Shown here: positions 1-64,000 of the stretch, in pieces
How the letters are laid out: every line of letters begins with the position of its first letter
Numbering within the stretch: position 1 is the first letter of the stretch
Assembly (NCBI GenBank): GCA_028282005.1
Contig: JANQIV010000089.1
Location: forward strand, 1 to 64,000
Reading direction: 5' to 3'
Length of the DNA stretch: 64,000 nucleotides
Source of the DNA: Melioribacteraceae bacterium
GTDB lineage: Bacteria > Bacteroidota > Ignavibacteria > Ignavibacteriales > Melioribacteraceae
The notes under the pieces: generated by a model
What the model was told of the DNA's origin: nothing
What the model saw: the letters and a program-made list of their open reading frames with translations, nothing else
Databases searched by the model: none
Program-made: the position numbers and the translations under genes

Positions 1-2
1 TA

Positions 3-1559
3 CGTAGTTATATCCCGATTTTTATTCATGATAATTACAGAGGGCGCCTTTGGCAGTATCGCGATGTCACTTTACAAAGGCAAGCCCAAGTAGAGGTCAA
101 AAGGCTCAAAGCATTTTATGAACAGCTATTGAGTGACTTACCTGGGCAAATAGCTGTTCTTACCAATGACCTAAAATATATTTACCTGAATCCCGCTAGT
201 GTTGGTAATGATGAAATACGTGAATGGCTTATTGGTAAAGACGATTTAGAATATTGTGAATACAGGAATATTGATAAAACCGTTGCTCTTGGCAGAATGA
301 CCAAACTCAATAAAGTAAAAGAAAAAAAGAGAGCAATAAAATTTGAAGAAAAGATGGTTATGCCCAACGGTCAAATAAATTATTTTATCAGGGAGATTTC
401 CCCGATTATTAATGAACGTGGAGAGGTTACACAGCTTCTTGCTTACGGTGTAGATATAACTCAAAGAAAAAATGCTGAGATAGGCCTTGAAAAATCACAG
501 CAGCAGCTTCAGTCTGTTTTGGAAACAGTTGGAGAAGGAATAATAACAATAAATACTGACAGCAAGATAGTAATGATTAACAAAGAGGTTGAAGACATTT
601 GGGGGTACAAAAGGGAAGAACTTATTGGTCAAGATATCTCAATGCTCATGCCCCATAAATATAGAGAAATGCACCACCACGGAATGAACAGATACCTTTC
701 AACAAAAAAATCGCATGTGCTAAATCAAAAACTTGAACTTGAAGGTATGCGGAAGAATGGTACTGTTTTCCCTTTGGAAATAACAATTCAAGAAACAAAA
801 ATTGGTGAGGAATTATTTTTTACAGCAGCGATGCACGATATCACCGAGCTTAGAGTTTTATTAAGCAAACTGGAAAGCTCAAATAAATCGTTAACTGAAT
901 TTGCTTACATCGCGTCGCACGATTTGAGAGAACCGTTAAGAAAAATTTCATCTTTTGGAAGTTTACTCGAAGCTTCACTCGAAAATAAGATTGATTCAGA
1001 TGACAAAGAAAATCTTGATTTTATGATTGACGGTGCACAAAGAATGCAGCGAATGATTGATGATCTTCTTTCTTATTCAAAAATTACTAAGCCGGTTAAT
1101 GAGCATTTCAAAATAAGTTTAGATGAAGTAATAGATGAGATTACTGATTTTGAATTGTTTCAGGCAATAAAGGAAAATGATGCCGAGATTGTAATCGAAA
1201 ATGAACTTGGAAATTTATTTGGCGAGAAAACCCAACTGAAACAAGTTTTTCAAAACTTGATTTTTAATGCGATCAAATACAAAAAAGCTGAAGATAAACC
1301 GGTAATTAAAATACGGTCAAAATTAGAACCGGGTAAGAAAATTTTTGAAGTTGAAGATAACGGTCTGGGCATTGATAAAAAATATCATAAACAAGTTTTT
1401 GACATGTTTAAAAGGCTCCATTCGAAAGACGAAATCTCCGGTAGCGGAATAGGTTTATCAGTATGCAAAAAAATTGTAGAATTGTACGGTGGAACTATAG
1501 CCATAGAATCTGAAGTTGGCAGAGGCTCTACTTTTATTGTCTCATTTCCATTTAATTAA
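3..1559 (+). CDS. PAS-domain sensor histidine kinase (5' end outside window)
   Basis: The frame is open to the left edge of the window, so this is the C-terminal 518 residues of a longer protein. A TTG at 129 is not a credible start, because the upstream codons encode the end of a PAS domain (YRGRLWQYRDVT). Two more PAS domains follow (about residues 43-155 and 165-290). The second has the FixL-like MLMPHKYREMHHHG stretch, which might, but need not, bind haem. The kinase core has the H-box SHDLREPL with His306 (nt 918-920), N-box NLIFNAIKYK near 420, G1 EDNGLGI and G2 GSGIGLSV. No membrane segment is visible in this part, so it is probably cytoplasmic. The next gene is a stand-alone receiver, a likely phosphoacceptor. 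Signal unknown. Confidence 0.9.
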   Translation, partial: RSYIPIFIHDNYRGRLWQYRDVTLQRQAQVEVKRLKAFYEQLLSDLPGQIAVLTNDLKYIYLNPASVGNDEIREWLIGKDDLEYCEYRNIDKTVALGRMTKLNKVKEKKRAIKFEEKMVMPNGQINYFIREISPIINERGEVTQLLAYGVDITQRKNAEIGLEKSQQQLQSVLETVGEGIITINTDSKIVMINKEVEDIWGYKREELIGQDISMLMPHKYREMHHHGMNRYLSTKKSHVLNQKLELEGMRKNGTVFPLEITIQETKIGEELFFTAAMHDITELRVLLSKLESSNKSLTEFAYIASHDLREPLRKISSFGSLLEASLENKIDSDDKENLDFMIDGAQRMQRMIDDLLSYSKITKPVNEHFKISLDEVIDEITDFELFQAIKENDAEIVIENELGNLFGEKTQLKQVFQNLIFNAIKYKKAEDKPVIKIRSKLEPGKKIFEVEDNGLGIDKKYHKQVFDMFKRLHSKDEISGSGIGLSVCKKIVELYGGTIAIESEVGRGSTFIVSFPFN

Positions 1560-1578
1560 GTAACGTGACTTTTAGCGC

Positions 1579-1980
1579 ATGAAAGTTGATAAAGAAAAAA
1601 TCAAAAATATACTTATAGTTGAAGATGATTTGGGTGACCAAAAGCTGATAAAAATTTCACTTAAAAAGATTAGTGAAGATTTTGCTTTGACAATTATTTC
1701 TGATGGCGAGGAAGCATTGAATTTTGTCAACGATAGCGAAAAAATGAATTTGATAAACATGGTAATTTTAGATTTGAACCTGCCGAAGGTAAGTGGATTT
1801 GATTTATTATTTCATCTTAAAAAAAATAATTTACTGGATAAAATTTATACTGTAATATTTAGTACGTCCAGTTTGGAGAGCAATATAAATAGGGAAGAAT
1901 TAAAACTTGCCGATAAGTTTTACACTAAACCCTCTACTCTTCAGGATTTTATTAACATCTTTAAAGAAATGTTTTCATAA
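1579..1980 (+). CDS. single-domain response regulator (Rcp1-like)
   Basis: The 133-residue protein is only a receiver domain. It has the acidic pair EDD near the N-terminus, the phosphoacceptor Asp65 in LDLNLPKVSG, a Ser/Thr switch in FSTSS and Lys in TKPS. There is no output domain, so it must act by binding a partner or passing phosphate on. It starts 19 nt after the PAS kinase and 14 nt before a receiver-kinase hybrid, in one tandem. The family (CheY/Rcp1 type) commonly pairs with PAS or phytochrome kinases. The partner assignment is inferred from adjacency. Confidence 0.9.
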   Translation: MKVDKEKIKNILIVEDDLGDQKLIKISLKKISEDFALTIISDGEEALNFVNDSEKMNLINMVILDLNLPKVSGFDLLFHLKKNNLLDKIYTVIFSTSSLESNINREELKLADKFYTKPSTLQDFINIFKEMFS

Positions 1981-1994
1981 AAAGAAGAGCATGT

Positions 1995-3101
1995 ATGGAT
2001 ACTAATCAAATAAATATTCTTATCTGTGATGATGACAAAGCTGATGTAAAGTTATTTAAGAATTACTTGTCAAAAATTTCCGGCAAAAATTATTATATAT
2101 CAGAAGCACATAACGAAAGTCAGATTGAAAACTTTATCAATTCAAATGAAAGTTTCCACTTAATCTTTTTAGATTATTCAATGCCGGGTAAAAATGGTTT
2201 GGAATGGTTACAGGAAATAGTTGAAAAACAAATTGCGCCTGTAATAATGTTGACGGGAGTTGGCGATGAAGAGACTGCGGTTGAAGCAATGAAAATAGGT
2301 GCGATTGATTACATTCCCAAAGATAAATTGAATAAATACGAATTAGAAAAAACAATCAACAATGCGATTGAACGTTGGAGTCTTGAACAAGAAAGAAATA
2401 CACTTTTGGGAATCGCTGCTCATGAATTAAGGAATCCGATTACAACAATTATGGGTTACACACAAATATTGAGTTCTTACGGTAATATTGAAAAAGAAAA
2501 AGTCAAAGAGATTTATGAGACAATAAACGAAAGATCTGAACACTTACTCGCAATAATTAATAGACTGCTCGATATTTCACGAATAGAAAAAGGGTCTGTA
2601 AAATTAGAAAAAATAGAAATGGATTTTGTAGATTTTATCAAAGGCAAAGTTAAACATTTTTTGCTGAGAGCTGAATCAAAAAAAATAGCAATTGAATTTA
2701 GCACGTCTTTAGACTCTCTTGAATTTCTATTTGATCCTGTACGCTTTGATGAAGTTGTTTCAAACTTGCTTGATAATGCGATAAAATATTCTCCTGAAAA
2801 TTCGAAAGTTTTAGTTGATGTTTCCAAACAAGACGGCAACATTATTTTATCTGTTGCTGATAACGGCCAGGGTATAAAATCCGAAGAATTAAAATATCTT
2901 TTTGATTTATTCTCCAATGTAAAAATTAGTTCCAAACCTACAGGGGGAGAAAGCTCTACCGGTTTGGGCTTGGCAATTGTCAAAAAAATAGTAAAGCTGC
3001 ATGATGGCGACATTTCTGTGGAAAGCGAAGTAGAGAAAGGAACAAAATTTATAATTTCGTTGCCTGTGAAAAATAAGAAACTCTCCCGCACTACCCATTA
3101 A
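1995..3101 (+). CDS. receiver-histidine kinase hybrid
   Basis: The 368-residue soluble protein has an N-terminal receiver (phosphoacceptor Asp60 in FLDYSMPGKNG, Lys in IPKDK) joined to a HisKA/HATPase core. The core shows AAHELRNPI with His143, N-box NLLDNAIKYS, G1 VADNGQGI and G2 STGLGLAIVKK. The receiver precedes the kinase, the reverse of classic hybrids, so receiver phosphorylation may gate the kinase. It is the third gene in the signalling tandem. No sensor or membrane segment is present, so the input is probably phosphate from the upstream kinase. Confidence 0.9.
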   Translation: MDTNQINILICDDDKADVKLFKNYLSKISGKNYYISEAHNESQIENFINSNESFHLIFLDYSMPGKNGLEWLQEIVEKQIAPVIMLTGVGDEETAVEAMKIGAIDYIPKDKLNKYELEKTINNAIERWSLEQERNTLLGIAAHELRNPITTIMGYTQILSSYGNIEKEKVKEIYETINERSEHLLAIINRLLDISRIEKGSVKLEKIEMDFVDFIKGKVKHFLLRAESKKIAIEFSTSLDSLEFLFDPVRFDEVVSNLLDNAIKYSPENSKVLVDVSKQDGNIILSVADNGQGIKSEELKYLFDLFSNVKISSKPTGGESSTGLGLAIVKKIVKLHDGDISVESEVEKGTKFIISLPVKNKKLSRTTH

Positions 3102-3126
3102 ATAAAATCACGCTCTAAATTTTTAA

Positions 3127-3156
3127 CCACTCGTATCTAAAAAATAACCGCTTATC
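3127..3156 (+). promoter_or_regulatory. shared upstream motif CCACT-N13-TAACCGCTTATC, copy 1
   Basis: CCACT (3127-3131) and TAACCGCTTATC (3145-3156) are 13 nt apart. The site ends 58 nt before the ATG of the phosphatase gene at 3215. The same two blocks with identical spacing recur at 11395-11424. It could be a sigma-factor site or an operator. Function is inferred from recurrence only. Confidence 0.45.
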
Positions 3157-3214
3157 TGTTAGCAAAGTGAATTTTCTTTGTTTCCATTTATAATTGCATC
3201 AAAAAAAGATAAAA

Positions 3215-4363
3215 ATGGAAATAAAAGAAAATAGAAAAAACATTCTTTTAGTTGATGATGAAAAAAGCATTATCGATATGTACGGAATGGCATTCGAAAT
3301 GGAAAATTTCAATTGTACAAAAACTACTTCCGTTACACAGGCAATTCAAGAAATTAACAAGAACAAGTTTGACGCAATAATTTCGGATATAAATATGCCG
3401 GAGTTGAACGGATATTCCTTCAGAATCAATTTGTTGAACAACGAAAAAACTGCAAATATCCCATTCATTTTTTTGACTTCGAAAGATGATTATAATTCTA
3501 CAATGAAAGGCTATGATCTTTCTGCGGATGAATATATTTCAAAAACAACGAACCCAACATTAGTTGTTAGGAAAGTAAAGTCAATTCTTGAAAGAGCTCG
3601 CAAAGAAAGCAAACAAGTTGTTGCTGAGATTGTGAATTCTGTAAAAGAAACCAATGAAGAATTGATTGAAATGACTCCCCCTTTGATTGAAGGAATTAAA
3701 ATAAATCATCTTCATTTACCTTTCATGGATATACCCGGTGGTGATTTTATTGATTACATAAAAATTAATGAAGAAAATACAGCTGTTGTTCTTTGTGATA
3801 CTCAAGGAAAAAAATGGAATGCGTGGTTGGTAGGTTTTGCATTATTAAGTTATGTGCGTAGTATAATAAGGACGCAATTTCAACTATCCGCTTCGAATGA
3901 TCCTGCTCAAATTTTGGACAAGATAAATAAGTTTATCTATAATGACGAAAAACTTTCAACATTCTTTTCATCTATTTCCGTAGTAGTTATTAACAGTAAG
4001 ACAAAAGAGATTAATTACTGCGGGGCCGGTGATTTACCTCTACTATTATTATCCGGTAACACGGTCAAAGAATATCAATCTGAAGGATTGGTGGCAGGTA
4101 TAACAGAAGAAGGCGGCTACACGAATATTAAAATCCCTTTCAAAAATGGTGATACAATTTTGCTGATTACCGACGGGGTAACAGATATTGACATTAATGA
4201 AAATGAAAAACTTGGATTTGAGAACTTTATAAAACTATTTGCTTCAGTTGCGGACTCGCATGACCTCTTAGTTACATTAAAACAAAACCTCGCAAAAACA
4301 GCAATATCCGGTTTTACGGATGACCTTACAATAATTGAAATAAAAAACGAAGAAGGAGAATAA
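3215..4363 (+). CDS. receiver-SpoIIE/PP2C serine phosphatase (RsbU-type)
   Basis: The protein has 382 residues. I take the ATG at 3215 (MEIKENRKNILLVDDE) over an upstream TTG at 3194, because the receiver fold starts directly after it. The receiver spans about 1-125 (Asp58 in ISDINMPELNG). The C-terminal half is a SpoIIE-type PPM phosphatase with metal-binding acids in GGDFIDYI, LCDTQGK, LITDGVTD and FTDDLTI. Family members dephosphorylate STAS-domain anti-anti-sigma proteins in response to receiver phosphorylation. A STAS gene lies 1.5 kb downstream at 5904, a probable substrate. The glycosyltransferase gene starts 1 nt after the stop, which ties the switch to polysaccharide synthesis. Confidence 0.9.
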   Translation: MEIKENRKNILLVDDEKSIIDMYGMAFEMENFNCTKTTSVTQAIQEINKNKFDAIISDINMPELNGYSFRINLLNNEKTANIPFIFLTSKDDYNSTMKGYDLSADEYISKTTNPTLVVRKVKSILERARKESKQVVAEIVNSVKETNEELIEMTPPLIEGIKINHLHLPFMDIPGGDFIDYIKINEENTAVVLCDTQGKKWNAWLVGFALLSYVRSIIRTQFQLSASNDPAQILDKINKFIYNDEKLSTFFSSISVVVINSKTKEINYCGAGDLPLLLLSGNTVKEYQSEGLVAGITEEGGYTNIKIPFKNGDTILLITDGVTDIDINENEKLGFENFIKLFASVADSHDLLVTLKQNLAKTAISGFTDDLTIIEIKNEEGE

Positions 4364-4364
4364 A

Positions 4365-5774
4365 ATGAATTTAGAAATAATTTTCTTCCTGGCGATTGCC
4401 ACAGTTATTTATGCTTATTTCGGTTACGGAATTCTAATTGTCGTACTTAATAAAATACCGTTTATAAAGAAAATAATTCCTCAACCCAAAAATGCTATTC
4501 CAACTAAGGTCAATAGTGACAGTAGTTTGCCTAAAGTGAGCTTGATTATATCAGCCAGCGGGGAAAGCGCAAAAACTATTCAAGAGAAAATAGACAATAT
4601 TGAAAATCTCAAATACCCGTCTGATAAGCTGGAAGTATTTTTCGCTGTTGCATACGATGATAATAAAGTGGACGAAACAATTGAAGAGTATTATAAATTA
4701 CATCACCCCGTTGTTGATTTAAATCTGAACCCTGTTGAAGAAAGCGCGTTCGTTTATTTTTACAACACTGATAAAATTGATAAAACCGATACCGTATCAC
4801 TAGGTGTTTTGGAAAAGCAATTAACCCGCTCAAGTTATTTCAGTGATCAAATTAGGACAGACATTTACGAAAGATTAAAATCAATTCAACAGAAAAATAA
4901 TTATAAGTTCGAATATCACGTCACTAAAGACATTGTCCGCAAAGGCAAAATATCCCAGGTAAACCGTACAGTAAAAAAGGCTGAGGGTGATATAGTAGTT
5001 TTCTCGGATGCAAATACATTGTTCAATAGTGAATCCATTTTAAATCTTGTCAAACATTTTAAAGATGAAAGCGTTGGCTGTGTAGCCGGCGAGAAAAGAG
5101 TTAAAAAAGGAATTAACTCGACAAGCGGAGAAAGTGAAGGGCTTTACTGGAAATATGAATCGTTTCTTAAAAAGATGGATTCTAAACTCTATTCAGCAGT
5201 TGGTGCCGCAGGTGAAATTTATGCTGTGCGCAGAGAGCTATTAGAAAATGGTATAAACGAAAATGCTATCATTGAAGATTTTGTTTTGTCCATGAAAATT
5301 GCGCGGAAAGGATATAAAATAAAATACGAGCCAAACGCTTATGCCGAAGAAGAACCTACAGTTAAACTTGAAGATGAATTCAAGCGGAAAAAGAGAATTA
5401 TAGCCGGGGGTTTTCAATCTATAGTTTGGTTGTTTGACTTATTAAATCCCTTTAAGTACGGTGTGCTAACCTTTCAATACTTTTCACATAGAGTTCTGCG
5501 ATGGGCGGCGGTACCTTTTTTATTACCGCTAATTTTAGTTACAAACTTCATGTTGCTCGATAGTGGTTTATTTATCTATCACTTGACGTTGGCTGCTCAA
5601 ATATTCTTTTACCTATTGGCTTTGCTTGGGTTTTTCTTTGAAAAGAAACATAAAAAAGTAAAGCTCTTTAACATCAGTTTGTACTTTGTGTTGATGAACG
5701 TTGCTGCGTATTTCGGATTTGTAAAATTTGTTACAGGCAGCCAAAGTGTTATTTGGGAAAGGGTAAACAGGTAA
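4365..5774 (+). CDS. membrane-bound family 2 glycosyltransferase
   Basis: The 469-residue protein has an N-terminal membrane segment (about 5-30), a cytoplasmic GT-A domain and three C-terminal membrane segments (about 370-460). Nucleotide-sugar binding is supported by VSLIISASGES, the acidic metal site FSDANTLF (Asp215) and the acceptor-side IIEDFVLSMK. A basic stretch, FKRKKRIIAG, replaces the QxxRW of synthases. About 85 residues (105-190) separate the first beta strands from the DxD-like site, clearly longer than usual. The gene is translationally coupled to the phosphatase, with AAGGAG just before its ATG. Sugar and polymer are unknown. Confidence 0.85.
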   Translation: MNLEIIFFLAIATVIYAYFGYGILIVVLNKIPFIKKIIPQPKNAIPTKVNSDSSLPKVSLIISASGESAKTIQEKIDNIENLKYPSDKLEVFFAVAYDDNKVDETIEEYYKLHHPVVDLNLNPVEESAFVYFYNTDKIDKTDTVSLGVLEKQLTRSSYFSDQIRTDIYERLKSIQQKNNYKFEYHVTKDIVRKGKISQVNRTVKKAEGDIVVFSDANTLFNSESILNLVKHFKDESVGCVAGEKRVKKGINSTSGESEGLYWKYESFLKKMDSKLYSAVGAAGEIYAVRRELLENGINENAIIEDFVLSMKIARKGYKIKYEPNAYAEEEPTVKLEDEFKRKKRIIAGGFQSIVWLFDLLNPFKYGVLTFQYFSHRVLRWAAVPFLLPLILVTNFMLLDSGLFIYHLTLAAQIFFYLLALLGFFFEKKHKKVKLFNISLYFVLMNVAAYFGFVKFVTGSQSVIWERVNR

Positions 5775-5794
5775 AACTTAATTTTCTAAAAATG

Positions 5795-5804
5795 TACCGC
5801 TTAT
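5795..5804 (+). promoter_or_regulatory. shared upstream motif, degenerate copy (TACCGCTTAT)
   Basis: TACCGCTTAT lies 99 nt before the STAS gene and lacks one A of the TAACCGCTTATC core seen at 3145 and 11413. The CCACT half is not preserved, so this copy is weaker than the other two. Confidence 0.3.
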
Positions 5805-5903
5805 TCCAATTATTAATCCATTTATCTTAAACCGAATCGAAAACGCAAATAACAGTATTATCATTGAATCAGAAATTTTCAAAAATAAAAAACGGAGTAA
5901 AAA

Positions 5904-6242
5904 ATGAATTACACAGTAACCAAAAGAAATAATATAACAATCATTAAAATCAATTTGTCCCAAGCAACTAGAGAACATTCTAAAGAATTCAAGTTATTTC
6001 TAGTGGAACTTATTCAACAAGAAAAAGCAAAGAAAATAATTATCGATTTTGAACCTGTTTACTATGTTGACAGTTCATTCCTCGGAAGTTTGGTTGGCGG
6101 ATTAAAAGAAAGCACAAATCTTAAAGGTGATATCAAAGTTATGAATCTTAATCCCGCTGTTAAATCATTATTTGAAATCACAAGGCTTTATAAAATCTTT
6201 GAAATATTTACCGACGTTGAAGACGCGGTATTAAGTTTTTAA
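5904..6242 (+). CDS. STAS-domain anti-sigma factor antagonist
   Basis: The 112-residue single-domain STAS protein resembles SpoIIAA/RsbV. The beta strand IIIDFEPVYYVDSSFLG carries the DSS motif (Asp56-Ser57-Ser58) where the regulatory phosphoserine sits in the family. In the known switch, a kinase/anti-sigma phosphorylates this Ser and a PP2C phosphatase such as the one at 3215 removes the phosphate. No RsbW-type kinase or sigma-B-type sigma is encoded in this window, so that partner must be elsewhere or the output must differ. It lies directly upstream of the sugar transferase fusion (25-nt gap), so it may regulate the polysaccharide pathway. An AAACGGAG-like ribosome site precedes the ATG. 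Confidence 0.88.
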   Translation: MNYTVTKRNNITIIKINLSQATREHSKEFKLFLVELIQQEKAKKIIIDFEPVYYVDSSFLGSLVGGLKESTNLKGDIKVMNLNPAVKSLFEITRLYKIFEIFTDVEDAVLSF

Positions 6243-6267
6243 TAAAAAATTTACAGGGAGAATTATC

Positions 6268-8055
6268 ATGAAAGGTTATGTATTAGCAGGCGGAAGAGGA
6301 AAAAGGTTTGAACCTTTTACTAAAGAAAACAATAAAGTTATGATGGATTTCTGGGAAAGGCCTTTATTGTGGTATTCGCTAAATCTTCTTCAATCTCACG
6401 GTGTAAAGGAAGTTGCTATAAATGCCGCGCATATGCCGGAACAGATTGATAAATACGTTAACTATGAATTACATAGTGAACTCAATATTAATCTTACTTT
6501 GGAAAGCGAACATTACGGAACAGCCGGCACTATAAAACGTACTCCTTCATTTTTTAACGATCATGTTGCGTTGATACCTGGAGATGTTATCACTACTATT
6601 GACCTTTCCGAAATGTACAATAATCATTACAACAATGATGCTATAGTAACGCTGGCTCTTCACCCAAATTATTTGGCAAAGAATAAAACACGCCCGCAAG
6701 TAAATAAAATTACAGACAGCGATATGTTTCATTGTTTTCGTAAGAAAATGAGTGGTGTAATGATTGTCAGGCAGGATATTCTTGATTTAATTCCAAAGAA
6801 GACGAATATGAATCTTCTTGACGAATTACTACCTATGATGCTTGATTATAAAATTCAAATTAATGCGTTTAGTTCTAAATCAGGTTTTTATAACATAGAT
6901 GACTGGAGTGATTATTATAAAGCTACACTTGATATGTTCAATCACCCGGAGCTGCATGACCGAAGTAAAATTGTAAAAATGAATAACAATATCTATCATC
7001 ATGTAAATGCAAAGTTTTCAAAACAGGTTCTTAAAAATGATTTTCAAAGATTGTACTTTGGCGAAAATGTTTCAGTTGAAAACAAATGTAAGCTTAAAGG
7101 CGATGTTTATATAGGTAGTTTTTCCAAACTTAATGAAGATGCACGATTAACTGATTCGGTCGTTGGAAGCAATACAATTCTTGGGAAAGGATTAAATCTT
7201 AATAATGATTTGGTAAAGGACAAATATCTTTATTCCAATAAAAATGAAGTGGCTGTTTATGTTGACGACGAAAATCTTCTTAAAGAAAATGATAGCAAAA
7301 CATTCGGGGAATCTTTAAACGAATTATTAATTTCATTCACTGATAAATTTGTTGCAGCAGTTGCTTTATTGTGTTTATCACCATTGTTTGCGCTGGTTGC
7401 TTTGCTTATCAAATTGGAATCCCCCGGTCCGGTGTTTTATGTATCCAGCAGAGTGTTATCTCCTCGTCACGAAAGGAAAGGAAAAAAGTGGTACCAATTC
7501 AAAGGTGGGTCTAACATAAAATACTATGTTTTTAGAACCATGTACGTTAATGCTGATAAGATGGTGAAAAAACTTAATAACAAATATGAGACAGGCCCAT
7601 TCGTAAAAATAGAAAATGACCCGAGAGTAACAAAAATAGGAAGATTACTTCGCAAAACATCAATTGATGAACTTCCGTTATTCTGGAATGTGTTAGTTGG
7701 CAAGATGAGTCTTGTCGGTATTTGGGCTTTGCCTACTTATGAAGCAGAACACCTCGCGAACAAAGGGCTGCAGTCAACTGTAAACAATAGCAGGCAAATA
7801 GACTTAAGCGAAACCGCTCGATTAAGATTTGATGGGAAATTGGGATTAGCCGGTTTTTGGCAATCAAGAGGAAGATCAAATTTAACAGCCGAAGAAAGAG
7901 CAATTCACGATTCTTTTCAAGCAGTTTTAACAAATCAAAAAAGCAGTGACGCTAAATTCATGGGAGAGTATTATAAATTCAAATCCTATGTGGGTTACTG
8001 GCGAATACTTATTGAAACTTTCTTTTCTGTAGTTAAAAGAACGGGAGCAATATAA
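6268..8055 (+). CDS. sugar nucleotidyltransferase-phosphoglycosyl transferase fusion
   Basis: The 595-residue protein has two enzymes. Residues 1-230 are an NDP-sugar pyrophosphorylase (LAGGRGKRFEPFT at the nucleotide site, PGDVITT as the metal strand). Residues about 250-320 form a short left-handed beta-helix. From about 355 it is a bacterial sugar transferase (PF02397 type) with one membrane helix, a basic linker and the catalytic Asp467-Glu468 in SIDELPLFWNVL, plus MSLVG. Such transferases load the first sugar phosphate onto undecaprenyl phosphate. The fusion would make the activated sugar and transfer it at the membrane. AGGGAG precedes the ATG, and the next gene overlaps by 1 nt. The sugar cannot be told from sequence. 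Confidence 0.88.
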   Translation: MKGYVLAGGRGKRFEPFTKENNKVMMDFWERPLLWYSLNLLQSHGVKEVAINAAHMPEQIDKYVNYELHSELNINLTLESEHYGTAGTIKRTPSFFNDHVALIPGDVITTIDLSEMYNNHYNNDAIVTLALHPNYLAKNKTRPQVNKITDSDMFHCFRKKMSGVMIVRQDILDLIPKKTNMNLLDELLPMMLDYKIQINAFSSKSGFYNIDDWSDYYKATLDMFNHPELHDRSKIVKMNNNIYHHVNAKFSKQVLKNDFQRLYFGENVSVENKCKLKGDVYIGSFSKLNEDARLTDSVVGSNTILGKGLNLNNDLVKDKYLYSNKNEVAVYVDDENLLKENDSKTFGESLNELLISFTDKFVAAVALLCLSPLFALVALLIKLESPGPVFYVSSRVLSPRHERKGKKWYQFKGGSNIKYYVFRTMYVNADKMVKKLNNKYETGPFVKIENDPRVTKIGRLLRKTSIDELPLFWNVLVGKMSLVGIWALPTYEAEHLANKGLQSTVNNSRQIDLSETARLRFDGKLGLAGFWQSRGRSNLTAEERAIHDSFQAVLTNQKSSDAKFMGEYYKFKSYVGYWRILIETFFSVVKRTGAI

Positions 8056-8741
8056 TGTATAGGCAGCAATACATAAGATACGTTATAATTCTGTTTGTTG
8101 TAATTAGCCTGGAGATATTCTCCAGTTCAGGAATTGAAAAACAATTCGGTGATGACTCGGTCAAGGTTAAATTACAAAGATGCATTGAACTGGCACTGGA
8201 TTATTATCCTGATCATAAAGTTTATGAACTGTATTTAAAAACCGCCGAGGAAGAATTGAGCCAGACAAAATGGTCGTGGCTAAATTCGGTTACCTTAAAC
8301 TGGAGATATTATCCTGCAAGTGAGGATAAATCTCAAAATGAAATTTTGCCTTCTTTGGGAGTCGGACTTTCTGTTAACATTGGAAGTATACTTACAACGC
8401 CAAGCAAAGTAACAGAAGCAGAGCAAAGTGTATTGATTGCAAAGAACAGCATTGTTTCTAAAAGGAATTACCTAATTGCAGAAGTTAAAAGAAGATTTTT
8501 TAGATATGTTCAAAATTTGGAAATGTTAAATGTTCATTCCGTTAGCCTTGACAACGCGGAACTGATGTATGAACTGGTTGCCTACAAATACGAAAATGGT
8601 GAAGTTGGGTTGGAAGAATACACCAAATATTCAGGACTGTTTCAGGATGCAAAAGAAAATTTTGTGAAGAGCCGGGGTGATTACATGTGGGCAAAGAGCT
8701 CCCTTGAAGAATTAACAGGCTACGATATGGAGGCGCTTTAA
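8055..8741 (+). CDS. half-size TolC/outer membrane efflux-like protein
   Basis: The 228-residue protein has a signal peptide (hydrophobic about 8-25) and one TolC-type repeat: CIELALDYYPDHKVYEL helix, a beta-like segment around LNSVTLNW, a second amphipathic strand GVGLSVNIGS, then long helices to the C-terminus. TolC family proteins usually have two such repeats and about 400-480 residues. This one holds a single unit, so more subunits would be needed for a barrel. It overlaps the fusion gene by 1 nt and abuts the Wzc-like gene. It may take the place of the outer-membrane exporter Wza, which is not found here. Confidence 0.7.
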   Translation: MYRQQYIRYVIILFVVISLEIFSSSGIEKQFGDDSVKVKLQRCIELALDYYPDHKVYELYLKTAEEELSQTKWSWLNSVTLNWRYYPASEDKSQNEILPSLGVGLSVNIGSILTTPSKVTEAEQSVLIAKNSIVSKRNYLIAEVKRRFFRYVQNLEMLNVHSVSLDNAELMYELVAYKYENGEVGLEEYTKYSGLFQDAKENFVKSRGDYMWAKSSLEELTGYDMEAL

Positions 8742-10997
8742 ATGGATTTGATAAATTTTGTCCGCGTACTTTTAAAGAAGAAAAAGCTGCTAATTATTAT
8801 TCCGATAATTGCAGTTGTTGCATCATTCATTTTAACGATGAACTTAAAAAACTCATACAAGTCAATTGCAAAAATTTCTGCGGGAATAACTGATGAAAAT
8901 CAAATAACGATTGAAGGCGAAGTTGATTTAAGGCCTTATGTAGTTCAAAATAAGTTTAGCAACTTAATAGAATTAGTTAAATCAAAAAAAGTGGTTGATC
9001 TTGTTTCCTATAAAGTAATGTTGCACGATATTGAAAACACAAATAAGTTCAGGCCTTTCTCAAAACTATTCTCCGAACTTGATTCAAGTGCAATAAATTA
9101 CATTAAAGATGTGCTTAATGACAAATATGAAAACATGCAGGAATTACTTAATTCCGATGAAGGTGAAAAAGGAATAATAAAATTAATTAAAAGTATGGCA
9201 TACGATTATAAATCTATTCTTAAAAAACTAAATGTTTATCGAATAGGTGGTAGTGATTATATCGAAATAACATTCGAATCCGAGAGTGCGTATTTATCCG
9301 CGTTCATTGTGAATGCTGTGTGTAATGAGTTTATACGATTTTATGATTTATCCAATCAAATCAAAAGTGATAAAAATGTTTCTTTCTTTGAAGAGCTAGC
9401 CAATCAAAAAAAGGCAGAGCTTGACTCTCTTGTAAACCGGTTGAAAAATTTTAAGGTGAACAACCAGGTTATAAATCTTTATGAACAGACTAAAACACTT
9501 GTAATCCAGATGAAAGATTTGGAAGTGTTGAGAGAAAAAGAAAAGAAAAATATACCTTCTCTAGAAGAAGCCATTAATGAAATTAACTCGAAGCTTGGCG
9601 ACAAAACCAAACTTTATGTTGAGGCTGACCTTCAGCCGTTTCAAAAAAATATTATAGAAAAAAGAAAGAAATTAAAGAACATTCGCAAGCAATACATTGC
9701 ATCAGGAAAGTATAACCAGGCTGTGGAAGATACCCTTAGAAAATTAAAAGATGAACTCAGCGGACTTATAAAAAATACATCTGACGCGTTGCTGGTAGAT
9801 CCCAACGTTTCCAAAAAGGAACTTGTTTCTAAACGTTTGAAATACCAGTTAGAAAAAGAACTTGCAGAAGAGGCGGTTAAATCCTACGACAGGGAGATCA
9901 GCAGGCTTAGGAATCAGGTTGAAGTTTATGCACCGCTTGAAGCAACCAATAATGCTTATGAGAGAGAAATTAGTGTTGCGGCTGAAGCTTATCTTGTGCT
10001 ACTGAATAAATTAAGTTTCGCTAAGTTTAACTCTGTAAGCGCAGGTAACGGGATAAAGAAAATGGAATCGGGGCAGGCGCCTGATAAACCTCTCTCTTCA
10101 AAGAAAATGCTGCTGGTAATAATGGCGGGTTTTGTAAGTTTTGTTTTAACAGTCGTTCTTATTTTTATTCTTGAATACATTGACTTGACCATTAAAACGC
10201 CTCACAGGTTTTTATCAATGGCGAAAACTAATTTATTAGGATACTTATCCAAATTTGAAGGTGAAACAATTAATCTAAAAGAAATTTTCTCCTCGCACGA
10301 AAAAACCGGACAGTCTGAAATTTTCACAAACCTTTTGAAAGAACTTAGATTCAACTTGAGCGAATCGTTAAATGGAAGCAAAAAGCTTTTGTTAACCAGT
10401 CCCGGCGAAAAAGAAGGCAAAACCATAATAGGAATTTCACTTGCTTACGCCATGGCAAACGTTGGCAAAAAAGTTTTGCTGGTTGATACAAATTTTCGAA
10501 ACAATGAATTGACAAAAATATTTTCAGCTAAAAATTCACTTGCCGGTTTTATCAAAGATGAAGAAGACATTGAAAGTGCGGTAACCAAAACAGAAATAGA
10601 GAACATAGATATAATTGGTTCGGCAAATGGCTTTGCTTCTCCGTTTGAAATTGCCGGGAGTGAAAAATTTATTGATAAAGTAAATCAACTTGGAAATCAT
10701 TATGATTACATCTTTTTAGAAGGTCCTTCGTTTACGAAGTATTCTGATTCCAAGGAATTGATGAATGTTGCCGATAAAATTGTGCCGGTGTTTTCAGCGG
10801 ACTCAACTTTGGTTGAAGCTGATAAAAATATTCTGCGACAATTGGAAAGTCGTGAGGATCAATATATTGGGTCGATAATAAACAAAGTGCGGCTTGAAAA
10901 CATTGAAGGCGCTTATGGTGAAATTCCAAAGAAAAGAGGCTTTATTAGACGCAGTGTGAAAAAACTTCTTCGCAGAAATCTTGCAAGCGCCAAATAA
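8742..10997 (+). CDS. Wzc-like chain-length regulator with BY-kinase-type ATPase domain
   Basis: The 751-residue protein has a Wzz-type N-terminus (first membrane helix about 16-35), a long periplasmic coiled-coil region (about 205-420), a second membrane helix (about 455-478) and a cytoplasmic P-loop domain (about 520-740). The P-loop region shows SPGEKEGKTIIG near 553, VLLVDTNFR (Walker A') and YDYIFLEGPSF (Walker B). The B motif has Glu where the family usually has Asp, and the A' motif has Asn at a usual acidic position. The C-terminus is basic (KKLLRRNLASAK) and lacks the tyrosine cluster that such kinases autophosphorylate. It is therefore clearly a polysaccharide co-polymerase, while kinase activity is uncertain. 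Confidence 0.88.
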   Translation: MDLINFVRVLLKKKKLLIIIPIIAVVASFILTMNLKNSYKSIAKISAGITDENQITIEGEVDLRPYVVQNKFSNLIELVKSKKVVDLVSYKVMLHDIENTNKFRPFSKLFSELDSSAINYIKDVLNDKYENMQELLNSDEGEKGIIKLIKSMAYDYKSILKKLNVYRIGGSDYIEITFESESAYLSAFIVNAVCNEFIRFYDLSNQIKSDKNVSFFEELANQKKAELDSLVNRLKNFKVNNQVINLYEQTKTLVIQMKDLEVLREKEKKNIPSLEEAINEINSKLGDKTKLYVEADLQPFQKNIIEKRKKLKNIRKQYIASGKYNQAVEDTLRKLKDELSGLIKNTSDALLVDPNVSKKELVSKRLKYQLEKELAEEAVKSYDREISRLRNQVEVYAPLEATNNAYEREISVAAEAYLVLLNKLSFAKFNSVSAGNGIKKMESGQAPDKPLSSKKMLLVIMAGFVSFVLTVVLIFILEYIDLTIKTPHRFLSMAKTNLLGYLSKFEGETINLKEIFSSHEKTGQSEIFTNLLKELRFNLSESLNGSKKLLLTSPGEKEGKTIIGISLAYAMANVGKKVLLVDTNFRNNELTKIFSAKNSLAGFIKDEEDIESAVTKTEIENIDIIGSANGFASPFEIAGSEKFIDKVNQLGNHYDYIFLEGPSFTKYSDSKELMNVADKIVPVFSADSTLVEADKNILRQLESREDQYIGSIINKVRLENIEGAYGEIPKKRGFIRRSVKKLLRRNLASAK

Positions 10998-11000
10998 ACA

Positions 11001-11369
11001 ATGGGCATCCGTGACTATAAAAAGCTAGAGAACAGCTTTACTAAGTTTGATAGTCTTCAGTCCCAAGAAGATATCAAAGAAGAAGTACTGGATGCCTTTA
11101 TACTTCAATTAAATAATACAGACCTTGACAGCGAAAGCAGTCGTAAAATAAAAATTTATCGTAAACTTGTTTCAGTGGTTTCATTTATTATTGGTTTAAT
11201 AATTATTGTGACCGGATTAGCTGTAATTATTATCCCTATTCCCAAAACTTACGAAATACAAACTCTCATATATTTTAACCCTGAAGACGGTTTAACGATC
11301 TCTGATTTGTTCGCACTTGCGCTTATTCTTTTGGGCAATCTTTTCATTTACAATTCCTTCAAAAAGTGA
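11001..11369 (+). CDS. small two-helix membrane protein, unknown
   Basis: I do not recognise this 122-residue protein. It has a charged cytosolic-type N-terminus of about 50 residues, then two hydrophobic segments (about 52-77 and 95-115) separated by a short loop (KTYEIQTLIYFNPEDG). It starts 3 nt after the Wzc-like gene and is surely co-transcribed with it. A role as an accessory of the chain-length protein is a guess from position. No catalytic motif is visible. Confidence 0.65.
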   Translation: MGIRDYKKLENSFTKFDSLQSQEDIKEEVLDAFILQLNNTDLDSESSRKIKIYRKLVSVVSFIIGLIIIVTGLAVIIIPIPKTYEIQTLIYFNPEDGLTISDLFALALILLGNLFIYNSFKK

Positions 11370-11394
11370 AATAAGTTTTAAAACTACATAGCAG

Positions 11395-11424
11395 CCACTT
11401 ATTCCTATTTATTAACCGCTTATC
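11395..11424 (+). promoter_or_regulatory. shared upstream motif CCACT-N13-TAACCGCTTATC, copy 2
   Basis: CCACT (11395-11399) and TAACCGCTTATC (11413-11424), spaced exactly as in the copy at 3127, end 65 nt before the methyltransferase ATG. After the core both sites continue with GTTAG/GTTTAG. It probably marks the promoter of the second half of the polysaccharide cluster. Confidence 0.45.
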
Positions 11425-11489
11425 GTTTAGTTAAAAGAAAACCTTAAATGTGAGACTATCTTGCTATCGAAAAAATTAGAGAAGAAAAA

Positions 11490-12269
11490 ATGAAAACAAG
11501 AAATCCTAAAAACAGAGCAGACTTAAAAATAAAAAGAAATGATTACGTTCTTGAAGTAGGCGGTGGTCATAATCCTCACAGAAGATCAAATGTAGTGGTG
11601 GATAAATATGCTGACAGTAACTATCACAGAAGCGGCGATCTAATAGTGAGAAATAATCAAAAATTTATGGAAGCAGATGGCGAAAACTTACCGTTCGATA
11701 AAAATACTTTTGATTATGTTATCTGCAACCAGGTGCTTGAGCATGTTGAAAATCCTGAAAGATTCTTAAAAGAACAATTCAGGGTAGCTAAACAAGGTTT
11801 CATAGAAACTCCATCTTTGATAGGTGAATACCTCTTTCCGAAAAAATCTCACAAATGGGTAATCCTTGAACTAGAGAATAAGCTTGTTCTCTATCCAAAA
11901 GAAAAAATGAATTTTAATTCGGTGGTAGATTTTGGCGATATGTTCTTGGATTATCTTCCCACCCATTCTATAGCATACAAGTTATTGCAAAGAACTTATC
12001 CGAATTTAATAACTGTTCGATATGAGTGGAAAAACGAGATTGAATTTATAGTTGATCCTAAATCTCCTGAATTAGTGAAATATTTTACCGAGAACTGGAC
12101 GCAGGAAATGTATCATCAATTTTTTAACAGCCGTTCAAAATTAGCTGACGTAAAAGAAATGCTTTGGGCGGTAGGGAATTTGATCTCTACTTTCTCAAGA
12201 ACAATAATAAATAGAAAATTTGGATTAAGTGGTAATCTCTCAAACACAATTAAATACAAAGGAGTTTGA
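11490..12269 (+). CDS. class I SAM-dependent methyltransferase
   Basis: The 259-residue protein has the SAM-binding motif VLEVGGGHNP near residue 20, an acidic strand end VVVDKY and the Methyltransf_11 signature CNQVLEHVENPERFL near 85. The C-terminal half has no recognised domain. Small methyltransferases of this type in polysaccharide loci modify sugars or sugar nucleotides. It opens the second transcription unit of the island after a 120-nt gap. AGAGAAGAAA precedes the ATG. Confidence 0.82.
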   Translation: MKTRNPKNRADLKIKRNDYVLEVGGGHNPHRRSNVVVDKYADSNYHRSGDLIVRNNQKFMEADGENLPFDKNTFDYVICNQVLEHVENPERFLKEQFRVAKQGFIETPSLIGEYLFPKKSHKWVILELENKLVLYPKEKMNFNSVVDFGDMFLDYLPTHSIAYKLLQRTYPNLITVRYEWKNEIEFIVDPKSPELVKYFTENWTQEMYHQFFNSRSKLADVKEMLWAVGNLISTFSRTIINRKFGLSGNLSNTIKYKGV

Positions 12270-12271
12270 AC

Positions 12272-13468
12272 ATGATTTTAGAAATAATTTTTTACGCACT
12301 TTTTATATCATCTGCCCTTTTTCTGGTTATGCCGATTATAAATAGTGTTGCAGCATACATAGGGTCGGGTAATATAGAACCCACAGACAATTTTGAATAT
12401 GATTACGGGATAATTATTACTGCGTATAAACAGGAAGAGTTTGTTTATCCTTTGATTAATTCTCTAAACAGGCAAAGTTATACTAACTTTCATATTTATG
12501 TTGTAGCTGATCTTTGTTCGCTTGACGAAAATAAGATTACTGATAATGTTACGGTTTTAAATCCTTCCCTACCGCTTAACTCAAAAGTAAAATCAATTTT
12601 ATATGCAATTGATAATTTTCAATATAAGCATGATGCTGCGGTAATATTTGATCCGGATAACCTTGCACACCCGGAATTTATGTATGAAATAAACAAGTAT
12701 TTCCAAAACGGGTTTAAGATTGTGCAAGGAAAGCGTACAGCTAAAAATCTTAACACAGGCATAGCTGCGCTGGATGCTTTGCATGAAATGTTTTATAACG
12801 TAACACAAAGAGACGGTACAACAAAATTAGGTTCTTCAGCTGTAATTGCCGGTTCTGGTATGGCTGTTGACTTAGAATTATACAAACGAACATTGGATTC
12901 AAATCTTATAATTAATTCTATTAACAAAGTCATCTCAGCAGAAGATAAAATCTTGCAATATGAATCGGTTAATTTGAATAAAGTAATTGCTTACAACAGA
13001 AATGCAATTGTTTATGATGAAAAATCTGATAATAGAAAACAACTTCAAAAACAAAGATCAAGATGGCACAGCTCTTATTTTGAATATGCTAAACTTGGCT
13101 GGAAATTGTTTGTAAGAGGAATAACAAGGAGAAACTTCAATCAATTTTATTTTGGCTTAAATGTTATCACTCCCCCTTTGTTTATAACTCTATTGCTGAA
13201 TTCCTTTTTGATGATATTATTCTTTTTAACCGGGCATGTCAAATTTGCTATCGCCGAACTATCGCTTTTGATCACTTTTACATTAAATATGTTTTTCATC
13301 ATGATTTATGAGAAAGCACCAAAGGCAATGTGGGAAGCACTTTTTCATGTTCCGTTTTTTATAATTATTCAGATAAGATCATTGTTCAACATGAAGAAAG
13401 CAAAGAGTGATTTTCTTGTAACTAAGCATTCAAAAGTTTATTCACTTAAAGATTTGATAGGTAACTAA
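12272..13468 (+). CDS. membrane family 2 glycosyltransferase (processive type)
   Basis: The protein has 398 residues. I choose ATG 12272 because AAAGGAG (12258-12264) sits 7 nt before it; a TTG two codons earlier is less likely. It has an N-terminal membrane helix (about 3-25), a GT-A domain (YGIIITAYKQEEFV, metal site VIFDPDN with Asp127) and the QRSRW motif near 260 that marks processive synthases. Two or three C-terminal membrane helices follow (about 295-370). The start is just past the methyltransferase stop and the stop overlaps the flippase start by 1 nt. It probably extends or builds the repeat unit on the cytoplasmic face. Confidence 0.85.
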   Translation: MILEIIFYALFISSALFLVMPIINSVAAYIGSGNIEPTDNFEYDYGIIITAYKQEEFVYPLINSLNRQSYTNFHIYVVADLCSLDENKITDNVTVLNPSLPLNSKVKSILYAIDNFQYKHDAAVIFDPDNLAHPEFMYEINKYFQNGFKIVQGKRTAKNLNTGIAALDALHEMFYNVTQRDGTTKLGSSAVIAGSGMAVDLELYKRTLDSNLIINSINKVISAEDKILQYESVNLNKVIAYNRNAIVYDEKSDNRKQLQKQRSRWHSSYFEYAKLGWKLFVRGITRRNFNQFYFGLNVITPPLFITLLLNSFLMILFFLTGHVKFAIAELSLLITFTLNMFFIMIYEKAPKAMWEALFHVPFFIIIQIRSLFNMKKAKSDFLVTKHSKVYSLKDLIGN

Positions 13469-14832
13469 TGTTATTCAAAAATAAATATTGGATACAATCA
13501 AGTGCGTACACAATGTTATCGAGAATATTAAGTGTACTATTTGGTTTCGGAAGTTTTTATATGTTGGTAAGAATTTTTCCTAAAGATGAATTCGGCGCTT
13601 GGGTTTTATACATATCTGTTGCTGCTTTTGTTGAAATAACAAGAAACGGGATTTTGCAGAATTCTTTTGTAAAATTTTCAGCTTCGAAAAACAAAGAAGA
13701 GTTTTCTGAAATTTTTTATTCGTCGGCAGTTTTAAATATCGGCATATCATTATTCTCGATTGTTGTTTTGTTTTTTGCTTCACCTTTTTTGAGTGCTATT
13801 TGGTCACTTCCGCAGTTAAAAGAACTTATCAATTTATATATGATTATGACGCTTGTATTAATACCGTTTTCTCAATTCGGTTTTGTACAACAAGCCAGGA
13901 TGGACTTTAAAGGCATCTTCATTTCGACTGCAGTTAGACAAGGTTTATTTTTTGTTTATGTGCTTCTTGCATTTCTTATGAACCATAAATTGGAATTGAA
14001 TGAATTGATTTATGTCCAAATAATATCTTCGTCAATCGCTTCATTTGTTTCTTTCCTTTATGCAAGAACTCACATCGATTTTGAAATATCACCAAACTTC
14101 GACTGGGTAAAGAAACTGTTTGCTTACGGAAAATATGTTTTCGGCACGAGTATCGGATCAACAATTTTTAATACTATTGATCAAATGATGCTGGGAATCT
14201 TCGCCGGACCTGCTTCGGTAGCTCTTTATAATGCTTCCATGCGAATTGTTAATATAATTGAAGTCCCGATAAATTCTTTAGCTGCAATTGTTCTTCCGCA
14301 AAGTACTGTCCGGGTAGAAAAAAATGGGTTAAGCGAAGCAAAGTATTTATATGAAAAATCAGTTGGAGTTGTGCTTGCTATAGTATTGCCTGTAATAATA
14401 ATAGGGATTCTATTTCCAAAAACTATTTTGCTAATTATTGCTGGCGCAGAATATTCAGAAGCGTCTACTACTCTTTCGGTAATATGTGTTTACAGTTTTT
14501 TCTTTCCTTTCGGCAGACAATTCGGAATTATCCTTGATTCAATAGGTAAAGCTAAAGTGAATTTTGCTTCGATCGTTTTTATGATTTCAGTTAACATAAT
14601 TGCCAATTACGTTTTTATAAATCATTTCGGATTAATTGGTGCCGCTTTTGGGACACTGACTGCTACGGGTATGACTTTTCTTTTGAATCAATACCTGTTG
14701 TGGAAAATTGTAAACGTGAATGTGTTGAATGTCTTTGCTTATGCCGTAAGGTTCTATCAAGATATACTTAACAAAATGTCGTCAGTTTTTATGAAAAGAT
14801 TTAAAGCAATAGGAGAACAAAATGTTTATTAA
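13468..14832 (+). CDS. wzx: Wzx-type polysaccharide flippase (MOP superfamily)
   Basis: The 454-residue integral membrane protein has about 12 hydrophobic segments and the start typical of the family (a pair of helices with RILSVLFGFGSFYMLVRIFPKDEFGAW). The centre has FGTSIGSTIFNTIDQMMLG, matching the middle repeat of MOP flippases. It should move lipid-linked repeat units to the periplasmic face for the Wzy protein at 17737. Its start overlaps the glycosyltransferase stop by 1 nt, and its end overlaps the next gene by 11 nt. Confidence 0.88.
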   Translation: MLFKNKYWIQSSAYTMLSRILSVLFGFGSFYMLVRIFPKDEFGAWVLYISVAAFVEITRNGILQNSFVKFSASKNKEEFSEIFYSSAVLNIGISLFSIVVLFFASPFLSAIWSLPQLKELINLYMIMTLVLIPFSQFGFVQQARMDFKGIFISTAVRQGLFFVYVLLAFLMNHKLELNELIYVQIISSSIASFVSFLYARTHIDFEISPNFDWVKKLFAYGKYVFGTSIGSTIFNTIDQMMLGIFAGPASVALYNASMRIVNIIEVPINSLAAIVLPQSTVRVEKNGLSEAKYLYEKSVGVVLAIVLPVIIIGILFPKTILLIIAGAEYSEASTTLSVICVYSFFFPFGRQFGIILDSIGKAKVNFASIVFMISVNIIANYVFINHFGLIGAAFGTLTATGMTFLLNQYLLWKIVNVNVLNVFAYAVRFYQDILNKMSSVFMKRFKAIGEQNVY

Positions 14833-16030
14833 AAATAAAATTAAAAATAGAGATATAATTATAGTTGGGCTTCAACCCTGGGATACTTCGATAGGTAGTA
14901 ACTGTAAAAATATTGCAGAAGAATTCTCGAAACAGAACAGAGTTTTGTATGTCAACTATGCTTTGGACAGGATTACCTCGTTAAGAGAAAAAGATTCGGA
15001 AATTGTAAAAGCCCGCAAAAAAGTGTTAAACAGTGAAGCTGAAGATTTAATAAAGATCAAAGAAAATCTTTGGGTTTTTACCCCCAAGGTAATGCTAGAA
15101 TCTATTAACAAATTATCTGCAAGGTTTGTCTTTGATTTGTTTAATAAGAGAAACAATCGATTACTGGCAAACGAAATAAAAAGAGCCGCATCAATATTAA
15201 GTTTCTCAGATTTTATCCTTTTTAATGACAACGACATTTTCCGCGGATTTTATTTGAAAGAATATTTAAACCCTTCAGTTTATGTTTATTACTCCAGAGA
15301 TTACTTGCTTGCGGTAGATTATTGGAAACAACACGGTTCATCTTTAGAACCGCAATTAATGTCAAAAGCGGATTTGGTTTTAGCCAATTCAATTTTCTTA
15401 AAAGAACTTGCAGTAAAATATAATCAAAATAGTTTTGATGTTGGCCAAGGATGTGATTTTGAAGGGTTTGATAAATATGAAAATCAAAAACCCAATAATG
15501 AAAAACCTGTTATCGGCTACGTGGGATATTTAACCAGTTTGAGACTTGATGTAGAACTTCTTGAAAAACTTGCTCAGCTAAAAAAGGAATGGGATTTTGT
15601 TTTCGTTGGCCCAAAAGATAAAGACTTCGAAAGCAGCTCGTTAAATCAAATGGACAATGTTTCATTTCTCGGACAAAAACCTGTATCTGATTTGCCTAAG
15701 TATATAAGCAGCTTTGATGTGTGTATCAATCCGCAAATAGTAAACGAGGTAACAATTGGCAACTATCCAAGGAAGATTGATGAATATCTTTATATGGGTA
15801 AGCCTACCGTTGCTACTAAAACAAAAGCTATGGAAGCGTTTAAAGATTACGTTTACCTGGCTGAAAATGTAGATGACTACATTGTTTTTATATCGGACGC
15901 ATTAAAAAATGATAGTGAAAAACTTCGTATAAAAAGAAAGCTTTTTGCATCACAGCATACATGGAAAAATTCTGTTGGAAAAATTTATTCGGCAATAAAC
16001 TTAGTAAGCTATTTGCAAGAAGCAGCATAG
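14822..16030 (+). CDS. GT4-like (GT-B) glycosyltransferase
   Basis: The 402-residue soluble protein has the N-terminal donor/acceptor fold opening IIIVGLQPWDTSIGSN. The C-terminal half reads IGYVGYLTSLRLDVELLEKL, DFVFVGPKD, VSFLGQKPVSDLPKYISSFDVCINP and PRKIDEYLYMGKPTVAT, the usual E-x7-E-type nucleotide-sugar region of GT-B enzymes. ATAGGAGAACAAA precedes the ATG inside the flippase gene (11-nt overlap). Sugar unknown. Confidence 0.86.
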   Translation: MFIKNKIKNRDIIIVGLQPWDTSIGSNCKNIAEEFSKQNRVLYVNYALDRITSLREKDSEIVKARKKVLNSEAEDLIKIKENLWVFTPKVMLESINKLSARFVFDLFNKRNNRLLANEIKRAASILSFSDFILFNDNDIFRGFYLKEYLNPSVYVYYSRDYLLAVDYWKQHGSSLEPQLMSKADLVLANSIFLKELAVKYNQNSFDVGQGCDFEGFDKYENQKPNNEKPVIGYVGYLTSLRLDVELLEKLAQLKKEWDFVFVGPKDKDFESSSLNQMDNVSFLGQKPVSDLPKYISSFDVCINPQIVNEVTIGNYPRKIDEYLYMGKPTVATKTKAMEAFKDYVYLAENVDDYIVFISDALKNDSEKLRIKRKLFASQHTWKNSVGKIYSAINLVSYLQEAA

Positions 16031-16038
16031 GTGGAATA

Positions 16039-16671
16039 ATGAAAAGAATAAAAATAATAGAGAATAATCCAAAACTAAAAAAGATAGTTCACTTGCTTTT
16101 AGTAAAGAAACATCAAGCAGTACCAAGGTTGTGGGTCAAATTAGTATTAAACAATCTTCTTCACAAAAGAAAAGGGGCTATAATAAAAAGACGCAGCAGA
16201 ATGGATTTGTTTCCGTTTAACGAATTTAGCATCGGTAACAAAAGTATTGTTGAAGATTTTGTAACTGTAAATAATGGTGTTGGCCCAGTTAATATTGGAC
16301 GCAAATCAATTATCGGAATAGGAAGCGTTTTAATTGGGCCCGTAAATATAGGTAATGATGTTATGCTTGCACAAAACGTTGTAATATCCGGACTAAACCA
16401 CAAATACGAAAATGTTTTCAAACCTATTTCCGAGCAGGGTGTTGAAACAAAACAAACTATTATTAAATCGGGTTCGTGGATAGGAGCTAACTCAGTTATT
16501 GTTCCCGGTGTTAAGATAGGGCAAAATTCAATAGTTGCGGCTGGCAGCGTTGTCACAAAAGATGTTCCCGATTTTAGTGTTGTAGTGGGCAACCCTGCCA
16601 GAGTGGTTAAAGAATATGATTCGTCTTCCGGCAAATGGGAAAAAGTAAACAAAGTAAATAAGGTAGCTTAA
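16039..16671 (+). CDS. hexapeptide-repeat (left-handed beta-helix) acyltransferase
   Basis: The protein has 210 residues from ATG 16039, with AGGTGG before it and an 8-nt gap after the preceding stop. The open frame runs back into the previous gene, but that part is unlikely to be translated. About residues 60-200 are hexapeptide turns (VNIGRKSIIGIGSVLIG, GSWIGANSVIVPGVKIG, IVAAGSVVTKDV) with a loop GLNHKYENV that carries the probable catalytic His. The end VVGNPARVVKEY is typical of WcaF/Maa-type O-acetyltransferases. It likely acetylates a sugar of the exopolysaccharide. Confidence 0.85.
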   Translation: MKRIKIIENNPKLKKIVHLLLVKKHQAVPRLWVKLVLNNLLHKRKGAIIKRRSRMDLFPFNEFSIGNKSIVEDFVTVNNGVGPVNIGRKSIIGIGSVLIGPVNIGNDVMLAQNVVISGLNHKYENVFKPISEQGVETKQTIIKSGSWIGANSVIVPGVKIGQNSIVAAGSVVTKDVPDFSVVVGNPARVVKEYDSSSGKWEKVNKVNKVA

Positions 16672-16672
16672 G

Positions 16673-16792
16673 ATGCTTAACAAAAATTATGTAACCAACA
16701 AGATTTCAAAAGATAAATTAATTGAAAAGGCAGTAATTGTTTTATGCTTTGTTGTCTGCTACGCATTTTTTTTCAAAATAGTATTTTTTTAG
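16673..16792 (+). CDS. 39-residue single-helix membrane peptide
   Basis: This short reading frame fills the whole gap between the acyltransferase stop and the next glycosyltransferase. It starts with an ATG 1 nt after the upstream stop, with AAGG in the end of the acyltransferase gene. The peptide has a polar, basic first half (MLNKNYVTNKISKDK) and one hydrophobic segment with two Cys (VIVLCFVVCYAFFFKIVFF). It stops 9 nt before the next ATG. The tight fit argues for a real coupled gene. Function is unknown; it might assist the membrane complex. Confidence 0.55.
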   Translation: MLNKNYVTNKISKDKLIEKAVIVLCFVVCYAFFFKIVFF

Positions 16793-16801
16793 GAAGGTAA
16801 T

Positions 16802-17737
16802 ATGAAAGACTTATCAATAATAATAGTTAACTGGAATACAAAAGATTTATTGCGTGACTGCATAAAATCAATCCATAGAGAAACAAAAAAAATTACATAC
16901 GATATATGGGTTGTAGACAATAATTCTCCTGATCAATCAGCGGTAATGATTAGAGAAAAATTTCCTCAAGTTAATTTAATTGCAAATAAAGATAACAAGG
17001 GTTTCGCAGCGGCTAATAACCAAGCATTAAAAATCGTTACTGCAAAATATTATCTTTTGCTTAATCCCGACACTGTAATTAAAGATAATGCTATTGATAA
17101 AATGATGAGTTACGTAACAGCCAATAATCATAAAGGAATAGTTACTTGTAAACTCTTAAATGGTGACGGGACACTTCAAAAATCTGTCAATAGCTTTTTT
17201 AGTTTAAGTAGCTCACTTGTTGAAAACAGATTTGTACAAGAATTTCTTAATAAAACCGATATCAATTTTAGAAGCATGCGTAGTTTTTGGGATCATTCTG
17301 AAACAATAGAAATTGATTGGGCTTTCGGAGCTGTTCTTTTATTCTCTCACGAATTAAAAAACAAAGTAGGAATACTTGATGAACAGTTTTATATCTACGC
17401 AGAAGAAATGGACTTTTATAAAAGAGCACAGAATTCAGGTTACAAATCTATCTTTCTTCACGATGTTGAAATTATTCACTACGGCAAGTCGAGTTCGAGA
17501 CAGAGAAGAGAAGAGATGTTCATTCAGAATTACAAAAGTTTTTATTTATTCCTTAAGAAACACTATTCGGTATTTACTTACATCACTTACCGTTTGAGAA
17601 CATATCTATATTTAATGCTATGGTTTACAAAATATAAAATTTCATCTTTTATAAGTAAAAGTGAAGAAGCCGTAACGCAGTCAAAAGTTTATGCACAAAC
17701 AATAAAATGGCATTTATCAAAGGAAAGCTTAGTGTAA
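16802..17737 (+). CDS. family 2 glycosyltransferase, rhamnosyltransferase-like
   Basis: The 311-residue protein has the WbbL-like order of motifs: SIIIVNWNTKDLLRDCI, VVDNNSPDQS, NKGFAAANNQAL, LLLNPDTVI (metal site) and IYAEEMDFYKRAQNSGYK (catalytic base region). No clear membrane segment is present, so it acts at the inner face of the membrane. GGAAGG lies 5 nt before the ATG. It overlaps the polymerase gene by 1 nt (TAATG). The donor could be dTDP-rhamnose, but this is only a family tendency. Confidence 0.86.
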   Translation: MKDLSIIIVNWNTKDLLRDCIKSIHRETKKITYDIWVVDNNSPDQSAVMIREKFPQVNLIANKDNKGFAAANNQALKIVTAKYYLLLNPDTVIKDNAIDKMMSYVTANNHKGIVTCKLLNGDGTLQKSVNSFFSLSSSLVENRFVQEFLNKTDINFRSMRSFWDHSETIEIDWAFGAVLLFSHELKNKVGILDEQFYIYAEEMDFYKRAQNSGYKSIFLHDVEIIHYGKSSSRQRREEMFIQNYKSFYLFLKKHYSVFTYITYRLRTYLYLMLWFTKYKISSFISKSEEAVTQSKVYAQTIKWHLSKESLV

Positions 17738-19230
17738 TGAACTCCTTTGTTTTACATATCGCCGGAACCCTTACTAAGAAAGAGACACTATTAAAGAGAA
17801 TTATTAATGAAGATATTTTAAGAAATAAATTCGATTCCGTAAATGGAATGATTCTACTTTCAATTGCAGTAATAGTTCTCAGTTTGGCAATAACCTATGC
17901 GGGCTTTACTCTAGCTGTAGCGGCAGCTGGCGCCATAATAGGTATTCCCTTGGTTTTCGCTGCTATGTTCAATATCCGCTTCGGAGTATTTTTAATTATT
18001 ACTATTTCTTTCTTTGTGCTAGCTGTTAAGAAAATTGCTTCCGGTGTTCCTCTTGGCTTAGCAATGGATGTAATAATTTCTGTAATGTTTCTCGGGATTA
18101 TCATTAAACAGACAAGCGAAAGAGATTGGAGTTTTGCTAAAAATCAAATTTCAAAAATTATTCTGATTTGGATTGTTTATAATCTTATGCAGGTTGCAAA
18201 CCCAACTGCTGAGTCACGTTTGGCTTATTTATATACTGTGAGATCCATTGCCGGTTTTATGGTTATGTTTTTTATAATCGGTTACGCTATTGATAGCAGA
18301 AAAATGATTAGGCATCTAATAACACTTTGGCTAATACTTGCTACGCTAGCTGCTTTATACGCAATTTACCAGGAGCATGTTGGGTTTATGCAATTTGAAA
18401 TAAACTGGATATATGCTGACGAAAGGCGTTACAGGCTGCTTTATATAATGGGCCGAATTAGAAAGTTTTCTTTCTTTAGCGATCCGGCAGTGTTTGGTTT
18501 ATTGATGGGTTACTCCAGTGTACTTACGTTTATACTTGCGGCTGGGCCTTTCTCAAAAAAAATAAAAGCATTACTTTTTATTTCAGGCGGACTAATGATT
18601 TTAGCTATGCTTTATTCTGGTACACGTTCCGCTTATGTTTTACCGCCTGCAGGTTTATTTTTTTATGCGTTTATGACCTTTAAGAAAAAGGTGATAATTA
18701 GTGTGGCGGTTTTCTTTTTTATGGGATTAGTATTGATATTAATGCCTACAAGTAATGTTCATATTTATAGATTGCAAACAGCGTTCAAACCTTCGGAAGA
18801 TGCTTCATATGAAACACGCATTCGCAATCAAAAATTTATACAACCGTTTATTCAATCGCATCCTTTGGGTGGTGGACTTGGAAGCACAGGGGAGTGGGGT
18901 AAAAGATTCTCGCCGCATTCGCCACTTGCGAATTTCCCCCCGGACAGCGGGTATGTTAGAACTGCAGTAGAACTTGGCTGGGTTGGATTGCTTATCTACT
19001 GTAGCTTACTGTTCGTGATCTTTTACCAGGGTATAAAAAATTATTTTACAATCAAAGATGGTGAACTAAAAACTTATTTACTTGGAATGCTTTCTGTCCT
19101 TTTTGCTCTTGCTCTTGCTAACTATCCGCAGGAAGCCACAAACCAGTTGCCGACAAGTTTATTATTCTTTGTTGCAGTAGCAATTATTTCAAGAATAAAA
19201 GATTTTGATGGAGAACAAAATGTTAAATAG
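17737..19230 (+). CDS. Wzy/O-antigen ligase-like polymerase
   Basis: The polytopic protein has 497 residues. I prefer ATG 17737 (TAATG overlap, AAAGGAAAG upstream) over ATG 17707. About 10-12 hydrophobic segments are visible, with a larger periplasmic loop around 340-410 holding SHPLGGGLGSTGEWG and NFPPDSGYVRTAVELGWVG. That arrangement is typical of O-antigen ligase/Wzy proteins. It should polymerise flipped repeat units together with the Wzc-like regulator. Co-directional and overlapped with its neighbours. Confidence 0.85.
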   Translation: MNSFVLHIAGTLTKKETLLKRIINEDILRNKFDSVNGMILLSIAVIVLSLAITYAGFTLAVAAAGAIIGIPLVFAAMFNIRFGVFLIITISFFVLAVKKIASGVPLGLAMDVIISVMFLGIIIKQTSERDWSFAKNQISKIILIWIVYNLMQVANPTAESRLAYLYTVRSIAGFMVMFFIIGYAIDSRKMIRHLITLWLILATLAALYAIYQEHVGFMQFEINWIYADERRYRLLYIMGRIRKFSFFSDPAVFGLLMGYSSVLTFILAAGPFSKKIKALLFISGGLMILAMLYSGTRSAYVLPPAGLFFYAFMTFKKKVIISVAVFFFMGLVLILMPTSNVHIYRLQTAFKPSEDASYETRIRNQKFIQPFIQSHPLGGGLGSTGEWGKRFSPHSPLANFPPDSGYVRTAVELGWVGLLIYCSLLFVIFYQGIKNYFTIKDGELKTYLLGMLSVLFALALANYPQEATNQLPTSLLFFVAVAIISRIKDFDGEQNVK

Positions 19231-20068
19231 AATCAGCGTACCTAAATTTATAACTACCCATCTTTTTGATTATGACGGCGTAGATGAATTAAGTCAAAAG
19301 ACTATTACTGAAATTAAAGAAGGATTAGCAAGGTTTAATTGCAGTGATCCTGAAGTTTCAATTGTTATTCCTGTGTGGAATGAGGAATTCAATTTAGCCA
19401 GAACCTTGTCTTCTTTTTCCAAAATGAAGACCAATCATAAAGTTGAATTAATTTTGGTAAATAATAATTCAACTGACCGCACTCAAGAGTTGATTGATCT
19501 TTTGGGTGTGAAGTCAATTTTTCAGCCGGTGCAAAGTATAAGTATAACCAGGCAAGTGGGATTGGAAGCAGCTAAAGGCAAGTATCATCTTTGCGCAGAT
19601 GGCGACTCAATCTATCCGCCGGATTGGATTGATACAATGGTAGAAAAGTTAAAAGATGATAACGTATCGTGTGTTTACGGTACTCATTCTTTTCTTCCGT
19701 CCAAAAACAATTCGAGAGTGACGCTATTAATCCATGAATTAGTCTCAGGTGTGATTTATTTTTTGAGAAGACAAAACCGGGAATACCTAAACATATTTGG
19801 GTTTAATTTCGGATTTAGAACTCAAGATGCTTTTGAGATAGGTGGATTCAATACAAAGAGGCAGCGTTGGTCTGACGGTTGGATGGCGATGACACTAATG
19901 AAAAAAGGAAAAATAAAACGATTGAATTCTTTGCAAACAAGAGTTTGGACAAATACAAGAAGGTTAGATGCAGACGGTACAATCCTTAAAGCAATTATCA
20001 AAAGACTTAAAAAAGAAAAGCAAAATATACTCGAGTATTTATTTAATACACCGGTTAAGAGTTCATAA
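19220..20068 (+). CDS. family 2 glycosyltransferase
   Basis: The protein has 282 residues from ATG 19220, which has GGAG 7 nt upstream and lies inside the end of the polymerase gene (11-nt overlap). The GT-A motifs are VSIVIPVWNEEFNLARTL, LVNNNSTDRTQEL, the metal site ADGDSIYPPDW and WSDGWMAMTLMKKG. No membrane helix is evident beyond a hydrophobic patch near 175. It is the last gene of the island, followed by a repeat and the convergent gatD. Sugar unknown. Confidence 0.86.
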   Translation: MLNRISVPKFITTHLFDYDGVDELSQKTITEIKEGLARFNCSDPEVSIVIPVWNEEFNLARTLSSFSKMKTNHKVELILVNNNSTDRTQELIDLLGVKSIFQPVQSISITRQVGLEAAKGKYHLCADGDSIYPPDWIDTMVEKLKDDNVSCVYGTHSFLPSKNNSRVTLLIHELVSGVIYFLRRQNREYLNIFGFNFGFRTQDAFEIGGFNTKRQRWSDGWMAMTLMKKGKIKRLNSLQTRVWTNTRRLDADGTILKAIIKRLKKEKQNILEYLFNTPVKSS

Positions 20069-20085
20069 AAGTTAGGTGATAATTT

Positions 20086-20178
20086 GTGTTTTCAATGAGG
20101 ATATTAAAACAGATTCAAAAATTCATTGGCCTCGTTAAATTGGAAATGTTGATTAAAAAAACGGAGGGTTGTTTATAA
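20086..20178 (+). CDS. possible 30-residue peptide or gene remnant
   Basis: A GTG (or ATG at 20095) opens a short frame, with AGGTGA 6 nt before the GTG. The product is a basic amphipathic peptide containing KQIQKFIGLVKLEM. It lies between the last glycosyltransferase and the repeat at 20182. It could be a real small protein, a remnant, or chance. I lean towards chance or remnant. Confidence 0.22.
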   Translation: MFSMRILKQIQKFIGLVKLEMLIKKTEGCL

Positions 20179-20181
20179 ACC

Positions 20182-20232
20182 GTCACACTGAGTTTGTCGA
20201 AGTGTGACATATTTCGACAAGCACAATATGAC
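20182..20232. repeat. palindromic intergenic repeat (GTCACA...ATGAC type)
   Basis: The element begins GTCACACTGAG and ends AATATGAC, with internal inverted arms TTGTCGAA and TTCGACAA. It is related to the element at 26563. It lies between the convergent island end and gatD, where it may also act as a transcript end. Confidence 0.6.
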
Positions 20233-20240
20233 ATCGAATA

Positions 20241-21626
20241 TTACTTCTTATACTTCCCAATGAATTCTTCAACTTCGGGAAGTCCGCCCTGGTAAATTAA
20301 ATAACCGTTACTTGGTTCACGCTCCGTGATTTCCCCATTAACCGGAGTGAGCATTATTTCTTTCACTTTTTCAAGATTGTTCGTTTGTCCCAATGCCCAG
20401 CCAAGTTTGACATAAGCAACTTCTGGAAGCATATTTGCACAAGGTACAACTCCAAGCTGCAGCATTTCTCTTCCGGTTTCATAAACATACATTTGTACAT
20501 AACCCCAGAGTGTTTGAACTGTCATGTAAACTGCGACCCCTTTTTCCTGGGCGCGTTTTAGGGCAGGGTAAACCGGTTTATTCACATGACCTAGTCCGGT
20601 TCCTGCAATAACAATTCCTTTATAGCCGTTATCAACTAAAGCATCAATTATATCCGGCTGCATATTTGGGTAATAATAAACTATGCAGACTTTCTCTTCA
20701 AAAACCGGGTTGATAATTACGTTATTATCTTTTCTCCTTTTTTTATAATCTTCTCTCAATGGAGAAATACTATCACGGTCTACTTTTGCTATTGGAATGT
20801 CTCCCAATGTTCTAAATGTAGATCTATAACTTGAGTGCATTTTACGTACACGCGTTCCTCTGTGTAGCAAGCCGTACTCATCAGAAGTTGGTCCAAACAT
20901 ACAAACAAGCACTTCTGCGATATCGCTTTCGGCAGCTGTTTTAACGGCGTGAATTAAATTCAATGCAGCATCGGATGATGGTCTGTCGCTTGATCTTTGT
21001 GAACCCACCATAACTATTGGTACAGGCGAATTTTGAATCATAAAAGAAAGTACAGCAGCTGTGTGATGCATTACATCAGTTCCATGCCCAATAACAATTC
21101 CTTCAACACCTTTCTCAATTTCTTCGCCGATAGCTTTAGCTGTACCGATCCATTGTTCGGGGCCCATGTTTTCACTGAAAACACCGTACAATTTTTCAGT
21201 TTCCAGATTACAGTAGTCAGCAAGTTCAGGAACTGAGCCGTATAATTCACCCGGTGAGAAAGCTGGTATAACAGCGCCGGTTCTGTAATCTAAACGGCTT
21301 GCAATAGTACCACCGGTTCCGAAGAGCTTTACTCTTGGTTTGCCTTCGTCATACGGGAATTCTTTTTCGGGAATTTTATAATGAGCTTCTTTCCTACCAT
21401 TAATTTTTATATCGGTTATTTTTTCTGCAGCTATTCCTATATTGTAACCAATAGGCATTTTCAAAACAATGTGCAGGTCATCGGCAGTTTCGGAACGGGG
21501 AAGGATCAATCCTTTGTATGTTCCGTTATTAGTAATTAATTCAACATCACTCCAAACAGGAGCATCAAAATTTTTAAGTACTGATAGAGCTTTGCCTTTA
21601 TATCCTTTGAAAGTTGAGTCCGACAT
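20241..21626 (-). CDS. gatD: Glu-tRNA(Gln) amidotransferase subunit D (archaeal type)
   Basis: The protein has 461 residues. I choose the ATG at 21626 (MSDSTFKGYKGKALSV), which has GGAG at the right distance; an ATG 27 nt upstream lies at the edge of a repeat. After an N-terminal barrel of about 85 residues comes an L-asparaginase-like domain with KLFGTGGTIAS, GIVIGHGTDVMHHTA and RVRKMHSS, which supply the two Thr, Asp and Lys of the amidohydrolase site. GatD frees ammonia from Asn/Gln for GatE. The barrel and the downstream partner (gatE upstream in the same direction) separate it from plain asparaginase. This subunit is known chiefly from archaea. Confidence 0.93.
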   Translation of the reverse strand: MSDSTFKGYKGKALSVLKNFDAPVWSDVELITNNGTYKGLILPRSETADDLHIVLKMPIGYNIGIAAEKITDIKINGRKEAHYKIPEKEFPYDEGKPRVKLFGTGGTIASRLDYRTGAVIPAFSPGELYGSVPELADYCNLETEKLYGVFSENMGPEQWIGTAKAIGEEIEKGVEGIVIGHGTDVMHHTAAVLSFMIQNSPVPIVMVGSQRSSDRPSSDAALNLIHAVKTAAESDIAEVLVCMFGPTSDEYGLLHRGTRVRKMHSSYRSTFRTLGDIPIAKVDRDSISPLREDYKKRRKDNNVIINPVFEEKVCIVYYYPNMQPDIIDALVDNGYKGIVIAGTGLGHVNKPVYPALKRAQEKGVAVYMTVQTLWGYVQMYVYETGREMLQLGVVPCANMLPEVAYVKLGWALGQTNNLEKVKEIMLTPVNGEITEREPSNGYLIYQGGLPEVEEFIGKYKK

Positions 21627-21648
21627 TTGTACTCCAAATTTTTTGAAT

Positions 21649-21713
21649 GTCATGCTGAACTTGTTTCAGCATCTTAATTAGATTCTGATCCCGACTAATC
21701 GGGGCGGAATGAC
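21649..21713. repeat. palindromic intergenic repeat between gatE and gatD
   Basis: It starts GTCATGCTGAACTTG and ends GGAATGAC. It contains the inverted pair ATGCTGAA/TTCAGCAT and the hairpin CCCGACTAATCGGGG. It is located within the gatE-gatD gap and supplies a spurious upstream ATG for gatD. Type similar to repeats seen widely in Bacteroidota genomes. Confidence 0.6.
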
Positions 21714-21718
21714 ATTAC

Positions 21719-23623
21719 CTAATTTTTTATAAGTTCAGTTAACTCTCCACCATCAATCTGAATCCTGAATTCATCCATAATGTTTCCGATCAGCAACTGA
21801 ACATAATTATCATCATCAATTAGAGTAATTGAATTAACAGCTTCTTTAGCCTTTGCAATTACTTTATCTAATTCATCTTTAAGTATTGGTTTAGGTAGTA
21901 GTTCAGGATAAAACTTTCCTTTACCAATCGCTTTTTCGAGTATTGTTAAAATTCCATCTTTGGAAATCAGTCCGTCTTTCAGAGATTCAAAAATATCAAG
22001 CAGCATCTGTTCATCGATTAAGTTTATTGGCAAGCCTTTCTTTTTAAGTCGCTTTGGATACTGAATAATAACAACTGAAGCCAATACAGGATTGACTTTC
22101 CACTCTTTTACAACTTTTTCAAAAAGCTTTGCAAATTTTGAGATCGATAATTCTCTGATACAATCTTCAGGTACGTGTAATTCTTTGTACCACTTTTCTC
22201 TCTCCCAGAATTTCTCCGGTAATTTTAATTTTATTTTTTCTAAATGTTCATCAGTAATTTTCTTTGGCGGTAAATCTGTGTCAGGATACATTCTGTCTGC
22301 TCCGGGTAGAATTCTCTCGAATCCATTCGTTCCGTCCCAAAAAGCTTGTCTTGTTTCAGAAGGTATTCCCACTGTTGCTTCTTTTGCGCGGATAATAATT
22401 TCTTTTGCAGCCATTTCCGTATCTTCGTTACTTCCCCAAACAACTACTAAAGTATCATACCAATCAGCACCAACAGCTTTTCTAATTTTTGTCCACTCAG
22501 AGGATGTTAGCGTTTCGCCTTTACTATCGGAGTGAATAATATTCGGCAGAGTTGTCAAGCAAGCTATCACTCTTACTCTATCGGAGATCTCTTTTGAGAA
22601 ATAGGTATTTGTCTGTGTTTGCCAGTGAAGCAAGTCTTTAAACTCCTTTAAAACAATACACTTGATCGAAAGATTATTTTCAACTGCGTCTTTAATTGGA
22701 GTGTACTTTGGATTCTTCAATAGCTTTGAAATATCCTGCACTTTAGATTTAAAAGTGTTCTCTGTAATTCCACGATGGTGAAGTTCGTCTCTCAATCTAA
22801 GCAAATTCCATTGGCGCATTGCCTCGTTGTATGTTAGCAAAGGTATCGCCGGAATTTTTGGTACACCCTTTATTTCGATTCTTGTTCCACCTTCAACACT
22901 TACGTTTACGTCCTCTCTTGCTGCACCCATTCCTCGGCGAACCCATTGTGTGCTTCGGACTAAAGCCGCACAAATATCTGCAACTTCCGCAACTTCAATT
23001 GGTACTTTCATTTGTGGTGCAGTTACTGTTTCAATAAGCGGCATTCCCAAGCGGTCGGTCAAATAAACTCTGTTATGCCCAATGTCACTTACCTCACGGC
23101 ATGAGTCTTCTTCAATAGACATTTGTACAATGTCAATCATTCTGTTTTTATACGGGATTGCTCCATCCAAAGCAAAAATTGCTGTGCGCTGAAATCCCGT
23201 TGGAATACTTCCATCCAAATATTGCTTTCTTGCAATATGCAATTCATCAACTGTATTGCAACCGTAAAGCATACCGATTCCCAGCGCTATGTCGAGTGCT
23301 TCATCGTTTATTAAAAACGGAGGAGTATCGTCCATCTCGTATGTACAGACGGTTTCCCTTTTTATGTGGTAAGTAATATTCTTCTTTGTTTTGAATTCCA
23401 TCAGCGCGGTACCGTCGTATTCCCCAAGCTCGGAAAGGGTCGGACGCATGTGCCTTAAAATTTCTGCATCGTATTGATCACTATATTTACCCGCAGGACA
23501 CCTGCAGAAAAGTTTTTTTTCAGTGAGTAATTGCTGATGTATTTCTAATCCGGATTTAAAACCAACTTCAGCATAATCCTTTTGGGTCATTTCGCTGAAA
23601 GGTTTGAAAATGAATTTTTTCAT
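21719..23623 (-). CDS. gatE: Glu-tRNA(Gln) amidotransferase subunit E (archaeal type)
   Basis: The 634-residue protein has the length of archaeal GatE (GatB is about 480). The GatB/E kinase-like cradle starts at about residue 18: GFKSGLEIHQQLLTEKKLFC. It continues with DDTPPFLIN and VNVSVEGGTRIEIKGVP. The middle (about 270-420) is the extra AspRS-like insert that distinguishes GatE, and the tail (from about 490) is the YqeY-like helical domain that touches tRNA. It phosphorylates Glu on Glu-tRNA(Gln) and amidates it with GatD's ammonia. gatD follows on the same strand after 92 nt that contain a repeat. Confidence 0.93.
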   Translation of the reverse strand: MKKFIFKPFSEMTQKDYAEVGFKSGLEIHQQLLTEKKLFCRCPAGKYSDQYDAEILRHMRPTLSELGEYDGTALMEFKTKKNITYHIKRETVCTYEMDDTPPFLINDEALDIALGIGMLYGCNTVDELHIARKQYLDGSIPTGFQRTAIFALDGAIPYKNRMIDIVQMSIEEDSCREVSDIGHNRVYLTDRLGMPLIETVTAPQMKVPIEVAEVADICAALVRSTQWVRRGMGAAREDVNVSVEGGTRIEIKGVPKIPAIPLLTYNEAMRQWNLLRLRDELHHRGITENTFKSKVQDISKLLKNPKYTPIKDAVENNLSIKCIVLKEFKDLLHWQTQTNTYFSKEISDRVRVIACLTTLPNIIHSDSKGETLTSSEWTKIRKAVGADWYDTLVVVWGSNEDTEMAAKEIIIRAKEATVGIPSETRQAFWDGTNGFERILPGADRMYPDTDLPPKKITDEHLEKIKLKLPEKFWEREKWYKELHVPEDCIRELSISKFAKLFEKVVKEWKVNPVLASVVIIQYPKRLKKKGLPINLIDEQMLLDIFESLKDGLISKDGILTILEKAIGKGKFYPELLPKPILKDELDKVIAKAKEAVNSITLIDDDNYVQLLIGNIMDEFRIQIDGGELTELIKN

Positions 23624-23688
23624 ACGGTTATCTTTTTAATGAACAAGAAAAAATGTGTGACAGAATTTGTGGTTCAGTCACACAAAAA

Positions 23689-25032
23689 CTAAAGTAAATT
23701 ACTTGCAAGTTCTGCCAGCTCAGATCTCTCACCTTTTTCAAGGTTAACATGTGCGTAAAGTTTTTGACCCTTAAAGTGGTCAATTAAATACGAAAGCCCG
23801 TTTGACATAGCATCTAAATACGGGTGATCAATCTGATAGACATCGCCGGTCAGCACTATCTTTGCACCTTCACCGGCACGGGTAATAATTGTTTTCACTT
23901 CATGTGGAGTTAAGTTTTGAGCTTCATCAACTATAAAGAAAATTCTCTGTAAACTTCTTCCGCGAATATAACTCAACGGTTCAATAACAAGTTTATCATC
24001 TTTAACCATATTGTTAATAACGATGTACTTGCTGTCTGTCTCTTTAAACTGATCTTGAATAACTTTCAAATTGTCCCAAAGCGGCTGCATATAAGGGGCA
24101 AGTTTACTGTCAACATCTCCAGGCAAGAAGCCAAGATCTTTATTGCTCAAAGGTACTACTGGCCTAGCAATATATATTTGTCTATAAAATTTTCTGTTTT
24201 GTAAAGCACTCGCAAGAGCAAGTAGTGTCTTACCAGTTCCGGCTTTACCGGTTAATGTAACTAAAGGAATTTCGTTATTCGAAAGAGCATCAACTGCGAA
24301 AGTTTGTTCTGCGTTTCTCGGCATAATTCCGTAAACGGCATTTTTATCGATCTTTCTGAAAAGCTGTTGCTCATGATCAAGATACGCAAGCACGGATCTC
24401 ACATTGTTGCGTAGAATAAAATATTTATTTGGGATCAACTCATTTGTGAAGTGATCTTTGATTTCTTCAAACGGAACTTCGTATGGCGGAGTGAAAAACA
24501 TCTGTAAAATTTCATCATCAAAATCTTCTTCGAAAGCTCGTCCGGTATAAAGTTCATCAATACTTGGAATCTTATCAGTTGTGTAATCCTGAGCTTGTAA
24601 ACCCAGTGACTTCGCTTTCATTCTCAGGTTTACATCCTTTGTCACCAATATGACTTTGTTTTTTGCGCGTGTAGCTTTATCAATATCCATTGCGCAGCTT
24701 AGTACACGGTGGTCCGGATTATCTTCGCTGAACGCTTCTTTTACATCTTGGTTTAATCCTTTAGTTATGTAAATTCTAACTTTTCCTTTTCCATCACCAA
24801 GAGAAATACCACCGTTAAAAATTGCGTCGCCGGTAATTTTGTCGAGAGTACGGGTGAACTCTCTTGCATTTAAATTGATTACTTGACTTCCCCTTTTGAA
24901 GTGGTCAATTTCACCAATTACAGCCAGCGGAATTACAATATTATTTTCTTGAAATTGATTGATACATGTGGGGTCGTGCAGAATTACATTTGTGTCTAAA
25001 ATAAAGGTTTTCGGAGATTTGGATTTAGCCAT
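23689..25032 (-). CDS. PIN domain-PhoH family ATPase
   Basis: The 447-residue protein has an N-terminal PIN nuclease-like domain (TFILDTNVILHDP, acidic positions through about 150) and a C-terminal PhoH P-loop ATPase (LTGKAGTGKTLLALASAL near 255, FIVDEAQNLTPHEVKT and LTGDVYQIDHPY). The PIN-PhoH (YlaK/PhoH2) architecture is known in bacteria and is linked to RNA unwinding and cleavage. It is followed on the same strand by gatE. It is divergent from the aldehyde dehydrogenase gene, with a 153-nt intergenic region between them. Confidence 0.93.
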   Translation of the reverse strand: MAKSKSPKTFILDTNVILHDPTCINQFQENNIVIPLAVIGEIDHFKRGSQVINLNAREFTRTLDKITGDAIFNGGISLGDGKGKVRIYITKGLNQDVKEAFSEDNPDHRVLSCAMDIDKATRAKNKVILVTKDVNLRMKAKSLGLQAQDYTTDKIPSIDELYTGRAFEEDFDDEILQMFFTPPYEVPFEEIKDHFTNELIPNKYFILRNNVRSVLAYLDHEQQLFRKIDKNAVYGIMPRNAEQTFAVDALSNNEIPLVTLTGKAGTGKTLLALASALQNRKFYRQIYIARPVVPLSNKDLGFLPGDVDSKLAPYMQPLWDNLKVIQDQFKETDSKYIVINNMVKDDKLVIEPLSYIRGRSLQRIFFIVDEAQNLTPHEVKTIITRAGEGAKIVLTGDVYQIDHPYLDAMSNGLSYLIDHFKGQKLYAHVNLEKGERSELAELASNLL

Positions 25033-25185
25033 AGATAACAGTTTAGTTTTTAAATCTTGTGCAATATATTCAAATTCAGAATTAAGTTAAATGAATTTAT
25101 TATAAAGAATTTTCTTTTCCTATTTCATTGATTTGTATCAAAATGTTAATTTAATATTTCAATTATGAAATAATTGGAGAACATA

Positions 25186-26550
25186 ATGGCTATCCAATCG
25201 ATTAATCCCGCTACAAATGAAGTTGTTAAAACTTTCGAAGAGAATTCCCCAAATGAAATAATAGAAATTATTGATAATGCTCACAATGCATTTTTGAGTT
25301 GGCGATTGTCCTCTTTTGCTGAAAGAAAAGAATTGATGCTGAATGCTGCAAACATCTTGAGAAAGTATAAATCCGGCTATGCTGAAACCATCTCAATTGA
25401 AATGGGGAAAATTATTTCTGAGTCGTTAGCCGAAGTTGAAAAATGTGCTTGGGTTTGTGAGTATTATGCTGAGAATGCGGAAAATATTTTATCAGAAGAA
25501 ATTATCGAAACAGATGCTTCTCAAAGCTATGTCCGCTTCGATCCGATTGGAGTTGTGCTTGCTGTTATGCCGTGGAATTTTCCGTTTTGGCAGGTGTTCA
25601 GATTCGCTGCTCCTGCTTTAATGGCCGGCAATGCGGGATTACTTAAACATGCGTCAAACGTTCCGCAATGTGCTTTGGCAATTGAAGATGTTTTTAATAA
25701 GGCTGGATTCCCGGATGATATTTTCAGAACACTATTGATTGGTTCAAAAGCTGTAAAGGATGTAATAGAAAATCCAAATGTGAAAGCAGTTACATTAACA
25801 GGCAGCGAACCTGCCGGGATGAAAGTAGCAGAACTCAGCGGATATAATTTAAAGAAAACAGTTTTAGAACTCGGTGGTAGTGATCCATTTATTGTTTTGG
25901 CTGATGCAGATATTGATACTGCAGTGAAAGTAGGTGTGCAGGCAAGAATGTTGAACAACGGACAAAGCTGTATTGCTGCGAAAAGATTTATTGTTGAAGA
26001 GTCAATTGCAGATGAGTTTGAAACCAAGTTTGTTGATGAAATGGAGAAGTTAAGCGTTGGCGATCCTTTAGAGGAAGCAACTACCCAAGGAGCAATGGCG
26101 AGAGAGGATTTGCTACTTGAGTTACATGAGCAAGTACAGAGATCAATTGAAGCCGGAGCCAGAAGATTACTTGGTTGTGAAAGATATGAAATTGATGGAG
26201 CATTTTATAAAGCTTCTATTTTAGGGAATGTAAAAAAAGGTATGCCGTGCTACGATGAAGAATTGTTCGGCCCGGTTGCGACTATCATCAGAGCAAAAAA
26301 TGAAGACGACGCAATTAGAATAGCAAACGATTCCGATTTTGGTTTGGGAGCTTCTTTGTGGACAAACAACTTGGAGAAAGCAAAAGTACTTGCGGAATTT
26401 ATTGAGTCTGGATCAGTATTTATCAATGGGCTTGTAAAGTCTGATCCCCGTTTGCCTTTTGGCGGGGTTAAAAAATCCGGTTACGGAAGAGAACTTTCTC
26501 ATTACGGAATTAAGGAATTTGTTAACATAAAAACTGTTTGGATCAAATAA
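25186..26550 (+). CDS. NAD(P)-dependent aldehyde dehydrogenase, succinate-semialdehyde type
   Basis: The protein has 454 residues from ATG 25186 (TTGGAGAACATA upstream); an earlier TTG at 25174 is rejected. The aldehyde dehydrogenase fold has the cofactor strand LAVMPWNFPFWQVFR, LTGSEPAG, the general base Glu228 (LELGG) and nucleophile Cys262 (NNGQSC). The end PFGGVKKSGYGRELS is typical. The compact length and motif spelling resemble GabD-type succinate-semialdehyde dehydrogenases. The substrate is inferred from this and could be another short semialdehyde. Confidence 0.88.
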   Translation: MAIQSINPATNEVVKTFEENSPNEIIEIIDNAHNAFLSWRLSSFAERKELMLNAANILRKYKSGYAETISIEMGKIISESLAEVEKCAWVCEYYAENAENILSEEIIETDASQSYVRFDPIGVVLAVMPWNFPFWQVFRFAAPALMAGNAGLLKHASNVPQCALAIEDVFNKAGFPDDIFRTLLIGSKAVKDVIENPNVKAVTLTGSEPAGMKVAELSGYNLKKTVLELGGSDPFIVLADADIDTAVKVGVQARMLNNGQSCIAAKRFIVEESIADEFETKFVDEMEKLSVGDPLEEATTQGAMAREDLLLELHEQVQRSIEAGARRLLGCERYEIDGAFYKASILGNVKKGMPCYDEELFGPVATIIRAKNEDDAIRIANDSDFGLGASLWTNNLEKAKVLAEFIESGSVFINGLVKSDPRLPFGGVKKSGYGRELSHYGIKEFVNIKTVWIK

Positions 26551-26562
26551 GAAAATGTTAAT

Positions 26563-26630
26563 GTCACATTGAGCTTGTCGAAATGTGAGCAATTTTTTGA
26601 AATTACATGCTTCGACAAGCTCAGCATGAC
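26563..26630. repeat. palindromic intergenic repeat with 12-bp perfect arms
   Basis: The element begins GTCACATTGAG and ends GCATGAC. GAGCTTGTCGAA (26571-26582) and TTCGACAAGCTC (26611-26622) are perfect inverted arms. A spurious open frame extends the next gene backwards through it. Related to the copy at 20182. Confidence 0.65.
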
Positions 26631-26676
26631 AGACAACAAATTTTTATGTCTTGCCTCAATAAATACAATTATTATT

Positions 26677-27222
26677 ATGATCATCGGATTAGTACGGCAT
26701 TTTAAAGTAAACATAGCACCGGCAAAATTTTGGCTATCTCCTGGCGAATTTGAAAAGGATTTGGATGACTATGACGTTGCTCCAATTTACGATCAAGAAT
26801 TAAATATCAGTCACATTGATTGGGAAGTATGTTATTGCAGCACTTTACCTCGGGCTGTTTCAACTGCACAGAAAATTTATAATTGGAAAATCATTCAATC
26901 TGATTTGCTGAGAGAAATTCCAATTAAAGCTGTCACAAAGAAAAATATAAAACTACCTGCATTCATTTGGCACACTTTGGCCCGGATTCATTGGCTGAAA
27001 AACAAATCTACTCAGCCTGAAGGCAATATAAAATCACACCAAAGAGCAAATAAAGTTTTAAATGAAATATTGCAAAAGGGGAGTAAGAATATTTTACTAG
27101 TGAGTCATGGATTTTTTATGCGAGCTCTGTATAACGAATTATTGAAGATTGGATTTAAAGGTGAGATGGAAATTAATCCGAAGAATGGGAAGTTATATAT
27201 TATGAAAAAGCAGACTAATTAA
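26677..27222 (+). CDS. histidine phosphatase family protein
   Basis: The protein has 181 residues from ATG 26677 (MIIGLVRHFKVN). A longer frame to 26569 runs through a repeat and is rejected. Phosphoglycerate mutase/SixA-type signatures are GLVRHFKV (usually RHGE), TLPRAVSTAQ and LLVSHGFFMRAL. The Gly after the catalytic His is replaced by Phe. Family members are phosphatases or mutases; the substrate is unknown. Its stop overlaps the alaS stop. No good ribosome site is seen before the ATG. Confidence 0.8.
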   Translation: MIIGLVRHFKVNIAPAKFWLSPGEFEKDLDDYDVAPIYDQELNISHIDWEVCYCSTLPRAVSTAQKIYNWKIIQSDLLREIPIKAVTKKNIKLPAFIWHTLARIHWLKNKSTQPEGNIKSHQRANKVLNEILQKGSKNILLVSHGFFMRALYNELLKIGFKGEMEINPKNGKLYIMKKQTN

Positions 27223-27234
27223 ATTAGTCTGCTT
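27208..27234. terminator. perfect palindrome at overlapping convergent stops
   Basis: Arms AAGCAGACTAATT (27208-27220) and AATTAGTCTGCTT (27222-27234) flank a single A. The stop codons of the histidine phosphatase (27220-27222) and alaS (27219-27221) lie at the centre. It could end transcripts in both directions, although the U tracts are short. Inference from structure. Confidence 0.5.
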
Positions 27235-29813
27235 ACAATTTCATTTACACCTTCCAAAGCTTCATCGATTTTTGAGATATCTTTGCCACCAGCTGTAGCA
27301 AGATGAGGGCGTCCGCCACCGCCACCGCCAACAAGTTTAGCAACAGCCCCAACGATTTTTCCTGCCATTAATTTTTTATCTTTTATTAAGTCGTCACTAA
27401 CAACGCAAACAATTCCAACTTTTTCTTCAAAGGCAGAAATCAAAACTCCGACCCCGCTTTTAATTTTTTTGCGAAGTTCATCACCCATTGATTTAAGCTC
27501 ATCCATATTTGTGGCTTCAACTTTTCCTTTGAACAAACTGATTCCATTTACTTCAAACGGGGAAGAAACAATGCTGTCAATTCCACCAAGCTTTTCCTGC
27601 AGCTTTAATTCTGCAATTTCTTTTTCCAGTTTTTTCTTTTCATCATTTAATTCTTCGATTCTGTTTTCTGAATTCTGGATTCTGGATTCTTGCTGCTTAA
27701 TATATTTTTCAACTCCGGCACCGGTCACAGCTTCAATTCTGCGCACTCCACTAGCGATAGAACTTTCATTTGTAATCTTAAACAAACCTATTTGCGAGCT
27801 GTTTTTTACGTGAGTACCTCCACAGAATTCTAAAGTGAAATCGCCAAATTGAACTACATTTACTTTGTCACCGTATTTGTCACCAAAGAACATTAAAGCT
27901 CCCATTTTTTTTGCGTCTTCAAATGGAGTGTCTTTGTGATGCTGCAGAGCAATGTTTTCACGAATCTTTTCATTTACAATTGATTCAATAGCTTCAATTT
28001 CTTCCTTCTTAACTTTTTCGAAATGAGTGAAATCAAATCGGAATCCGTCAGGTCCTACACTGGAACCAGATTGTTGAACATGCTTTCCAAGTACTTCTCT
28101 TAAAGCTTCATGCAAAAGATGAGTCGCAGTGTGATTGCGCATAATGTTCCAGCGTCTCATACCGTCAACTTCAGCAGTAACTTTCATTCCGTTTTTAATT
28201 TCAATTTTACTCTCGTTGTTTACAACGTGAATTACTTTATTATCAACTTTTGCGAGTTCTGTAACGAGCAGATGTGTATCGCCAATAAAAATATTTCCTT
28301 TATCGCTAACCTGTCCGCCGGACTCGACATAAAATGGTGATCGGTCCAGAATTAAATATATTGTTCCATTCTCAATTTTGTGGCCAATAATTTCTGCTTC
28401 AGATTTTAGTTCATCATATCCTGTGAAGACTGTTGTTGAGTCAGAACTTATTTCAAAATTATCCAAACCTTCTTCTGTTACGTTCGCAGACGAAATTTTA
28501 CTCTTTGTTGATTGGCGCGCGCGTTCTTTCTGCTCATTCATCAATTCATCAAAACGAGCTTCATCAATTTCAAAACCTTTTTCTTTAGCCATTACATTTG
28601 TCAAATCAACCGGGAAGCCGAAAGTATCGTAAAGTTTAAAAACGTCATCACCACTAATAGTTTTGGCATTATCGCTTTTTGCTTTTTCAGAGATTTGTTC
28701 GAATAGTTCAATACCTCTATCAAGTGTAGCGTTAAAACTTTCTTCTTCTGCTTTAACAATTTTTTGAACGTTGTCTTTATTGTCTTTTAATTCCGGGAAA
28801 ATTTCGCCGAGGTTTTCAATTACGACATCAATTAACTTATGCATAAAAGGTTGTGTTAAATTAAGTTTTCTGCCGTAGCGAGCAGCTCTTCTTAAAATTC
28901 TGCGTAAAACATATCCACGTCCTTCGTTGCCGGGAGTTGCGCCATCAGCAATCGCGATTGTCAAAGTACGGATGTGATCAGCAATTACTCGCATCGCGAT
29001 ATCGTTTTCATCTTCCATTTTATGCAAGTATTTAATACCGCACAAATCGCTTATTGCGTTTATTATCGGCATGAAAACGTCAGTATCGTAATTTGATTTT
29101 TTGCCTTGAATTACCGCACAGATTCTTTCAAATCCCATTCCGGTATCTATGTGTTTCGCCGGGAGGTCGTGTAGTTTCCCAGTTTCATCTCTATTGTTTT
29201 GAATAAAAACGAGATTCCAAATTTCAATACATTCCGGGCTGTCAGCATTTACAAAATCAGGATTGTTGTAATCATCCCCGATGTTTATGTGGATTTCGGA
29301 ACATGGCCCGCAAGGACCGGTTTCGCCCATTTCCCAAAAATTATCTTTTTCGTCAAATCTTAAAATGTGGTCAGGATTAATGTCTGTTTTGGTTTTCCAC
29401 AATTCAAATGCTTCATCATCTGTTCTGTAAACTGTTGCCCATAGTCTTTCTTTCGGCAGTTTCCAAACTTCGGTTAGTAATTCCCAGGCCCAGATAATCG
29501 CTTCTTCTTTGTAGTAATCGCCAAACGACCAGTTCCCGAGCATTTCAAAAAATGTGTGGTGATAAGTATCGTGCCCAACTTCTTCAAGGTCGTTGTGCTT
29601 TCCGCTTACGCGAATACATTTTTGTGTATCAGCAGCACGGTTATAATCACGGTTTCCTTTCCCGAGAAATACATCTTTGAATTGGTTCATGCCTGCATTT
29701 GTGAATAAAAGTGTCGGATCGTCAAATGGAACAACTGGTGCGCTTGAAACAATTCTGTGCTCTTTATTTTTGAAAAATTCTAAAAATTGATCTCTAATCT
29801 CTTTTGATGTCAT
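27219..29813 (-). CDS. alaS: alanyl-tRNA synthetase
   Basis: The 864-residue protein has the full bacterial length. Class II motifs lie near the N-terminus (FTNAGMNQFKDVFLG, FFEMLGNWSFGDYYKEEAI). The editing domain has HTATHLLHEAL and FGDFTLEFCGGTHV, which provide the zinc ligands. The C-terminal Ala domain has GGGGGGRPHLATAGG. It attaches Ala to tRNA(Ala) and hydrolyses Ser-tRNA. Convergent overlap with the histidine phosphatase gene. No T-box is recognised upstream. Confidence 0.97.
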   Translation of the reverse strand: MTSKEIRDQFLEFFKNKEHRIVSSAPVVPFDDPTLLFTNAGMNQFKDVFLGKGNRDYNRAADTQKCIRVSGKHNDLEEVGHDTYHHTFFEMLGNWSFGDYYKEEAIIWAWELLTEVWKLPKERLWATVYRTDDEAFELWKTKTDINPDHILRFDEKDNFWEMGETGPCGPCSEIHINIGDDYNNPDFVNADSPECIEIWNLVFIQNNRDETGKLHDLPAKHIDTGMGFERICAVIQGKKSNYDTDVFMPIINAISDLCGIKYLHKMEDENDIAMRVIADHIRTLTIAIADGATPGNEGRGYVLRRILRRAARYGRKLNLTQPFMHKLIDVVIENLGEIFPELKDNKDNVQKIVKAEEESFNATLDRGIELFEQISEKAKSDNAKTISGDDVFKLYDTFGFPVDLTNVMAKEKGFEIDEARFDELMNEQKERARQSTKSKISSANVTEEGLDNFEISSDSTTVFTGYDELKSEAEIIGHKIENGTIYLILDRSPFYVESGGQVSDKGNIFIGDTHLLVTELAKVDNKVIHVVNNESKIEIKNGMKVTAEVDGMRRWNIMRNHTATHLLHEALREVLGKHVQQSGSSVGPDGFRFDFTHFEKVKKEEIEAIESIVNEKIRENIALQHHKDTPFEDAKKMGALMFFGDKYGDKVNVVQFGDFTLEFCGGTHVKNSSQIGLFKITNESSIASGVRRIEAVTGAGVEKYIKQQESRIQNSENRIEELNDEKKKLEKEIAELKLQEKLGGIDSIVSSPFEVNGISLFKGKVEATNMDELKSMGDELRKKIKSGVGVLISAFEEKVGIVCVVSDDLIKDKKLMAGKIVGAVAKLVGGGGGGRPHLATAGGKDISKIDEALEGVNEIVSRLI

Positions 29814-29904
29814 TTTAATTCCGTTTTATAAATTTCATTTTTGAAAAAGAATTACAAATATAGTAAAATTAAAAAGTGAACAGAAGTTTAGATTTCTTTC
29901 TTTT

Positions 29905-29978
29905 TCTTAATCCTGATCATAATCATACTCTTCTCTGAAAGATGACTATGAGCAAGATTATGATTAAGAAGAAGATGG
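29905..29978. repeat. imperfect inverted repeat, AT-rich intergenic
   Basis: A TTCTTAATC...CATAATC arm (from about 29907) faces a GATTATGATTAAGAAG arm (ending about 29975) across about 40 nt. It sits between divergent alaS and the sigma gene. A stable RNA hairpin is possible, but no known family is recognised. Confidence 0.4.
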
Positions 29979-30065
29979 GACTAAGATTAGCAAAAAGATC
30001 AATTGATTTTTATTTTGTCTAATGATACCTTAATATGATATTTATTAAGTTTTTATAGGATTCTT

Positions 30066-30644
30066 TTGAGAAAATACAAAGACTTTTCTGACCTGGAATT
30101 GATCAATAAAATTAAGAAGTACGATTCTAGGGCCCTTGAAGAACTCTATGTCAGGTACTCACCTATTTTATTTACATTAATTAAAAAAATCGCGCCAAAT
30201 AAAGAAACGGCTGAAAAAGTATTAGTTGATGTATTTGAAATTATTTGGAAAAAGGCTGTTAATTATGATTTTGAAACAAGCTCGGTTTATACCTGGATAA
30301 TTAATTTAGCGAGAAATAAAATTGTTGACGTTGTAAAAAGAAGCAGAAATGCCTTCGGAGTATCAAAAGCTTATAACGATGAATATGAAGACTATTTTAT
30401 AATCCCGGAATTATCTCCGGAAATTGATAATCTCGAACTTGCAACAGCAGAAAACATCAAAGATAAAGTTGAATCTTCACTTGAAAAATTGAGTGACACA
30501 CAAAAGTATGTAATTCACTTAGCTTACTATGAAGGTTATAATCTCAATGAAATTTCGGAAAAATTAAATATCCCGATTGAGACAGTACGCAGTAAAATAA
30601 TGGCGTCATTGAATACATTAAAAGATAATTTGGTTTCAGGATAA
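30066..30644 (+). CDS. ECF-type RNA polymerase sigma factor
   Basis: The 192-residue protein has sigma region 2 (about 10-90, including LYVRYSPILFTLI and YTWIINLARNKIVDVVKR) and region 4 (about 135-190, LAYYEGYNLNEISEKLNIP, a helix-turn-helix). The start is a TTG at 30066 with AGGA 5 nt upstream; no closer ATG exists. The stop is directly followed by the ATG of a RskA-type anti-sigma factor, the standard layout of ECF sigma/anti-sigma pairs. Autoregulation is expected but its promoter is not identified. Confidence 0.88.
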   Translation: MRKYKDFSDLELINKIKKYDSRALEELYVRYSPILFTLIKKIAPNKETAEKVLVDVFEIIWKKAVNYDFETSSVYTWIINLARNKIVDVVKRSRNAFGVSKAYNDEYEDYFIIPELSPEIDNLELATAENIKDKVESSLEKLSDTQKYVIHLAYYEGYNLNEISEKLNIPIETVRSKIMASLNTLKDNLVSG

Positions 30645-31727
30645 ATGGCTGATAAAGCAATATTTGAAATGATTAGTGCATATGCTGCCGGCTGCATGGA
30701 TGATGATAATTTCACGCAGTTTAAAGACTATTGGCAGAAAGGCGGCGAAATTCCCGAAAAAGAATTAGGGGAATTACAAAACGTCATTTCACTTGTACCA
30801 ATTATTTTGGAAATTGAAAAGCCTTCATCTGTTCTAAAAGATAAAGTTGCTCAAAGGATGATCAGTATCCAAAGTGAAATTAGAGAGAAACTGAAAAAAG
30901 AACAGGAAACCAAAAAGACACAGGATTTAATAAAAGCTACAGGATATAAACCTGATGAAAGCCGCGATTCTATAAGACCGCTTTTTGGCGACAAGGATAG
31001 CAAGGCCGAGGATGACGAACCGCCAAAAAGAAATTTTTCCACTTATGAAGACTATAAAATTGAAACCGGTGAAAAAACTGAAGAAGAAGTGGAAGAGGTA
31101 GTTGAAGAAAAAGAGGAAAAAATTGTTGAGCAGAAAGTAGTAAAAACTGTTGCTAAACAAACTCTTTGGATTTTCTGGGTTGTAATTGCGATACTATTAA
31201 TCTTAATCGGAACAGTATCGTACATGTTTATGCAAAGCAATAAACAACTGCACACTACAGTTGAGGGATTAAACCAACAGACGACAAGATTGAAAAATCA
31301 ACTTAACACTACAGACCAATTTGTAACAGATTATATGTCGCTGATTGAGTTTATAAATTATAAAGATGTAATGGTAATAAATCTAGCCGGTACTGATTTG
31401 AATCCTTCAAGTACAGGTAAGCTTTTTTTATCATTTGACGCACGTGAAGGATTATTAAGTTTGACCAACATGCCATCACTACGTACTGACCAGGTTTACC
31501 AGCTTTGGATTATTAGCAGAGGCCGTTCGTATTCTCTTGGTACTTTTGTTCCCGTACCAGGCAGAAAGTTTATAAAAATTTCCAACATCCCTTATGTACC
31601 TGAAACAGAAATTGATTTAATCAGAGTAACTAATGAAGCAATAGGCGGAACAGATGTGCCGAAAGGGAATACATTCTTATTTGGGCAGCTTCCCGGCAAA
31701 CCAACCAGGACAGGAAGGCGCAGATAG
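30645..31727 (+). CDS. RskA-type anti-sigma factor
   Basis: The 360-residue protein begins with a sigma-binding helical region (AAGCMDDDNFTQFKDYW). It has no HxxxCxxC zinc motif, then an acidic linker with many Glu (about 120-165), one membrane helix (about 174-195), a short coiled coil and a C-terminal anti-sigma-K/RskA domain (from about 240: LSLTNMPSLRTDQVYQLWII). It should hold the upstream ECF sigma at the inner membrane. It is separated from the sigma stop by 0 nt, so the pair is coupled. Confidence 0.87.
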   Translation: MADKAIFEMISAYAAGCMDDDNFTQFKDYWQKGGEIPEKELGELQNVISLVPIILEIEKPSSVLKDKVAQRMISIQSEIREKLKKEQETKKTQDLIKATGYKPDESRDSIRPLFGDKDSKAEDDEPPKRNFSTYEDYKIETGEKTEEEVEEVVEEKEEKIVEQKVVKTVAKQTLWIFWVVIAILLILIGTVSYMFMQSNKQLHTTVEGLNQQTTRLKNQLNTTDQFVTDYMSLIEFINYKDVMVINLAGTDLNPSSTGKLFLSFDAREGLLSLTNMPSLRTDQVYQLWIISRGRSYSLGTFVPVPGRKFIKISNIPYVPETEIDLIRVTNEAIGGTDVPKGNTFLFGQLPGKPTRTGRRR

Positions 31728-31730
31728 CAG

Positions 31731-32321
31731 CTATCTGTATTTTATTAAATAATTAACACCAATTATAACTACTACCATCTCCCAATAATCCAACAGTCTA
31801 ATTATAATATTCGATAAATAAAAATTGAATATTGAATCACGGAAAAATATTATTGTTGCAGCACTAAATAGAATTAATGTAACTCCATAAAACGAATATT
31901 TTTGAAGACCAGTATTTATAAATAGAATTAGAAATGCACTTCCGAGAATAATAATGGTAATACCAAAAATAAATGAACCGCCATTTATGATATAGAATTC
32001 ATCAAACACAAAATTAAAAACACCGGAGAGAAAAAGAACTGAGGAAATATGAATCGTAAAATTTTCGTAAGTACCAAGTGATTTGTAAACCATAAACAAA
32101 CCGGACAGAATAAAAACCAGACTGAAAAAAAGTGACTCATTTGGTTCGAACAAAATATCGAAACCAGTAAAGCTTATTGAGCTAACTATTATGAGAAATA
32201 GTCCAAAAAATTTATAGTTTTTTTTGTGATCGGAAAAATCCTTTTCTTGTTTTTCTTTATCCTTTTTTTCTTCCCAAATTAAAGAAGCATTGTCGTCAAA
32301 TTCATTGTTTTCGTAATTCAT
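31731..32321 (-). CDS. polytopic membrane protein, unknown
   Basis: The 196-residue protein has a charged N-terminal tail (about 1-36, rich in Asp/Glu/Lys) followed by six hydrophobic segments to the end. No conserved motif is recognised. It is convergent with the anti-sigma gene (3-nt gap) and followed by the cyclo-ligase gene on the same strand. No function is offered. Confidence 0.65.
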   Translation of the reverse strand: MNYENNEFDDNASLIWEEKKDKEKQEKDFSDHKKNYKFFGLFLIIVSSISFTGFDILFEPNESLFFSLVFILSGLFMVYKSLGTYENFTIHISSVLFLSGVFNFVFDEFYIINGGSFIFGITIIILGSAFLILFINTGLQKYSFYGVTLILFSAATIIFFRDSIFNFYLSNIIIRLLDYWEMVVVIIGVNYLIKYR

Positions 32322-32341
32322 AATTAGGCAGGTATAATTAC

Positions 32342-32938
32342 TTATAATCCAAATTTTGATTTTCGTGTGTTAATAATTCTTCTTTCAGTTATAATTTTAT
32401 CTACTTTTATATCACTTCTGTTGCTTTCAATATATTCAAAAATTTGAAACTCAAAAGCCAATACTATTCTCGGAGAAAAAGTTGTTTTCAACAGTTTATC
32501 GTAATAACCTCCGCCGTAGCCAACTCGTTGGCCATGCACAGATACTGCGAGAGCAGGTATTATCAATAAATCAACTTCGCTTAAATCTTCCTCGATTGCG
32601 ATTTCCGGTTCCCAGTAGCCTTCGTTGTTTTTTACAACATTATTCCAGCCTGTAAAATATGCTTTTCTAAACGAGCGTGTATTTTTATTCAATTTAGGAA
32701 GCACAATAGTTTTTCCCCAGCCATCCATAAACGTAATTAGGCTTCGTGTATCAACTTCTCCGGTTCTGCTGTTAATGTAACAGTATACATTCTTGGCATA
32801 AACAAACTCATCAATACTTTTCAGTTTATTGATTATGAGCTTTGTTTTACGTTTAATTTCGGTTTCGGATAATTCACTTCTTCGTTGAACAACTATTTTA
32901 CGAGCTTCAGATTTCGGGATAAGAGTTTTTAATTTCAC
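32342..32938 (-). CDS. 5-formyltetrahydrofolate cyclo-ligase
   Basis: The 198-residue protein matches the family from start to end: basic N-terminus (SEARKIVVQRRSELSE), ATP/folate region, and the signature GQRVGYGGGYYDKLL near 150. It converts 5-formyl-THF to 5,10-methenyl-THF with ATP, salvaging folate. It is upstream of and 20 nt from the unknown membrane protein on the same strand. Confidence 0.93.
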   Translation of the reverse strand: MKLKTLIPKSEARKIVVQRRSELSETEIKRKTKLIINKLKSIDEFVYAKNVYCYINSRTGEVDTRSLITFMDGWGKTIVLPKLNKNTRSFRKAYFTGWNNVVKNNEGYWEPEIAIEEDLSEVDLLIIPALAVSVHGQRVGYGGGYYDKLLKTTFSPRIVLAFEFQIFEYIESNRSDIKVDKIITERRIINTRKSKFGL

Positions 32939-33093
32939 TTATATTGCTTTCAGATTTTAATAATGAATAGCATCTTGAAACATCAAGATAAGAATTCTAG
33001 TTTTTAATCAAAATATGATTTTGTTTGAGTATAATTTTTTGAATCCATTTATGAATTATTTAATCAAACTATTGTAAAAAAACTGAGGATATA

Positions 33094-33522
33094 ATGAAAA
33101 AAGTAACAGCAAATGTTAAACAATTAAGTGGCATCACTTTCGCCGGTAAATCAGACTCAAATAGTTGGGTAGTGATGGATGGCCCTGAGGAATTTGGCGG
33201 AAGTAATTCTTCCGTACGCCCAAAAGAATTATTAATGATTAGCCTTGGTGGTTGTACAGGCAGCGATGTTGTATCAATTTTACAAAAAAAGAGAGTGATA
33301 ATCGACGGCTTTGAAATGAATATTTCAGCAGATTTAACTGATGAACATCCAAAGGTTTATCAAAATATGCATATTGAATATGTATTTTACGGAAAGGATA
33401 TTAATCCGAAAGATGTTGAAAGAGCAATTGAGCTTTCGCAGACTAAATATTGCGGTGTAACAGCAATGCTTGAAAAAGCAATGGAAATTACACACACTTA
33501 CAAAATTGAAGAAACTGTATAA
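33094..33522 (+). CDS. OsmC/Ohr family peroxidase-like protein
   Basis: The 142-residue protein has the two conserved cysteines of the family, Cys54 in ISLGGCTGSDVV and Cys120 in TKYCGVTAML. These two Cys reduce organic hydroperoxides in Ohr/OsmC proteins. Length and order suit the YhfA/OsmC subgroup, whose substrate is less clear. CTGAGGATATA precedes the ATG. It is convergent with the DUF2203 gene, with an 18-nt gap. Confidence 0.9.
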   Translation: MKKVTANVKQLSGITFAGKSDSNSWVVMDGPEEFGGSNSSVRPKELLMISLGGCTGSDVVSILQKKRVIIDGFEMNISADLTDEHPKVYQNMHIEYVFYGKDINPKDVERAIELSQTKYCGVTAMLEKAMEITHTYKIEETV

Positions 33523-33540
33523 ATAATTTAGAAGAGAGTT

Positions 33541-33921
33541 TTAGTAGTATTCTGCTGGAATTCTCTTTCTTCCCGCGTAACCTTCTTCAACTTTGTGGTA
33601 AAATTCAATACTCTCTTCATCACTTCGCCAGCAAAGAAAAACCTCGTCACCGTCAATAATAGCAGGAAAGTCAACCAAGCCGATTGAAAAATTCCAATCT
33701 TTAAAGTAACATCCGATTTCTGTTAGTTCTTCAATATAATCATTAATTTCATTGAGATATTGTTGAACTTCTGCGTTATCTTTAATATCACCGCCTAAAG
33801 ATTCCGAAATTGTTTTTATCTGGTAACCTTTTGCAAGAATGTCTTTTACAATTTGCTTAACTAAAGGAAGTGTGTTTTCAGCTTCTTTAACTGTAAAATA
33901 TTTTGTTTCATTTATATTCAT
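33541..33921 (-). CDS. DUF2203 family protein
   Basis: The 126-residue soluble protein has an N-terminal helical part (FTVKEAENTLPLVKQIVKDI), a middle with CYFKDWNFSIGLVDFPA, and the family ending VFLCWRSDEESIEFYHK...AGRK. DUF2203 proteins are uncharacterised. No nearby gene explains a job. It is convergent with osmC and faces away from the MarR gene. Confidence 0.82.
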   Translation of the reverse strand: MNINETKYFTVKEAENTLPLVKQIVKDILAKGYQIKTISESLGGDIKDNAEVQQYLNEINDYIEELTEIGCYFKDWNFSIGLVDFPAIIDGDEVFLCWRSDEESIEFYHKVEEGYAGRKRIPAEYY

Positions 33922-33988
33922 AACGTTTATAACAATAATTAATAGTGGATTTTTTATTTAATGCAAAAAAATAAAAATAAATTTAAAC

Positions 33989-34048
33989 TTGACAAAATAT
34001 CTTTTAAGAAGTATTTTAATTTTAACAAATTAAATTATCAATTAAAAT
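33989..34048 (+). promoter_or_regulatory. promoter with inverted repeat before the marR gene
   Basis: TTGACA (33989-33994) is followed after 17 nt by TATTTT (34012-34017). ATTTTAATT (34013-34021) is repeated inverted as AATTAAAAT (34040-34048), overlapping the -10 and the start codon. MarR proteins often bind such palindromes at their own promoter. The AT richness makes this only moderately secure. Confidence 0.4.
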
Positions 34049-34502
34049 GGAAGAAAAAATCAGTTACGGTCATAAAACAGATCTCGCCCTTGGAACATTT
34101 GTAAAACTTGCACGCGCGTACGCGACTGTAGAAAGAAAAATAGTTGACCATGCTAGAACATTCGGCCTTACTTCAGCACAATTTTCGGTCATCGAATCTT
34201 TAGGCCATCTTGGTGAAATGACTATTGGAACACTTTGCGAAAAAATGCTGGTGAGTGGCGGTAATATGACTTTGGTATTGGACAATCTTGAAAAAGGCGG
34301 TTTAATTAAAAGAGAACACAGTAAATCTGACAGAAGAGCAATCAATATAAAACTCACCCAAAAAGGTAAAAAGTTATTTGACGATATTTTTATTCAACAC
34401 GCAAAGTACATTACAACAATAATGGATGTTATTACTGAAGAAGAAAAAAAGGAGCTTAGTGCGTTGCTTAAAAAACTCGGACTTGGAGTAAAAAACCTTT
34501 AA
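34047..34502 (+). CDS. MarR family transcriptional regulator
   Basis: The 151-residue winged-helix protein has the MarR order: helix 1 region (LARAYATVERKI), LTSAQFSVIESL, TIGTLCEKMLVSGGNMTLVLDNLEKGGLIKR (recognition helix), and the wing SKSDRRAINIKLTQKG. It probably represses its own and neighbouring genes. The gene is followed by DUF1015 after 154 nt with no feature. Confidence 0.92.
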   Translation: MEEKISYGHKTDLALGTFVKLARAYATVERKIVDHARTFGLTSAQFSVIESLGHLGEMTIGTLCEKMLVSGGNMTLVLDNLEKGGLIKREHSKSDRRAINIKLTQKGKKLFDDIFIQHAKYITTIMDVITEEEKKELSALLKKLGLGVKNL

Positions 34503-34656
34503 GTTTAACTTTTTTCTAATTTCGACAGACTTCAAATAATTATTCAAAAATTAATACAATTTTGGAAATATTTATGGACAAATAAGGATTAAAATCTATA
34601 AATTATCTATTCTGATATTAATTTTTTTGTTCATGAAAAATAGTGCAGGAGCAGAT

Positions 34657-35889
34657 ATGGCAGTAATAAGACCCTTCAAAGCAGTAAGACCCGATGCAAG
34701 AGTTTCTCACCTTGTGGCTAGTGTTCCGTATGATGTTGTTAACAGGGAAGAAGCAGCAGAGCTTGCAAAAGATAATCCAATTAATTTTTTAAGAGTAACC
34801 AGATCAGAAATTGAATTAGATACAAGAGTAAATGCCTATTCAGATAAAGTATATAAAAAGGCAAGCGAGAATTATGCTAGATTAAAAGAAGAAGCACCAA
34901 TGGTGCAAGATGATAAACCTCATTTTTATGTTTATCAATTAACATGGGGAGAGCAAACTCAAGTTGGTATCGCTGCAACATTTTCTGTTGAAGATTATAT
35001 GAATGATGTAGTTAAAAAACATGAGAAAACTCGTAAAGTAAAAGAAGACGACAGAACGAACCACATCGTAAACACTGAAGCGCAGACAGGTGCTGTATTT
35101 CTAACTTATAAAGGTGTTGATGTAATTAACGACATAGTTAACGACACAATGAAAAAGAACGAGCCTGTTTATGATTTCAAAGCTCCGGATGGCGTTGAAC
35201 ATAAAGTATGGTTAATGCCTGAAGACTTTAATGACATTATAGTTTTTGAAATCAGTAAAGTTGATTATTTGTACATCGCTGACGGCCACCACAGAGCTGC
35301 GAGTGCTGCAAGAGCTCAGCAAACAATTAAAGAAAGAAGTGTTAACCAAACAGGTGAAGAAGAGTATAATTATTTCTTAGCAGTTTTATTCCCGGCTGAA
35401 CAATTGAAAATTCTTCCTTACAACAGAGTTGTTTATGATTTAAAGATGGAAAAAGATCAGTTCATAGAAAAAGTTAAAGAGAATTTTGAATTAACTGAAA
35501 CCGATAATCCTAATCCGCCTGAAAGAAGAACAATGTGCATGTACATTGAGAATCAATGGTATTTAATGAAGCCAAACGATAATGTTGTTCCGGGCGAAGC
35601 TGTTGGTGATAAGCTTGACGTTAGTCTATTACAAGAGTTTTTATTAAGACCGTTCTTAGGAATTGAAGATGTTCGTACTGATAATAACATTGATTTTATC
35701 GGTGGAATTAGAGGGACGGAAGAATTGGAAAAATTAGTAAACAGCGGCAAAGCCAAAGTCGCTTTTTCAATGTACGAAGTTTCTGTAGATGATTTAATTA
35801 ATATTTCAGATGCTAATGAAACAATGCCGCCAAAGTCAACTTGGTTTGAACCAAAATTGCGCGATGGTTTAGTAGTTCACGAAATCTAA
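34657..35889 (+). CDS. DUF1015 family protein
   Basis: The protein has 410 residues from ATG 34657 (AGGAG 5 nt upstream). It has the family hallmarks VRPDARVSHLVASVPYDVV, KHEKTRKVKEDDRTNHI and YIADGHHRAASAARA. DUF1015 proteins have no agreed biochemical role that I can name with confidence. The gene is often found with serine biosynthesis genes, as here with serC starting 30 nt after its stop. A serine-related role is inferred from that link only. Confidence 0.85.
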   Translation: MAVIRPFKAVRPDARVSHLVASVPYDVVNREEAAELAKDNPINFLRVTRSEIELDTRVNAYSDKVYKKASENYARLKEEAPMVQDDKPHFYVYQLTWGEQTQVGIAATFSVEDYMNDVVKKHEKTRKVKEDDRTNHIVNTEAQTGAVFLTYKGVDVINDIVNDTMKKNEPVYDFKAPDGVEHKVWLMPEDFNDIIVFEISKVDYLYIADGHHRAASAARAQQTIKERSVNQTGEEEYNYFLAVLFPAEQLKILPYNRVVYDLKMEKDQFIEKVKENFELTETDNPNPPERRTMCMYIENQWYLMKPNDNVVPGEAVGDKLDVSLLQEFLLRPFLGIEDVRTDNNIDFIGGIRGTEELEKLVNSGKAKVAFSMYEVSVDDLINISDANETMPPKSTWFEPKLRDGLVVHEI

Positions 35890-35919
35890 ATTTAATAAGC
35901 ATAAATAAGGAATATAAAA

Positions 35920-37002
35920 ATGGATAACAGAATTTATAATTTCAGTGCAGGCCCAGCAACAATGCCTGTTGAAGTTTTGAAAGAAGCTCAAGAAGATATG
36001 TTATCATACAAAGGAAGTGGAATGAACGTGATGGAAATGAGTCACCGTTCAAAAACTTATGATAACATTATTAAAACTGCTGAACAAGATGTAAGAAAAT
36101 TACTAAATATCGGCGACGATTATGCAGTATTGTTTTTACAAGGCGGTGCTACACTTCAATTCTCAATGGTGCCTTTAAACTTGATGCAAGGTAAAGCTGA
36201 TTATATCGTAACAGGATCATGGTCAAAAAAAGCTGTAAAAGAAGCGAAAAGAGTTGGTGAAGTAAACATAGCCGGAACTACTGCTGAAGAAAACTTTTCA
36301 AGATTACCAAAACAAGAAGAATTAAAACTAGACAGCGAAGCATCTTATGTTCATTATACATCTAACAATACAATTTTTGGTACTCAATATCATACAGAAC
36401 CAGAAGTTGGAAATGTTCCTTTAATTTGTGATGCTTCTTCTGATATTCTTCACAAACCTCTTAATATAACTAAATACGGAATGATCTACGCTGGTGCTCA
36501 AAAAAATCTAGGTCCTTCAGGTTGTGTTTTGGCAATTATGAAAAAAGATTTACTTGAAAGATCATCAGACGATTTACACACTTACTTGAATTATAAAATC
36601 CACGCTGATGGTGATTCACTCTATAATACTCCTCCAACTTATGCAATCTATTTAATGGGATTAGTTTTCAAACACTTGTTAAATCTGGGCGGTTTGGAAA
36701 AAATGTATGAAATTAACAAAGCCAAAGCAGCTATTCTTTATGATTATGTTGATAGCTCTGATGGTTATTACAAAGGCACAGTAACTAATAAAGATGACAG
36801 ATCATTAATGAATGTTACTTTCACTTCACCAAACGCGGATTTAGATAAAAAACTTATCGCTGAAGCTGGCGAAAAAGGATTCAGCGGATTAAAAGGCCAC
36901 CGTTCAGTTGGTGGATTGAGAGCTTCAATTTACAACGCTTTCCCAACAAAAGGTGTTGAAGACTTAGTTCAGTTCATGGATGAATTCAAAAAAAATAACT
37001 AA
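35920..37002 (+). CDS. serC: phosphoserine aminotransferase
   Basis: The 360-residue protein has the typical length. It starts NFSAGPATMPVEVLKEAQ and has MEMSHRSKTYDNI, LFLQGGATLQFSMVPLNL and the PLP Lys195 in YAGAQKNLGPSG. The end GHRSVGGLRASIYNAFP is the SerC phosphate-binding signature. It makes 3-phosphoserine from 3-phosphohydroxypyruvate and Glu, the second step of serine synthesis, and may also serve pyridoxine synthesis. A terminator follows. Confidence 0.96.
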   Translation: MDNRIYNFSAGPATMPVEVLKEAQEDMLSYKGSGMNVMEMSHRSKTYDNIIKTAEQDVRKLLNIGDDYAVLFLQGGATLQFSMVPLNLMQGKADYIVTGSWSKKAVKEAKRVGEVNIAGTTAEENFSRLPKQEELKLDSEASYVHYTSNNTIFGTQYHTEPEVGNVPLICDASSDILHKPLNITKYGMIYAGAQKNLGPSGCVLAIMKKDLLERSSDDLHTYLNYKIHADGDSLYNTPPTYAIYLMGLVFKHLLNLGGLEKMYEINKAKAAILYDYVDSSDGYYKGTVTNKDDRSLMNVTFTSPNADLDKKLIAEAGEKGFSGLKGHRSVGGLRASIYNAFPTKGVEDLVQFMDEFKKNN

Positions 37003-37026
37003 ATAAAATTTAGTATTAATAAAATG

Positions 37027-37056
37027 AACCCGGTTTCATTTGAGGCCGGGTTTGTT
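37027..37056 (+). terminator. terminator after serC
   Basis: AACCCGG (37027-37033) pairs with CCGGGTT (37046-37052) around a 12-nt loop, followed by a T-rich stretch TTGTTATTT. It lies 24 nt after the serC stop. Confidence 0.7.
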
Positions 37057-37079
37057 ATTTATGGCCATTGGAAAATGCT

Positions 37080-37508
37080 ATGAAAAAAACATTATTATTC
37101 TCATCATTCTTTTTACTTTTAGTTTCTTGTACAAAGGATAAAATTCCAGCAAAACTTGAAATCACGGAATCAAATATTACTGTAATTCATTTGAATCCTG
37201 GTTGGGAACTAAACTCTTCATTCTCATTAATAGGATTCGTAATAAAAGAAGATGATACGAATTCGCTTGCCAATCTCATTTATTATATTAATTTTATTAC
37301 TCCTGAGTCCGATACCATTAAATCTATTGATTACGGTACAGCAACGGAAATTACTGATTCAGAGTTAGATTTGATAAATATCGAATCACAAATTGAATTA
37401 GATAAGAATTTTATTCCCGGAGAATATACAGTTCATTTCATATTTGAAGACCTTTTTTCTTCCCAAAGAATTGAACAAGATAAAAAAATTATTCTCTCTG
37501 TTGAATAA
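37080..37508 (+). CDS. small lipoprotein, unknown
   Basis: The 142-residue protein from ATG 37080 carries a lipoprotein signal peptide (KKTLLFSSFFLLLVSC, Cys as the lipid site). The rest is a hydrophilic beta-rich domain with no family recognised. It starts shortly after the serC terminator, so it has its own promoter or read-through. A surface or periplasmic role is inferred from the lipobox only. Confidence 0.75.
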   Translation: MKKTLLFSSFFLLLVSCTKDKIPAKLEITESNITVIHLNPGWELNSSFSLIGFVIKEDDTNSLANLIYYINFITPESDTIKSIDYGTATEITDSELDLINIESQIELDKNFIPGEYTVHFIFEDLFSSQRIEQDKKIILSVE

Positions 37509-37534
37509 ATCTTCAACAAAATGGGGAGGCTGAA

Positions 37535-38071
37535 ATGTTATATCAAAAATTTATTCAATTAGTAGAAGACCACGCAGAAGAGCTCACAAAAAAATGGATC
37601 AACGAAGTAAAAGCAAATGCTTCAACGCCTAGTTATCGTAAATTAACTGATGATGAACTGGAGAGACGCGTTTATGATGTTTATAAAAAACTCGGTAGTT
37701 GGCTGCTTCAAATAGACCATTCAGGCAGAGAAACAGCAGAACACTTTATTGCTCTTGGCAAAGAGAGAGCCCGCGAAAAAGTAAAATTCAGTGAAATCAT
37801 TTATGCCATTTTTCTTGAAAGAGTTGTTTTATGGGATTATGTTCAAAGTGTTGGTTTAATAAACAATGCAATCGACCTTCATCAGGCGTTAGAGTTCTAT
37901 CACAAAGTTACCGGCTTTTTTGATAAAGCTGCTTTCTTTGCTTCAGTGGGTTATGAAAGTGAAATGGGCAAAGCCGCAACGGAAGTTAAAAAAGAAGATT
38001 TTCTTGATAAATCTGTAAACTCAATTACACGCTGGTTGATTAAAGACGTTAACATAAGAGATATGAAATAA
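37535..38071 (+). CDS. RsbRD_N-like sensor/helical domain protein
   Basis: The 178-residue soluble all-helical protein opens LVEDHAEELTKKWINEV and continues ELERRVYDVYKKLGSWL...FIALGKERAREKV. This resembles the N-terminal domain of RsbRD-type stressosome co-antagonists. No STAS or kinase domain follows, so it is a stand-alone sensor-type domain. AATGGGGAGGC precedes the ATG, 26 nt after the lipoprotein gene. The assignment is from pattern memory only. Confidence 0.55.
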   Translation: MLYQKFIQLVEDHAEELTKKWINEVKANASTPSYRKLTDDELERRVYDVYKKLGSWLLQIDHSGRETAEHFIALGKERAREKVKFSEIIYAIFLERVVLWDYVQSVGLINNAIDLHQALEFYHKVTGFFDKAAFFASVGYESEMGKAATEVKKEDFLDKSVNSITRWLIKDVNIRDMK

Positions 38072-38144
38072 AATCTAGATGAGAAGTAAGGGCAATTTTG
38101 TACAATACTTGAGTAAAGATTTTACCTAAATTTTTGCACCTTGG

Positions 38145-39041
38145 TTGAATTCAAAGAAAGTTTATTTCGTGGAAATAGATAGAAGAAAAATAGATAAAGA
38201 AAATTCCGCAGATGAATTTCTAAAATTGTGGAAACCCTCAAATGTTGATGGGATTGAATTATTTAGTGCAAACATTGTTGAGTACTCTTTCTCAAAACAC
38301 TACCACGAAACATACACTGTCGGTATAACCCAATACGGGCATGGTTCTTTTTATTACAGAGGGGAAAACCGTATGACATTCCCGGGAAGTGTAAATTTTA
38401 TAAACCCCGGTGAAATTCATACTGGGGAGAGACACAAAGATTGTAAATACTGGAGATACAGAGACTTTTATTTTAATACATCTCTAATAACCAAAATTTT
38501 ATCCGAAATGGGTTTTAAGGATTCGCGCTTACCTTATTTTAATGAAAAAGAAATCAGCAATGTAAAAATTTGGAGATCGTTAAATAATCTTTTTTTTGAA
38601 ATATGTGATCAAACGAATTTGCTTTCTATCGAGTCAAAGATTATCGAAATTTTTTCAGAAGTGGTTCGGAAGTATTCGGATATAAATTGTAGTTCAGTAA
38701 AAGTATCAAATGAAAAAACGAAAACTGAAATCGCAAAAGAATTTTTAAGGGAAAATTATTCGAAAAATATTTCCATCGAACAACTTGCAAGAACTGTTGA
38801 CCTCAGCCCCTATTATTTGATAAGAAGCTTTCGAAAGAATTTCGGATTGCCTCCGCACGCTTATCAAAATCAACTTAAGCTGCAAGAAGCAAAAAAGGAT
38901 TTGATTCAATCAAAATCGATTACATCAGTTGCATTAGAGCATGGCTTTTATGATCAAAGCCATTTTATCAGGCAATTCAAAAGAACCTACGGCGTTACCC
39001 CGAACAATTATAGAAAAGGCAATTCTGTCCAAGATATTTAA
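38145..39041 (+). CDS. AraC family transcriptional regulator with cupin domain
   Basis: The 298-residue protein has an N-terminal AraC-type cupin (HYHETYTVGITQYGHGSFYY, about 40-130) and a C-terminal double helix-turn-helix (about 195-292: ISIEQLARTVDLSPYYLIRSFRKNFG, then FYDQSHFIRQFKRTYGVTPNNYRK). The start is uncertain: a TTG at 38145 is the first candidate and no ATG lies near the N-terminus. It is 48 nt before a PLP decarboxylase gene in the same direction, which is a likely target, with an unknown inducer. Confidence 0.85.
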   Translation: MNSKKVYFVEIDRRKIDKENSADEFLKLWKPSNVDGIELFSANIVEYSFSKHYHETYTVGITQYGHGSFYYRGENRMTFPGSVNFINPGEIHTGERHKDCKYWRYRDFYFNTSLITKILSEMGFKDSRLPYFNEKEISNVKIWRSLNNLFFEICDQTNLLSIESKIIEIFSEVVRKYSDINCSSVKVSNEKTKTEIAKEFLRENYSKNISIEQLARTVDLSPYYLIRSFRKNFGLPPHAYQNQLKLQEAKKDLIQSKSITSVALEHGFYDQSHFIRQFKRTYGVTPNNYRKGNSVQDI

Positions 39042-39089
39042 CATGTTTTAGATTTATTTTTCATCTCTAACAAAACAAAGAAAACAATT

Positions 39090-40538
39090 ATGCAAGATTT
39101 TGGAAGATTAAATCCGTTCGTATCGGAGTTGGAAGAATCGGTTAAAACAATATTGAATTCGATCACGGAAAAATTTGATAACAATAGCGATTCAATAAAT
39201 TCAAAGCTAATGAATTTGAAAGAGCCTGATGAATTAGCAAAAGAATTCGAAGAAATTATACAGAGAAATGGAAACAGAATTACGTTAAAAGAGCTTTCAA
39301 AGAAAATACTTGAGTACACAAATAACGCACAACTACCGGGATATGCCGGGCATCAGAATTCACCGCCGCATCCGTTAGCAATAGCTGTTGATATGATTTC
39401 GCGGACATTGATAAACCCAAACTCAGTTTACGAGTTGTCGCCTTCAGGTATAGCCATAGAAAAATCAATTGTAAATTGGATGTGCCGCAAGATTGGTTAT
39501 GGGGAAAGCGCGGGTGGTGTTTTAACAAGCGGTGGATCGCTTGGAAACTTAACTGCCTTGCTAACGGCATCTCACGTAAAAATTGATAATGATATTTGGA
39601 AGGAAGGTTTGCACTCTACTGAACCACTTTCAGTACTTGTTTCGGATCAGTCGCATTACAGCATAAAACGAGCAGTACAAATTTTGGGATTTGGTGAAGA
39701 AGGAATTGAACCGGTTGAAACTGATGAAGGATACAAAATAAAACCAAGTGCGATTAAGGCTGCACATGAAAGAAGTTTGAAAAAAGGAAGAAAGGTTTTT
39801 GCTTTTGTTGCAAACTCCTGCTCAACCGCAACGGGATCATATGATCCCCTAAATGAAATTGCAGATTATTGTGAAGAGAATGACCTTTGGCTTCATGTTG
39901 ACGGTGCACATGGTGCAAGTGCATTAATTTCTGAAAAGTACAATCATTATCTGAATGGTATAGAGCGAGCTGATTCTATTGTTTGGGATTCCCACAAAAT
40001 GCTTTTGTGCCCTTCATTGTGCACAGGGCTATTATTTAAAGATGGGAATGATTCTTTTAAGAGTTTCACTCTAAAAGCTGCTTACCTGTTTGGTGAAAGC
40101 CAGGAGCGCAATTGGTTTGACCCGCTTCACAGAACGGTAGAATGCACAAAGCCTGCATTAGGTATACCGCTTTATACATTGTTGGCAGTACTTGGCGAAA
40201 AAGAGCTAAGTAACTACGTTGAATCTAGATACGACATTTCTAAATGGTTTATTGAAAAAATTAAAGATGATGAAAATTTTGAAGAAGCTTTGGTACCGGA
40301 TGCAAACATAGTGTGCTTTAGATATAAACCCGCGAATAAAAATTTTTCGTTAAGCGAACTGAATGAATTGCAAAATAAAATTAGAGATAAGATTATAAAT
40401 GAAAGTAATTTTTATATAGTCCAAACAATTCTAAATGGAGTAACATATTTAAGGCTGACGATTATTAATCCTCTGACTGATGAATCCGATTTACTAAAAT
40501 TAATCTATCTAATTAAGAAAATAGGAATTGAGTTATAA
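39090..40538 (+). CDS. group II PLP-dependent amino acid decarboxylase
   Basis: The 482-residue fold-type I enzyme of the aromatic-amino-acid/glutamate decarboxylase family shows GYAGHQNSPPHPLAIAVD, GGSLGNLTALLTA, VLVSDQSHYSIKRAV, LHVDGAHGASALIS and the PLP Lys303 in WDSHKMLLCPS. The usual family spelling is DAHKWL. The substrate is not fixed by sequence: tyrosine, tryptophan, glutamate and 2,4-diaminobutyrate decarboxylases share this fold. Just downstream of an AraC regulator. Confidence 0.88.
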   Translation: MQDFGRLNPFVSELEESVKTILNSITEKFDNNSDSINSKLMNLKEPDELAKEFEEIIQRNGNRITLKELSKKILEYTNNAQLPGYAGHQNSPPHPLAIAVDMISRTLINPNSVYELSPSGIAIEKSIVNWMCRKIGYGESAGGVLTSGGSLGNLTALLTASHVKIDNDIWKEGLHSTEPLSVLVSDQSHYSIKRAVQILGFGEEGIEPVETDEGYKIKPSAIKAAHERSLKKGRKVFAFVANSCSTATGSYDPLNEIADYCEENDLWLHVDGAHGASALISEKYNHYLNGIERADSIVWDSHKMLLCPSLCTGLLFKDGNDSFKSFTLKAAYLFGESQERNWFDPLHRTVECTKPALGIPLYTLLAVLGEKELSNYVESRYDISKWFIEKIKDDENFEEALVPDANIVCFRYKPANKNFSLSELNELQNKIRDKIINESNFYIVQTILNGVTYLRLTIINPLTDESDLLKLIYLIKKIGIEL

Positions 40539-40585
40539 AATTTTGAAAACGGCAATATAAAGGGATTGTCTCAAAAGTATCATTT

Positions 40586-40626
40586 GTCATTTCGAATCGA
40601 ACAGAGTGAGTGTGAGAAATCTCTTT
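40586..40626. repeat. intergenic repeat, half element (GTCATTTCGAA type)
   Basis: GTCATTTCGAATCGAAC leads into AGAGTGAGTGTGAGAAATC. It matches 53519-53554 in 33 of 36 positions. Here the 3' half of the element is missing, so it is probably a decayed copy. Confidence 0.6.
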
Positions 40627-40652
40627 TTGTGCCAAACAAAAAAGAGTAAAAA

Positions 40653-41084
40653 ATGAATAGAAAAATAGATGTCTTCTTTTACGGTTCTTACATGGATCGT
40701 GAAGTTCTTAAAGAAGCCGAATTATTTATAGATAAATTAGAAGTAGCAAAATTAGACGGATACGATATCGTAATTCAACCGGGAGCAAATTTGATTAAGT
40801 CTGATGAACAATGCGTTTATGGAATTATTACGCAAGCAACTCACGAAGAACTTGAAAGATTATACAAACACGCTAAAGATGTTTTAGGTGAAGTTTATTT
40901 GCCTGAAGCTGTACTATGTGAAACAGAAGAAAACAAATGGCTGCCAGTGTTGACTTATATTTGTCATGACATGCAGTTGCAGCCAGCTGATCCTGCTTAT
41001 GTTTCCCGAATTGCTAATCCGGCCAAAGCACTTGGTTTCCCGGATTGGTATGTGCAAAGAGTCGAAAGCTTCGCACAAAATTAA
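40653..41084 (+). CDS. gamma-glutamylcyclotransferase-like (GGCT/AIG2) protein
   Basis: The 143-residue protein has the family N-terminus VFFYGSYMDREVLKEA (YGSxx loop). It continues with a beta-rich core (LDGYDIVIQ, VYGIITQATHEEL) and a catalytic acid in LGEVYLPEAV. GGCT-like enzymes cyclise gamma-glutamyl peptides or amines. The gene is alone, preceded by a repeat. The assignment is moderately secure. Confidence 0.72.
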   Translation: MNRKIDVFFYGSYMDREVLKEAELFIDKLEVAKLDGYDIVIQPGANLIKSDEQCVYGIITQATHEELERLYKHAKDVLGEVYLPEAVLCETEENKWLPVLTYICHDMQLQPADPAYVSRIANPAKALGFPDWYVQRVESFAQN

Positions 41085-41166
41085 TTAGTATTCCCCATTT
41101 TCATCTTGTTTTCATTTTCGTCCAATAAATTGAGATCAACAATTCAAAAACATTTTGAGGGGGAAA

Positions 41167-43533
41167 ATGAAAAAATCTGTCTTATCAGTGATATTTATAA
41201 TTCTATTTAGTTCAATCTCTGCGCAAGTTGGTAATATTAAAGGAAAGGTAATCGACTCCAAAACCAAGCAGCCGTTAGTTGGTGCGAACGTGATGGTGAA
41301 AGAAACTACTTTCGGTGCAGCAACAGATATGGACGGCTATTTTGAAATAAAAAATGTACCTGAAAATATATACAAACTATCTGTGAAATTTATTGGCTAT
41401 AATGAACACATTGAACCAGATGTAAGGGTAATTAGAGGCAAAACATTTTTTACCCGCGAACTGGAGTTAATTGAGACACCTGTCCAAAGTGGCGAAGTTT
41501 TGGTTAGCTCCGGTTATTTCAGCGACACAAAAGAAACACCGGTTTCGTATCACTCATTCACTAAAGATGAAATAGTCCGCGCCCCTGGTGCTGCAGGAGA
41601 TGTTTTTAGAGCAATTGACAACCTGCCGGGTGTCACAAGTAGCGGGGGTGAATTTTCGGCTTTCTCAGTTAGAGGAGGCGCGCCTAAAGATAATTTAATC
41701 CTTGTTGATAACATCCCTTTCGGCAAAGTTTCACACTTTACAGAAGCTAGCGGAAATGACGAAATAGAAGGCGGACGCTTTTCAATTTTTTCAACCGGAT
41801 TAATAGAAAAAGCTGATTTTCAGGCTGGCGGGTTCTCTTCAAAGTACGGCGGTAAATTTGCTTCATTGCTTGATTTGACAGTAAAAGAAGGCAACAAAGA
41901 AAATGTCAGCATGAACGGGAGTTATGATTTATTTGGGTGGGAAGTAAATTATGACGGAAAATCTTTTATCAATGAAAATACCGGATTTAGATTTTCTGCA
42001 CGTGCTTATGATTTTGCGACTATTCTAAAATTGGTAGATCAGGAAGGTGACGGCAATATTAAAATGAGTGATTATATAGCAAAGATCACTACGGATATTA
42101 ATCCTTCGAACAAGATTTCTTTAATAGGAATTTACACTACTGAGACATCAATAAGAGGAGTAAGCCATATTTATAAAGCTGAAGAATTTGATAAAAACGG
42201 ATTAAGAAATGAATCTGATGATAAATATTTGGCTGGACTGAATTGGAGATTTCTACCTGACACAAAAAGCTTTATAAACACTAGTCTTTATTATGTTAAA
42301 AACGACATTGTTCAAACTGAAGGCAAAGCTTTTGTTGATAAAATAAATGGTGCTAGGCCAATGGAAAAGGATGTTCAAACAAAATTCCCTTTATGGCATT
42401 ATGACGCAATTGAAAAAAGAATCGGCGCTAAATCTGATTTCTCATATAATTTTAATCCTAATTTTGCGCTGAATTTAGGATTTCAAATTCAGCAAATTGA
42501 TTATGAATCAAGCCAGAATATGTTTGATAAAGATACTGTTTACACTTTTGATTTTGATGAAATTGAAGAAAATGATGACAAATTTTTAGTTGTTGAGCCT
42601 GATGAATTTTCAAATATATTAAACAAGAAAAGAAACGAATATGCTGGTTATTCTGAATTGTCTTTTTCACCAATAACTAACCTGCATTTTAACACCGGAC
42701 TAAGATATGAATATGATGACTTCATTGAGAAAACTTATCTGTCACCAAGATTTAGCGGCACACTTACTTTGGATCCCGAAACTTCGCTTAACTTTGCTGC
42801 TGGGATTTATTATCAAATCCCAGAAATGCTTCTAGTTTCAAGTCATCAAAATAATTCTAATCTGAAAAATGAAAAATCAATTCATTACATTTTCGGTGTA
42901 ACAAGATATTTAAGTGACGATGTTAAATTCACTGCTGAAACATATTACAAAGATTTGCAAGATTTAATTGTTAGGCCAAATAGCAATACAAATCTAGCAG
43001 TAAACACAGGAGAGGGATATGCATACGGAATTGATTTAAGCATCGTTAAAAGATTTGTTACAAACATGTATGGACAAATCAACTACTCTTATAGCGTTAG
43101 TAAAGTTAAAGAAGATCCTCAAAGCGAATACATGAACTCAACTTTTAATCAGCCTCATATTTTCAATATTTTGGTTGGTTATCAATTCAATGATCATTGG
43201 TCAATTACTACCAAATGGAAATATGCTTCCGGTAGACCTAGCGACGAATTTATTATCTATAAAGATGTACATAACAATCCGAACAGAGTTCGTTATGCGA
43301 AAGCAATCACTTCAGAAAATACATCAAGATTCGATGCGTTCCATAGCCTTAATTTTAGGGTAGATTACAGGCATCAATTTTATGAAAACCTTGCGATTAC
43401 AGCGTTTATAGATTTGTTAAATGTGTATGGCAACAACAATTATTATAGAGAGGAATTCAATGAATTCAACGGTAAAAATGAAGGCGAAGGACTTCAATTT
43501 TTGCCGACCATCGGATTTAAATTAGAATATTAA
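41167..43533 (+). CDS. TonB-dependent receptor with N-terminal CarboxypepD_reg-like domain
   Basis: The protein has 788 residues from ATG 41167 (GAGGGGG upstream). Signal peptide (1-19, SISA), then a carboxypeptidase-regulatory-like domain (GNIKGKVIDSKTKQPLVGANV, DMDGYFEIKNVP), a plug (FRAIDNLPGVTSSGGEFSAFSVRGG, NLILVDNIPFGK) and a C-terminal beta-barrel ending in LEY. It imports a TonB-energised ligand or acts in polymer uptake. The two-component system that follows may sense its cargo or its folding. No SusD-like partner adjoins. Confidence 0.93.
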   Translation: MKKSVLSVIFIILFSSISAQVGNIKGKVIDSKTKQPLVGANVMVKETTFGAATDMDGYFEIKNVPENIYKLSVKFIGYNEHIEPDVRVIRGKTFFTRELELIETPVQSGEVLVSSGYFSDTKETPVSYHSFTKDEIVRAPGAAGDVFRAIDNLPGVTSSGGEFSAFSVRGGAPKDNLILVDNIPFGKVSHFTEASGNDEIEGGRFSIFSTGLIEKADFQAGGFSSKYGGKFASLLDLTVKEGNKENVSMNGSYDLFGWEVNYDGKSFINENTGFRFSARAYDFATILKLVDQEGDGNIKMSDYIAKITTDINPSNKISLIGIYTTETSIRGVSHIYKAEEFDKNGLRNESDDKYLAGLNWRFLPDTKSFINTSLYYVKNDIVQTEGKAFVDKINGARPMEKDVQTKFPLWHYDAIEKRIGAKSDFSYNFNPNFALNLGFQIQQIDYESSQNMFDKDTVYTFDFDEIEENDDKFLVVEPDEFSNILNKKRNEYAGYSELSFSPITNLHFNTGLRYEYDDFIEKTYLSPRFSGTLTLDPETSLNFAAGIYYQIPEMLLVSSHQNNSNLKNEKSIHYIFGVTRYLSDDVKFTAETYYKDLQDLIVRPNSNTNLAVNTGEGYAYGIDLSIVKRFVTNMYGQINYSYSVSKVKEDPQSEYMNSTFNQPHIFNILVGYQFNDHWSITTKWKYASGRPSDEFIIYKDVHNNPNRVRYAKAITSENTSRFDAFHSLNFRVDYRHQFYENLAITAFIDLLNVYGNNNYYREEFNEFNGKNEGEGLQFLPTIGFKLEY

Positions 43534-43539
43534 TTATTA

Positions 43540-43569
43540 TTGGCTGTCAAAAATTTTTTAGGCAGCCAA
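43540..43569 (+). other. long hairpin between receptor and response regulator
   Basis: TTGGCTG (43540-43546) pairs with CAGCCAA (43563-43569), with A5/T6 pairing in between, so the structure is nearly closed. It lies between the receptor stop and the regulator start. There is no U tract after it, so attenuation or RNA processing is as likely as termination. Confidence 0.4.
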
Positions 43570-43587
43570 AACTTATTGAGTTGATAG

Positions 43588-44265
43588 ATGAGACTACTGA
43601 TTATTGAGGATGAACAGAAAATAGCAGAAACAATAGCACAAAAATTTAAAGGTGAAGGATTTGCTGTTGATATTGCAAACAATGGAATGGATGGCGAAGA
43701 ACTTATTAGAATTAATTCTTATGATGCTGTTATACTTGACATATTGCTGCCTAAACAAGACGGTTGGGAGACTTGTAAGAATTTACGGCAGAGTAAAATA
43801 CTTATACCAATTCTTATGTTAACGGCGCTTGAAGATATTTCTGATAAAATAAAAGGGCTAAATGAAGGTGCTGATGACTATCTTGCAAAGCCATTCCATC
43901 TTGAAGAATTAGTTGCAAGAATTAGATCATTGATTCGCCGTAATTCAGTCGTGCGGTCATCCAAAATCGAATTATTTGGAATTATACTCGATTTGAATTT
44001 ACAAAAGGCTTTTAGGGAAGGTAAAGAAATTATTTTGACCGCAAAGGAGTTTGCGCTGCTTGAATTGTTTATGCACAATCCGGATAAAATTTTAGACCGT
44101 GAATTTATCTCTGAACATTTATGGGATATGAATTTTGATCCGCGCAGTAATGTAATTGAATCATTCATAAAATTTCTTCGCAAAAAAATTGACAAAGATT
44201 TTTCTAAACCGCTTATCCACACTGTGCGTGGGGCTGGGTATATTTTTTCGGAAACAGGTAGATGA
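43588..44265 (+). CDS. OmpR-family response regulator
   Basis: The 225-residue protein has a receiver (EDE, phosphoacceptor Asp51 in AVILDILLPKQDGWE, Lys in AKPFH) and a winged-helix DNA-binding domain (about 130-225, LTAKEFALLELFMHNPDKIL; NVIESFIKFLRKKI; TVRGAGYIF). It overlaps the kinase gene by 4 nt (ATGA), so the pair is co-translated. Targets unknown; the upstream TonB receptor is the nearest candidate. Confidence 0.95.
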   Translation: MRLLIIEDEQKIAETIAQKFKGEGFAVDIANNGMDGEELIRINSYDAVILDILLPKQDGWETCKNLRQSKILIPILMLTALEDISDKIKGLNEGADDYLAKPFHLEELVARIRSLIRRNSVVRSSKIELFGIILDLNLQKAFREGKEIILTAKEFALLELFMHNPDKILDREFISEHLWDMNFDPRSNVIESFIKFLRKKIDKDFSKPLIHTVRGAGYIFSETGR

Positions 44266-45623
44266 AGTTAAGAATAAGAACAAAAATAGTTTTTACATCA
44301 GCGGTATTGTATTCGATATTTTTCTTTTTGGTTTCATTATTATTGATCTATGATGCATTTCTAACAATTAATCAAACCTATGTTGATAGATTGGAAAAGT
44401 ACACAGAGATTGTTGCTGGTGATTTGAAAAATTCATTTTTGGAAAACGGTTCAATAGATTATTCTAAATTTAAGCCCAGAGAGTTTTACGAACCCGACGA
44501 GTTAATTTTTGAAATTTTTGATGAAAACTTAAATCCATTATCTACAAACGAACCATTTTTATTAAAGGAAGATTTGGAAGAATATTTGGGTTACCATGAT
44601 TTTATTTTTGGAAAACGGAATTCGAAAAAACATTATTACATAAGTGTTTATGAAGAAATAATAAATGATCAAAAAATATACGTTGCTGGTGTAATAGATA
44701 TAAAAAATTTTGAGTACTACATTTTCAAGCTGCACCTCCTCGCAATAATGCTTTTGGCAATTGTCGTAATCGCATTCATTTCTCTTTATCTAAGTAAAGT
44801 TGCATTTAAGCCTGTAGATAAAATGGTTAAAGATGTCAAAAAAATTAGAGGAACAAATCTTCACGAAAGAATTACAGTCCCCGAACCTCAAGACGAAATA
44901 AGAGAATTAGCAGAAACAATGAACGGAATGCTAAAATCAATTGAAGATTCATTTAAGAGTCAGAAGAGATTTATTGCTGATGCTTCTCACGAAATAAAAA
45001 CTCCGCTGGCTATTATTCAAGCTAAGTTGGAATTGATGCAGGAAAAGGTTAACAAAAAAGATTTCGATAAAGAATTTGAATCTCTTTTTCAAGAATTGGA
45101 GAGGCTTACAAATCTTTCAAAGTCTCTGCTTACTTTAGCTAAAATTGACTCTGAAAGTTTAAAATTAGATAAGTCACTTTTTAGACTGGATGAATTGCTT
45201 GTTGAGCTTGTTCAGTTTTTTAATAGTGCTGCAGAAATAAAAAGAATAAAAATCATTCCGACGATAAACGATGCGATTGAAATTTTTGCAGATAAATCTA
45301 AAATCAAGAGTGTACTCGACAATATTTTAGATAACGCAATAAAGTATTCTCCGGAAGATAGTTTAGTGAAAATTGAATTATCGCAGCGAGAAAAGATGGC
45401 AGAGATTTCGATTGTAGACAACGGGCCGGGAATTAGTGAAAAAGATTTATCTAATGTTTTGAATAGATTTTACAGATCAAATGAAATAAGGGCTTTGGTA
45501 AGCGGAAGCGGACTTGGGCTCTCTATAGCGGAAGAAATTATAAAACAACATAATGGTAGTATTCATATAAAAAGTAAACTGGGTGAAGGAACGACGGTTA
45601 TTGTATTATTACCATTAAAATAG
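44262..45623 (+). CDS. transmembrane sensor histidine kinase
   Basis: The 453-residue protein has two membrane helices (about 10-30 and 160-180) around a periplasmic sensor of about 130 residues, a HAMP linker (RITVPEPQDEIRELAETMN), HisKA with His243 (DASHEIKTPLA) and HATPase (NILDNAIKYS, IVDNGPGI, GSGLGLSIAEEI). Cognate of the OmpR-type regulator with which it overlaps by 4 nt. The periplasmic domain is not a recognised sensor. Confidence 0.95.
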   Translation: MKLRIRTKIVFTSAVLYSIFFFLVSLLLIYDAFLTINQTYVDRLEKYTEIVAGDLKNSFLENGSIDYSKFKPREFYEPDELIFEIFDENLNPLSTNEPFLLKEDLEEYLGYHDFIFGKRNSKKHYYISVYEEIINDQKIYVAGVIDIKNFEYYIFKLHLLAIMLLAIVVIAFISLYLSKVAFKPVDKMVKDVKKIRGTNLHERITVPEPQDEIRELAETMNGMLKSIEDSFKSQKRFIADASHEIKTPLAIIQAKLELMQEKVNKKDFDKEFESLFQELERLTNLSKSLLTLAKIDSESLKLDKSLFRLDELLVELVQFFNSAAEIKRIKIIPTINDAIEIFADKSKIKSVLDNILDNAIKYSPEDSLVKIELSQREKMAEISIVDNGPGISEKDLSNVLNRFYRSNEIRALVSGSGLGLSIAEEIIKQHNGSIHIKSKLGEGTTVIVLLPLK

Positions 45624-45634
45624 ATTTAAAAAAT

Positions 45635-45664
45635 ACCTCCGAGATTTTCAATAACCCCGGAGGT
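45635..45664 (-). terminator. terminator between convergent kinase and peptidase genes
   Basis: ACCTCCG (45635-45641) and CGGAGGT (45658-45664) form a 7-bp stem. Read on the minus strand, the hairpin is followed by ATTTTTT, so it is a standard terminator of the peptidase gene. It may also stop the plus-strand transcript. Confidence 0.7.
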
Positions 45665-45670
45665 TAAAAA

Positions 45671-47719
45671 TTAATTTATAGTTGGTAAATAGGAATATTC
45701 TTTTGCGTAGCGCATCATTTGCACTGTATAGTCCATAGGATACTCAACTTTGACATCTACTATTTTTTCACCTTCCATTACAGGTACAAGTTTCGGATTC
45801 ATAAATCCGCCGTAAGGTTTGATGTTTAGTTTAGCATATCTTTCCAAAACTTCTTTGTGTAATTCTTGGTTTACTTTTACTCCGTAAGTTTCAACAAGAT
45901 TTTTGGCTGCTTCAAAATCACCTTCGGAAGTAATTCTTTGAACTTCTTTTAACTGCTGACCAAAAATTTCTCTCAGTTTTTCATAATCATTAATAACTGT
46001 GAATGTCTTTCCATCGCGTTTTACAACTTCAACAATTTTCTCTTCTTTACCCATTTCTATTGCCCATTTAGAAATAATTTGCCTGTTTCTCATGTGAGCC
46101 TGTGCAATATCGTCACCCAATTCCACACGAGCTAATTGAGTCATGTATCCGTTACGAATATTTCTGTCGTATTCGGTTTTTCCAACTTCAAGTGAAGGCA
46201 TTACGCCAATCTCAATTAATTTTGGATCAAGCAAATAATAAACTGCAACAAGGTCGGCTCTTGTTTCTTCAATTGCCGAAGCATAATTTTTAAGAGTTTC
46301 GTTTGGTGTGCCAACACCGGGATTTATTTGACCCGAAGCATGCCCGATAACTTCGTGCAAATCAGTGTGTAAGTCATTTCCGAGGTTACCGTATTTTTTA
46401 GCTCTGTCAATTTCTTCTTGTGAGTAACAGAACTCTTCGAGAAATCCTGAACCAGCTGTTCCCATATTATATGATTGAACAATATTTCCAAGATTAACTG
46501 ATTTTGAACCGTGATCTTTTCTGATCCATGTTGCATTAGGAAGGTTAATACCAATCGGTGGATAAGGGAATGCATCACCCGAAAGAGCAGCAATTGTAAT
46601 CACTTTAGCGGATATACCTTTTACGTTCGCCTTTTTATGTTCATCCATAATTGTTGAATTATCTTCAAACCACTGAGCTTGATCACTAATTGCAGCAATT
46701 CTTTTCGTTGCTTCAAAATCTTTGAAAGAAACTAAAGATTCAAATGCAGATTTATAACTAAGCGGATCGCCATAGTTTTCAACAAAACCATTAACAGCGT
46801 CTACTGCAGATTCGGTATCTTTTACCCAAGCGATGTTATAAGCATCCCATAATTTCAAATCTCCTGTCTGATAATATTCAACAAGCAAGCTTAAGATTTC
46901 TTTTTGCTTATCATTTTCTGCTACTTCAATAGCTTTTTCTAACCAATAAACAACTTCCTCAATTGCTTCGGAATACATTCCACTGACTTTATAAACTTGT
47001 TCTTTTAACTTCCCGTTTTCTTTTACAAGCTTTGAGTTCAACCCGTATGATATCGGAGTCTTGTCATTTGGATCAACCATATCTTTATAAAATTTCTCAG
47101 CTTCTTTTTGAGTAACTCCTTCGTAATAGTTCATTGCAGAATTTGTTAATAAATCACTCTCTGAGTCAAGACTTACTCTTAATCTGTCAACGTCAGGATC
47201 AAAGATTATTGGTTTTAGTTTTGTTTTTAATTCATCAACTGTTTTAAAATCTTTTAGTGGGAAATTTTCTTGATTTGAGTTTGCAATCAATTCTTCAAAA
47301 TAGTCATATGAAAAACCTGGATCCATTTTTATTGCAGAGTAATGGTGATGAATTCCACTTGAGAACCATATTCGTTTCAAGTAAATCTTAAAATTATTCC
47401 AGTCTTCGGAAGTTCTGTCACCGCTATATGAATCAACAATGTTTTCTAAAGTTCTTTTAACCAACAAATTGTATTTATAATTTTGGTCATAGATGATATC
47501 TCTTCCAGCTAAAGCAGATTGAGATAAATAATAAACTAATTCTTTTTGTCTTGGAGTTAATTCATCGAATCCTGGAATTTGATATCGTTGAATACGAATG
47601 TCGGCAAATTCATCAACAACCCATTTAAATTCATCTTGTTTTTTAGTTTCTTTTGGGGCACAATTCATAATAAATAATCCTATCATAATTAATAGTAGGT
47701 ATTTTGAAAATATTTTCAT
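45671..47719 (-). CDS. M49-like (dipeptidyl-peptidase III family) lipoprotein
   Basis: The 682-residue protein has a lipoprotein signal (LLIMIGLFIMNC, lipid Cys near 20). The zinc site HEVIGH (His455, Glu456, His460) is followed by EETRADLV at about 490, the E-x-x-R-A-D arrangement of M49 peptidases. In this family the enzyme removes dipeptides from peptide N-termini; it is normally cytosolic in eukaryotes but exported in Bacteroidota. The lipid anchor puts it on an envelope membrane. AAGGTG precedes the ATG. Confidence 0.88.
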   Translation of the reverse strand: MKIFSKYLLLIMIGLFIMNCAPKETKKQDEFKWVVDEFADIRIQRYQIPGFDELTPRQKELVYYLSQSALAGRDIIYDQNYKYNLLVKRTLENIVDSYSGDRTSEDWNNFKIYLKRIWFSSGIHHHYSAIKMDPGFSYDYFEELIANSNQENFPLKDFKTVDELKTKLKPIIFDPDVDRLRVSLDSESDLLTNSAMNYYEGVTQKEAEKFYKDMVDPNDKTPISYGLNSKLVKENGKLKEQVYKVSGMYSEAIEEVVYWLEKAIEVAENDKQKEILSLLVEYYQTGDLKLWDAYNIAWVKDTESAVDAVNGFVENYGDPLSYKSAFESLVSFKDFEATKRIAAISDQAQWFEDNSTIMDEHKKANVKGISAKVITIAALSGDAFPYPPIGINLPNATWIRKDHGSKSVNLGNIVQSYNMGTAGSGFLEEFCYSQEEIDRAKKYGNLGNDLHTDLHEVIGHASGQINPGVGTPNETLKNYASAIEETRADLVAVYYLLDPKLIEIGVMPSLEVGKTEYDRNIRNGYMTQLARVELGDDIAQAHMRNRQIISKWAIEMGKEEKIVEVVKRDGKTFTVINDYEKLREIFGQQLKEVQRITSEGDFEAAKNLVETYGVKVNQELHKEVLERYAKLNIKPYGGFMNPKLVPVMEGEKIVDVKVEYPMDYTVQMMRYAKEYSYLPTIN

Positions 47720-47822
47720 TTTTCACCTTAATTTTTAATTTAGAGAAAAAACAACACAAATTAGACGATATTGTCATAAATTTGTTATAATTGAGCTGTT
47801 AAAATAAGAAATCAGGTAAAAG

Positions 47823-48155
47823 ATGAACATTCAAATTTTCGGCACAAAAAAATGCAGCGACACCAGAAAAGCTGAAAGGTTTTTTAAGGAAAGAGGGATT
47901 AAATATCACTTTAGAGATTTAACAGAAAAGGGAATTAGCCAAGGCGAATTGAATAATATCAAAAGAAAAGTTGATGTTGAAGATTTGATCGATAAAGAAG
48001 GCAAGCAGTTCAAAAAAAGAAATCTTGAATACATGACATATGACACTGAAGAAGAACTTCTCGAAGATGCGCTATTATTCAAGACTCCTATCGTTCGAAA
48101 TGGTGGTGAAGTTACAGTCGGTAATGAACCGGATACTTGGAAAAGCTGGCTTTAA
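47823..48155 (+). CDS. ArsC/Spx-family protein (YffB-like)
   Basis: The 110-residue protein has a thioredoxin-like start with one redox Cys (FGTKKCSDTRKAERFFKERG, Cys11) and the family end TPIVRNGGEVTVGNEPDTWKS. It lacks a second Cys and the arsenate-specific Arg trio is not clear, so an ArsC role is unproven. It is close to YffB/MgsR-type regulators. Divergent from the peptidase gene with a 103-nt gap. Confidence 0.82.
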   Translation: MNIQIFGTKKCSDTRKAERFFKERGIKYHFRDLTEKGISQGELNNIKRKVDVEDLIDKEGKQFKKRNLEYMTYDTEEELLEDALLFKTPIVRNGGEVTVGNEPDTWKSWL

Positions 48156-48162
48156 TTTATTA

Positions 48163-48780
48163 TCAAAAAATTATATTCCGTTTCTTTAATTCAACTACCA
48201 AATTGTCGTATCCGAGGAATTGAATCCCATCCCAGCCGCAAGCTTTCGCGCCTTCAGCGTATTCTCTTATATCATCAATAAAAATATGTTCGTTTGATGG
48301 TAACTGAGTAAATTCTTCTACTGCTCTGTATATTTTTTCTTGTGGCTTTATCGCTCCAACTTCATGGGAAAGAATTAGTTTTTCAAAATTCTTGAGAAAT
48401 TCGTATTTCTCCCATCCGTATTTTTGATGGATATAATTTGTGTTTGACAGAAGCACTAATTTATAGTTTTCTTTTAGCTTTGGCAGCAGGGATGCAACAT
48501 CTTCATTTACTTCAAAAATATCAGAATAAATTTTACAGAACTCTTCTTCAGTTATTTTATTTTCTGTCCATTCCATCATAATTTTTAAGAATTCATCGTT
48601 TGATAATTTCCAAGTTTCGAACTCGCGGTGTACATGATAATGTTCTTTGTATTTTTCGTAAAACCTTCTGCCAAGGCCTTCATCCAAAGCATTTAATTTT
48701 GTTTTGATTATATTATAATCAAACGGAATCAAAACATTCCCGAGATCAAATACGATAACAGATATTTTATTATTCAACAT
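48163..48780 (-). CDS. HAD-superfamily hydrolase (subfamily IA)
   Basis: The 205-residue protein has the four HAD motifs: FDLGNVLIPFD (nucleophile Asp), LLSNTN, GAIKPQEKIY (Lys) and HIFIDDIREYAEGAKA. The cap is a small helical domain between motifs I and II. Related enzymes hydrolyse sugar or nucleotide phosphates; substrate unknown. Convergent with the ArsC-like gene with a 7-nt gap. Confidence 0.88.
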   Translation of the reverse strand: MLNNKISVIVFDLGNVLIPFDYNIIKTKLNALDEGLGRRFYEKYKEHYHVHREFETWKLSNDEFLKIMMEWTENKITEEEFCKIYSDIFEVNEDVASLLPKLKENYKLVLLSNTNYIHQKYGWEKYEFLKNFEKLILSHEVGAIKPQEKIYRAVEEFTQLPSNEHIFIDDIREYAEGAKACGWDGIQFLGYDNLVVELKKRNIIF

Positions 48781-48935
48781 TTCCTCCTAAAATTAGAAAA
48801 GTGAAAATAAAAAAAGGCGGGGAATTAAAAACGCTTGTCACATAAATTGTAGATTAAATTATTTGCTGATAAATTACGTATTGCAATACAACATTTAGTT
48901 GATAGTTTCATCCTTTTTAATAAACAAAATAGTAT

Positions 48936-49460
48936 TTGCCTGAAACACATAAAAATATTGTTGATTTTACTTTAGTTTACAACAAGTACAAAGTACAAAT
49001 TTATAATTATGCACTGAAAATGTTGAGAAATATTATGGTTGCAGAGGATGTTGTTCAAAATGTATTTTTAAAGCTCTATGACAGCATGGATACTATTAGA
49101 AATAAAGACAGTATAAAATATTGGTTGTTCACAACTACGCGGAATGAAATTTTGACATTATTCAGAAGTAAAAAAGTGAAGGCTGATCAATTTAATGCAA
49201 GTGACGTAACAGAAATTGAAATAGCATCAAACGAGTTGCTGCAGGATAAAATTGAAAAAAATGAATTGAAAGAAATCATATTGAATGAACTTGAAAAAGA
49301 AAATGATGAGCAAAGGGAAGTATTTTTCCTAAAAGAATACGGGGGAATGAGCTACAAAGAAATTTCTGAATTAATGAATATAAGCGAAGACCTTGTGAAA
49401 AGTAGGCTTTACAACACGAGGCAAAGATTAATAAATAGAGTAAAAAAAATAATTAAATAA
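48936..49460 (+). CDS. ECF-type sigma factor
   Basis: The 174-residue protein has region 2 (FTLVYNKYKVQIYNYALKML, VVQNVFLKLYDSM, IKYWLFTTTRNEIL) and region 4 (FFLKEYGGMSYKEISELMNIS). The first usable start is a TTG at 48936 without a strong ribosome site, so the exact start is uncertain. It begins an operon with a likely anti-sigma (13-nt gap), a TonB-lipoprotein and TonB. Confidence 0.87.
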   Translation: MPETHKNIVDFTLVYNKYKVQIYNYALKMLRNIMVAEDVVQNVFLKLYDSMDTIRNKDSIKYWLFTTTRNEILTLFRSKKVKADQFNASDVTEIEIASNELLQDKIEKNELKEIILNELEKENDEQREVFFLKEYGGMSYKEISELMNISEDLVKSRLYNTRQRLINRVKKIIK

Positions 49461-49473
49461 ATAGGTTTTTAAA

Positions 49474-49941
49474 ATGAATACCGAAGAATTGAACAAATTG
49501 ATAAATGAATATTTTGATAATGAGCTATCAAAAGAAAAAGAGGTGTTGCTGTTCACGCAATTATCTCAAAACAAAGAGGCGAGAGAATATTTTAAGAATA
49601 TGAATTTTCTTAATTCTGCCGTACGAGAAACATCAGAAAAATTTCCTGATGAACTAGAACAGAAAATTTTATTTGGCATCAAAAATAAAATTGAAAGAAA
49701 AAATCCGTTTTTTACTAATAAAAATTTCTTTGCTGTAGCCTCGTATGCTTTATCAGTTGTACTGATAGTTATCTCAATTTATTTCTTTAATCAATCACTG
49801 AATTATAAAGAAAGAGTTGAAACAACCATGTCGTATATCAGTAGTCAGAATGAGAAAATTGATTTACTTATGAATACTATTCCGGTTGTAAATGTTATAC
49901 CTGAATATCAAAACGAAGTTACAATAAATTCCCAGTTATGA
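49474..49941 (+). CDS. probable anti-sigma factor (single-pass)
   Basis: The 155-residue protein starts with a zinc-finger-like fold shape, EELNKLINEYFDNELSKEKE, but without the Cys/His ligands. It has one membrane helix (about 87-107) and a short outer part. Position right after the ECF sigma gene and the N-terminal shape make an anti-sigma role likely. Confidence 0.72.
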   Translation: MNTEELNKLINEYFDNELSKEKEVLLFTQLSQNKEAREYFKNMNFLNSAVRETSEKFPDELEQKILFGIKNKIERKNPFFTNKNFFAVASYALSVVLIVISIYFFNQSLNYKERVETTMSYISSQNEKIDLLMNTIPVVNVIPEYQNEVTINSQL

Positions 49942-49948
49942 GGAAGTT

Positions 49949-50785
49949 ATGAATAAGCTATTTATTGCGGTTGTTATTGTTTTTATAATTGCTGCCGCAT
50001 GCAGTAAGACAAAACAGAGGGTAAGAATAATAGAGAATAACGATATGAATTATTATTCTCTAAGTGATATCAATGAAAGCCCGGGATCCGAAAAAGAGAT
50101 CAATCAATTAGATGAAGGCTTGAAAACCATTGCCAGATCAGTTTCAAACAATGAACCTACGAAAGTGGTTTTTAGCCATAGGATTTATATTAGCAAGTTT
50201 GGAAAAGTTGACGCAATTAAACAGCTTCCATTAAATCATCAAATCTACAATGAAAACTTCAATGGAAGAATGATCACCGATGGCAAATTGCTTGCTGAAA
50301 AATTATCCGAGCTTGCGGTTGGCTGGCAATTTACTCCTGCGAGGCTTGAAGGGGAAAATGTTCCTTTTAGGGGAGATATTGAATTAATAGCGGTTTATAA
50401 TCCAGGCGGAGAAATTGAAATAGTAATGCCTGAGCTTTTATCCAACAATCTTTACAGCATGCTTGATTTCAATTTTAAGAAAGGAGAATTTAAACAATCA
50501 GTTGATCAAATGCCGATTCCTGTTGGAGGAATAAAAGCTATTGCTGAAAAAATAGTATATCCCGAAAGAGGAAAAAGGTTAGGAATTGAAGGAAAAGTTT
50601 TTGTACAAGCTTTAGTTGATGAAAACGGAACAGTGGTAAATACAAAAATTATAAAAGGAATATCGGAGGACTTTGACAAAGAAGCAATGAAAGCAGTAAT
50701 GCAAACAAAATTCATTCCCGGAAAATGTAACGGAGTTGCTGTAAAAACACGCGTAGTAGTACCTATAGCATTCAAATTACAATAA
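49949..50785 (+). CDS. lipoprotein with TonB C-terminal domain
   Basis: The 278-residue protein has a lipobox (VFIIAAACSK, lipid Cys18) instead of the TonB membrane anchor and Pro-rich linker. A first part (about 30-160) is TonB-like but poorly conserved. The second (about 190-278, ERGKRLGIEGKVFVQALV ... FIPGKCNG) is a clear TonB C-terminal domain. The next gene is a conventional TonB. It may be a surface or periplasmic TonB-like adaptor. GAGGAAG precedes the ATG. Confidence 0.78.
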   Translation: MNKLFIAVVIVFIIAAACSKTKQRVRIIENNDMNYYSLSDINESPGSEKEINQLDEGLKTIARSVSNNEPTKVVFSHRIYISKFGKVDAIKQLPLNHQIYNENFNGRMITDGKLLAEKLSELAVGWQFTPARLEGENVPFRGDIELIAVYNPGGEIEIVMPELLSNNLYSMLDFNFKKGEFKQSVDQMPIPVGGIKAIAEKIVYPERGKRLGIEGKVFVQALVDENGTVVNTKIIKGISEDFDKEAMKAVMQTKFIPGKCNGVAVKTRVVVPIAFKLQ

Positions 50786-50806
50786 CCATTTTAAAAGGGG
50801 GATAAA

Positions 50807-51460
50807 ATGGCATTACCAAAAAATCCGCAAGTGGATTTAAAGGCTAAGTACCAATGTACATTTGAGTTGGGACTAATATTCGCACTTTCATTTATGATCT
50901 TGGCATTTAAGTTTTTTCCTGAGGTCGGAAAGGCAGCACCAATTGAGCAAGAGCTTCCTGAAATAATAAAAACAACCGACATTCCGCTTACAAAAAAAGA
51001 AACACTTCCGCCTCCACCTGAAAAACCAAAGCTGATCGATTTCGAACCGATGGTTGATGAAGATTTACCTGATGTTATTATCGATGAAACGGATCTTGAT
51101 CCGGATGCTAATGTTCCAAAAGTATCTCAGAGGCCTCCTGTGGAAAAGGACGAAGATGAAGTTCCGTTCGAATACTTCAGTGTTGTTGAAAAGTTACCCA
51201 AACCTGTTACAAATATTCAAAGCAGAATTGCTTATCCGGAAATTGCCAGGAAAGTAGGGATCCAAGGGACAGTTGTTGTAAAGGCTTTTATTAATGAAAA
51301 TGGAGATGTTACTAAAGTAGAGTTACTAAAGGGAATTGGTGGGGGATGTGATGAAGAAGCTCTCAGGGTAGTAAAAGAAACAAAATTTGAACCGGGTGAA
51401 CAAAGAGGTAAAAAAGTAAGAGTTCAAGTTTCAGTAAATATAAAATTCATGTTGAACTAA
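50807..51460 (+). CDS. tonB: energy transducer TonB
   Basis: The 217-residue protein has one N-terminal membrane helix (about 22-40), a Pro/Glu-rich linker (KKETLPPPPEKPKLI), and a TonB C-terminal domain (about 130-217, YPEIARKVGIQGTVVVKAFI ... ETKFEPGEQRGKKVRV). It couples the ExbBD proton motive force to outer-membrane receptors; no exbB/exbD are nearby. AAAAGGGGGAT precedes the ATG. A terminator follows and a TonB receptor is convergent. Confidence 0.92.
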   Translation: MALPKNPQVDLKAKYQCTFELGLIFALSFMILAFKFFPEVGKAAPIEQELPEIIKTTDIPLTKKETLPPPPEKPKLIDFEPMVDEDLPDVIIDETDLDPDANVPKVSQRPPVEKDEDEVPFEYFSVVEKLPKPVTNIQSRIAYPEIARKVGIQGTVVVKAFINENGDVTKVELLKGIGGGCDEEALRVVKETKFEPGEQRGKKVRVQVSVNIKFMLN

Positions 51461-51492
51461 AGAGATTCCCGGAAAACCGGGAGTCTCTTTTT
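51459..51492 (+). terminator. terminator of the sigma-TonB operon
   Basis: AAAGAGATTCCCGG pairs with CCGGGAGTCTCTTT around AAAA, then TT. It directly follows the tonB stop and probably also ends the convergent receptor gene. Confidence 0.85.
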
Positions 51493-51496
51493 AACT

Positions 51497-53326
51497 TTAT
51501 TGTAAGCTTAATTTTATTCCGCCGGTTATCCACCTTCCGGGAAGTGGAACGCGGGCAATGTCTTCATAATAATTGTTAAACAGATTTGATGCTTTAACAA
51601 ATACAAAAAAGCTTTCAATTTGTTTGGACATTTGAAAATCAGCTATAAATGAATCTGTAAAATTAACTCTGTCTTCGTATCTAAAATTCCATGTCTGGTC
51701 GATATCGAAAATAAATTTATTTTGAACACCAATAATAAATTGGTGACGTAAATGATCAAGCACATATCTCGATTCAAATATATCTGTTTCTTTGTCTGAG
51801 TCTAAATAAGTGTAACTAAGATTTATTCTTTTTATTGGTGATTTTTTTATTACGCTTTCAGGTAAAAAAGAAAATTCAATTTCAAATCCATTTGTGTTTA
51901 CTTCGGCAATGTTACGTACTGACCAAGGTTGATCGCCTTCAATCCTTACCCAGTCGATAATATCTTTCCCTTCTTTTCTGAATAAACTGATTGTTGAGTT
52001 TATAAATTTATTGTTAACCCTAAATCCCAACTCATAGTTGATTGTTTCTTCGTGTTTCAAATCCGGATTACCCACAGTGACCGGATCGTTATAGAATAAC
52101 TCTGTAAAACTAGGGACACGGAATGCTTTTCCGAATGAAGCGAAAAGTCTGGTATTTTCGTTTAAGTTGATTCCGGCATCGACTCCCGGCCAAAGTTTCC
52201 AGCCAATTGATGAAAAATTATAAAGTGAGCCGCCAAATGACACATCAATTTCATTTGCAATTTTGAAAAGATGTTCACCGAACAGTCCTTTTTTATCTCT
52301 GTTGTGTTCGCCTAAGTTGTTACTTGTTATTTCATCTTTTATGTACTCAACACCGAAAGAAGATTTTCCAAGAGATGATTTAATTATCGAATGTAGTTCA
52401 GCGCCGTAAACATTTGTTTCGTGTTCATTGTGATAAAAAGAAACATTGCTTCTGTCCAAAACAAAGTCGTCATTATTTTTTCTCCAATAAACCTTTGGAG
52501 AAATTATAACATTACCTGTTTCGTAATCGCCGCTTAAATTCAAAAAATAAGTTTGTGTTTTTTCACCTTGATTTGGAAAACGTGTTGTATAAAAACTGTT
52601 TGCACCGAAATCTTTATCACTGTAGCCAAAGAATAATTTTGTCGCACCAATTTTTGAAGGTAGCAAAGTGTTGAATGAAAAATTAATGATTTCAAAATCT
52701 GTGTTGAATCTGTATCCATCTGATTTTTGTCTTGAAATAGAAATGTTATTTTTCAATTGCCCGGCAGGAAAAGATGAATTTAACTCTGTGTTATAATAAC
52801 CGTTTTGCCCACCTTCGACCAACAAATTTAAATTTGGTTTTGATTCTTTTTTAGTAATAAAATTTATCGCTCCGCTAAATGCATTTGGTCCGAACACCCT
52901 CGACCCTTGCCCCTTTAATATCTCGACCCTTTCAATATTATCAAGAGACAAAGGCAAATTCAAGTTATGGTGTGAAGTTTGGGGATCAATTATTTTTACG
53001 CCGTCGATCAATATTAATGTTTGTTCAAAAGTGCCGCCTCTTATTCCAACGTCAGCTTGAACTCCGATTACCCCACGCTGTTTTAGATCAACTGCACCTG
53101 CAAATTGCAGCAGATCCTGTACACTATTTGCAGGTGAATTAGTAATTTCTTTTTTTGTAATTAATAGTACATTTCTCGATAAATCAGAAATTGATATAGG
53201 TGTTCGTCCAGCTGTAACTATTACGTCGTCTGTCTGATGCTCAACAGTTTGGGCCGATAAAGAATTATTATTGATAATAATTGTCATAAAAAGCAAAGCG
53301 ATCTTCAAGATCGTAAAATACCTCAT
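51497..53326 (-). CDS. TonB-dependent receptor, BtuB-like
   Basis: The 609-residue protein has a signal peptide (about 1-25), a TonB-box-like DDVIVTAGRTP, the plug (VQDLLQFAGAVDLKQRG, ADVGIRGGTFEQTLILIDGVKI, RVFGPNAFSGAINFITKK) and a 22-strand-type barrel with C-terminal LSLQ. Its length and plug resemble the BtuB/vitamin B12 or siderophore group. No B12 riboswitch core (GCCACTG) is found before it. Faces the tonB operon. Confidence 0.9.
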   Translation of the reverse strand: MRYFTILKIALLFMTIIINNNSLSAQTVEHQTDDVIVTAGRTPISISDLSRNVLLITKKEITNSPANSVQDLLQFAGAVDLKQRGVIGVQADVGIRGGTFEQTLILIDGVKIIDPQTSHHNLNLPLSLDNIERVEILKGQGSRVFGPNAFSGAINFITKKESKPNLNLLVEGGQNGYYNTELNSSFPAGQLKNNISISRQKSDGYRFNTDFEIINFSFNTLLPSKIGATKLFFGYSDKDFGANSFYTTRFPNQGEKTQTYFLNLSGDYETGNVIISPKVYWRKNNDDFVLDRSNVSFYHNEHETNVYGAELHSIIKSSLGKSSFGVEYIKDEITSNNLGEHNRDKKGLFGEHLFKIANEIDVSFGGSLYNFSSIGWKLWPGVDAGINLNENTRLFASFGKAFRVPSFTELFYNDPVTVGNPDLKHEETINYELGFRVNNKFINSTISLFRKEGKDIIDWVRIEGDQPWSVRNIAEVNTNGFEIEFSFLPESVIKKSPIKRINLSYTYLDSDKETDIFESRYVLDHLRHQFIIGVQNKFIFDIDQTWNFRYEDRVNFTDSFIADFQMSKQIESFFVFVKASNLFNNYYEDIARVPLPGRWITGGIKLSLQ

Positions 53327-53395
53327 GGAATCTCCGTAGTTTGATTAAGTTTTAAAAATGATAGTTTTTGATTTGAGTTTTGAAAAGTTTAAATA

Positions 53396-53435
53396 CGTAC
53401 CCGGCATAGCTGAAAGAGGTTTTCAGTTTGCGTAC
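53396..53435 (-). promoter_or_regulatory. nested hairpin in the 5' leader of the TonB receptor
   Basis: On the minus strand CGTAC and GTACG close an outer stem. Inside, CTGAAA and TTTCAG close an inner stem with loop ACCTC, and the internal loop has GCAAA facing CTATGCCGG. It lies about 70 nt before the ATG. The GCAAA...TATGCC pattern recalls part of a GEMM (c-di-GMP-I) aptamer, but the first helix is absent, so I only call it a structured leader. Confidence 0.3.
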
Positions 53436-53467
53436 GCAGATTGATCAAAGAACAGTTTGAATAGAAT

Positions 53468-53506
53468 GTCATCGCTTCTCCACGGTTAGCATGGGATAGC
53501 GATGAC
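53468..53506. repeat. long imperfect hairpin repeat
   Basis: GTCATCGCT and AGCGATGAC are perfect 9-bp arms, with partly paired TCTCCA...TGGGAT inside. It lies next to the repeat at 53519, so mobile-type palindromic units have accumulated in this intergenic space. Confidence 0.55.
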
Positions 53507-53518
53507 AAAATTTTGTTT

Positions 53519-53607
53519 GTCATTTCGAACCGAACGGAGAGAGTGTGAGAAATCCCAATTTAAGTTAAAGCAAAAGATTATCACGTCACTTTGCTCCTCA
53601 GAATGAC
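53519..53607. repeat. complete intergenic repeat unit GTCATTTCG...AGAATGAC
   Basis: The unit has GTCATT and AATGAC outer ends and shares its first 36 nt, with 3 mismatches, with the copy at 40586. Short non-coding mobile-like units of this kind are common in Bacteroidota. It separates rseP from the TonB receptor gene; both read leftwards. Confidence 0.6.
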
Positions 53608-53624
53608 AATACTAATTCAAAAAA

Positions 53625-54980
53625 CTATAAACTAATAATATCGTTATAAATTATAAAAGCCATTAAAAGAAGTAGAACTATAAAACCAGCATTTTGAATG
53701 GCTAATTTAATTTTTAACGGAAGCTCTTTTCCGACTAAGCCTTCAAGAGCAATAATTACAAAATGGCCGCCGTCTAAAACCGGGAATGGCAAAATATTAA
53801 TTATTGCCAAACTTAAGCTGAGCATTGCTAAGAAGTATAAAAAAGGAACTAAGCCAGTATCAGCGGACTGTGCAGCAAACTTAGCTATTTTAACAGGACC
53901 ACCAAAAGCTTGTTTAAATTCTATATCACCTTTGATTACATTACCTAACATAGATAGAGTTAAATAAGTATATGAACCTATCTGAGAAAAACCCATTGAT
54001 AAAGACTCAAAAAATCCGAATTGTTTATAATCAATTTCGCCAGAGTAAAAATCATTAATTCCTATGCCGATTTTTCCTTCCATACCCGGAACAACTGTTA
54101 TATTTAAAGTTTCTTCACTTCTTAAAACTTCTACATTAATCTCTGTTTGAGGGTTTGAAGAAATAACTGAAATAACATCACCACTGTTTTTTACAGATTG
54201 TCCGTTCAATGACAAGAATACATCAGAAGGAAGAAAGCCGGCTACTTCTGCCGGGGAGTTTTCCATTACCTCGGAAATAGTAGGTTTAGTTTCACCAGGG
54301 AAAAGAAATGGCCCTTTTTCAGCGGCTTTTGAAATCAATTCGGAAGGAACCGAAAAAGTTACTTCTGCACCATTTCTTAGCACAGTAACCACTTTATCTT
54401 TTGTAATATTTTCAACAAAAACTTTATTTAATAATTCATCCCAATTAGATATTTGGTAATCATTCACCGAAATTAATTCATCATATGATTGAAAACCAGC
54501 TTGTCCGGCTTGAGTTGTATCGGCAACCTGACCAATGGTTGTAGTTTTAAATACTTGTTTGCCCTGGAAAAAATTAATTCCCCAAAATACAGCAAGGGTT
54601 AAGGTCAGGTTCATCATTACGCCGGCGGTAATAACAAAAAGTTTTTGATATGTTGGTTTCGCTCTAAATTCATATGGTTGTGGTTCTTGACCGGCAAAAT
54701 CAGTATCAAAGCTTTCGTCAACCATTCCGGCAATTTTTACATAGCCTCCCAAAGGGATTAAACAAATTCTATAATCTGTATGACCTTGTGTATCAAAATC
54801 TTTAGGCAAGTCACCCAAAGTAAATCCATTTATTCTATTCCATCCGAATAATCTTTTCCCGAAACCTATAGCAAATACATCTGTTCTCATTTTTGATAGT
54901 TTAGCAGCGGCAAAATGACCAAACTCATGAATGAAAACCAGTATGGCTATAGTTATTATAAAATAAATTACATAATCCAT
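53625..54980 (-). CDS. rseP: RseP-family site-2 zinc metalloprotease
   Basis: The 451-residue polytopic protein has HEFGH (His18, Glu19, His22) in the first membrane helix. It has two PDZ-like regions (about 130-300, VMENSPAEVAGFLPSDVFLS), and NILPFPVLDGGHFV in a late helix supplies the third zinc ligand. RseP-type enzymes cut anti-sigma factors inside the membrane; the two anti-sigma proteins of this window are possible substrates. It starts 14 nt after dxr, a common pairing. Confidence 0.94.
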   Translation of the reverse strand: MDYVIYFIITIAILVFIHEFGHFAAAKLSKMRTDVFAIGFGKRLFGWNRINGFTLGDLPKDFDTQGHTDYRICLIPLGGYVKIAGMVDESFDTDFAGQEPQPYEFRAKPTYQKLFVITAGVMMNLTLTLAVFWGINFFQGKQVFKTTTIGQVADTTQAGQAGFQSYDELISVNDYQISNWDELLNKVFVENITKDKVVTVLRNGAEVTFSVPSELISKAAEKGPFLFPGETKPTISEVMENSPAEVAGFLPSDVFLSLNGQSVKNSGDVISVISSNPQTEINVEVLRSEETLNITVVPGMEGKIGIGINDFYSGEIDYKQFGFFESLSMGFSQIGSYTYLTLSMLGNVIKGDIEFKQAFGGPVKIAKFAAQSADTGLVPFLYFLAMLSLSLAIINILPFPVLDGGHFVIIALEGLVGKELPLKIKLAIQNAGFIVLLLLMAFIIYNDIISL

Positions 54981-54994
54981 CTAAATCACACTCC

Positions 54995-56137
54995 TTAATT
55001 ATAAACTTTATTTACATATTCTCTTGTTTGAAAATCACAATCGAAAATAGTTTCCAAATCTGGTTCGGAATTGTTTTTAATGTTGTTTAATGCATGTTCT
55101 ATTATTTTTGGTATTTCTTTAAATTCTATTTTTCCGTGAAGAAATTTATCAACAGCTATTTCATTTGCTGCATTTAGAATGCACGGTGAAGTACCGCCAT
55201 GTTCCATTACTTCGTACGCTAAACCGAGACATCTAAATTTGGTTTTATCAGGCTCATAAAAAGTAAGCTTTCCAATTGACGGAAAATCGTTATCAACAAA
55301 ATTGCTTTCATATCTATCAGGGTAACTTAATGCATACTGAATGGGCAGTTTCATGTCCGGAATACTTAACTGAGCTTTAATTGATCTATCGTTAAACTCA
55401 ACCATTGAATGAATAATTGACTGAGGATGAACAATTACGTCAATTTTATCTTTGGGTAAATCAAAGAGCCAATGTGCTTCAATTACTTCAAGCCCCTTAT
55501 TCATCATTGTTGCGGAATCAATTGTTACTTTGTTGCCCATCTTCCAGTTAGGATGATTCAGCGCTTCGTCCACAGTAATGTTATCCAAACTTTCTCTTTC
55601 GAAGAAAGGGCCGCCTGACGCAGTCAAAATCAATTTCTTGATATTCTTAACATCTTCGCCAACTAAGCATTGATAAATTGCACTATGCTCGGAATCAACA
55701 GGAATAATTTCTGTACCATACTTTATACACAATTTTTTTATCAGCTCACCGGCAACAACAAGAGTTTCTTTATTAGCTAAAGCAATTCTCTTCTTTCTTT
55801 TTATACCTTCAATGGTTGGTGCCAATCCGGCGAAACCAACAAGTGAAGATACTAGAATATCGTAATCATTATTTTTTGTTAATTCCACAAGACCTTCTTC
55901 ACCGGATAAGACGTCACATCGCCCATTAATTTTCGCTCTTAACAGATCAGCTTTTTTTTCGTTTTTAACAACAACAGTCTTGGGGTTAAACTCATCAATT
56001 TGTTTTTCCAGCAAATCGATGTTACTATTCACAGTTAACGAGTCTACTTCAAAAAGGTCCCTGAAGGTGCTAATTACCCTTAGAGTATTAACTCCAATTG
56101 ATCCGGATGAACCTAAAATGCAAACTCGTTTTTTCAT
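54995..56137 (-). CDS. dxr: 1-deoxy-D-xylulose-5-phosphate reductoisomerase
   Basis: The 380-residue protein has the NADPH site ILGSSGSIGVNTLRVI at the start. It then shows VDSEHSAIYQCL, TASGGPFFERESLDNITVDEALNHPNWKMG and IIHSMVEFNDRSIKAQL, which carry metal and substrate contacts. It is the first committed step of the MEP isoprenoid pathway and supplies undecaprenyl phosphate for cell-envelope polymers. Upstream of rseP in the same direction. Confidence 0.97.
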   Translation of the reverse strand: MKKRVCILGSSGSIGVNTLRVISTFRDLFEVDSLTVNSNIDLLEKQIDEFNPKTVVVKNEKKADLLRAKINGRCDVLSGEEGLVELTKNNDYDILVSSLVGFAGLAPTIEGIKRKKRIALANKETLVVAGELIKKLCIKYGTEIIPVDSEHSAIYQCLVGEDVKNIKKLILTASGGPFFERESLDNITVDEALNHPNWKMGNKVTIDSATMMNKGLEVIEAHWLFDLPKDKIDVIVHPQSIIHSMVEFNDRSIKAQLSIPDMKLPIQYALSYPDRYESNFVDNDFPSIGKLTFYEPDKTKFRCLGLAYEVMEHGGTSPCILNAANEIAVDKFLHGKIEFKEIPKIIEHALNNIKNNSEPDLETIFDCDFQTREYVNKVYN

Positions 56138-56219
56138 TTTCTTTTCGTTTCGATAAAAATTAACCTACTAAAATAGGGAAAATAGAGGTTAAATTAAATA
56201 TTAATAAAAATAGCTGATT

Positions 56220-56693
56220 TTAGCCCATAAATCTGTGGGATAAAGCCATTAGAAAATTCAAAATAACAAGAATATTTATAGAGGTAGTTTGCTTAAATAA
56301 CTTGTTTAATAATTCTGAGAAATCCGGATCAGTATTTTCATCTAATAAAATTCTAAGGCTTTTAGCGGTTGGAATTAGTTTAACAAAAAGAATTATCAAA
56401 ATGAAAAGCATTAGGAATTGCTTGCTCACCAACCAGTGGTTAGAGGTAAATTCAAAAAAATTATATCCGGGATTAATGAGTGTGATTATTACACCCGAAA
56501 GAAGAATACCAGTTGCTCCAATCATTCCAAAAAGGTTAACAACTTTCATGTAAATTTTAATATTATTTATTTTTTTATTTAATTCATTCTCTTTATTGAT
56601 AAGTGATTTGAGAACGGGATGAGCGATAAATCCTGCGATCCATATCCCTGCGAAAATTATGTGAAGAGTAACTATTGTTTGGTAATAAGTCAT
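56220..56693 (-). CDS. four-helix membrane protein, CopD/DUF2269-like
   Basis: The 157-residue protein has four hydrophobic segments. TIVTLHIIFAGIWIAGFIAHP has the conserved His/Trp spacing of CopD and DUF2269 proteins, some of which bind haem or copper. The metal-binding role is not shown here. Between dxr and the Cys-rich protein on the same strand, with an 82-nt gap before dxr. Confidence 0.6.
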   Translation of the reverse strand: MTYYQTIVTLHIIFAGIWIAGFIAHPVLKSLINKENELNKKINNIKIYMKVVNLFGMIGATGILLSGVIITLINPGYNFFEFTSNHWLVSKQFLMLFILIILFVKLIPTAKSLRILLDENTDPDFSELLNKLFKQTTSINILVILNFLMALSHRFMG

Positions 56694-56705
56694 TAATGCT
56701 CCATG

Positions 56706-57422
56706 CTATTTTTTTGTATTAACAAGTTCTTTGAACAAAGGTTCAATATTCCACAAATCTTTTTCATCAATACTGAAAGAGACTGAATCCGCAAAGTTAT
56801 TTAAAATTACCAAAGCATTAATGCTAGCATCTTTTTCTTCCAACTCAGCTATTTTTTGTGCGATATTTTTATTTACAACCATAATGTCAGAGTAAATATT
56901 TTTAAGGTCTTTTAACTCCCAGTCAGCATCTAAACCTTTAATATTTCTTAAGTATTGTGCAATCAAGTACATAGAAAAAATTCTGAATTCGGTTTCTTCC
57001 AAAGAAGAAAACGGCAAATGAAATTTAACTAGGGGTTTTAGTTTCCCCATTATTGGGCACCCACTTGTAGGCATAATCAGACCAATGATACTGCTGACAC
57101 CTTCCTGCACGGTTGAATGCTTAGAATAAGTCCTTTGCAAAGTCTCAACACTTATATGAACATTCTCATAAGAATTCATTGAGCTAAAGAAATCAATTAT
57201 GTCCATTAAGTTTATTGCAACAGGACAGTGTTTGTGTTCGTTTAAATCAAGTGGGCAGTTCGGGCATTTAAAGTAATCCAATCCGGTCCAGTCCGAGAGC
57301 TTATCTTTTTGATCGGTAATTATTTTCAGATTTTCTCTTTCAATGCTTACAACAAATACTTTTTCGACGGATTCGTCAAAACAAAATCTATACCTAATTT
57401 GGATTACTTTATCATTTTGCAT
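56706..57422 (-). CDS. unknown protein with CxxC...C...C cluster
   Basis: The protein has 238 residues from ATG 57422 (an earlier TTG at 57428 is possible). An N-terminal beta-rich part is followed by FKCPNCPLDLNEHKHCP at about 70-90, then a distant SGCPIMG near 135, and a helical C-terminal half. The four Cys with CxxC spacing and His could bind zinc or a metal cluster. No family is recognised with certainty. Follows the flavoenzyme gene with an 11-nt gap and precedes the membrane protein, so likely one operon. Confidence 0.65.
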   Translation of the reverse strand: MQNDKVIQIRYRFCFDESVEKVFVVSIERENLKIITDQKDKLSDWTGLDYFKCPNCPLDLNEHKHCPVAINLMDIIDFFSSMNSYENVHISVETLQRTYSKHSTVQEGVSSIIGLIMPTSGCPIMGKLKPLVKFHLPFSSLEETEFRIFSMYLIAQYLRNIKGLDADWELKDLKNIYSDIMVVNKNIAQKIAELEEKDASINALVILNNFADSVSFSIDEKDLWNIEPLFKELVNTKK

Positions 57423-57433
57423 AATCAACCAAT

Positions 57434-58384
57434 CTAGTTAATGTGCTGGACTTTCTCAAGTGCCGAATTGTATTCTTCAATCATATTTTTAACTATATCA
57501 CTGGCCGAAATAATTTCATTTATAAGACCAATTCCTTGGCCGGCTTCCATCATTCCTTCACTTGTGTTGCCTTCAAAAATTCCTTTCATTTCTCTTTTCG
57601 AACCAAGTAACTCTTTTAATTCTTCGTTTGACGCACCGGAATTTTCTTTAACCAAAACTTTATCAGAGAAATCATTTTTGATCATCCTGGCTAAAGCCAA
57701 TTTTTTAAATACTAATGTAGTATCATTTTCATTTGAATCAACTATTTTTTTCTTGTATACATCATGAGCAGAGGATTCAATTGATGCCGCAAATCTGCTC
57801 CCTATTTGTACCCCTTCTGCTCCAAGTCCCATTACAGCTAACATTCCTCTTCCGTCCGCAATTCCACCGGCTGCAATTACTGGGATGTCTAATGAGTCAA
57901 CAACTCTGGGAATTAATGCTAAAGTTGTTGTTTCATCCGGACCATTATGTCCACCTGCTTCAACTCCTTCTGCTACTACTGCATCACAGCCAACTGATTG
58001 AGATTTCAAAGCTTGTTTTACTGAAGAAACCACATGTACAACTTTGATTCCATTATCTTTAAATTTGTCTATAAATTTCCCCGGATGCCCCGCGGAAGAG
58101 AAAACTATTTTCACTTTTTCATTAATTACAGTTTCCACTAATTCAATAACATCACTCCTTAAAAGAGGCAGATTAACACCAAATGCTTTTTCAGTTGCAT
58201 CTTTGCATTTACTAATGTGCTCTTTTAATAATTTAGGTTTCATTGAGCCTGCACCAATTAATCCTAATCCTCCACTGTTTGAAACTGCCGAAGCAAGTTT
58301 CCAGCCGGATGTCCATACCATTCCCGCTTGTATTATTGGGTATCTAATATTTAATAATTTTGTAATTTGATTTGAGTAATTCAT
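57434..58384 (-). CDS. NPD/FabK-like FMN oxidoreductase
   Basis: The 316-residue TIM-barrel flavoprotein of the nitronate monooxygenase/FabK family has YPIIQAGMVWTSGWKLASAVSNSGGLGLIGAGS, VVHVVSSVKQAL, AEGVEAGGHNGP and IPVIAAGGIADGRGM...GAEGVQIGSRF (FMN phosphate loop). It could be a FabK-type enoyl-ACP reductase or a nitronate monooxygenase; the sequence does not decide. Followed by the Cys-cluster gene. Confidence 0.85.
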   Translation of the reverse strand: MNYSNQITKLLNIRYPIIQAGMVWTSGWKLASAVSNSGGLGLIGAGSMKPKLLKEHISKCKDATEKAFGVNLPLLRSDVIELVETVINEKVKIVFSSAGHPGKFIDKFKDNGIKVVHVVSSVKQALKSQSVGCDAVVAEGVEAGGHNGPDETTTLALIPRVVDSLDIPVIAAGGIADGRGMLAVMGLGAEGVQIGSRFAASIESSAHDVYKKKIVDSNENDTTLVFKKLALARMIKNDFSDKVLVKENSGASNEELKELLGSKREMKGIFEGNTSEGMMEAGQGIGLINEIISASDIVKNMIEEYNSALEKVQHIN

Positions 58385-58469
58385 AATTCAGTATTTTATT
58401 TAGTTAAGTTTGATAATAGAAAAGAGATTAATTAACTTTACCGTTTAATTTAAAGAAAAAAAAGGATTT

Positions 58470-59447
58470 ATGAGAGCAATTATTCCTGTTGCAGGGTTAG
58501 GCACTAGATTAAAACCACATACCTACTCAATTCCCAAAGTTTTACTAAACGTTGGCGGTAAACCCATTATAGGGCACATCATAGATAAGTTAATAGAGGA
58601 AAAAATTTTTAAAGCTACTTTTGTTGTTGGGCACTTAGGAGAAATGATTATTGATTATGTTAAAAATGAATACCCAATGTTACAGTCAGATTTTGTTGAG
58701 CAAAAAGAAAGACTTGGTTTAGGACATGCAATAAAAGTAACCGCGGATACTTTTGATGAAGACGAAATTTTTATAATTCTTGGTGACACAGTTTTTGATG
58801 TCGATCTTAAAGAAGTTTTCAAAGATAAAAAATCTTCGCTCGGCGTAAAATATGTTGATGATCCCAGAAGGTTTGGTGTTGCTGTTTTAGAAGATGATAA
58901 AGTTGTTAAGCTTGTTGAAAAACCGAAAGAATTAATATCTAACCTAGCTTTAGTAGGACTCTATTATATTGCAAATCCTGATTTACTTCTAAAGTGCCTT
59001 GATGAACTTTTCGAAAAAGAAATTAAAACTCGAGGTGAATACCAACTAACGGACGCACTTCAATTGATGGTTGAAAAAGGCGAAGAAATAAAAACATTTC
59101 CCGTTGAAGGATGGTATGATTGTGGGAAACCTGAAACAGTTCTTTCCACAAACAAATTTTTGCTCTTCCAAAAAGGCACATCAAAACATTTAAACAATGT
59201 TGTAATAAATGAGCCTGTTTTCATTGCTGAAAGTGCTACGGTTGAAAATTCAGTAATCGGCCCTTTTGCAACTATTGCAGAGAATTGTGAAGTAAGAGAG
59301 TGTATAATTAAAAATTCAATTGTAAATCAAAACTCAGTTGTTGAAAAATCATTACTGGAAGATTCAATAATTGGGAGCAATGCTTTAATAAAAGGAAATC
59401 ATAAAAAATTAAATGCCGGTGATTCATCGGAAATAATTTTTCATTAA
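58470..59447 (+). CDS. sugar nucleotidyltransferase with beta-helix tail
   Basis: The 325-residue protein has the RmlA/GlmU-like nucleotide site VAGLGTRLKPHTYSIPKVLLN, metal strand ILGDTVFD and VEKPKEL. Its C-terminal tail (about 245-325) is a hexapeptide beta-helix (FIAESATVENSVIGPFATI). It makes an NDP-sugar from a sugar 1-phosphate; the sugar and nucleotide are not determined. It is separated from metK by 18 nt, in the same direction. Confidence 0.88.
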   Translation: MRAIIPVAGLGTRLKPHTYSIPKVLLNVGGKPIIGHIIDKLIEEKIFKATFVVGHLGEMIIDYVKNEYPMLQSDFVEQKERLGLGHAIKVTADTFDEDEIFIILGDTVFDVDLKEVFKDKKSSLGVKYVDDPRRFGVAVLEDDKVVKLVEKPKELISNLALVGLYYIANPDLLLKCLDELFEKEIKTRGEYQLTDALQLMVEKGEEIKTFPVEGWYDCGKPETVLSTNKFLLFQKGTSKHLNNVVINEPVFIAESATVENSVIGPFATIAENCEVRECIIKNSIVNQNSVVEKSLLEDSIIGSNALIKGNHKKLNAGDSSEIIFH

Positions 59448-59465
59448 TATAGAGAAGAGGTGTAA

Positions 59466-60608
59466 ATGTCATATTTATTCACATCAGAATCAGTTTCGGA
59501 AGGGCACCCAGATAAAGTTTGTGATGCAGTATCCGACGGAGTTTTAGATGCGATATTCACTGAAGATCCTAATGCGAGAGTAGCCTGTGAAACTTTTGTT
59601 ACAACCGGACTGGTCCTTGTTGGGGGTGAAATTACAACTTCTGCATATGTTGATATTCAAGAGATCGTAAGAAAAACTGTGGAAAATATTGGGTATACAA
59701 AAGCTGATTATAAATTTGATTCCGAATCTTGTTCAGTATTAAATGCTATACATTCGCAATCACCTGATATCGCAATGGGTGTTGATAAAGGTGGTGCAGG
59801 TGATCAAGGCATTATGTTTGGCTACGCTTGTAATCAGACCCCAGAATTGATGCCAATGCCTATTATGTATGCGCATAAGCTTGTAAAAAAATTAGCGGAT
59901 GTCAGAAAAAAACAACCAAAGCTAATGCCTTACTTAAGGCCTGATTCCAAATCACAAGTAACTATTGAATATAGTGATGATCACAAACCGTTGAGAGTTG
60001 ATTCAGTTGTTATTTCAACTCAACACGATGGAAATGTAAAACAAAGTAAAATCAAAAAAGATGTAATTGAAAATATCATTAAAAAAATCATTCCCTCAAA
60101 ATACTTAGATAAGAAAACCAAGTATTATGTTAACCCTACCGGCAGATTTGAAATTGGTGGTCCGCATGGTGATAGTGGATTAACTGGAAGAAAAATTATT
60201 GTTGATACATATGGTGGCTGGGCCCCTCATGGTGGTGGTGCTTTCTCTGGCAAAGACCCCTCAAAGGTTGATAGGAGTGCTACTTACGCTGCTCGTCACA
60301 TTGCAAAGAACGTTGTTGGTGCTAAGCTTGCTAAAGAATGTATTGTTCAGCTTGCATATGCTATTGGTGTTGTTGAACCTGTTTCTGTATTTATCGATAC
60401 AAAAGGAACAGGAACAATTTCTGATAAAGAAATTTCAGAAATGATTGTTAAAGAAGTTGATCTAACTCCAAAAGGAATTATTGATAGGTTACAGTTGCGC
60501 AGACCGATTTACCAAAAGACAGCTGCATATGGTCACTTCGGAAGAAAGGAAAAAGATTTTACTTGGGAAGCTTTAGATTTAGTACCAACGTTTAAGAAAT
60601 ATTTATAA
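59466..60608 (+). CDS. metK: S-adenosylmethionine synthetase
   Basis: The 380-residue protein has the ATP site [30 protein letters not shown] (methionine/Mg), and [19 protein letters not shown] (phosphate and Mg contacts). It makes SAM from Met and ATP. It is followed after 25 nt by ahcY, which recycles the SAH product; the methyltransferases of the window use this supply. GAAGAGGTG precedes the ATG. Confidence 0.98.
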
Positions 60609-60633
60609 AAATAATAAAGGAGAATAATTCTAA

Positions 60634-61911
60634 ATGGATTATAAAAAAGGAAAATATAAAGTAAGGGATCTTAAGTTAGCTGCTGAAGGTAGGAAGAAGA
60701 TTGAATGGGCAGAATCAAGAATGCCTGTAATGATGAGCTTAAGAGAGAAGTATTCTAAAACAAAACCTTTGAAAGGTTACAGGATTGCTGGTTGTTTGCA
60801 CGTTACAAAAGAAACAGCAGTTTTAATTGAAACTTTAAAAGCAGCGGGCGCTAAGGTAAGTTGGAGTGGTTGTAACCCATTATCAACTCAAGATGATGTT
60901 GCAGCTGCATTAGCGAAAAATGGTTTAGAGATTTATGCGTGGCATGGTCAAAATGTTAAAGATTTCTATTGGTCTATTGATAGAACTTTGGATATGAAAC
61001 CAAACTTAACTTTGGATGACGGTGCTGATTTGATCTTTACTGTTCACAATAAATATCCAAAATTAGCAGAAAACATTATTGGTGGTACTGAAGAAACAAC
61101 TACAGGTGTACACAGACTTAGAGCTATGGCTGATGATGGTAAATTATTATATCCTGTTGTTGCTGTAAACGATGCAGAAACAAAATGGGATTTTGATAAC
61201 GTATACGGAACTGGTCAATCTTCAATTGATGGTATTTTAAGAGCTACTTCGGTATTGTTGGCTGGCAAAAACTTTGTTGTAGCCGGTTACGGCCACTGTG
61301 GCAAAGGCTGTGCTATGAGAGCTGCCGGTCTTGGTGCAAATGTAATTGTTACAGAAGTTAAACCAACTGCTGCATTAAAAGCTACGCTTGAAGGACACAC
61401 AGTGTTACCTATGGATCAAGCTGCAAAAATTGGCGACGTATTTATTACCGCAACCGGTGTGAAAGATATCATCACTAAAAAGCATTTTGAAAAAATGAGA
61501 GATGGTGCAATTGTTTGTAACACCGGACACTATGATTGCGAAATTAATCTCGATGATCTTGAAAAACTAAAGAAATCAAAAAGAGAAGTTAGACCAAACA
61601 ATGAAGAATATACATTAAGTGATGGAAGAAAAATTTATGTATTAGCTCAAGGCAGATTAGTAAACTTAGCTGCTGCCGAAGGTCATCCGTCAGAAGTAAT
61701 GGATATGTCATTTGCTAATCAGTTTATGTCTCAATTAAGATTAGCTGAATATGATAAACAAGGAATTCTGCTTGAACCAGAAGTTATTGATATTCCTGAA
61801 GATCAAGATCAAGATATTGCCGGAATTAAATTGAAAACTATGGGTTACAAAATTGATAAGCTTACAAAAGAACAAGAAAAATATATGACTGACTATAGCG
61901 CCGGAACTTAA
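60634..61911 (+). CDS. ahcY: adenosylhomocysteinase
   Basis: The 425-residue protein has the substrate region GCLHVTKETAVLIETLKAAGA, the NAD-binding VAGYGHCGKGCAMRAAGLGANVIV and CNTGHYDCEINLDDL. The end reads SAGT after a Lys-rich tail. It hydrolyses SAH to homocysteine and adenosine. The metK-ahcY order makes a SAM-cycle operon. AGGAGAATAA precedes the ATG. Confidence 0.97.
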   Translation: MDYKKGKYKVRDLKLAAEGRKKIEWAESRMPVMMSLREKYSKTKPLKGYRIAGCLHVTKETAVLIETLKAAGAKVSWSGCNPLSTQDDVAAALAKNGLEIYAWHGQNVKDFYWSIDRTLDMKPNLTLDDGADLIFTVHNKYPKLAENIIGGTEETTTGVHRLRAMADDGKLLYPVVAVNDAETKWDFDNVYGTGQSSIDGILRATSVLLAGKNFVVAGYGHCGKGCAMRAAGLGANVIVTEVKPTAALKATLEGHTVLPMDQAAKIGDVFITATGVKDIITKKHFEKMRDGAIVCNTGHYDCEINLDDLEKLKKSKREVRPNNEEYTLSDGRKIYVLAQGRLVNLAAAEGHPSEVMDMSFANQFMSQLRLAEYDKQGILLEPEVIDIPEDQDQDIAGIKLKTMGYKIDKLTKEQEKYMTDYSAGT

Positions 61912-61935
61912 TAGTAGATGAAATAGAGTAATTAA

Positions 61936-61960
61936 AAGCCCGGTTTAACGCCGGGTTTTT
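61936..61960 (+). terminator. terminator of metK-ahcY
   Basis: CCCGG and CCGGG pair with AA(G) and TTT flanks around TTTAACG, followed by a run of T. It may also serve the convergent kinase gene, which starts its stop here. Confidence 0.85.
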
Positions 61961-63235
61961 TTATGCTTCTTTGAACGAAATAGTAAATGTGGAGCCTTCC
62001 CCGAGATTACTATCAACTTCTATTTCGCCATTGTTCAATTCAACAAAACTTTTTACAAGCGCAAGCCCAACACCTGCACCATCGTAAGGGCGAGTGTAAC
62101 CGGAAAACTCTTGCGTAAATGGCTGGAATAAATGTTCAACAAAATCATTTGACATACCTCTTCCGGTGTCTTTTATACTTACTTTTATTCTGCCGTTTTT
62201 TTTCCGGAATAAAATTCTAATCTCGCCTTCTGAAGTGTATTTGAAAGCATTGTCTATAACATTATCAAATATTTGTGTAACAGAGTATTCATCACCAACA
62301 ATCTTTAATTCATCTCCCACATCTGAAATAAATTTATACTCTATTCCTTTTTCATCGGCGAATGAGCTAAAGTTTCTGAAAACACCGTCAACAATTTTGT
62401 ATAAATCGATTACTTTAAAATTGGATTCATAACTTGTTGTATAGACTTGAGCCATGTTTAAAATCAAGTCAACAGTTCTATATAAACGCTTACTGTTATT
62501 TTCGATTGATTGAAATATTTGTCTAAACTCAGGGCTAAATTCACCTTCGAGCTCATTTTTGATTAATTCTGAATAACCTTGAATGGCAACTAATGGAGAT
62601 CGTATTTCGTGTGAGATTCTAGATAAAAATTCTTCTTTAAGCCTCTTTGCTTTTTCAGCTTGAACAAGAGCAAATTTCAAATCATCCTCAGCTTCTTTTA
62701 GTTTTGTGATATCCCTTCCGTAAACTTGTCCAAACTGATATTTAGGAACACCTTTTACCAAAAATTCAAATGCTTTATTGTTTACTTCCAAATAAAAACG
62801 CTGCATCTCATCGCTATTTACTAAAAGCCCAAGATTAAAAGAAGCTAAATTTTTAATTACTTTCTCAATATACTCACCCATCAATATTGATCCGCCAAAA
62901 ACTTCTTGAGCTGCTTTGTTAGCAACAATTATTTTTCCTGTTACATCAAATCTTAAAATCGGGTCAGGTGAAAGTTCATAAAACAGAGCCATTAACTCTG
63001 CTTGTTGTAATCTTAAGTTTTCTTTCTCTTCTAAAAACCGTTGTCTTAGTGGGATGATTACATATCTATAATAAACGAAAGAAACAAATAATGTTACAAT
63101 TAAGAATATAAGAGAGAATATAATAGGATTACTCAAACTTAAAAAAGCTTCAGGTGATACTGACTGTAATGATTCCATGTTGCTTTTTTTAGTAATGCTA
63201 CTCGTATCTTGTAATATTAATAGAAAACTAAGCAT
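61961..63235 (-). CDS. PAS-containing membrane sensor histidine kinase
   Basis: The protein has 424 residues from ATG 63235 (GGTGG upstream; a GTG three codons earlier is rejected). One membrane helix (about 35-60), a PAS domain (about 90-190), HisKA with FLSRISHEIRSPLVAIQGY, and HATPase (VIDNAFKYTSEG, KDTGRGM, GAGVGLALVKSF). It has no adjacent response regulator in the window, so it is an orphan kinase. Convergent with ahcY. Confidence 0.9.
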   Translation of the reverse strand: MLSFLLILQDTSSITKKSNMESLQSVSPEAFLSLSNPIIFSLIFLIVTLFVSFVYYRYVIIPLRQRFLEEKENLRLQQAELMALFYELSPDPILRFDVTGKIIVANKAAQEVFGGSILMGEYIEKVIKNLASFNLGLLVNSDEMQRFYLEVNNKAFEFLVKGVPKYQFGQVYGRDITKLKEAEDDLKFALVQAEKAKRLKEEFLSRISHEIRSPLVAIQGYSELIKNELEGEFSPEFRQIFQSIENNSKRLYRTVDLILNMAQVYTTSYESNFKVIDLYKIVDGVFRNFSSFADEKGIEYKFISDVGDELKIVGDEYSVTQIFDNVIDNAFKYTSEGEIRILFRKKNGRIKVSIKDTGRGMSNDFVEHLFQPFTQEFSGYTRPYDGAGVGLALVKSFVELNNGEIEVDSNLGEGSTFTISFKEA

Positions 63236-63386
63236 TATATCCACCGAAATATGAGAAAAAAATAATTCTATTTATAAATAGAACATATACTGCTTAGAAA
63301 TTAAAATGTGACCTAAAACTAACTCATCGAATTAAAGAATAAAGTTAAAAATATAATCGATAAAAAAGAAGTAAGTATTAAGGAGT

Positions 63387-63974
63387 TTAGATATTTATTT
63401 TTATCAAATTTTTTGGATTGTCAGCTTTAAAAATTGAAAAATACAATCCAATAAGAAGCTGAAATATTGTAGTTAAATAAAAATAGGCAATTGCGTTACT
63501 TAAGCCAAAGAATAGATTGGTTAATTTTAGGATACTAGTGAGAGCATAAAACATTAGTATTACAAGGAAAATATCTACTGCTTTTTCTTCAACATTTGTT
63601 TTAACAAAAATCACAAAAAACTGGAAAAAGATTAATATATATATTATGATCATTCCACCATTATAAAGATTAATTGGAAAATTCATAAAAAGTGAGCTTA
63701 TTACTAGAATCAGCACAATTATGATCAATTTACGTTTTTTGATTATTGTCTCTTTAGTTTGAATAGAAATCAACAACAGATAGCTAGTAAAAAAAAAGAA
63801 TGGAACATTAATATTATAATTAAATACAGATTTACTAAATAGTGATATAGGATCTGCCATTGCTAATATCAGAAAAAAATAAAAAAACTTATTACCATAT
63901 TGCCTAAGAGCGGGGAAAATCCAAAGAAACATTAGAATTACATAAACAGCATTAACTATTTCAGTAAATTTCAT
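63387..63974 (-). CDS. polytopic membrane protein, unknown
   Basis: The 195-residue protein has six or seven hydrophobic segments and only short charged loops (ETIIKKRKL, NVEEKAV). An in-frame stop just before the ATG shows it is complete. No family is recognised. It lies upstream of the orphan kinase on the same strand with a 142-nt gap. Confidence 0.6.
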   Translation of the reverse strand: MKFTEIVNAVYVILMFLWIFPALRQYGNKFFYFFLILAMADPISLFSKSVFNYNINVPFFFFTSYLLLISIQTKETIIKKRKLIIIVLILVISSLFMNFPINLYNGGMIIIYILIFFQFFVIFVKTNVEEKAVDIFLVILMFYALTSILKLTNLFFGLSNAIAYFYLTTIFQLLIGLYFSIFKADNPKNLIKINI

Positions 63975-64000
63975 TTTTTATCAGTATATATATATCAGTT

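Follow-up and report, generated by a model that had tools for sequence, protein, structure and literature searches.

In Vibrio fischeri, SypE, a single protein with kinase, receiver and phosphatase parts, controls the phosphorylation of SypA, and unphosphorylated SypA promotes biofilm formation below the level of transcription (PMC4517449, PMC10120452). In Nostoc punctiforme, a separate phosphatase, STAS protein and RsbW-type kinase (HmpU, HmpV and HmpW) are involved in both polysaccharide production and motility (PMC8256260). In Pseudomonas aeruginosa, the interaction of the STAS protein HsbA with the enzyme HsbD is governed by the phosphorylation of HsbA (PMC5085249), which provides a precedent for direct binding of an enzyme by a STAS protein. 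The cassette described here bears on what the STAS protein acts on in SypA- and HmpV-type switches. Searches of the open-access literature turned up no account of such a cassette in Ignavibacteriota, Bacteroidota or Calditrichota.

The stretch of DNA that we analysed (the window, 64,000 nucleotides) is the start of contig C194 in the fragmented genome assembly (G000; 4.09 Mb, 271 contigs) of a Melioribacteraceae bacterium. Every gene that we accept as genuine between 129 and 20068 is on the plus strand:

129 to 1559, plus strand: PAS-PAS histidine kinase (Pfam HATPase_c 1.5e-27, PAS, HisKA)
1579 to 1980, plus strand: single-domain response regulator (Pfam Response_reg 2.9e-12)
1995 to 3101, plus strand: receiver-histidine kinase (Pfam Response_reg 1.8e-19, HisKA, HATPase_c 3.1e-29)
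3194 or 3215 to 4363, plus strand: receiver-SpoIIE (PP2C) phosphatase, the proposed phosphatase of the phosphorylated STAS protein (Pfam SpoIIE 4e-28, Response_reg 4.6e-21)
4365 to 5774, plus strand: membrane family-2 glycosyltransferase (Pfam Glyco_trans_2_3 6.6e-16; synteny)
5904 to 6242, plus strand: STAS protein with YVDSSFLG, predicted phospho-acceptor Ser57 (Pfam STAS 1.3e-13)
6243 to 6267, plus strand: empty kinase site (25 bases here; a gene for an RsbW-like kinase of about 190 aa in 10 of 12 homologous loci)
6268 to 8055, plus strand: nucleotidyltransferase/left-handed-helix/priming glycosylphosphotransferase fusion (Pfam Bac_transf 8.1e-34, NTP_transferase 2.3e-16; alignment)
8055 to 8741, plus strand: outer-membrane-channel-like protein of the OEP family (Pfam OEP 3.4e-20)
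8742 to 10997, plus strand: Wzc-like chain-length/ATPase protein (Pfam AAA_31 7.8e-11, Wzz 3.1e-07)
12266 to 20068, plus strand: remaining polysaccharide genes, namely glycosyltransferases, flippase-like and polymerase/ligase-like membrane proteins and an acyltransferase-like protein (open reading frames)

The 5′ end of the first histidine kinase gene is cut by the contig start, its open frame running on to the contig edge. The roles of the genes from 12266 to 20068 were read from sequence without a Pfam scan, and their homologues keep the same order in relatives. Spacing from the phosphatase gene onward is tight (1, 129 and 25 bases, followed by a 1-base overlap). Promoter-like sites numbered 28 in our scan against 20.6 (sd 3.9) in shuffled sequences, and terminator-like sites resembled those of shuffles; we base nothing on either scan. 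Farther along the window there are two ECF-type sigma genes (30066–30644 and 48936–49460), each followed by a gene for a likely membrane-bound regulator.

SypE/SypA is the nearest studied case. As in V. fischeri, a single-domain STAS protein with an equivalent serine (phosphorylated in SypA) is encoded in a polysaccharide locus; the receiver-controlled PP2C phosphatase is fed by histidine kinases, as we propose it to be here; and the output lies below transcription, with no known sigma factor, as we also propose for our locus. The STAS gene shows the gene-order hallmark of the SypE/SypA type, lying inside a polysaccharide locus together with a receiver-PP2C regulator. The two systems differ in gene order and belong to different phyla, and the functions united in SypE fall here to a receiver-phosphatase and a kinase encoded by separate genes, the kinase gene being absent from the window. 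HmpU/HmpV/HmpW resemble the cassette in having separate components, but the hmp locus is cyanobacterial and the description consulted mentions no receiver-phosphatase inside a Wzx/Wzy-type biosynthetic operon (PMC8256260). The likeness to HsbR/HsbA/HsbD of P. aeruginosa lies in the binding of an enzyme by a STAS protein depending on serine phosphorylation (PMC5085249), which is what we propose for our locus. However, HsbD is a diguanylate cyclase, whereas the linked genes here encode polysaccharide enzymes, and because the genome of the window has a single GGDEF match, c-di-GMP is not favoured as the output. With RsbU/RsbV/RsbW/sigma-B of Bacillus subtilis the cassette shares the STAS, kinase and PP2C families and the kinase fold, but our search of the genome of the window turned up no sigma-B/F-like factor.

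Pfam searches and alignments bear out the first-pass annotation in its description of a receiver-SpoIIE phosphatase with metal-binding acids and a DSS-containing STAS protein interleaved with glycosyltransferases. The STAS protein is of the RsbV/SpoIIAA-type single-domain kind, with the serine directly after an aspartate (D56-S57). Ser57 aligns with the phosphoserine of the family and is invariant across 17 aligned STAS proteins; the closest homologues within the order are 36–51% identical. The phosphatase (382 aa if translated from the ATG at 3215, the start chosen in the first-pass annotation, or 389 aa from the TTG at 3194) has the SpoIIE domain and metal-binding aspartates of a SpoIIE/RsbU-type PP2C enzyme: all four aspartate motifs (GGD, CD.QG, TDG and DD) are present in the alignment, and the receiver residues DD, D, T and K are intact. 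One of these motifs is unusual, as the GD[VI]MGK that is otherwise nearly strict among relatives reads CDTQGK. In the equivalent stretch of B. subtilis SpoIIE, D628 and G629 are predicted to coordinate the M2 metal, and G631 is a possible further ligand (PMC5468089). Since CDTQGK retains the aspartate and the second glycine, we do not call the enzyme dead. Pfam detected no HATPase domain in it. In relatives with phosphatases of 520 aa, a fused kinase was considered and rejected as an explanation of the extra length, which is a second receiver domain.

Evidence that these regulators belong to the polysaccharide operon comes from conserved linkage. The fusion enzyme was found in 6 of 146 genomes of the order, and in all six the STAS gene lies directly upstream of it, save for an intervening kinase gene. 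A scan of one genome per species (84,980 species) yielded 10 loci with the full fusion (L110–L119), four of which (L112, L114, L115 and L116) are records that the order search had already returned. Adding the window and a locus in G027 brings the number of distinct loci to 12, of which ten belong to Ignavibacteriota or kin, one to Calditrichota (L118) and one to Bacteroidetes (L119). Counted among the ten is L111, labelled Bacteroidetes, whose STAS and kinase proteins are nearly identical to those of L113. In all 12 loci the STAS gene lies within about 0.7 kb of the fusion enzyme, where about 0.4% would be expected per locus by chance, and the linkage clearly exceeds chance. The membrane glycosyltransferase adjoins the STAS gene in 10 of the 12. 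In most loci the genes for the receiver-phosphatase and the glycosyltransferase come before it; they are absent from L112 and L118 within the stretch read, and L111 is truncated by the contig end. These observations, along with the domains, lend support to the earlier proposal of partner-switch-type control tied to a polysaccharide operon.

The genome also contains a paralogous STAS/phosphatase pair in a second module, on contig C193 (L037, 8818–13570), encoding a PAS histidine kinase, an NtrC-type regulator, a STAS protein (DSTFLG) and a receiver(-receiver)-SpoIIE phosphatase. The same four-gene layout was present in all 14 loci of this kind that we read in other genomes of the order (L085–L090 and L092–L099), and no kinase gene was recognised next to these modules. 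Such a widespread pathway raises the question of whether the STAS and phosphatase genes of the window are passengers in the polysaccharide operon that actually serve the C193-type pathway. We consider this most improbable: the polysaccharide-linked STAS gene keeps its place in every one of the 12 loci, across three phyla, and C193-type STAS proteins group apart from the polysaccharide-linked ones, although with moderate support (83/60).

The element conspicuously missing from the window is the kinase. As the first-pass annotation stated, the window has no RsbW-like gene. It has no sigma-B/F gene either, although the two ECF-type sigma genes are present, and its locus contains the phosphatase and the STAS protein of a partner-switch module, the RsbW-type kinase being absent. 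A kinase hidden between the annotated genes was rejected, since neither gap (129 and 25 bases) leaves enough room. The annotation had gone on to argue that the STAS protein may bind an enzyme because RsbW is lacking, and this argument is not supported: a gene for a protein of about 190 aa sits between the STAS gene and the fusion enzyme in 10 of the 12 loci, missing only from the window and G027. What the window shows is a kinase lost or displaced locally; the system itself is not built without one.

Several lines of evidence identify this protein of about 190 aa as a divergent RsbW/SpoIIAB-type protein, as judged from sequence profiles and a structural model. Pfam HATPase_c_2 matches it above the threshold in two loci, L118 at 35.6 bits and L119 at 28.9 bits, and weakly in most other members. 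In the alignment, the Glu, Asn and His of the N-box (E..N..H) are invariant, and the family profile matches RsbW (6m36, 5e-5) and SpoIIAB (about 0.02) among PDB sequences. For the AlphaFold model of one member (pLDDT 89), the top Foldseek matches were SpoIIAB, RsbW and UsfX at about 1e-6. By the alignment, most members seem to have a degenerate adenine-binding G1 box, while L118 keeps its aspartate; kinase activity of the family is likely but not certain. Relatives of this kinase adjoin STAS genes at other loci of the order, and in G086 and G027 a STAS domain and a kinase are fused into a single protein of 309 aa (L103, 2991–3920; L104, 8185–9114), with no phosphatase gene recognised beside the fusions. 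Both arrangements support a direct STAS–kinase partnership. A compact phosphatase-STAS-kinase cassette also occurs in genomes of two other families, beside a GalE-like gene (G306) and an acyltransferase-like gene (G487). These findings add a divergent family of RsbW-like kinases, STAS-kinase fusions included.

Where, then, is the kinase of our bacterium? Profile searches found no member of the family of about 190 aa in the assembled genome, and it is conceivable that the cassette is a remnant, the kinase having been lost. The STAS protein would then never be phosphorylated and would be constantly active, or else idle, and the phosphatase would be left without a task. The altered phosphatase motif would agree with this idea, as would the observation that the STAS protein and phosphatase of the window are more diverged than in relatives (ratios of 1.31 and 1.24). 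Yet the excess divergence of the priming domain is at least as large (1.35), and neither gene is broken or lacks a key residue, making a remnant quite improbable. The more specific suggestion that the STAS protein decayed after the loss of the kinase was rejected: relative distances do not single out STAS and do not show relaxed constraint. We return to a working switch, probably served in trans. The genome search called for by the first-pass annotation revealed five other RsbW-like genes, three beside STAS genes (C130, C258 and C146) and two without (C33 and C95). Of these, the C33 orphan stands out: it has one single-copy counterpart each in 76 of 77 genomes of the order, and no other small RsbW-like protein of the genome matches the operon-kinase profile as well. 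On these sequence grounds it is the first candidate for the in-trans kinase, though this order-wide orphan may instead be the partner of the C193-type module. The kinase could also be hidden in an assembly gap upstream of a second copy of the operon core (C151:1–3362, L100), which encodes the fusion enzyme, OEP and Wzc proteins at 75% DNA identity. This copy begins inside the fusion gene, is cut at both contig ends and could be either a true paralogue or a contaminating relative.

The same search returned no sigma-B/F-like sigma factor in the assembled genome, so a sigma-B/F-type output is not available there. Region 3 occurs in a single sigma-70 gene, whose 289-aa frame we assign to the housekeeping factor; the other sigma-70 family genes, about 19, are ECF-like and lack it. 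The RsbV/RsbW/sigma-B cluster that the first-pass annotation named as counter-evidence is thus not there: RsbV/RsbW pairs occur at C130, C258 and C146, but sigma-B does not. A transcriptional switch might still operate if an in-trans RsbW-type kinase held an ECF or the housekeeping sigma factor and the STAS protein freed it for transcription of this operon or others. The five RsbW-like and about 19 ECF-type sigma genes, an ECF gene near the C130 STAS/RsbW cluster and the reported control of the primary sigma factor by the Chlamydia Rsb network (a title cited in PMC8256260) all speak for such a mechanism. Nevertheless we regard it as unlikely, given that no sigma-B/F-like factor was found and that no sigma gene was recognised in any homologous cassette, whereas polysaccharide enzymes are always there. 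With no sigma-B/F found in the genome, the output is best read as something else than a factor of that kind. In this respect the first-pass annotation is supported, even though its reasoning from the missing RsbW is not borne out by most relatives.

Overall, we somewhat favour a sigma-independent partner switch for polysaccharide assembly that includes the STAS protein and the receiver-SpoIIE phosphatase and whose kinase is supplied in trans. A histidine kinase would phosphorylate the receiver and so set the activity of the phosphatase, which would strip the phosphate from Ser57 of the STAS protein; an RsbW-type kinase, probably encoded elsewhere in the genome and with C33 as the first candidate to do the job of the missing gene, would restore it. 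In its unphosphorylated state, or possibly in its phosphorylated one, the STAS protein would then control polysaccharide assembly after transcription and without a sigma factor, most likely by binding the neighbouring membrane glycosyltransferase or the priming enzyme. The domains, active-site residues, linkage, kinase family of the relatives and lack of a detectable sigma-B/F are read from sequence, and from them we infer the phosphorylation cycle, the in-trans kinase and the enzyme target, the last being a guess from gene order. Against this view stand the lack of a kinase in the operon, the CDTQGK of the phosphatase and the truncation of the C151 copy by a contig end. As for the input, the earlier suggestion that the upstream histidine kinases feed the receiver is plausible here, but such kinases lie upstream in only one homologous locus (L114).

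Because the kinase gene lies right beside the STAS and phosphatase genes in most relatives, our results suggest that protein phosphorylation, instead of a stress sigma factor, switches the production of slime (exopolysaccharide); sigma-independent control of the polysaccharide is a reasonable idea. The membrane glycosyltransferase and the priming enzyme, as constant neighbours, are natural candidates for the target. With the switch tied to one set of biosynthetic genes across distant phyla, and no sigma-B/F found in the genome of the window, the list of likely targets shrinks to these two. Mirror-tree comparison gave correlations of the STAS protein with the priming domain, glycosyltransferase and Wzc of 0.96, 0.89 and 0.72 (8 loci), but over all pairs r with the priming domain was only 0.28, and the sequences are too few to name the target. 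It is a tentative possibility that, across Ignavibacteriota, Bacteroidota and Calditrichota, a conserved three-gene switch (receiver-PP2C, STAS, divergent RsbW-like kinase) exerts direct control over the priming or membrane glycosyltransferase step of a Wzx/Wzy-type exopolysaccharide operon, the target of the STAS protein being an enzyme that makes the polysaccharide.

The fusion enzyme itself shows a further peculiarity. In its nucleotidyltransferase half (6268–7300) the usual PKPM-type signature is lost and reads PFTKENNKVMM; the same stretch is changed in the C151 copy and is odd also in L117 and L118. Judging from these substitutions, the nucleotidyltransferase half may be non-catalytic in these copies.
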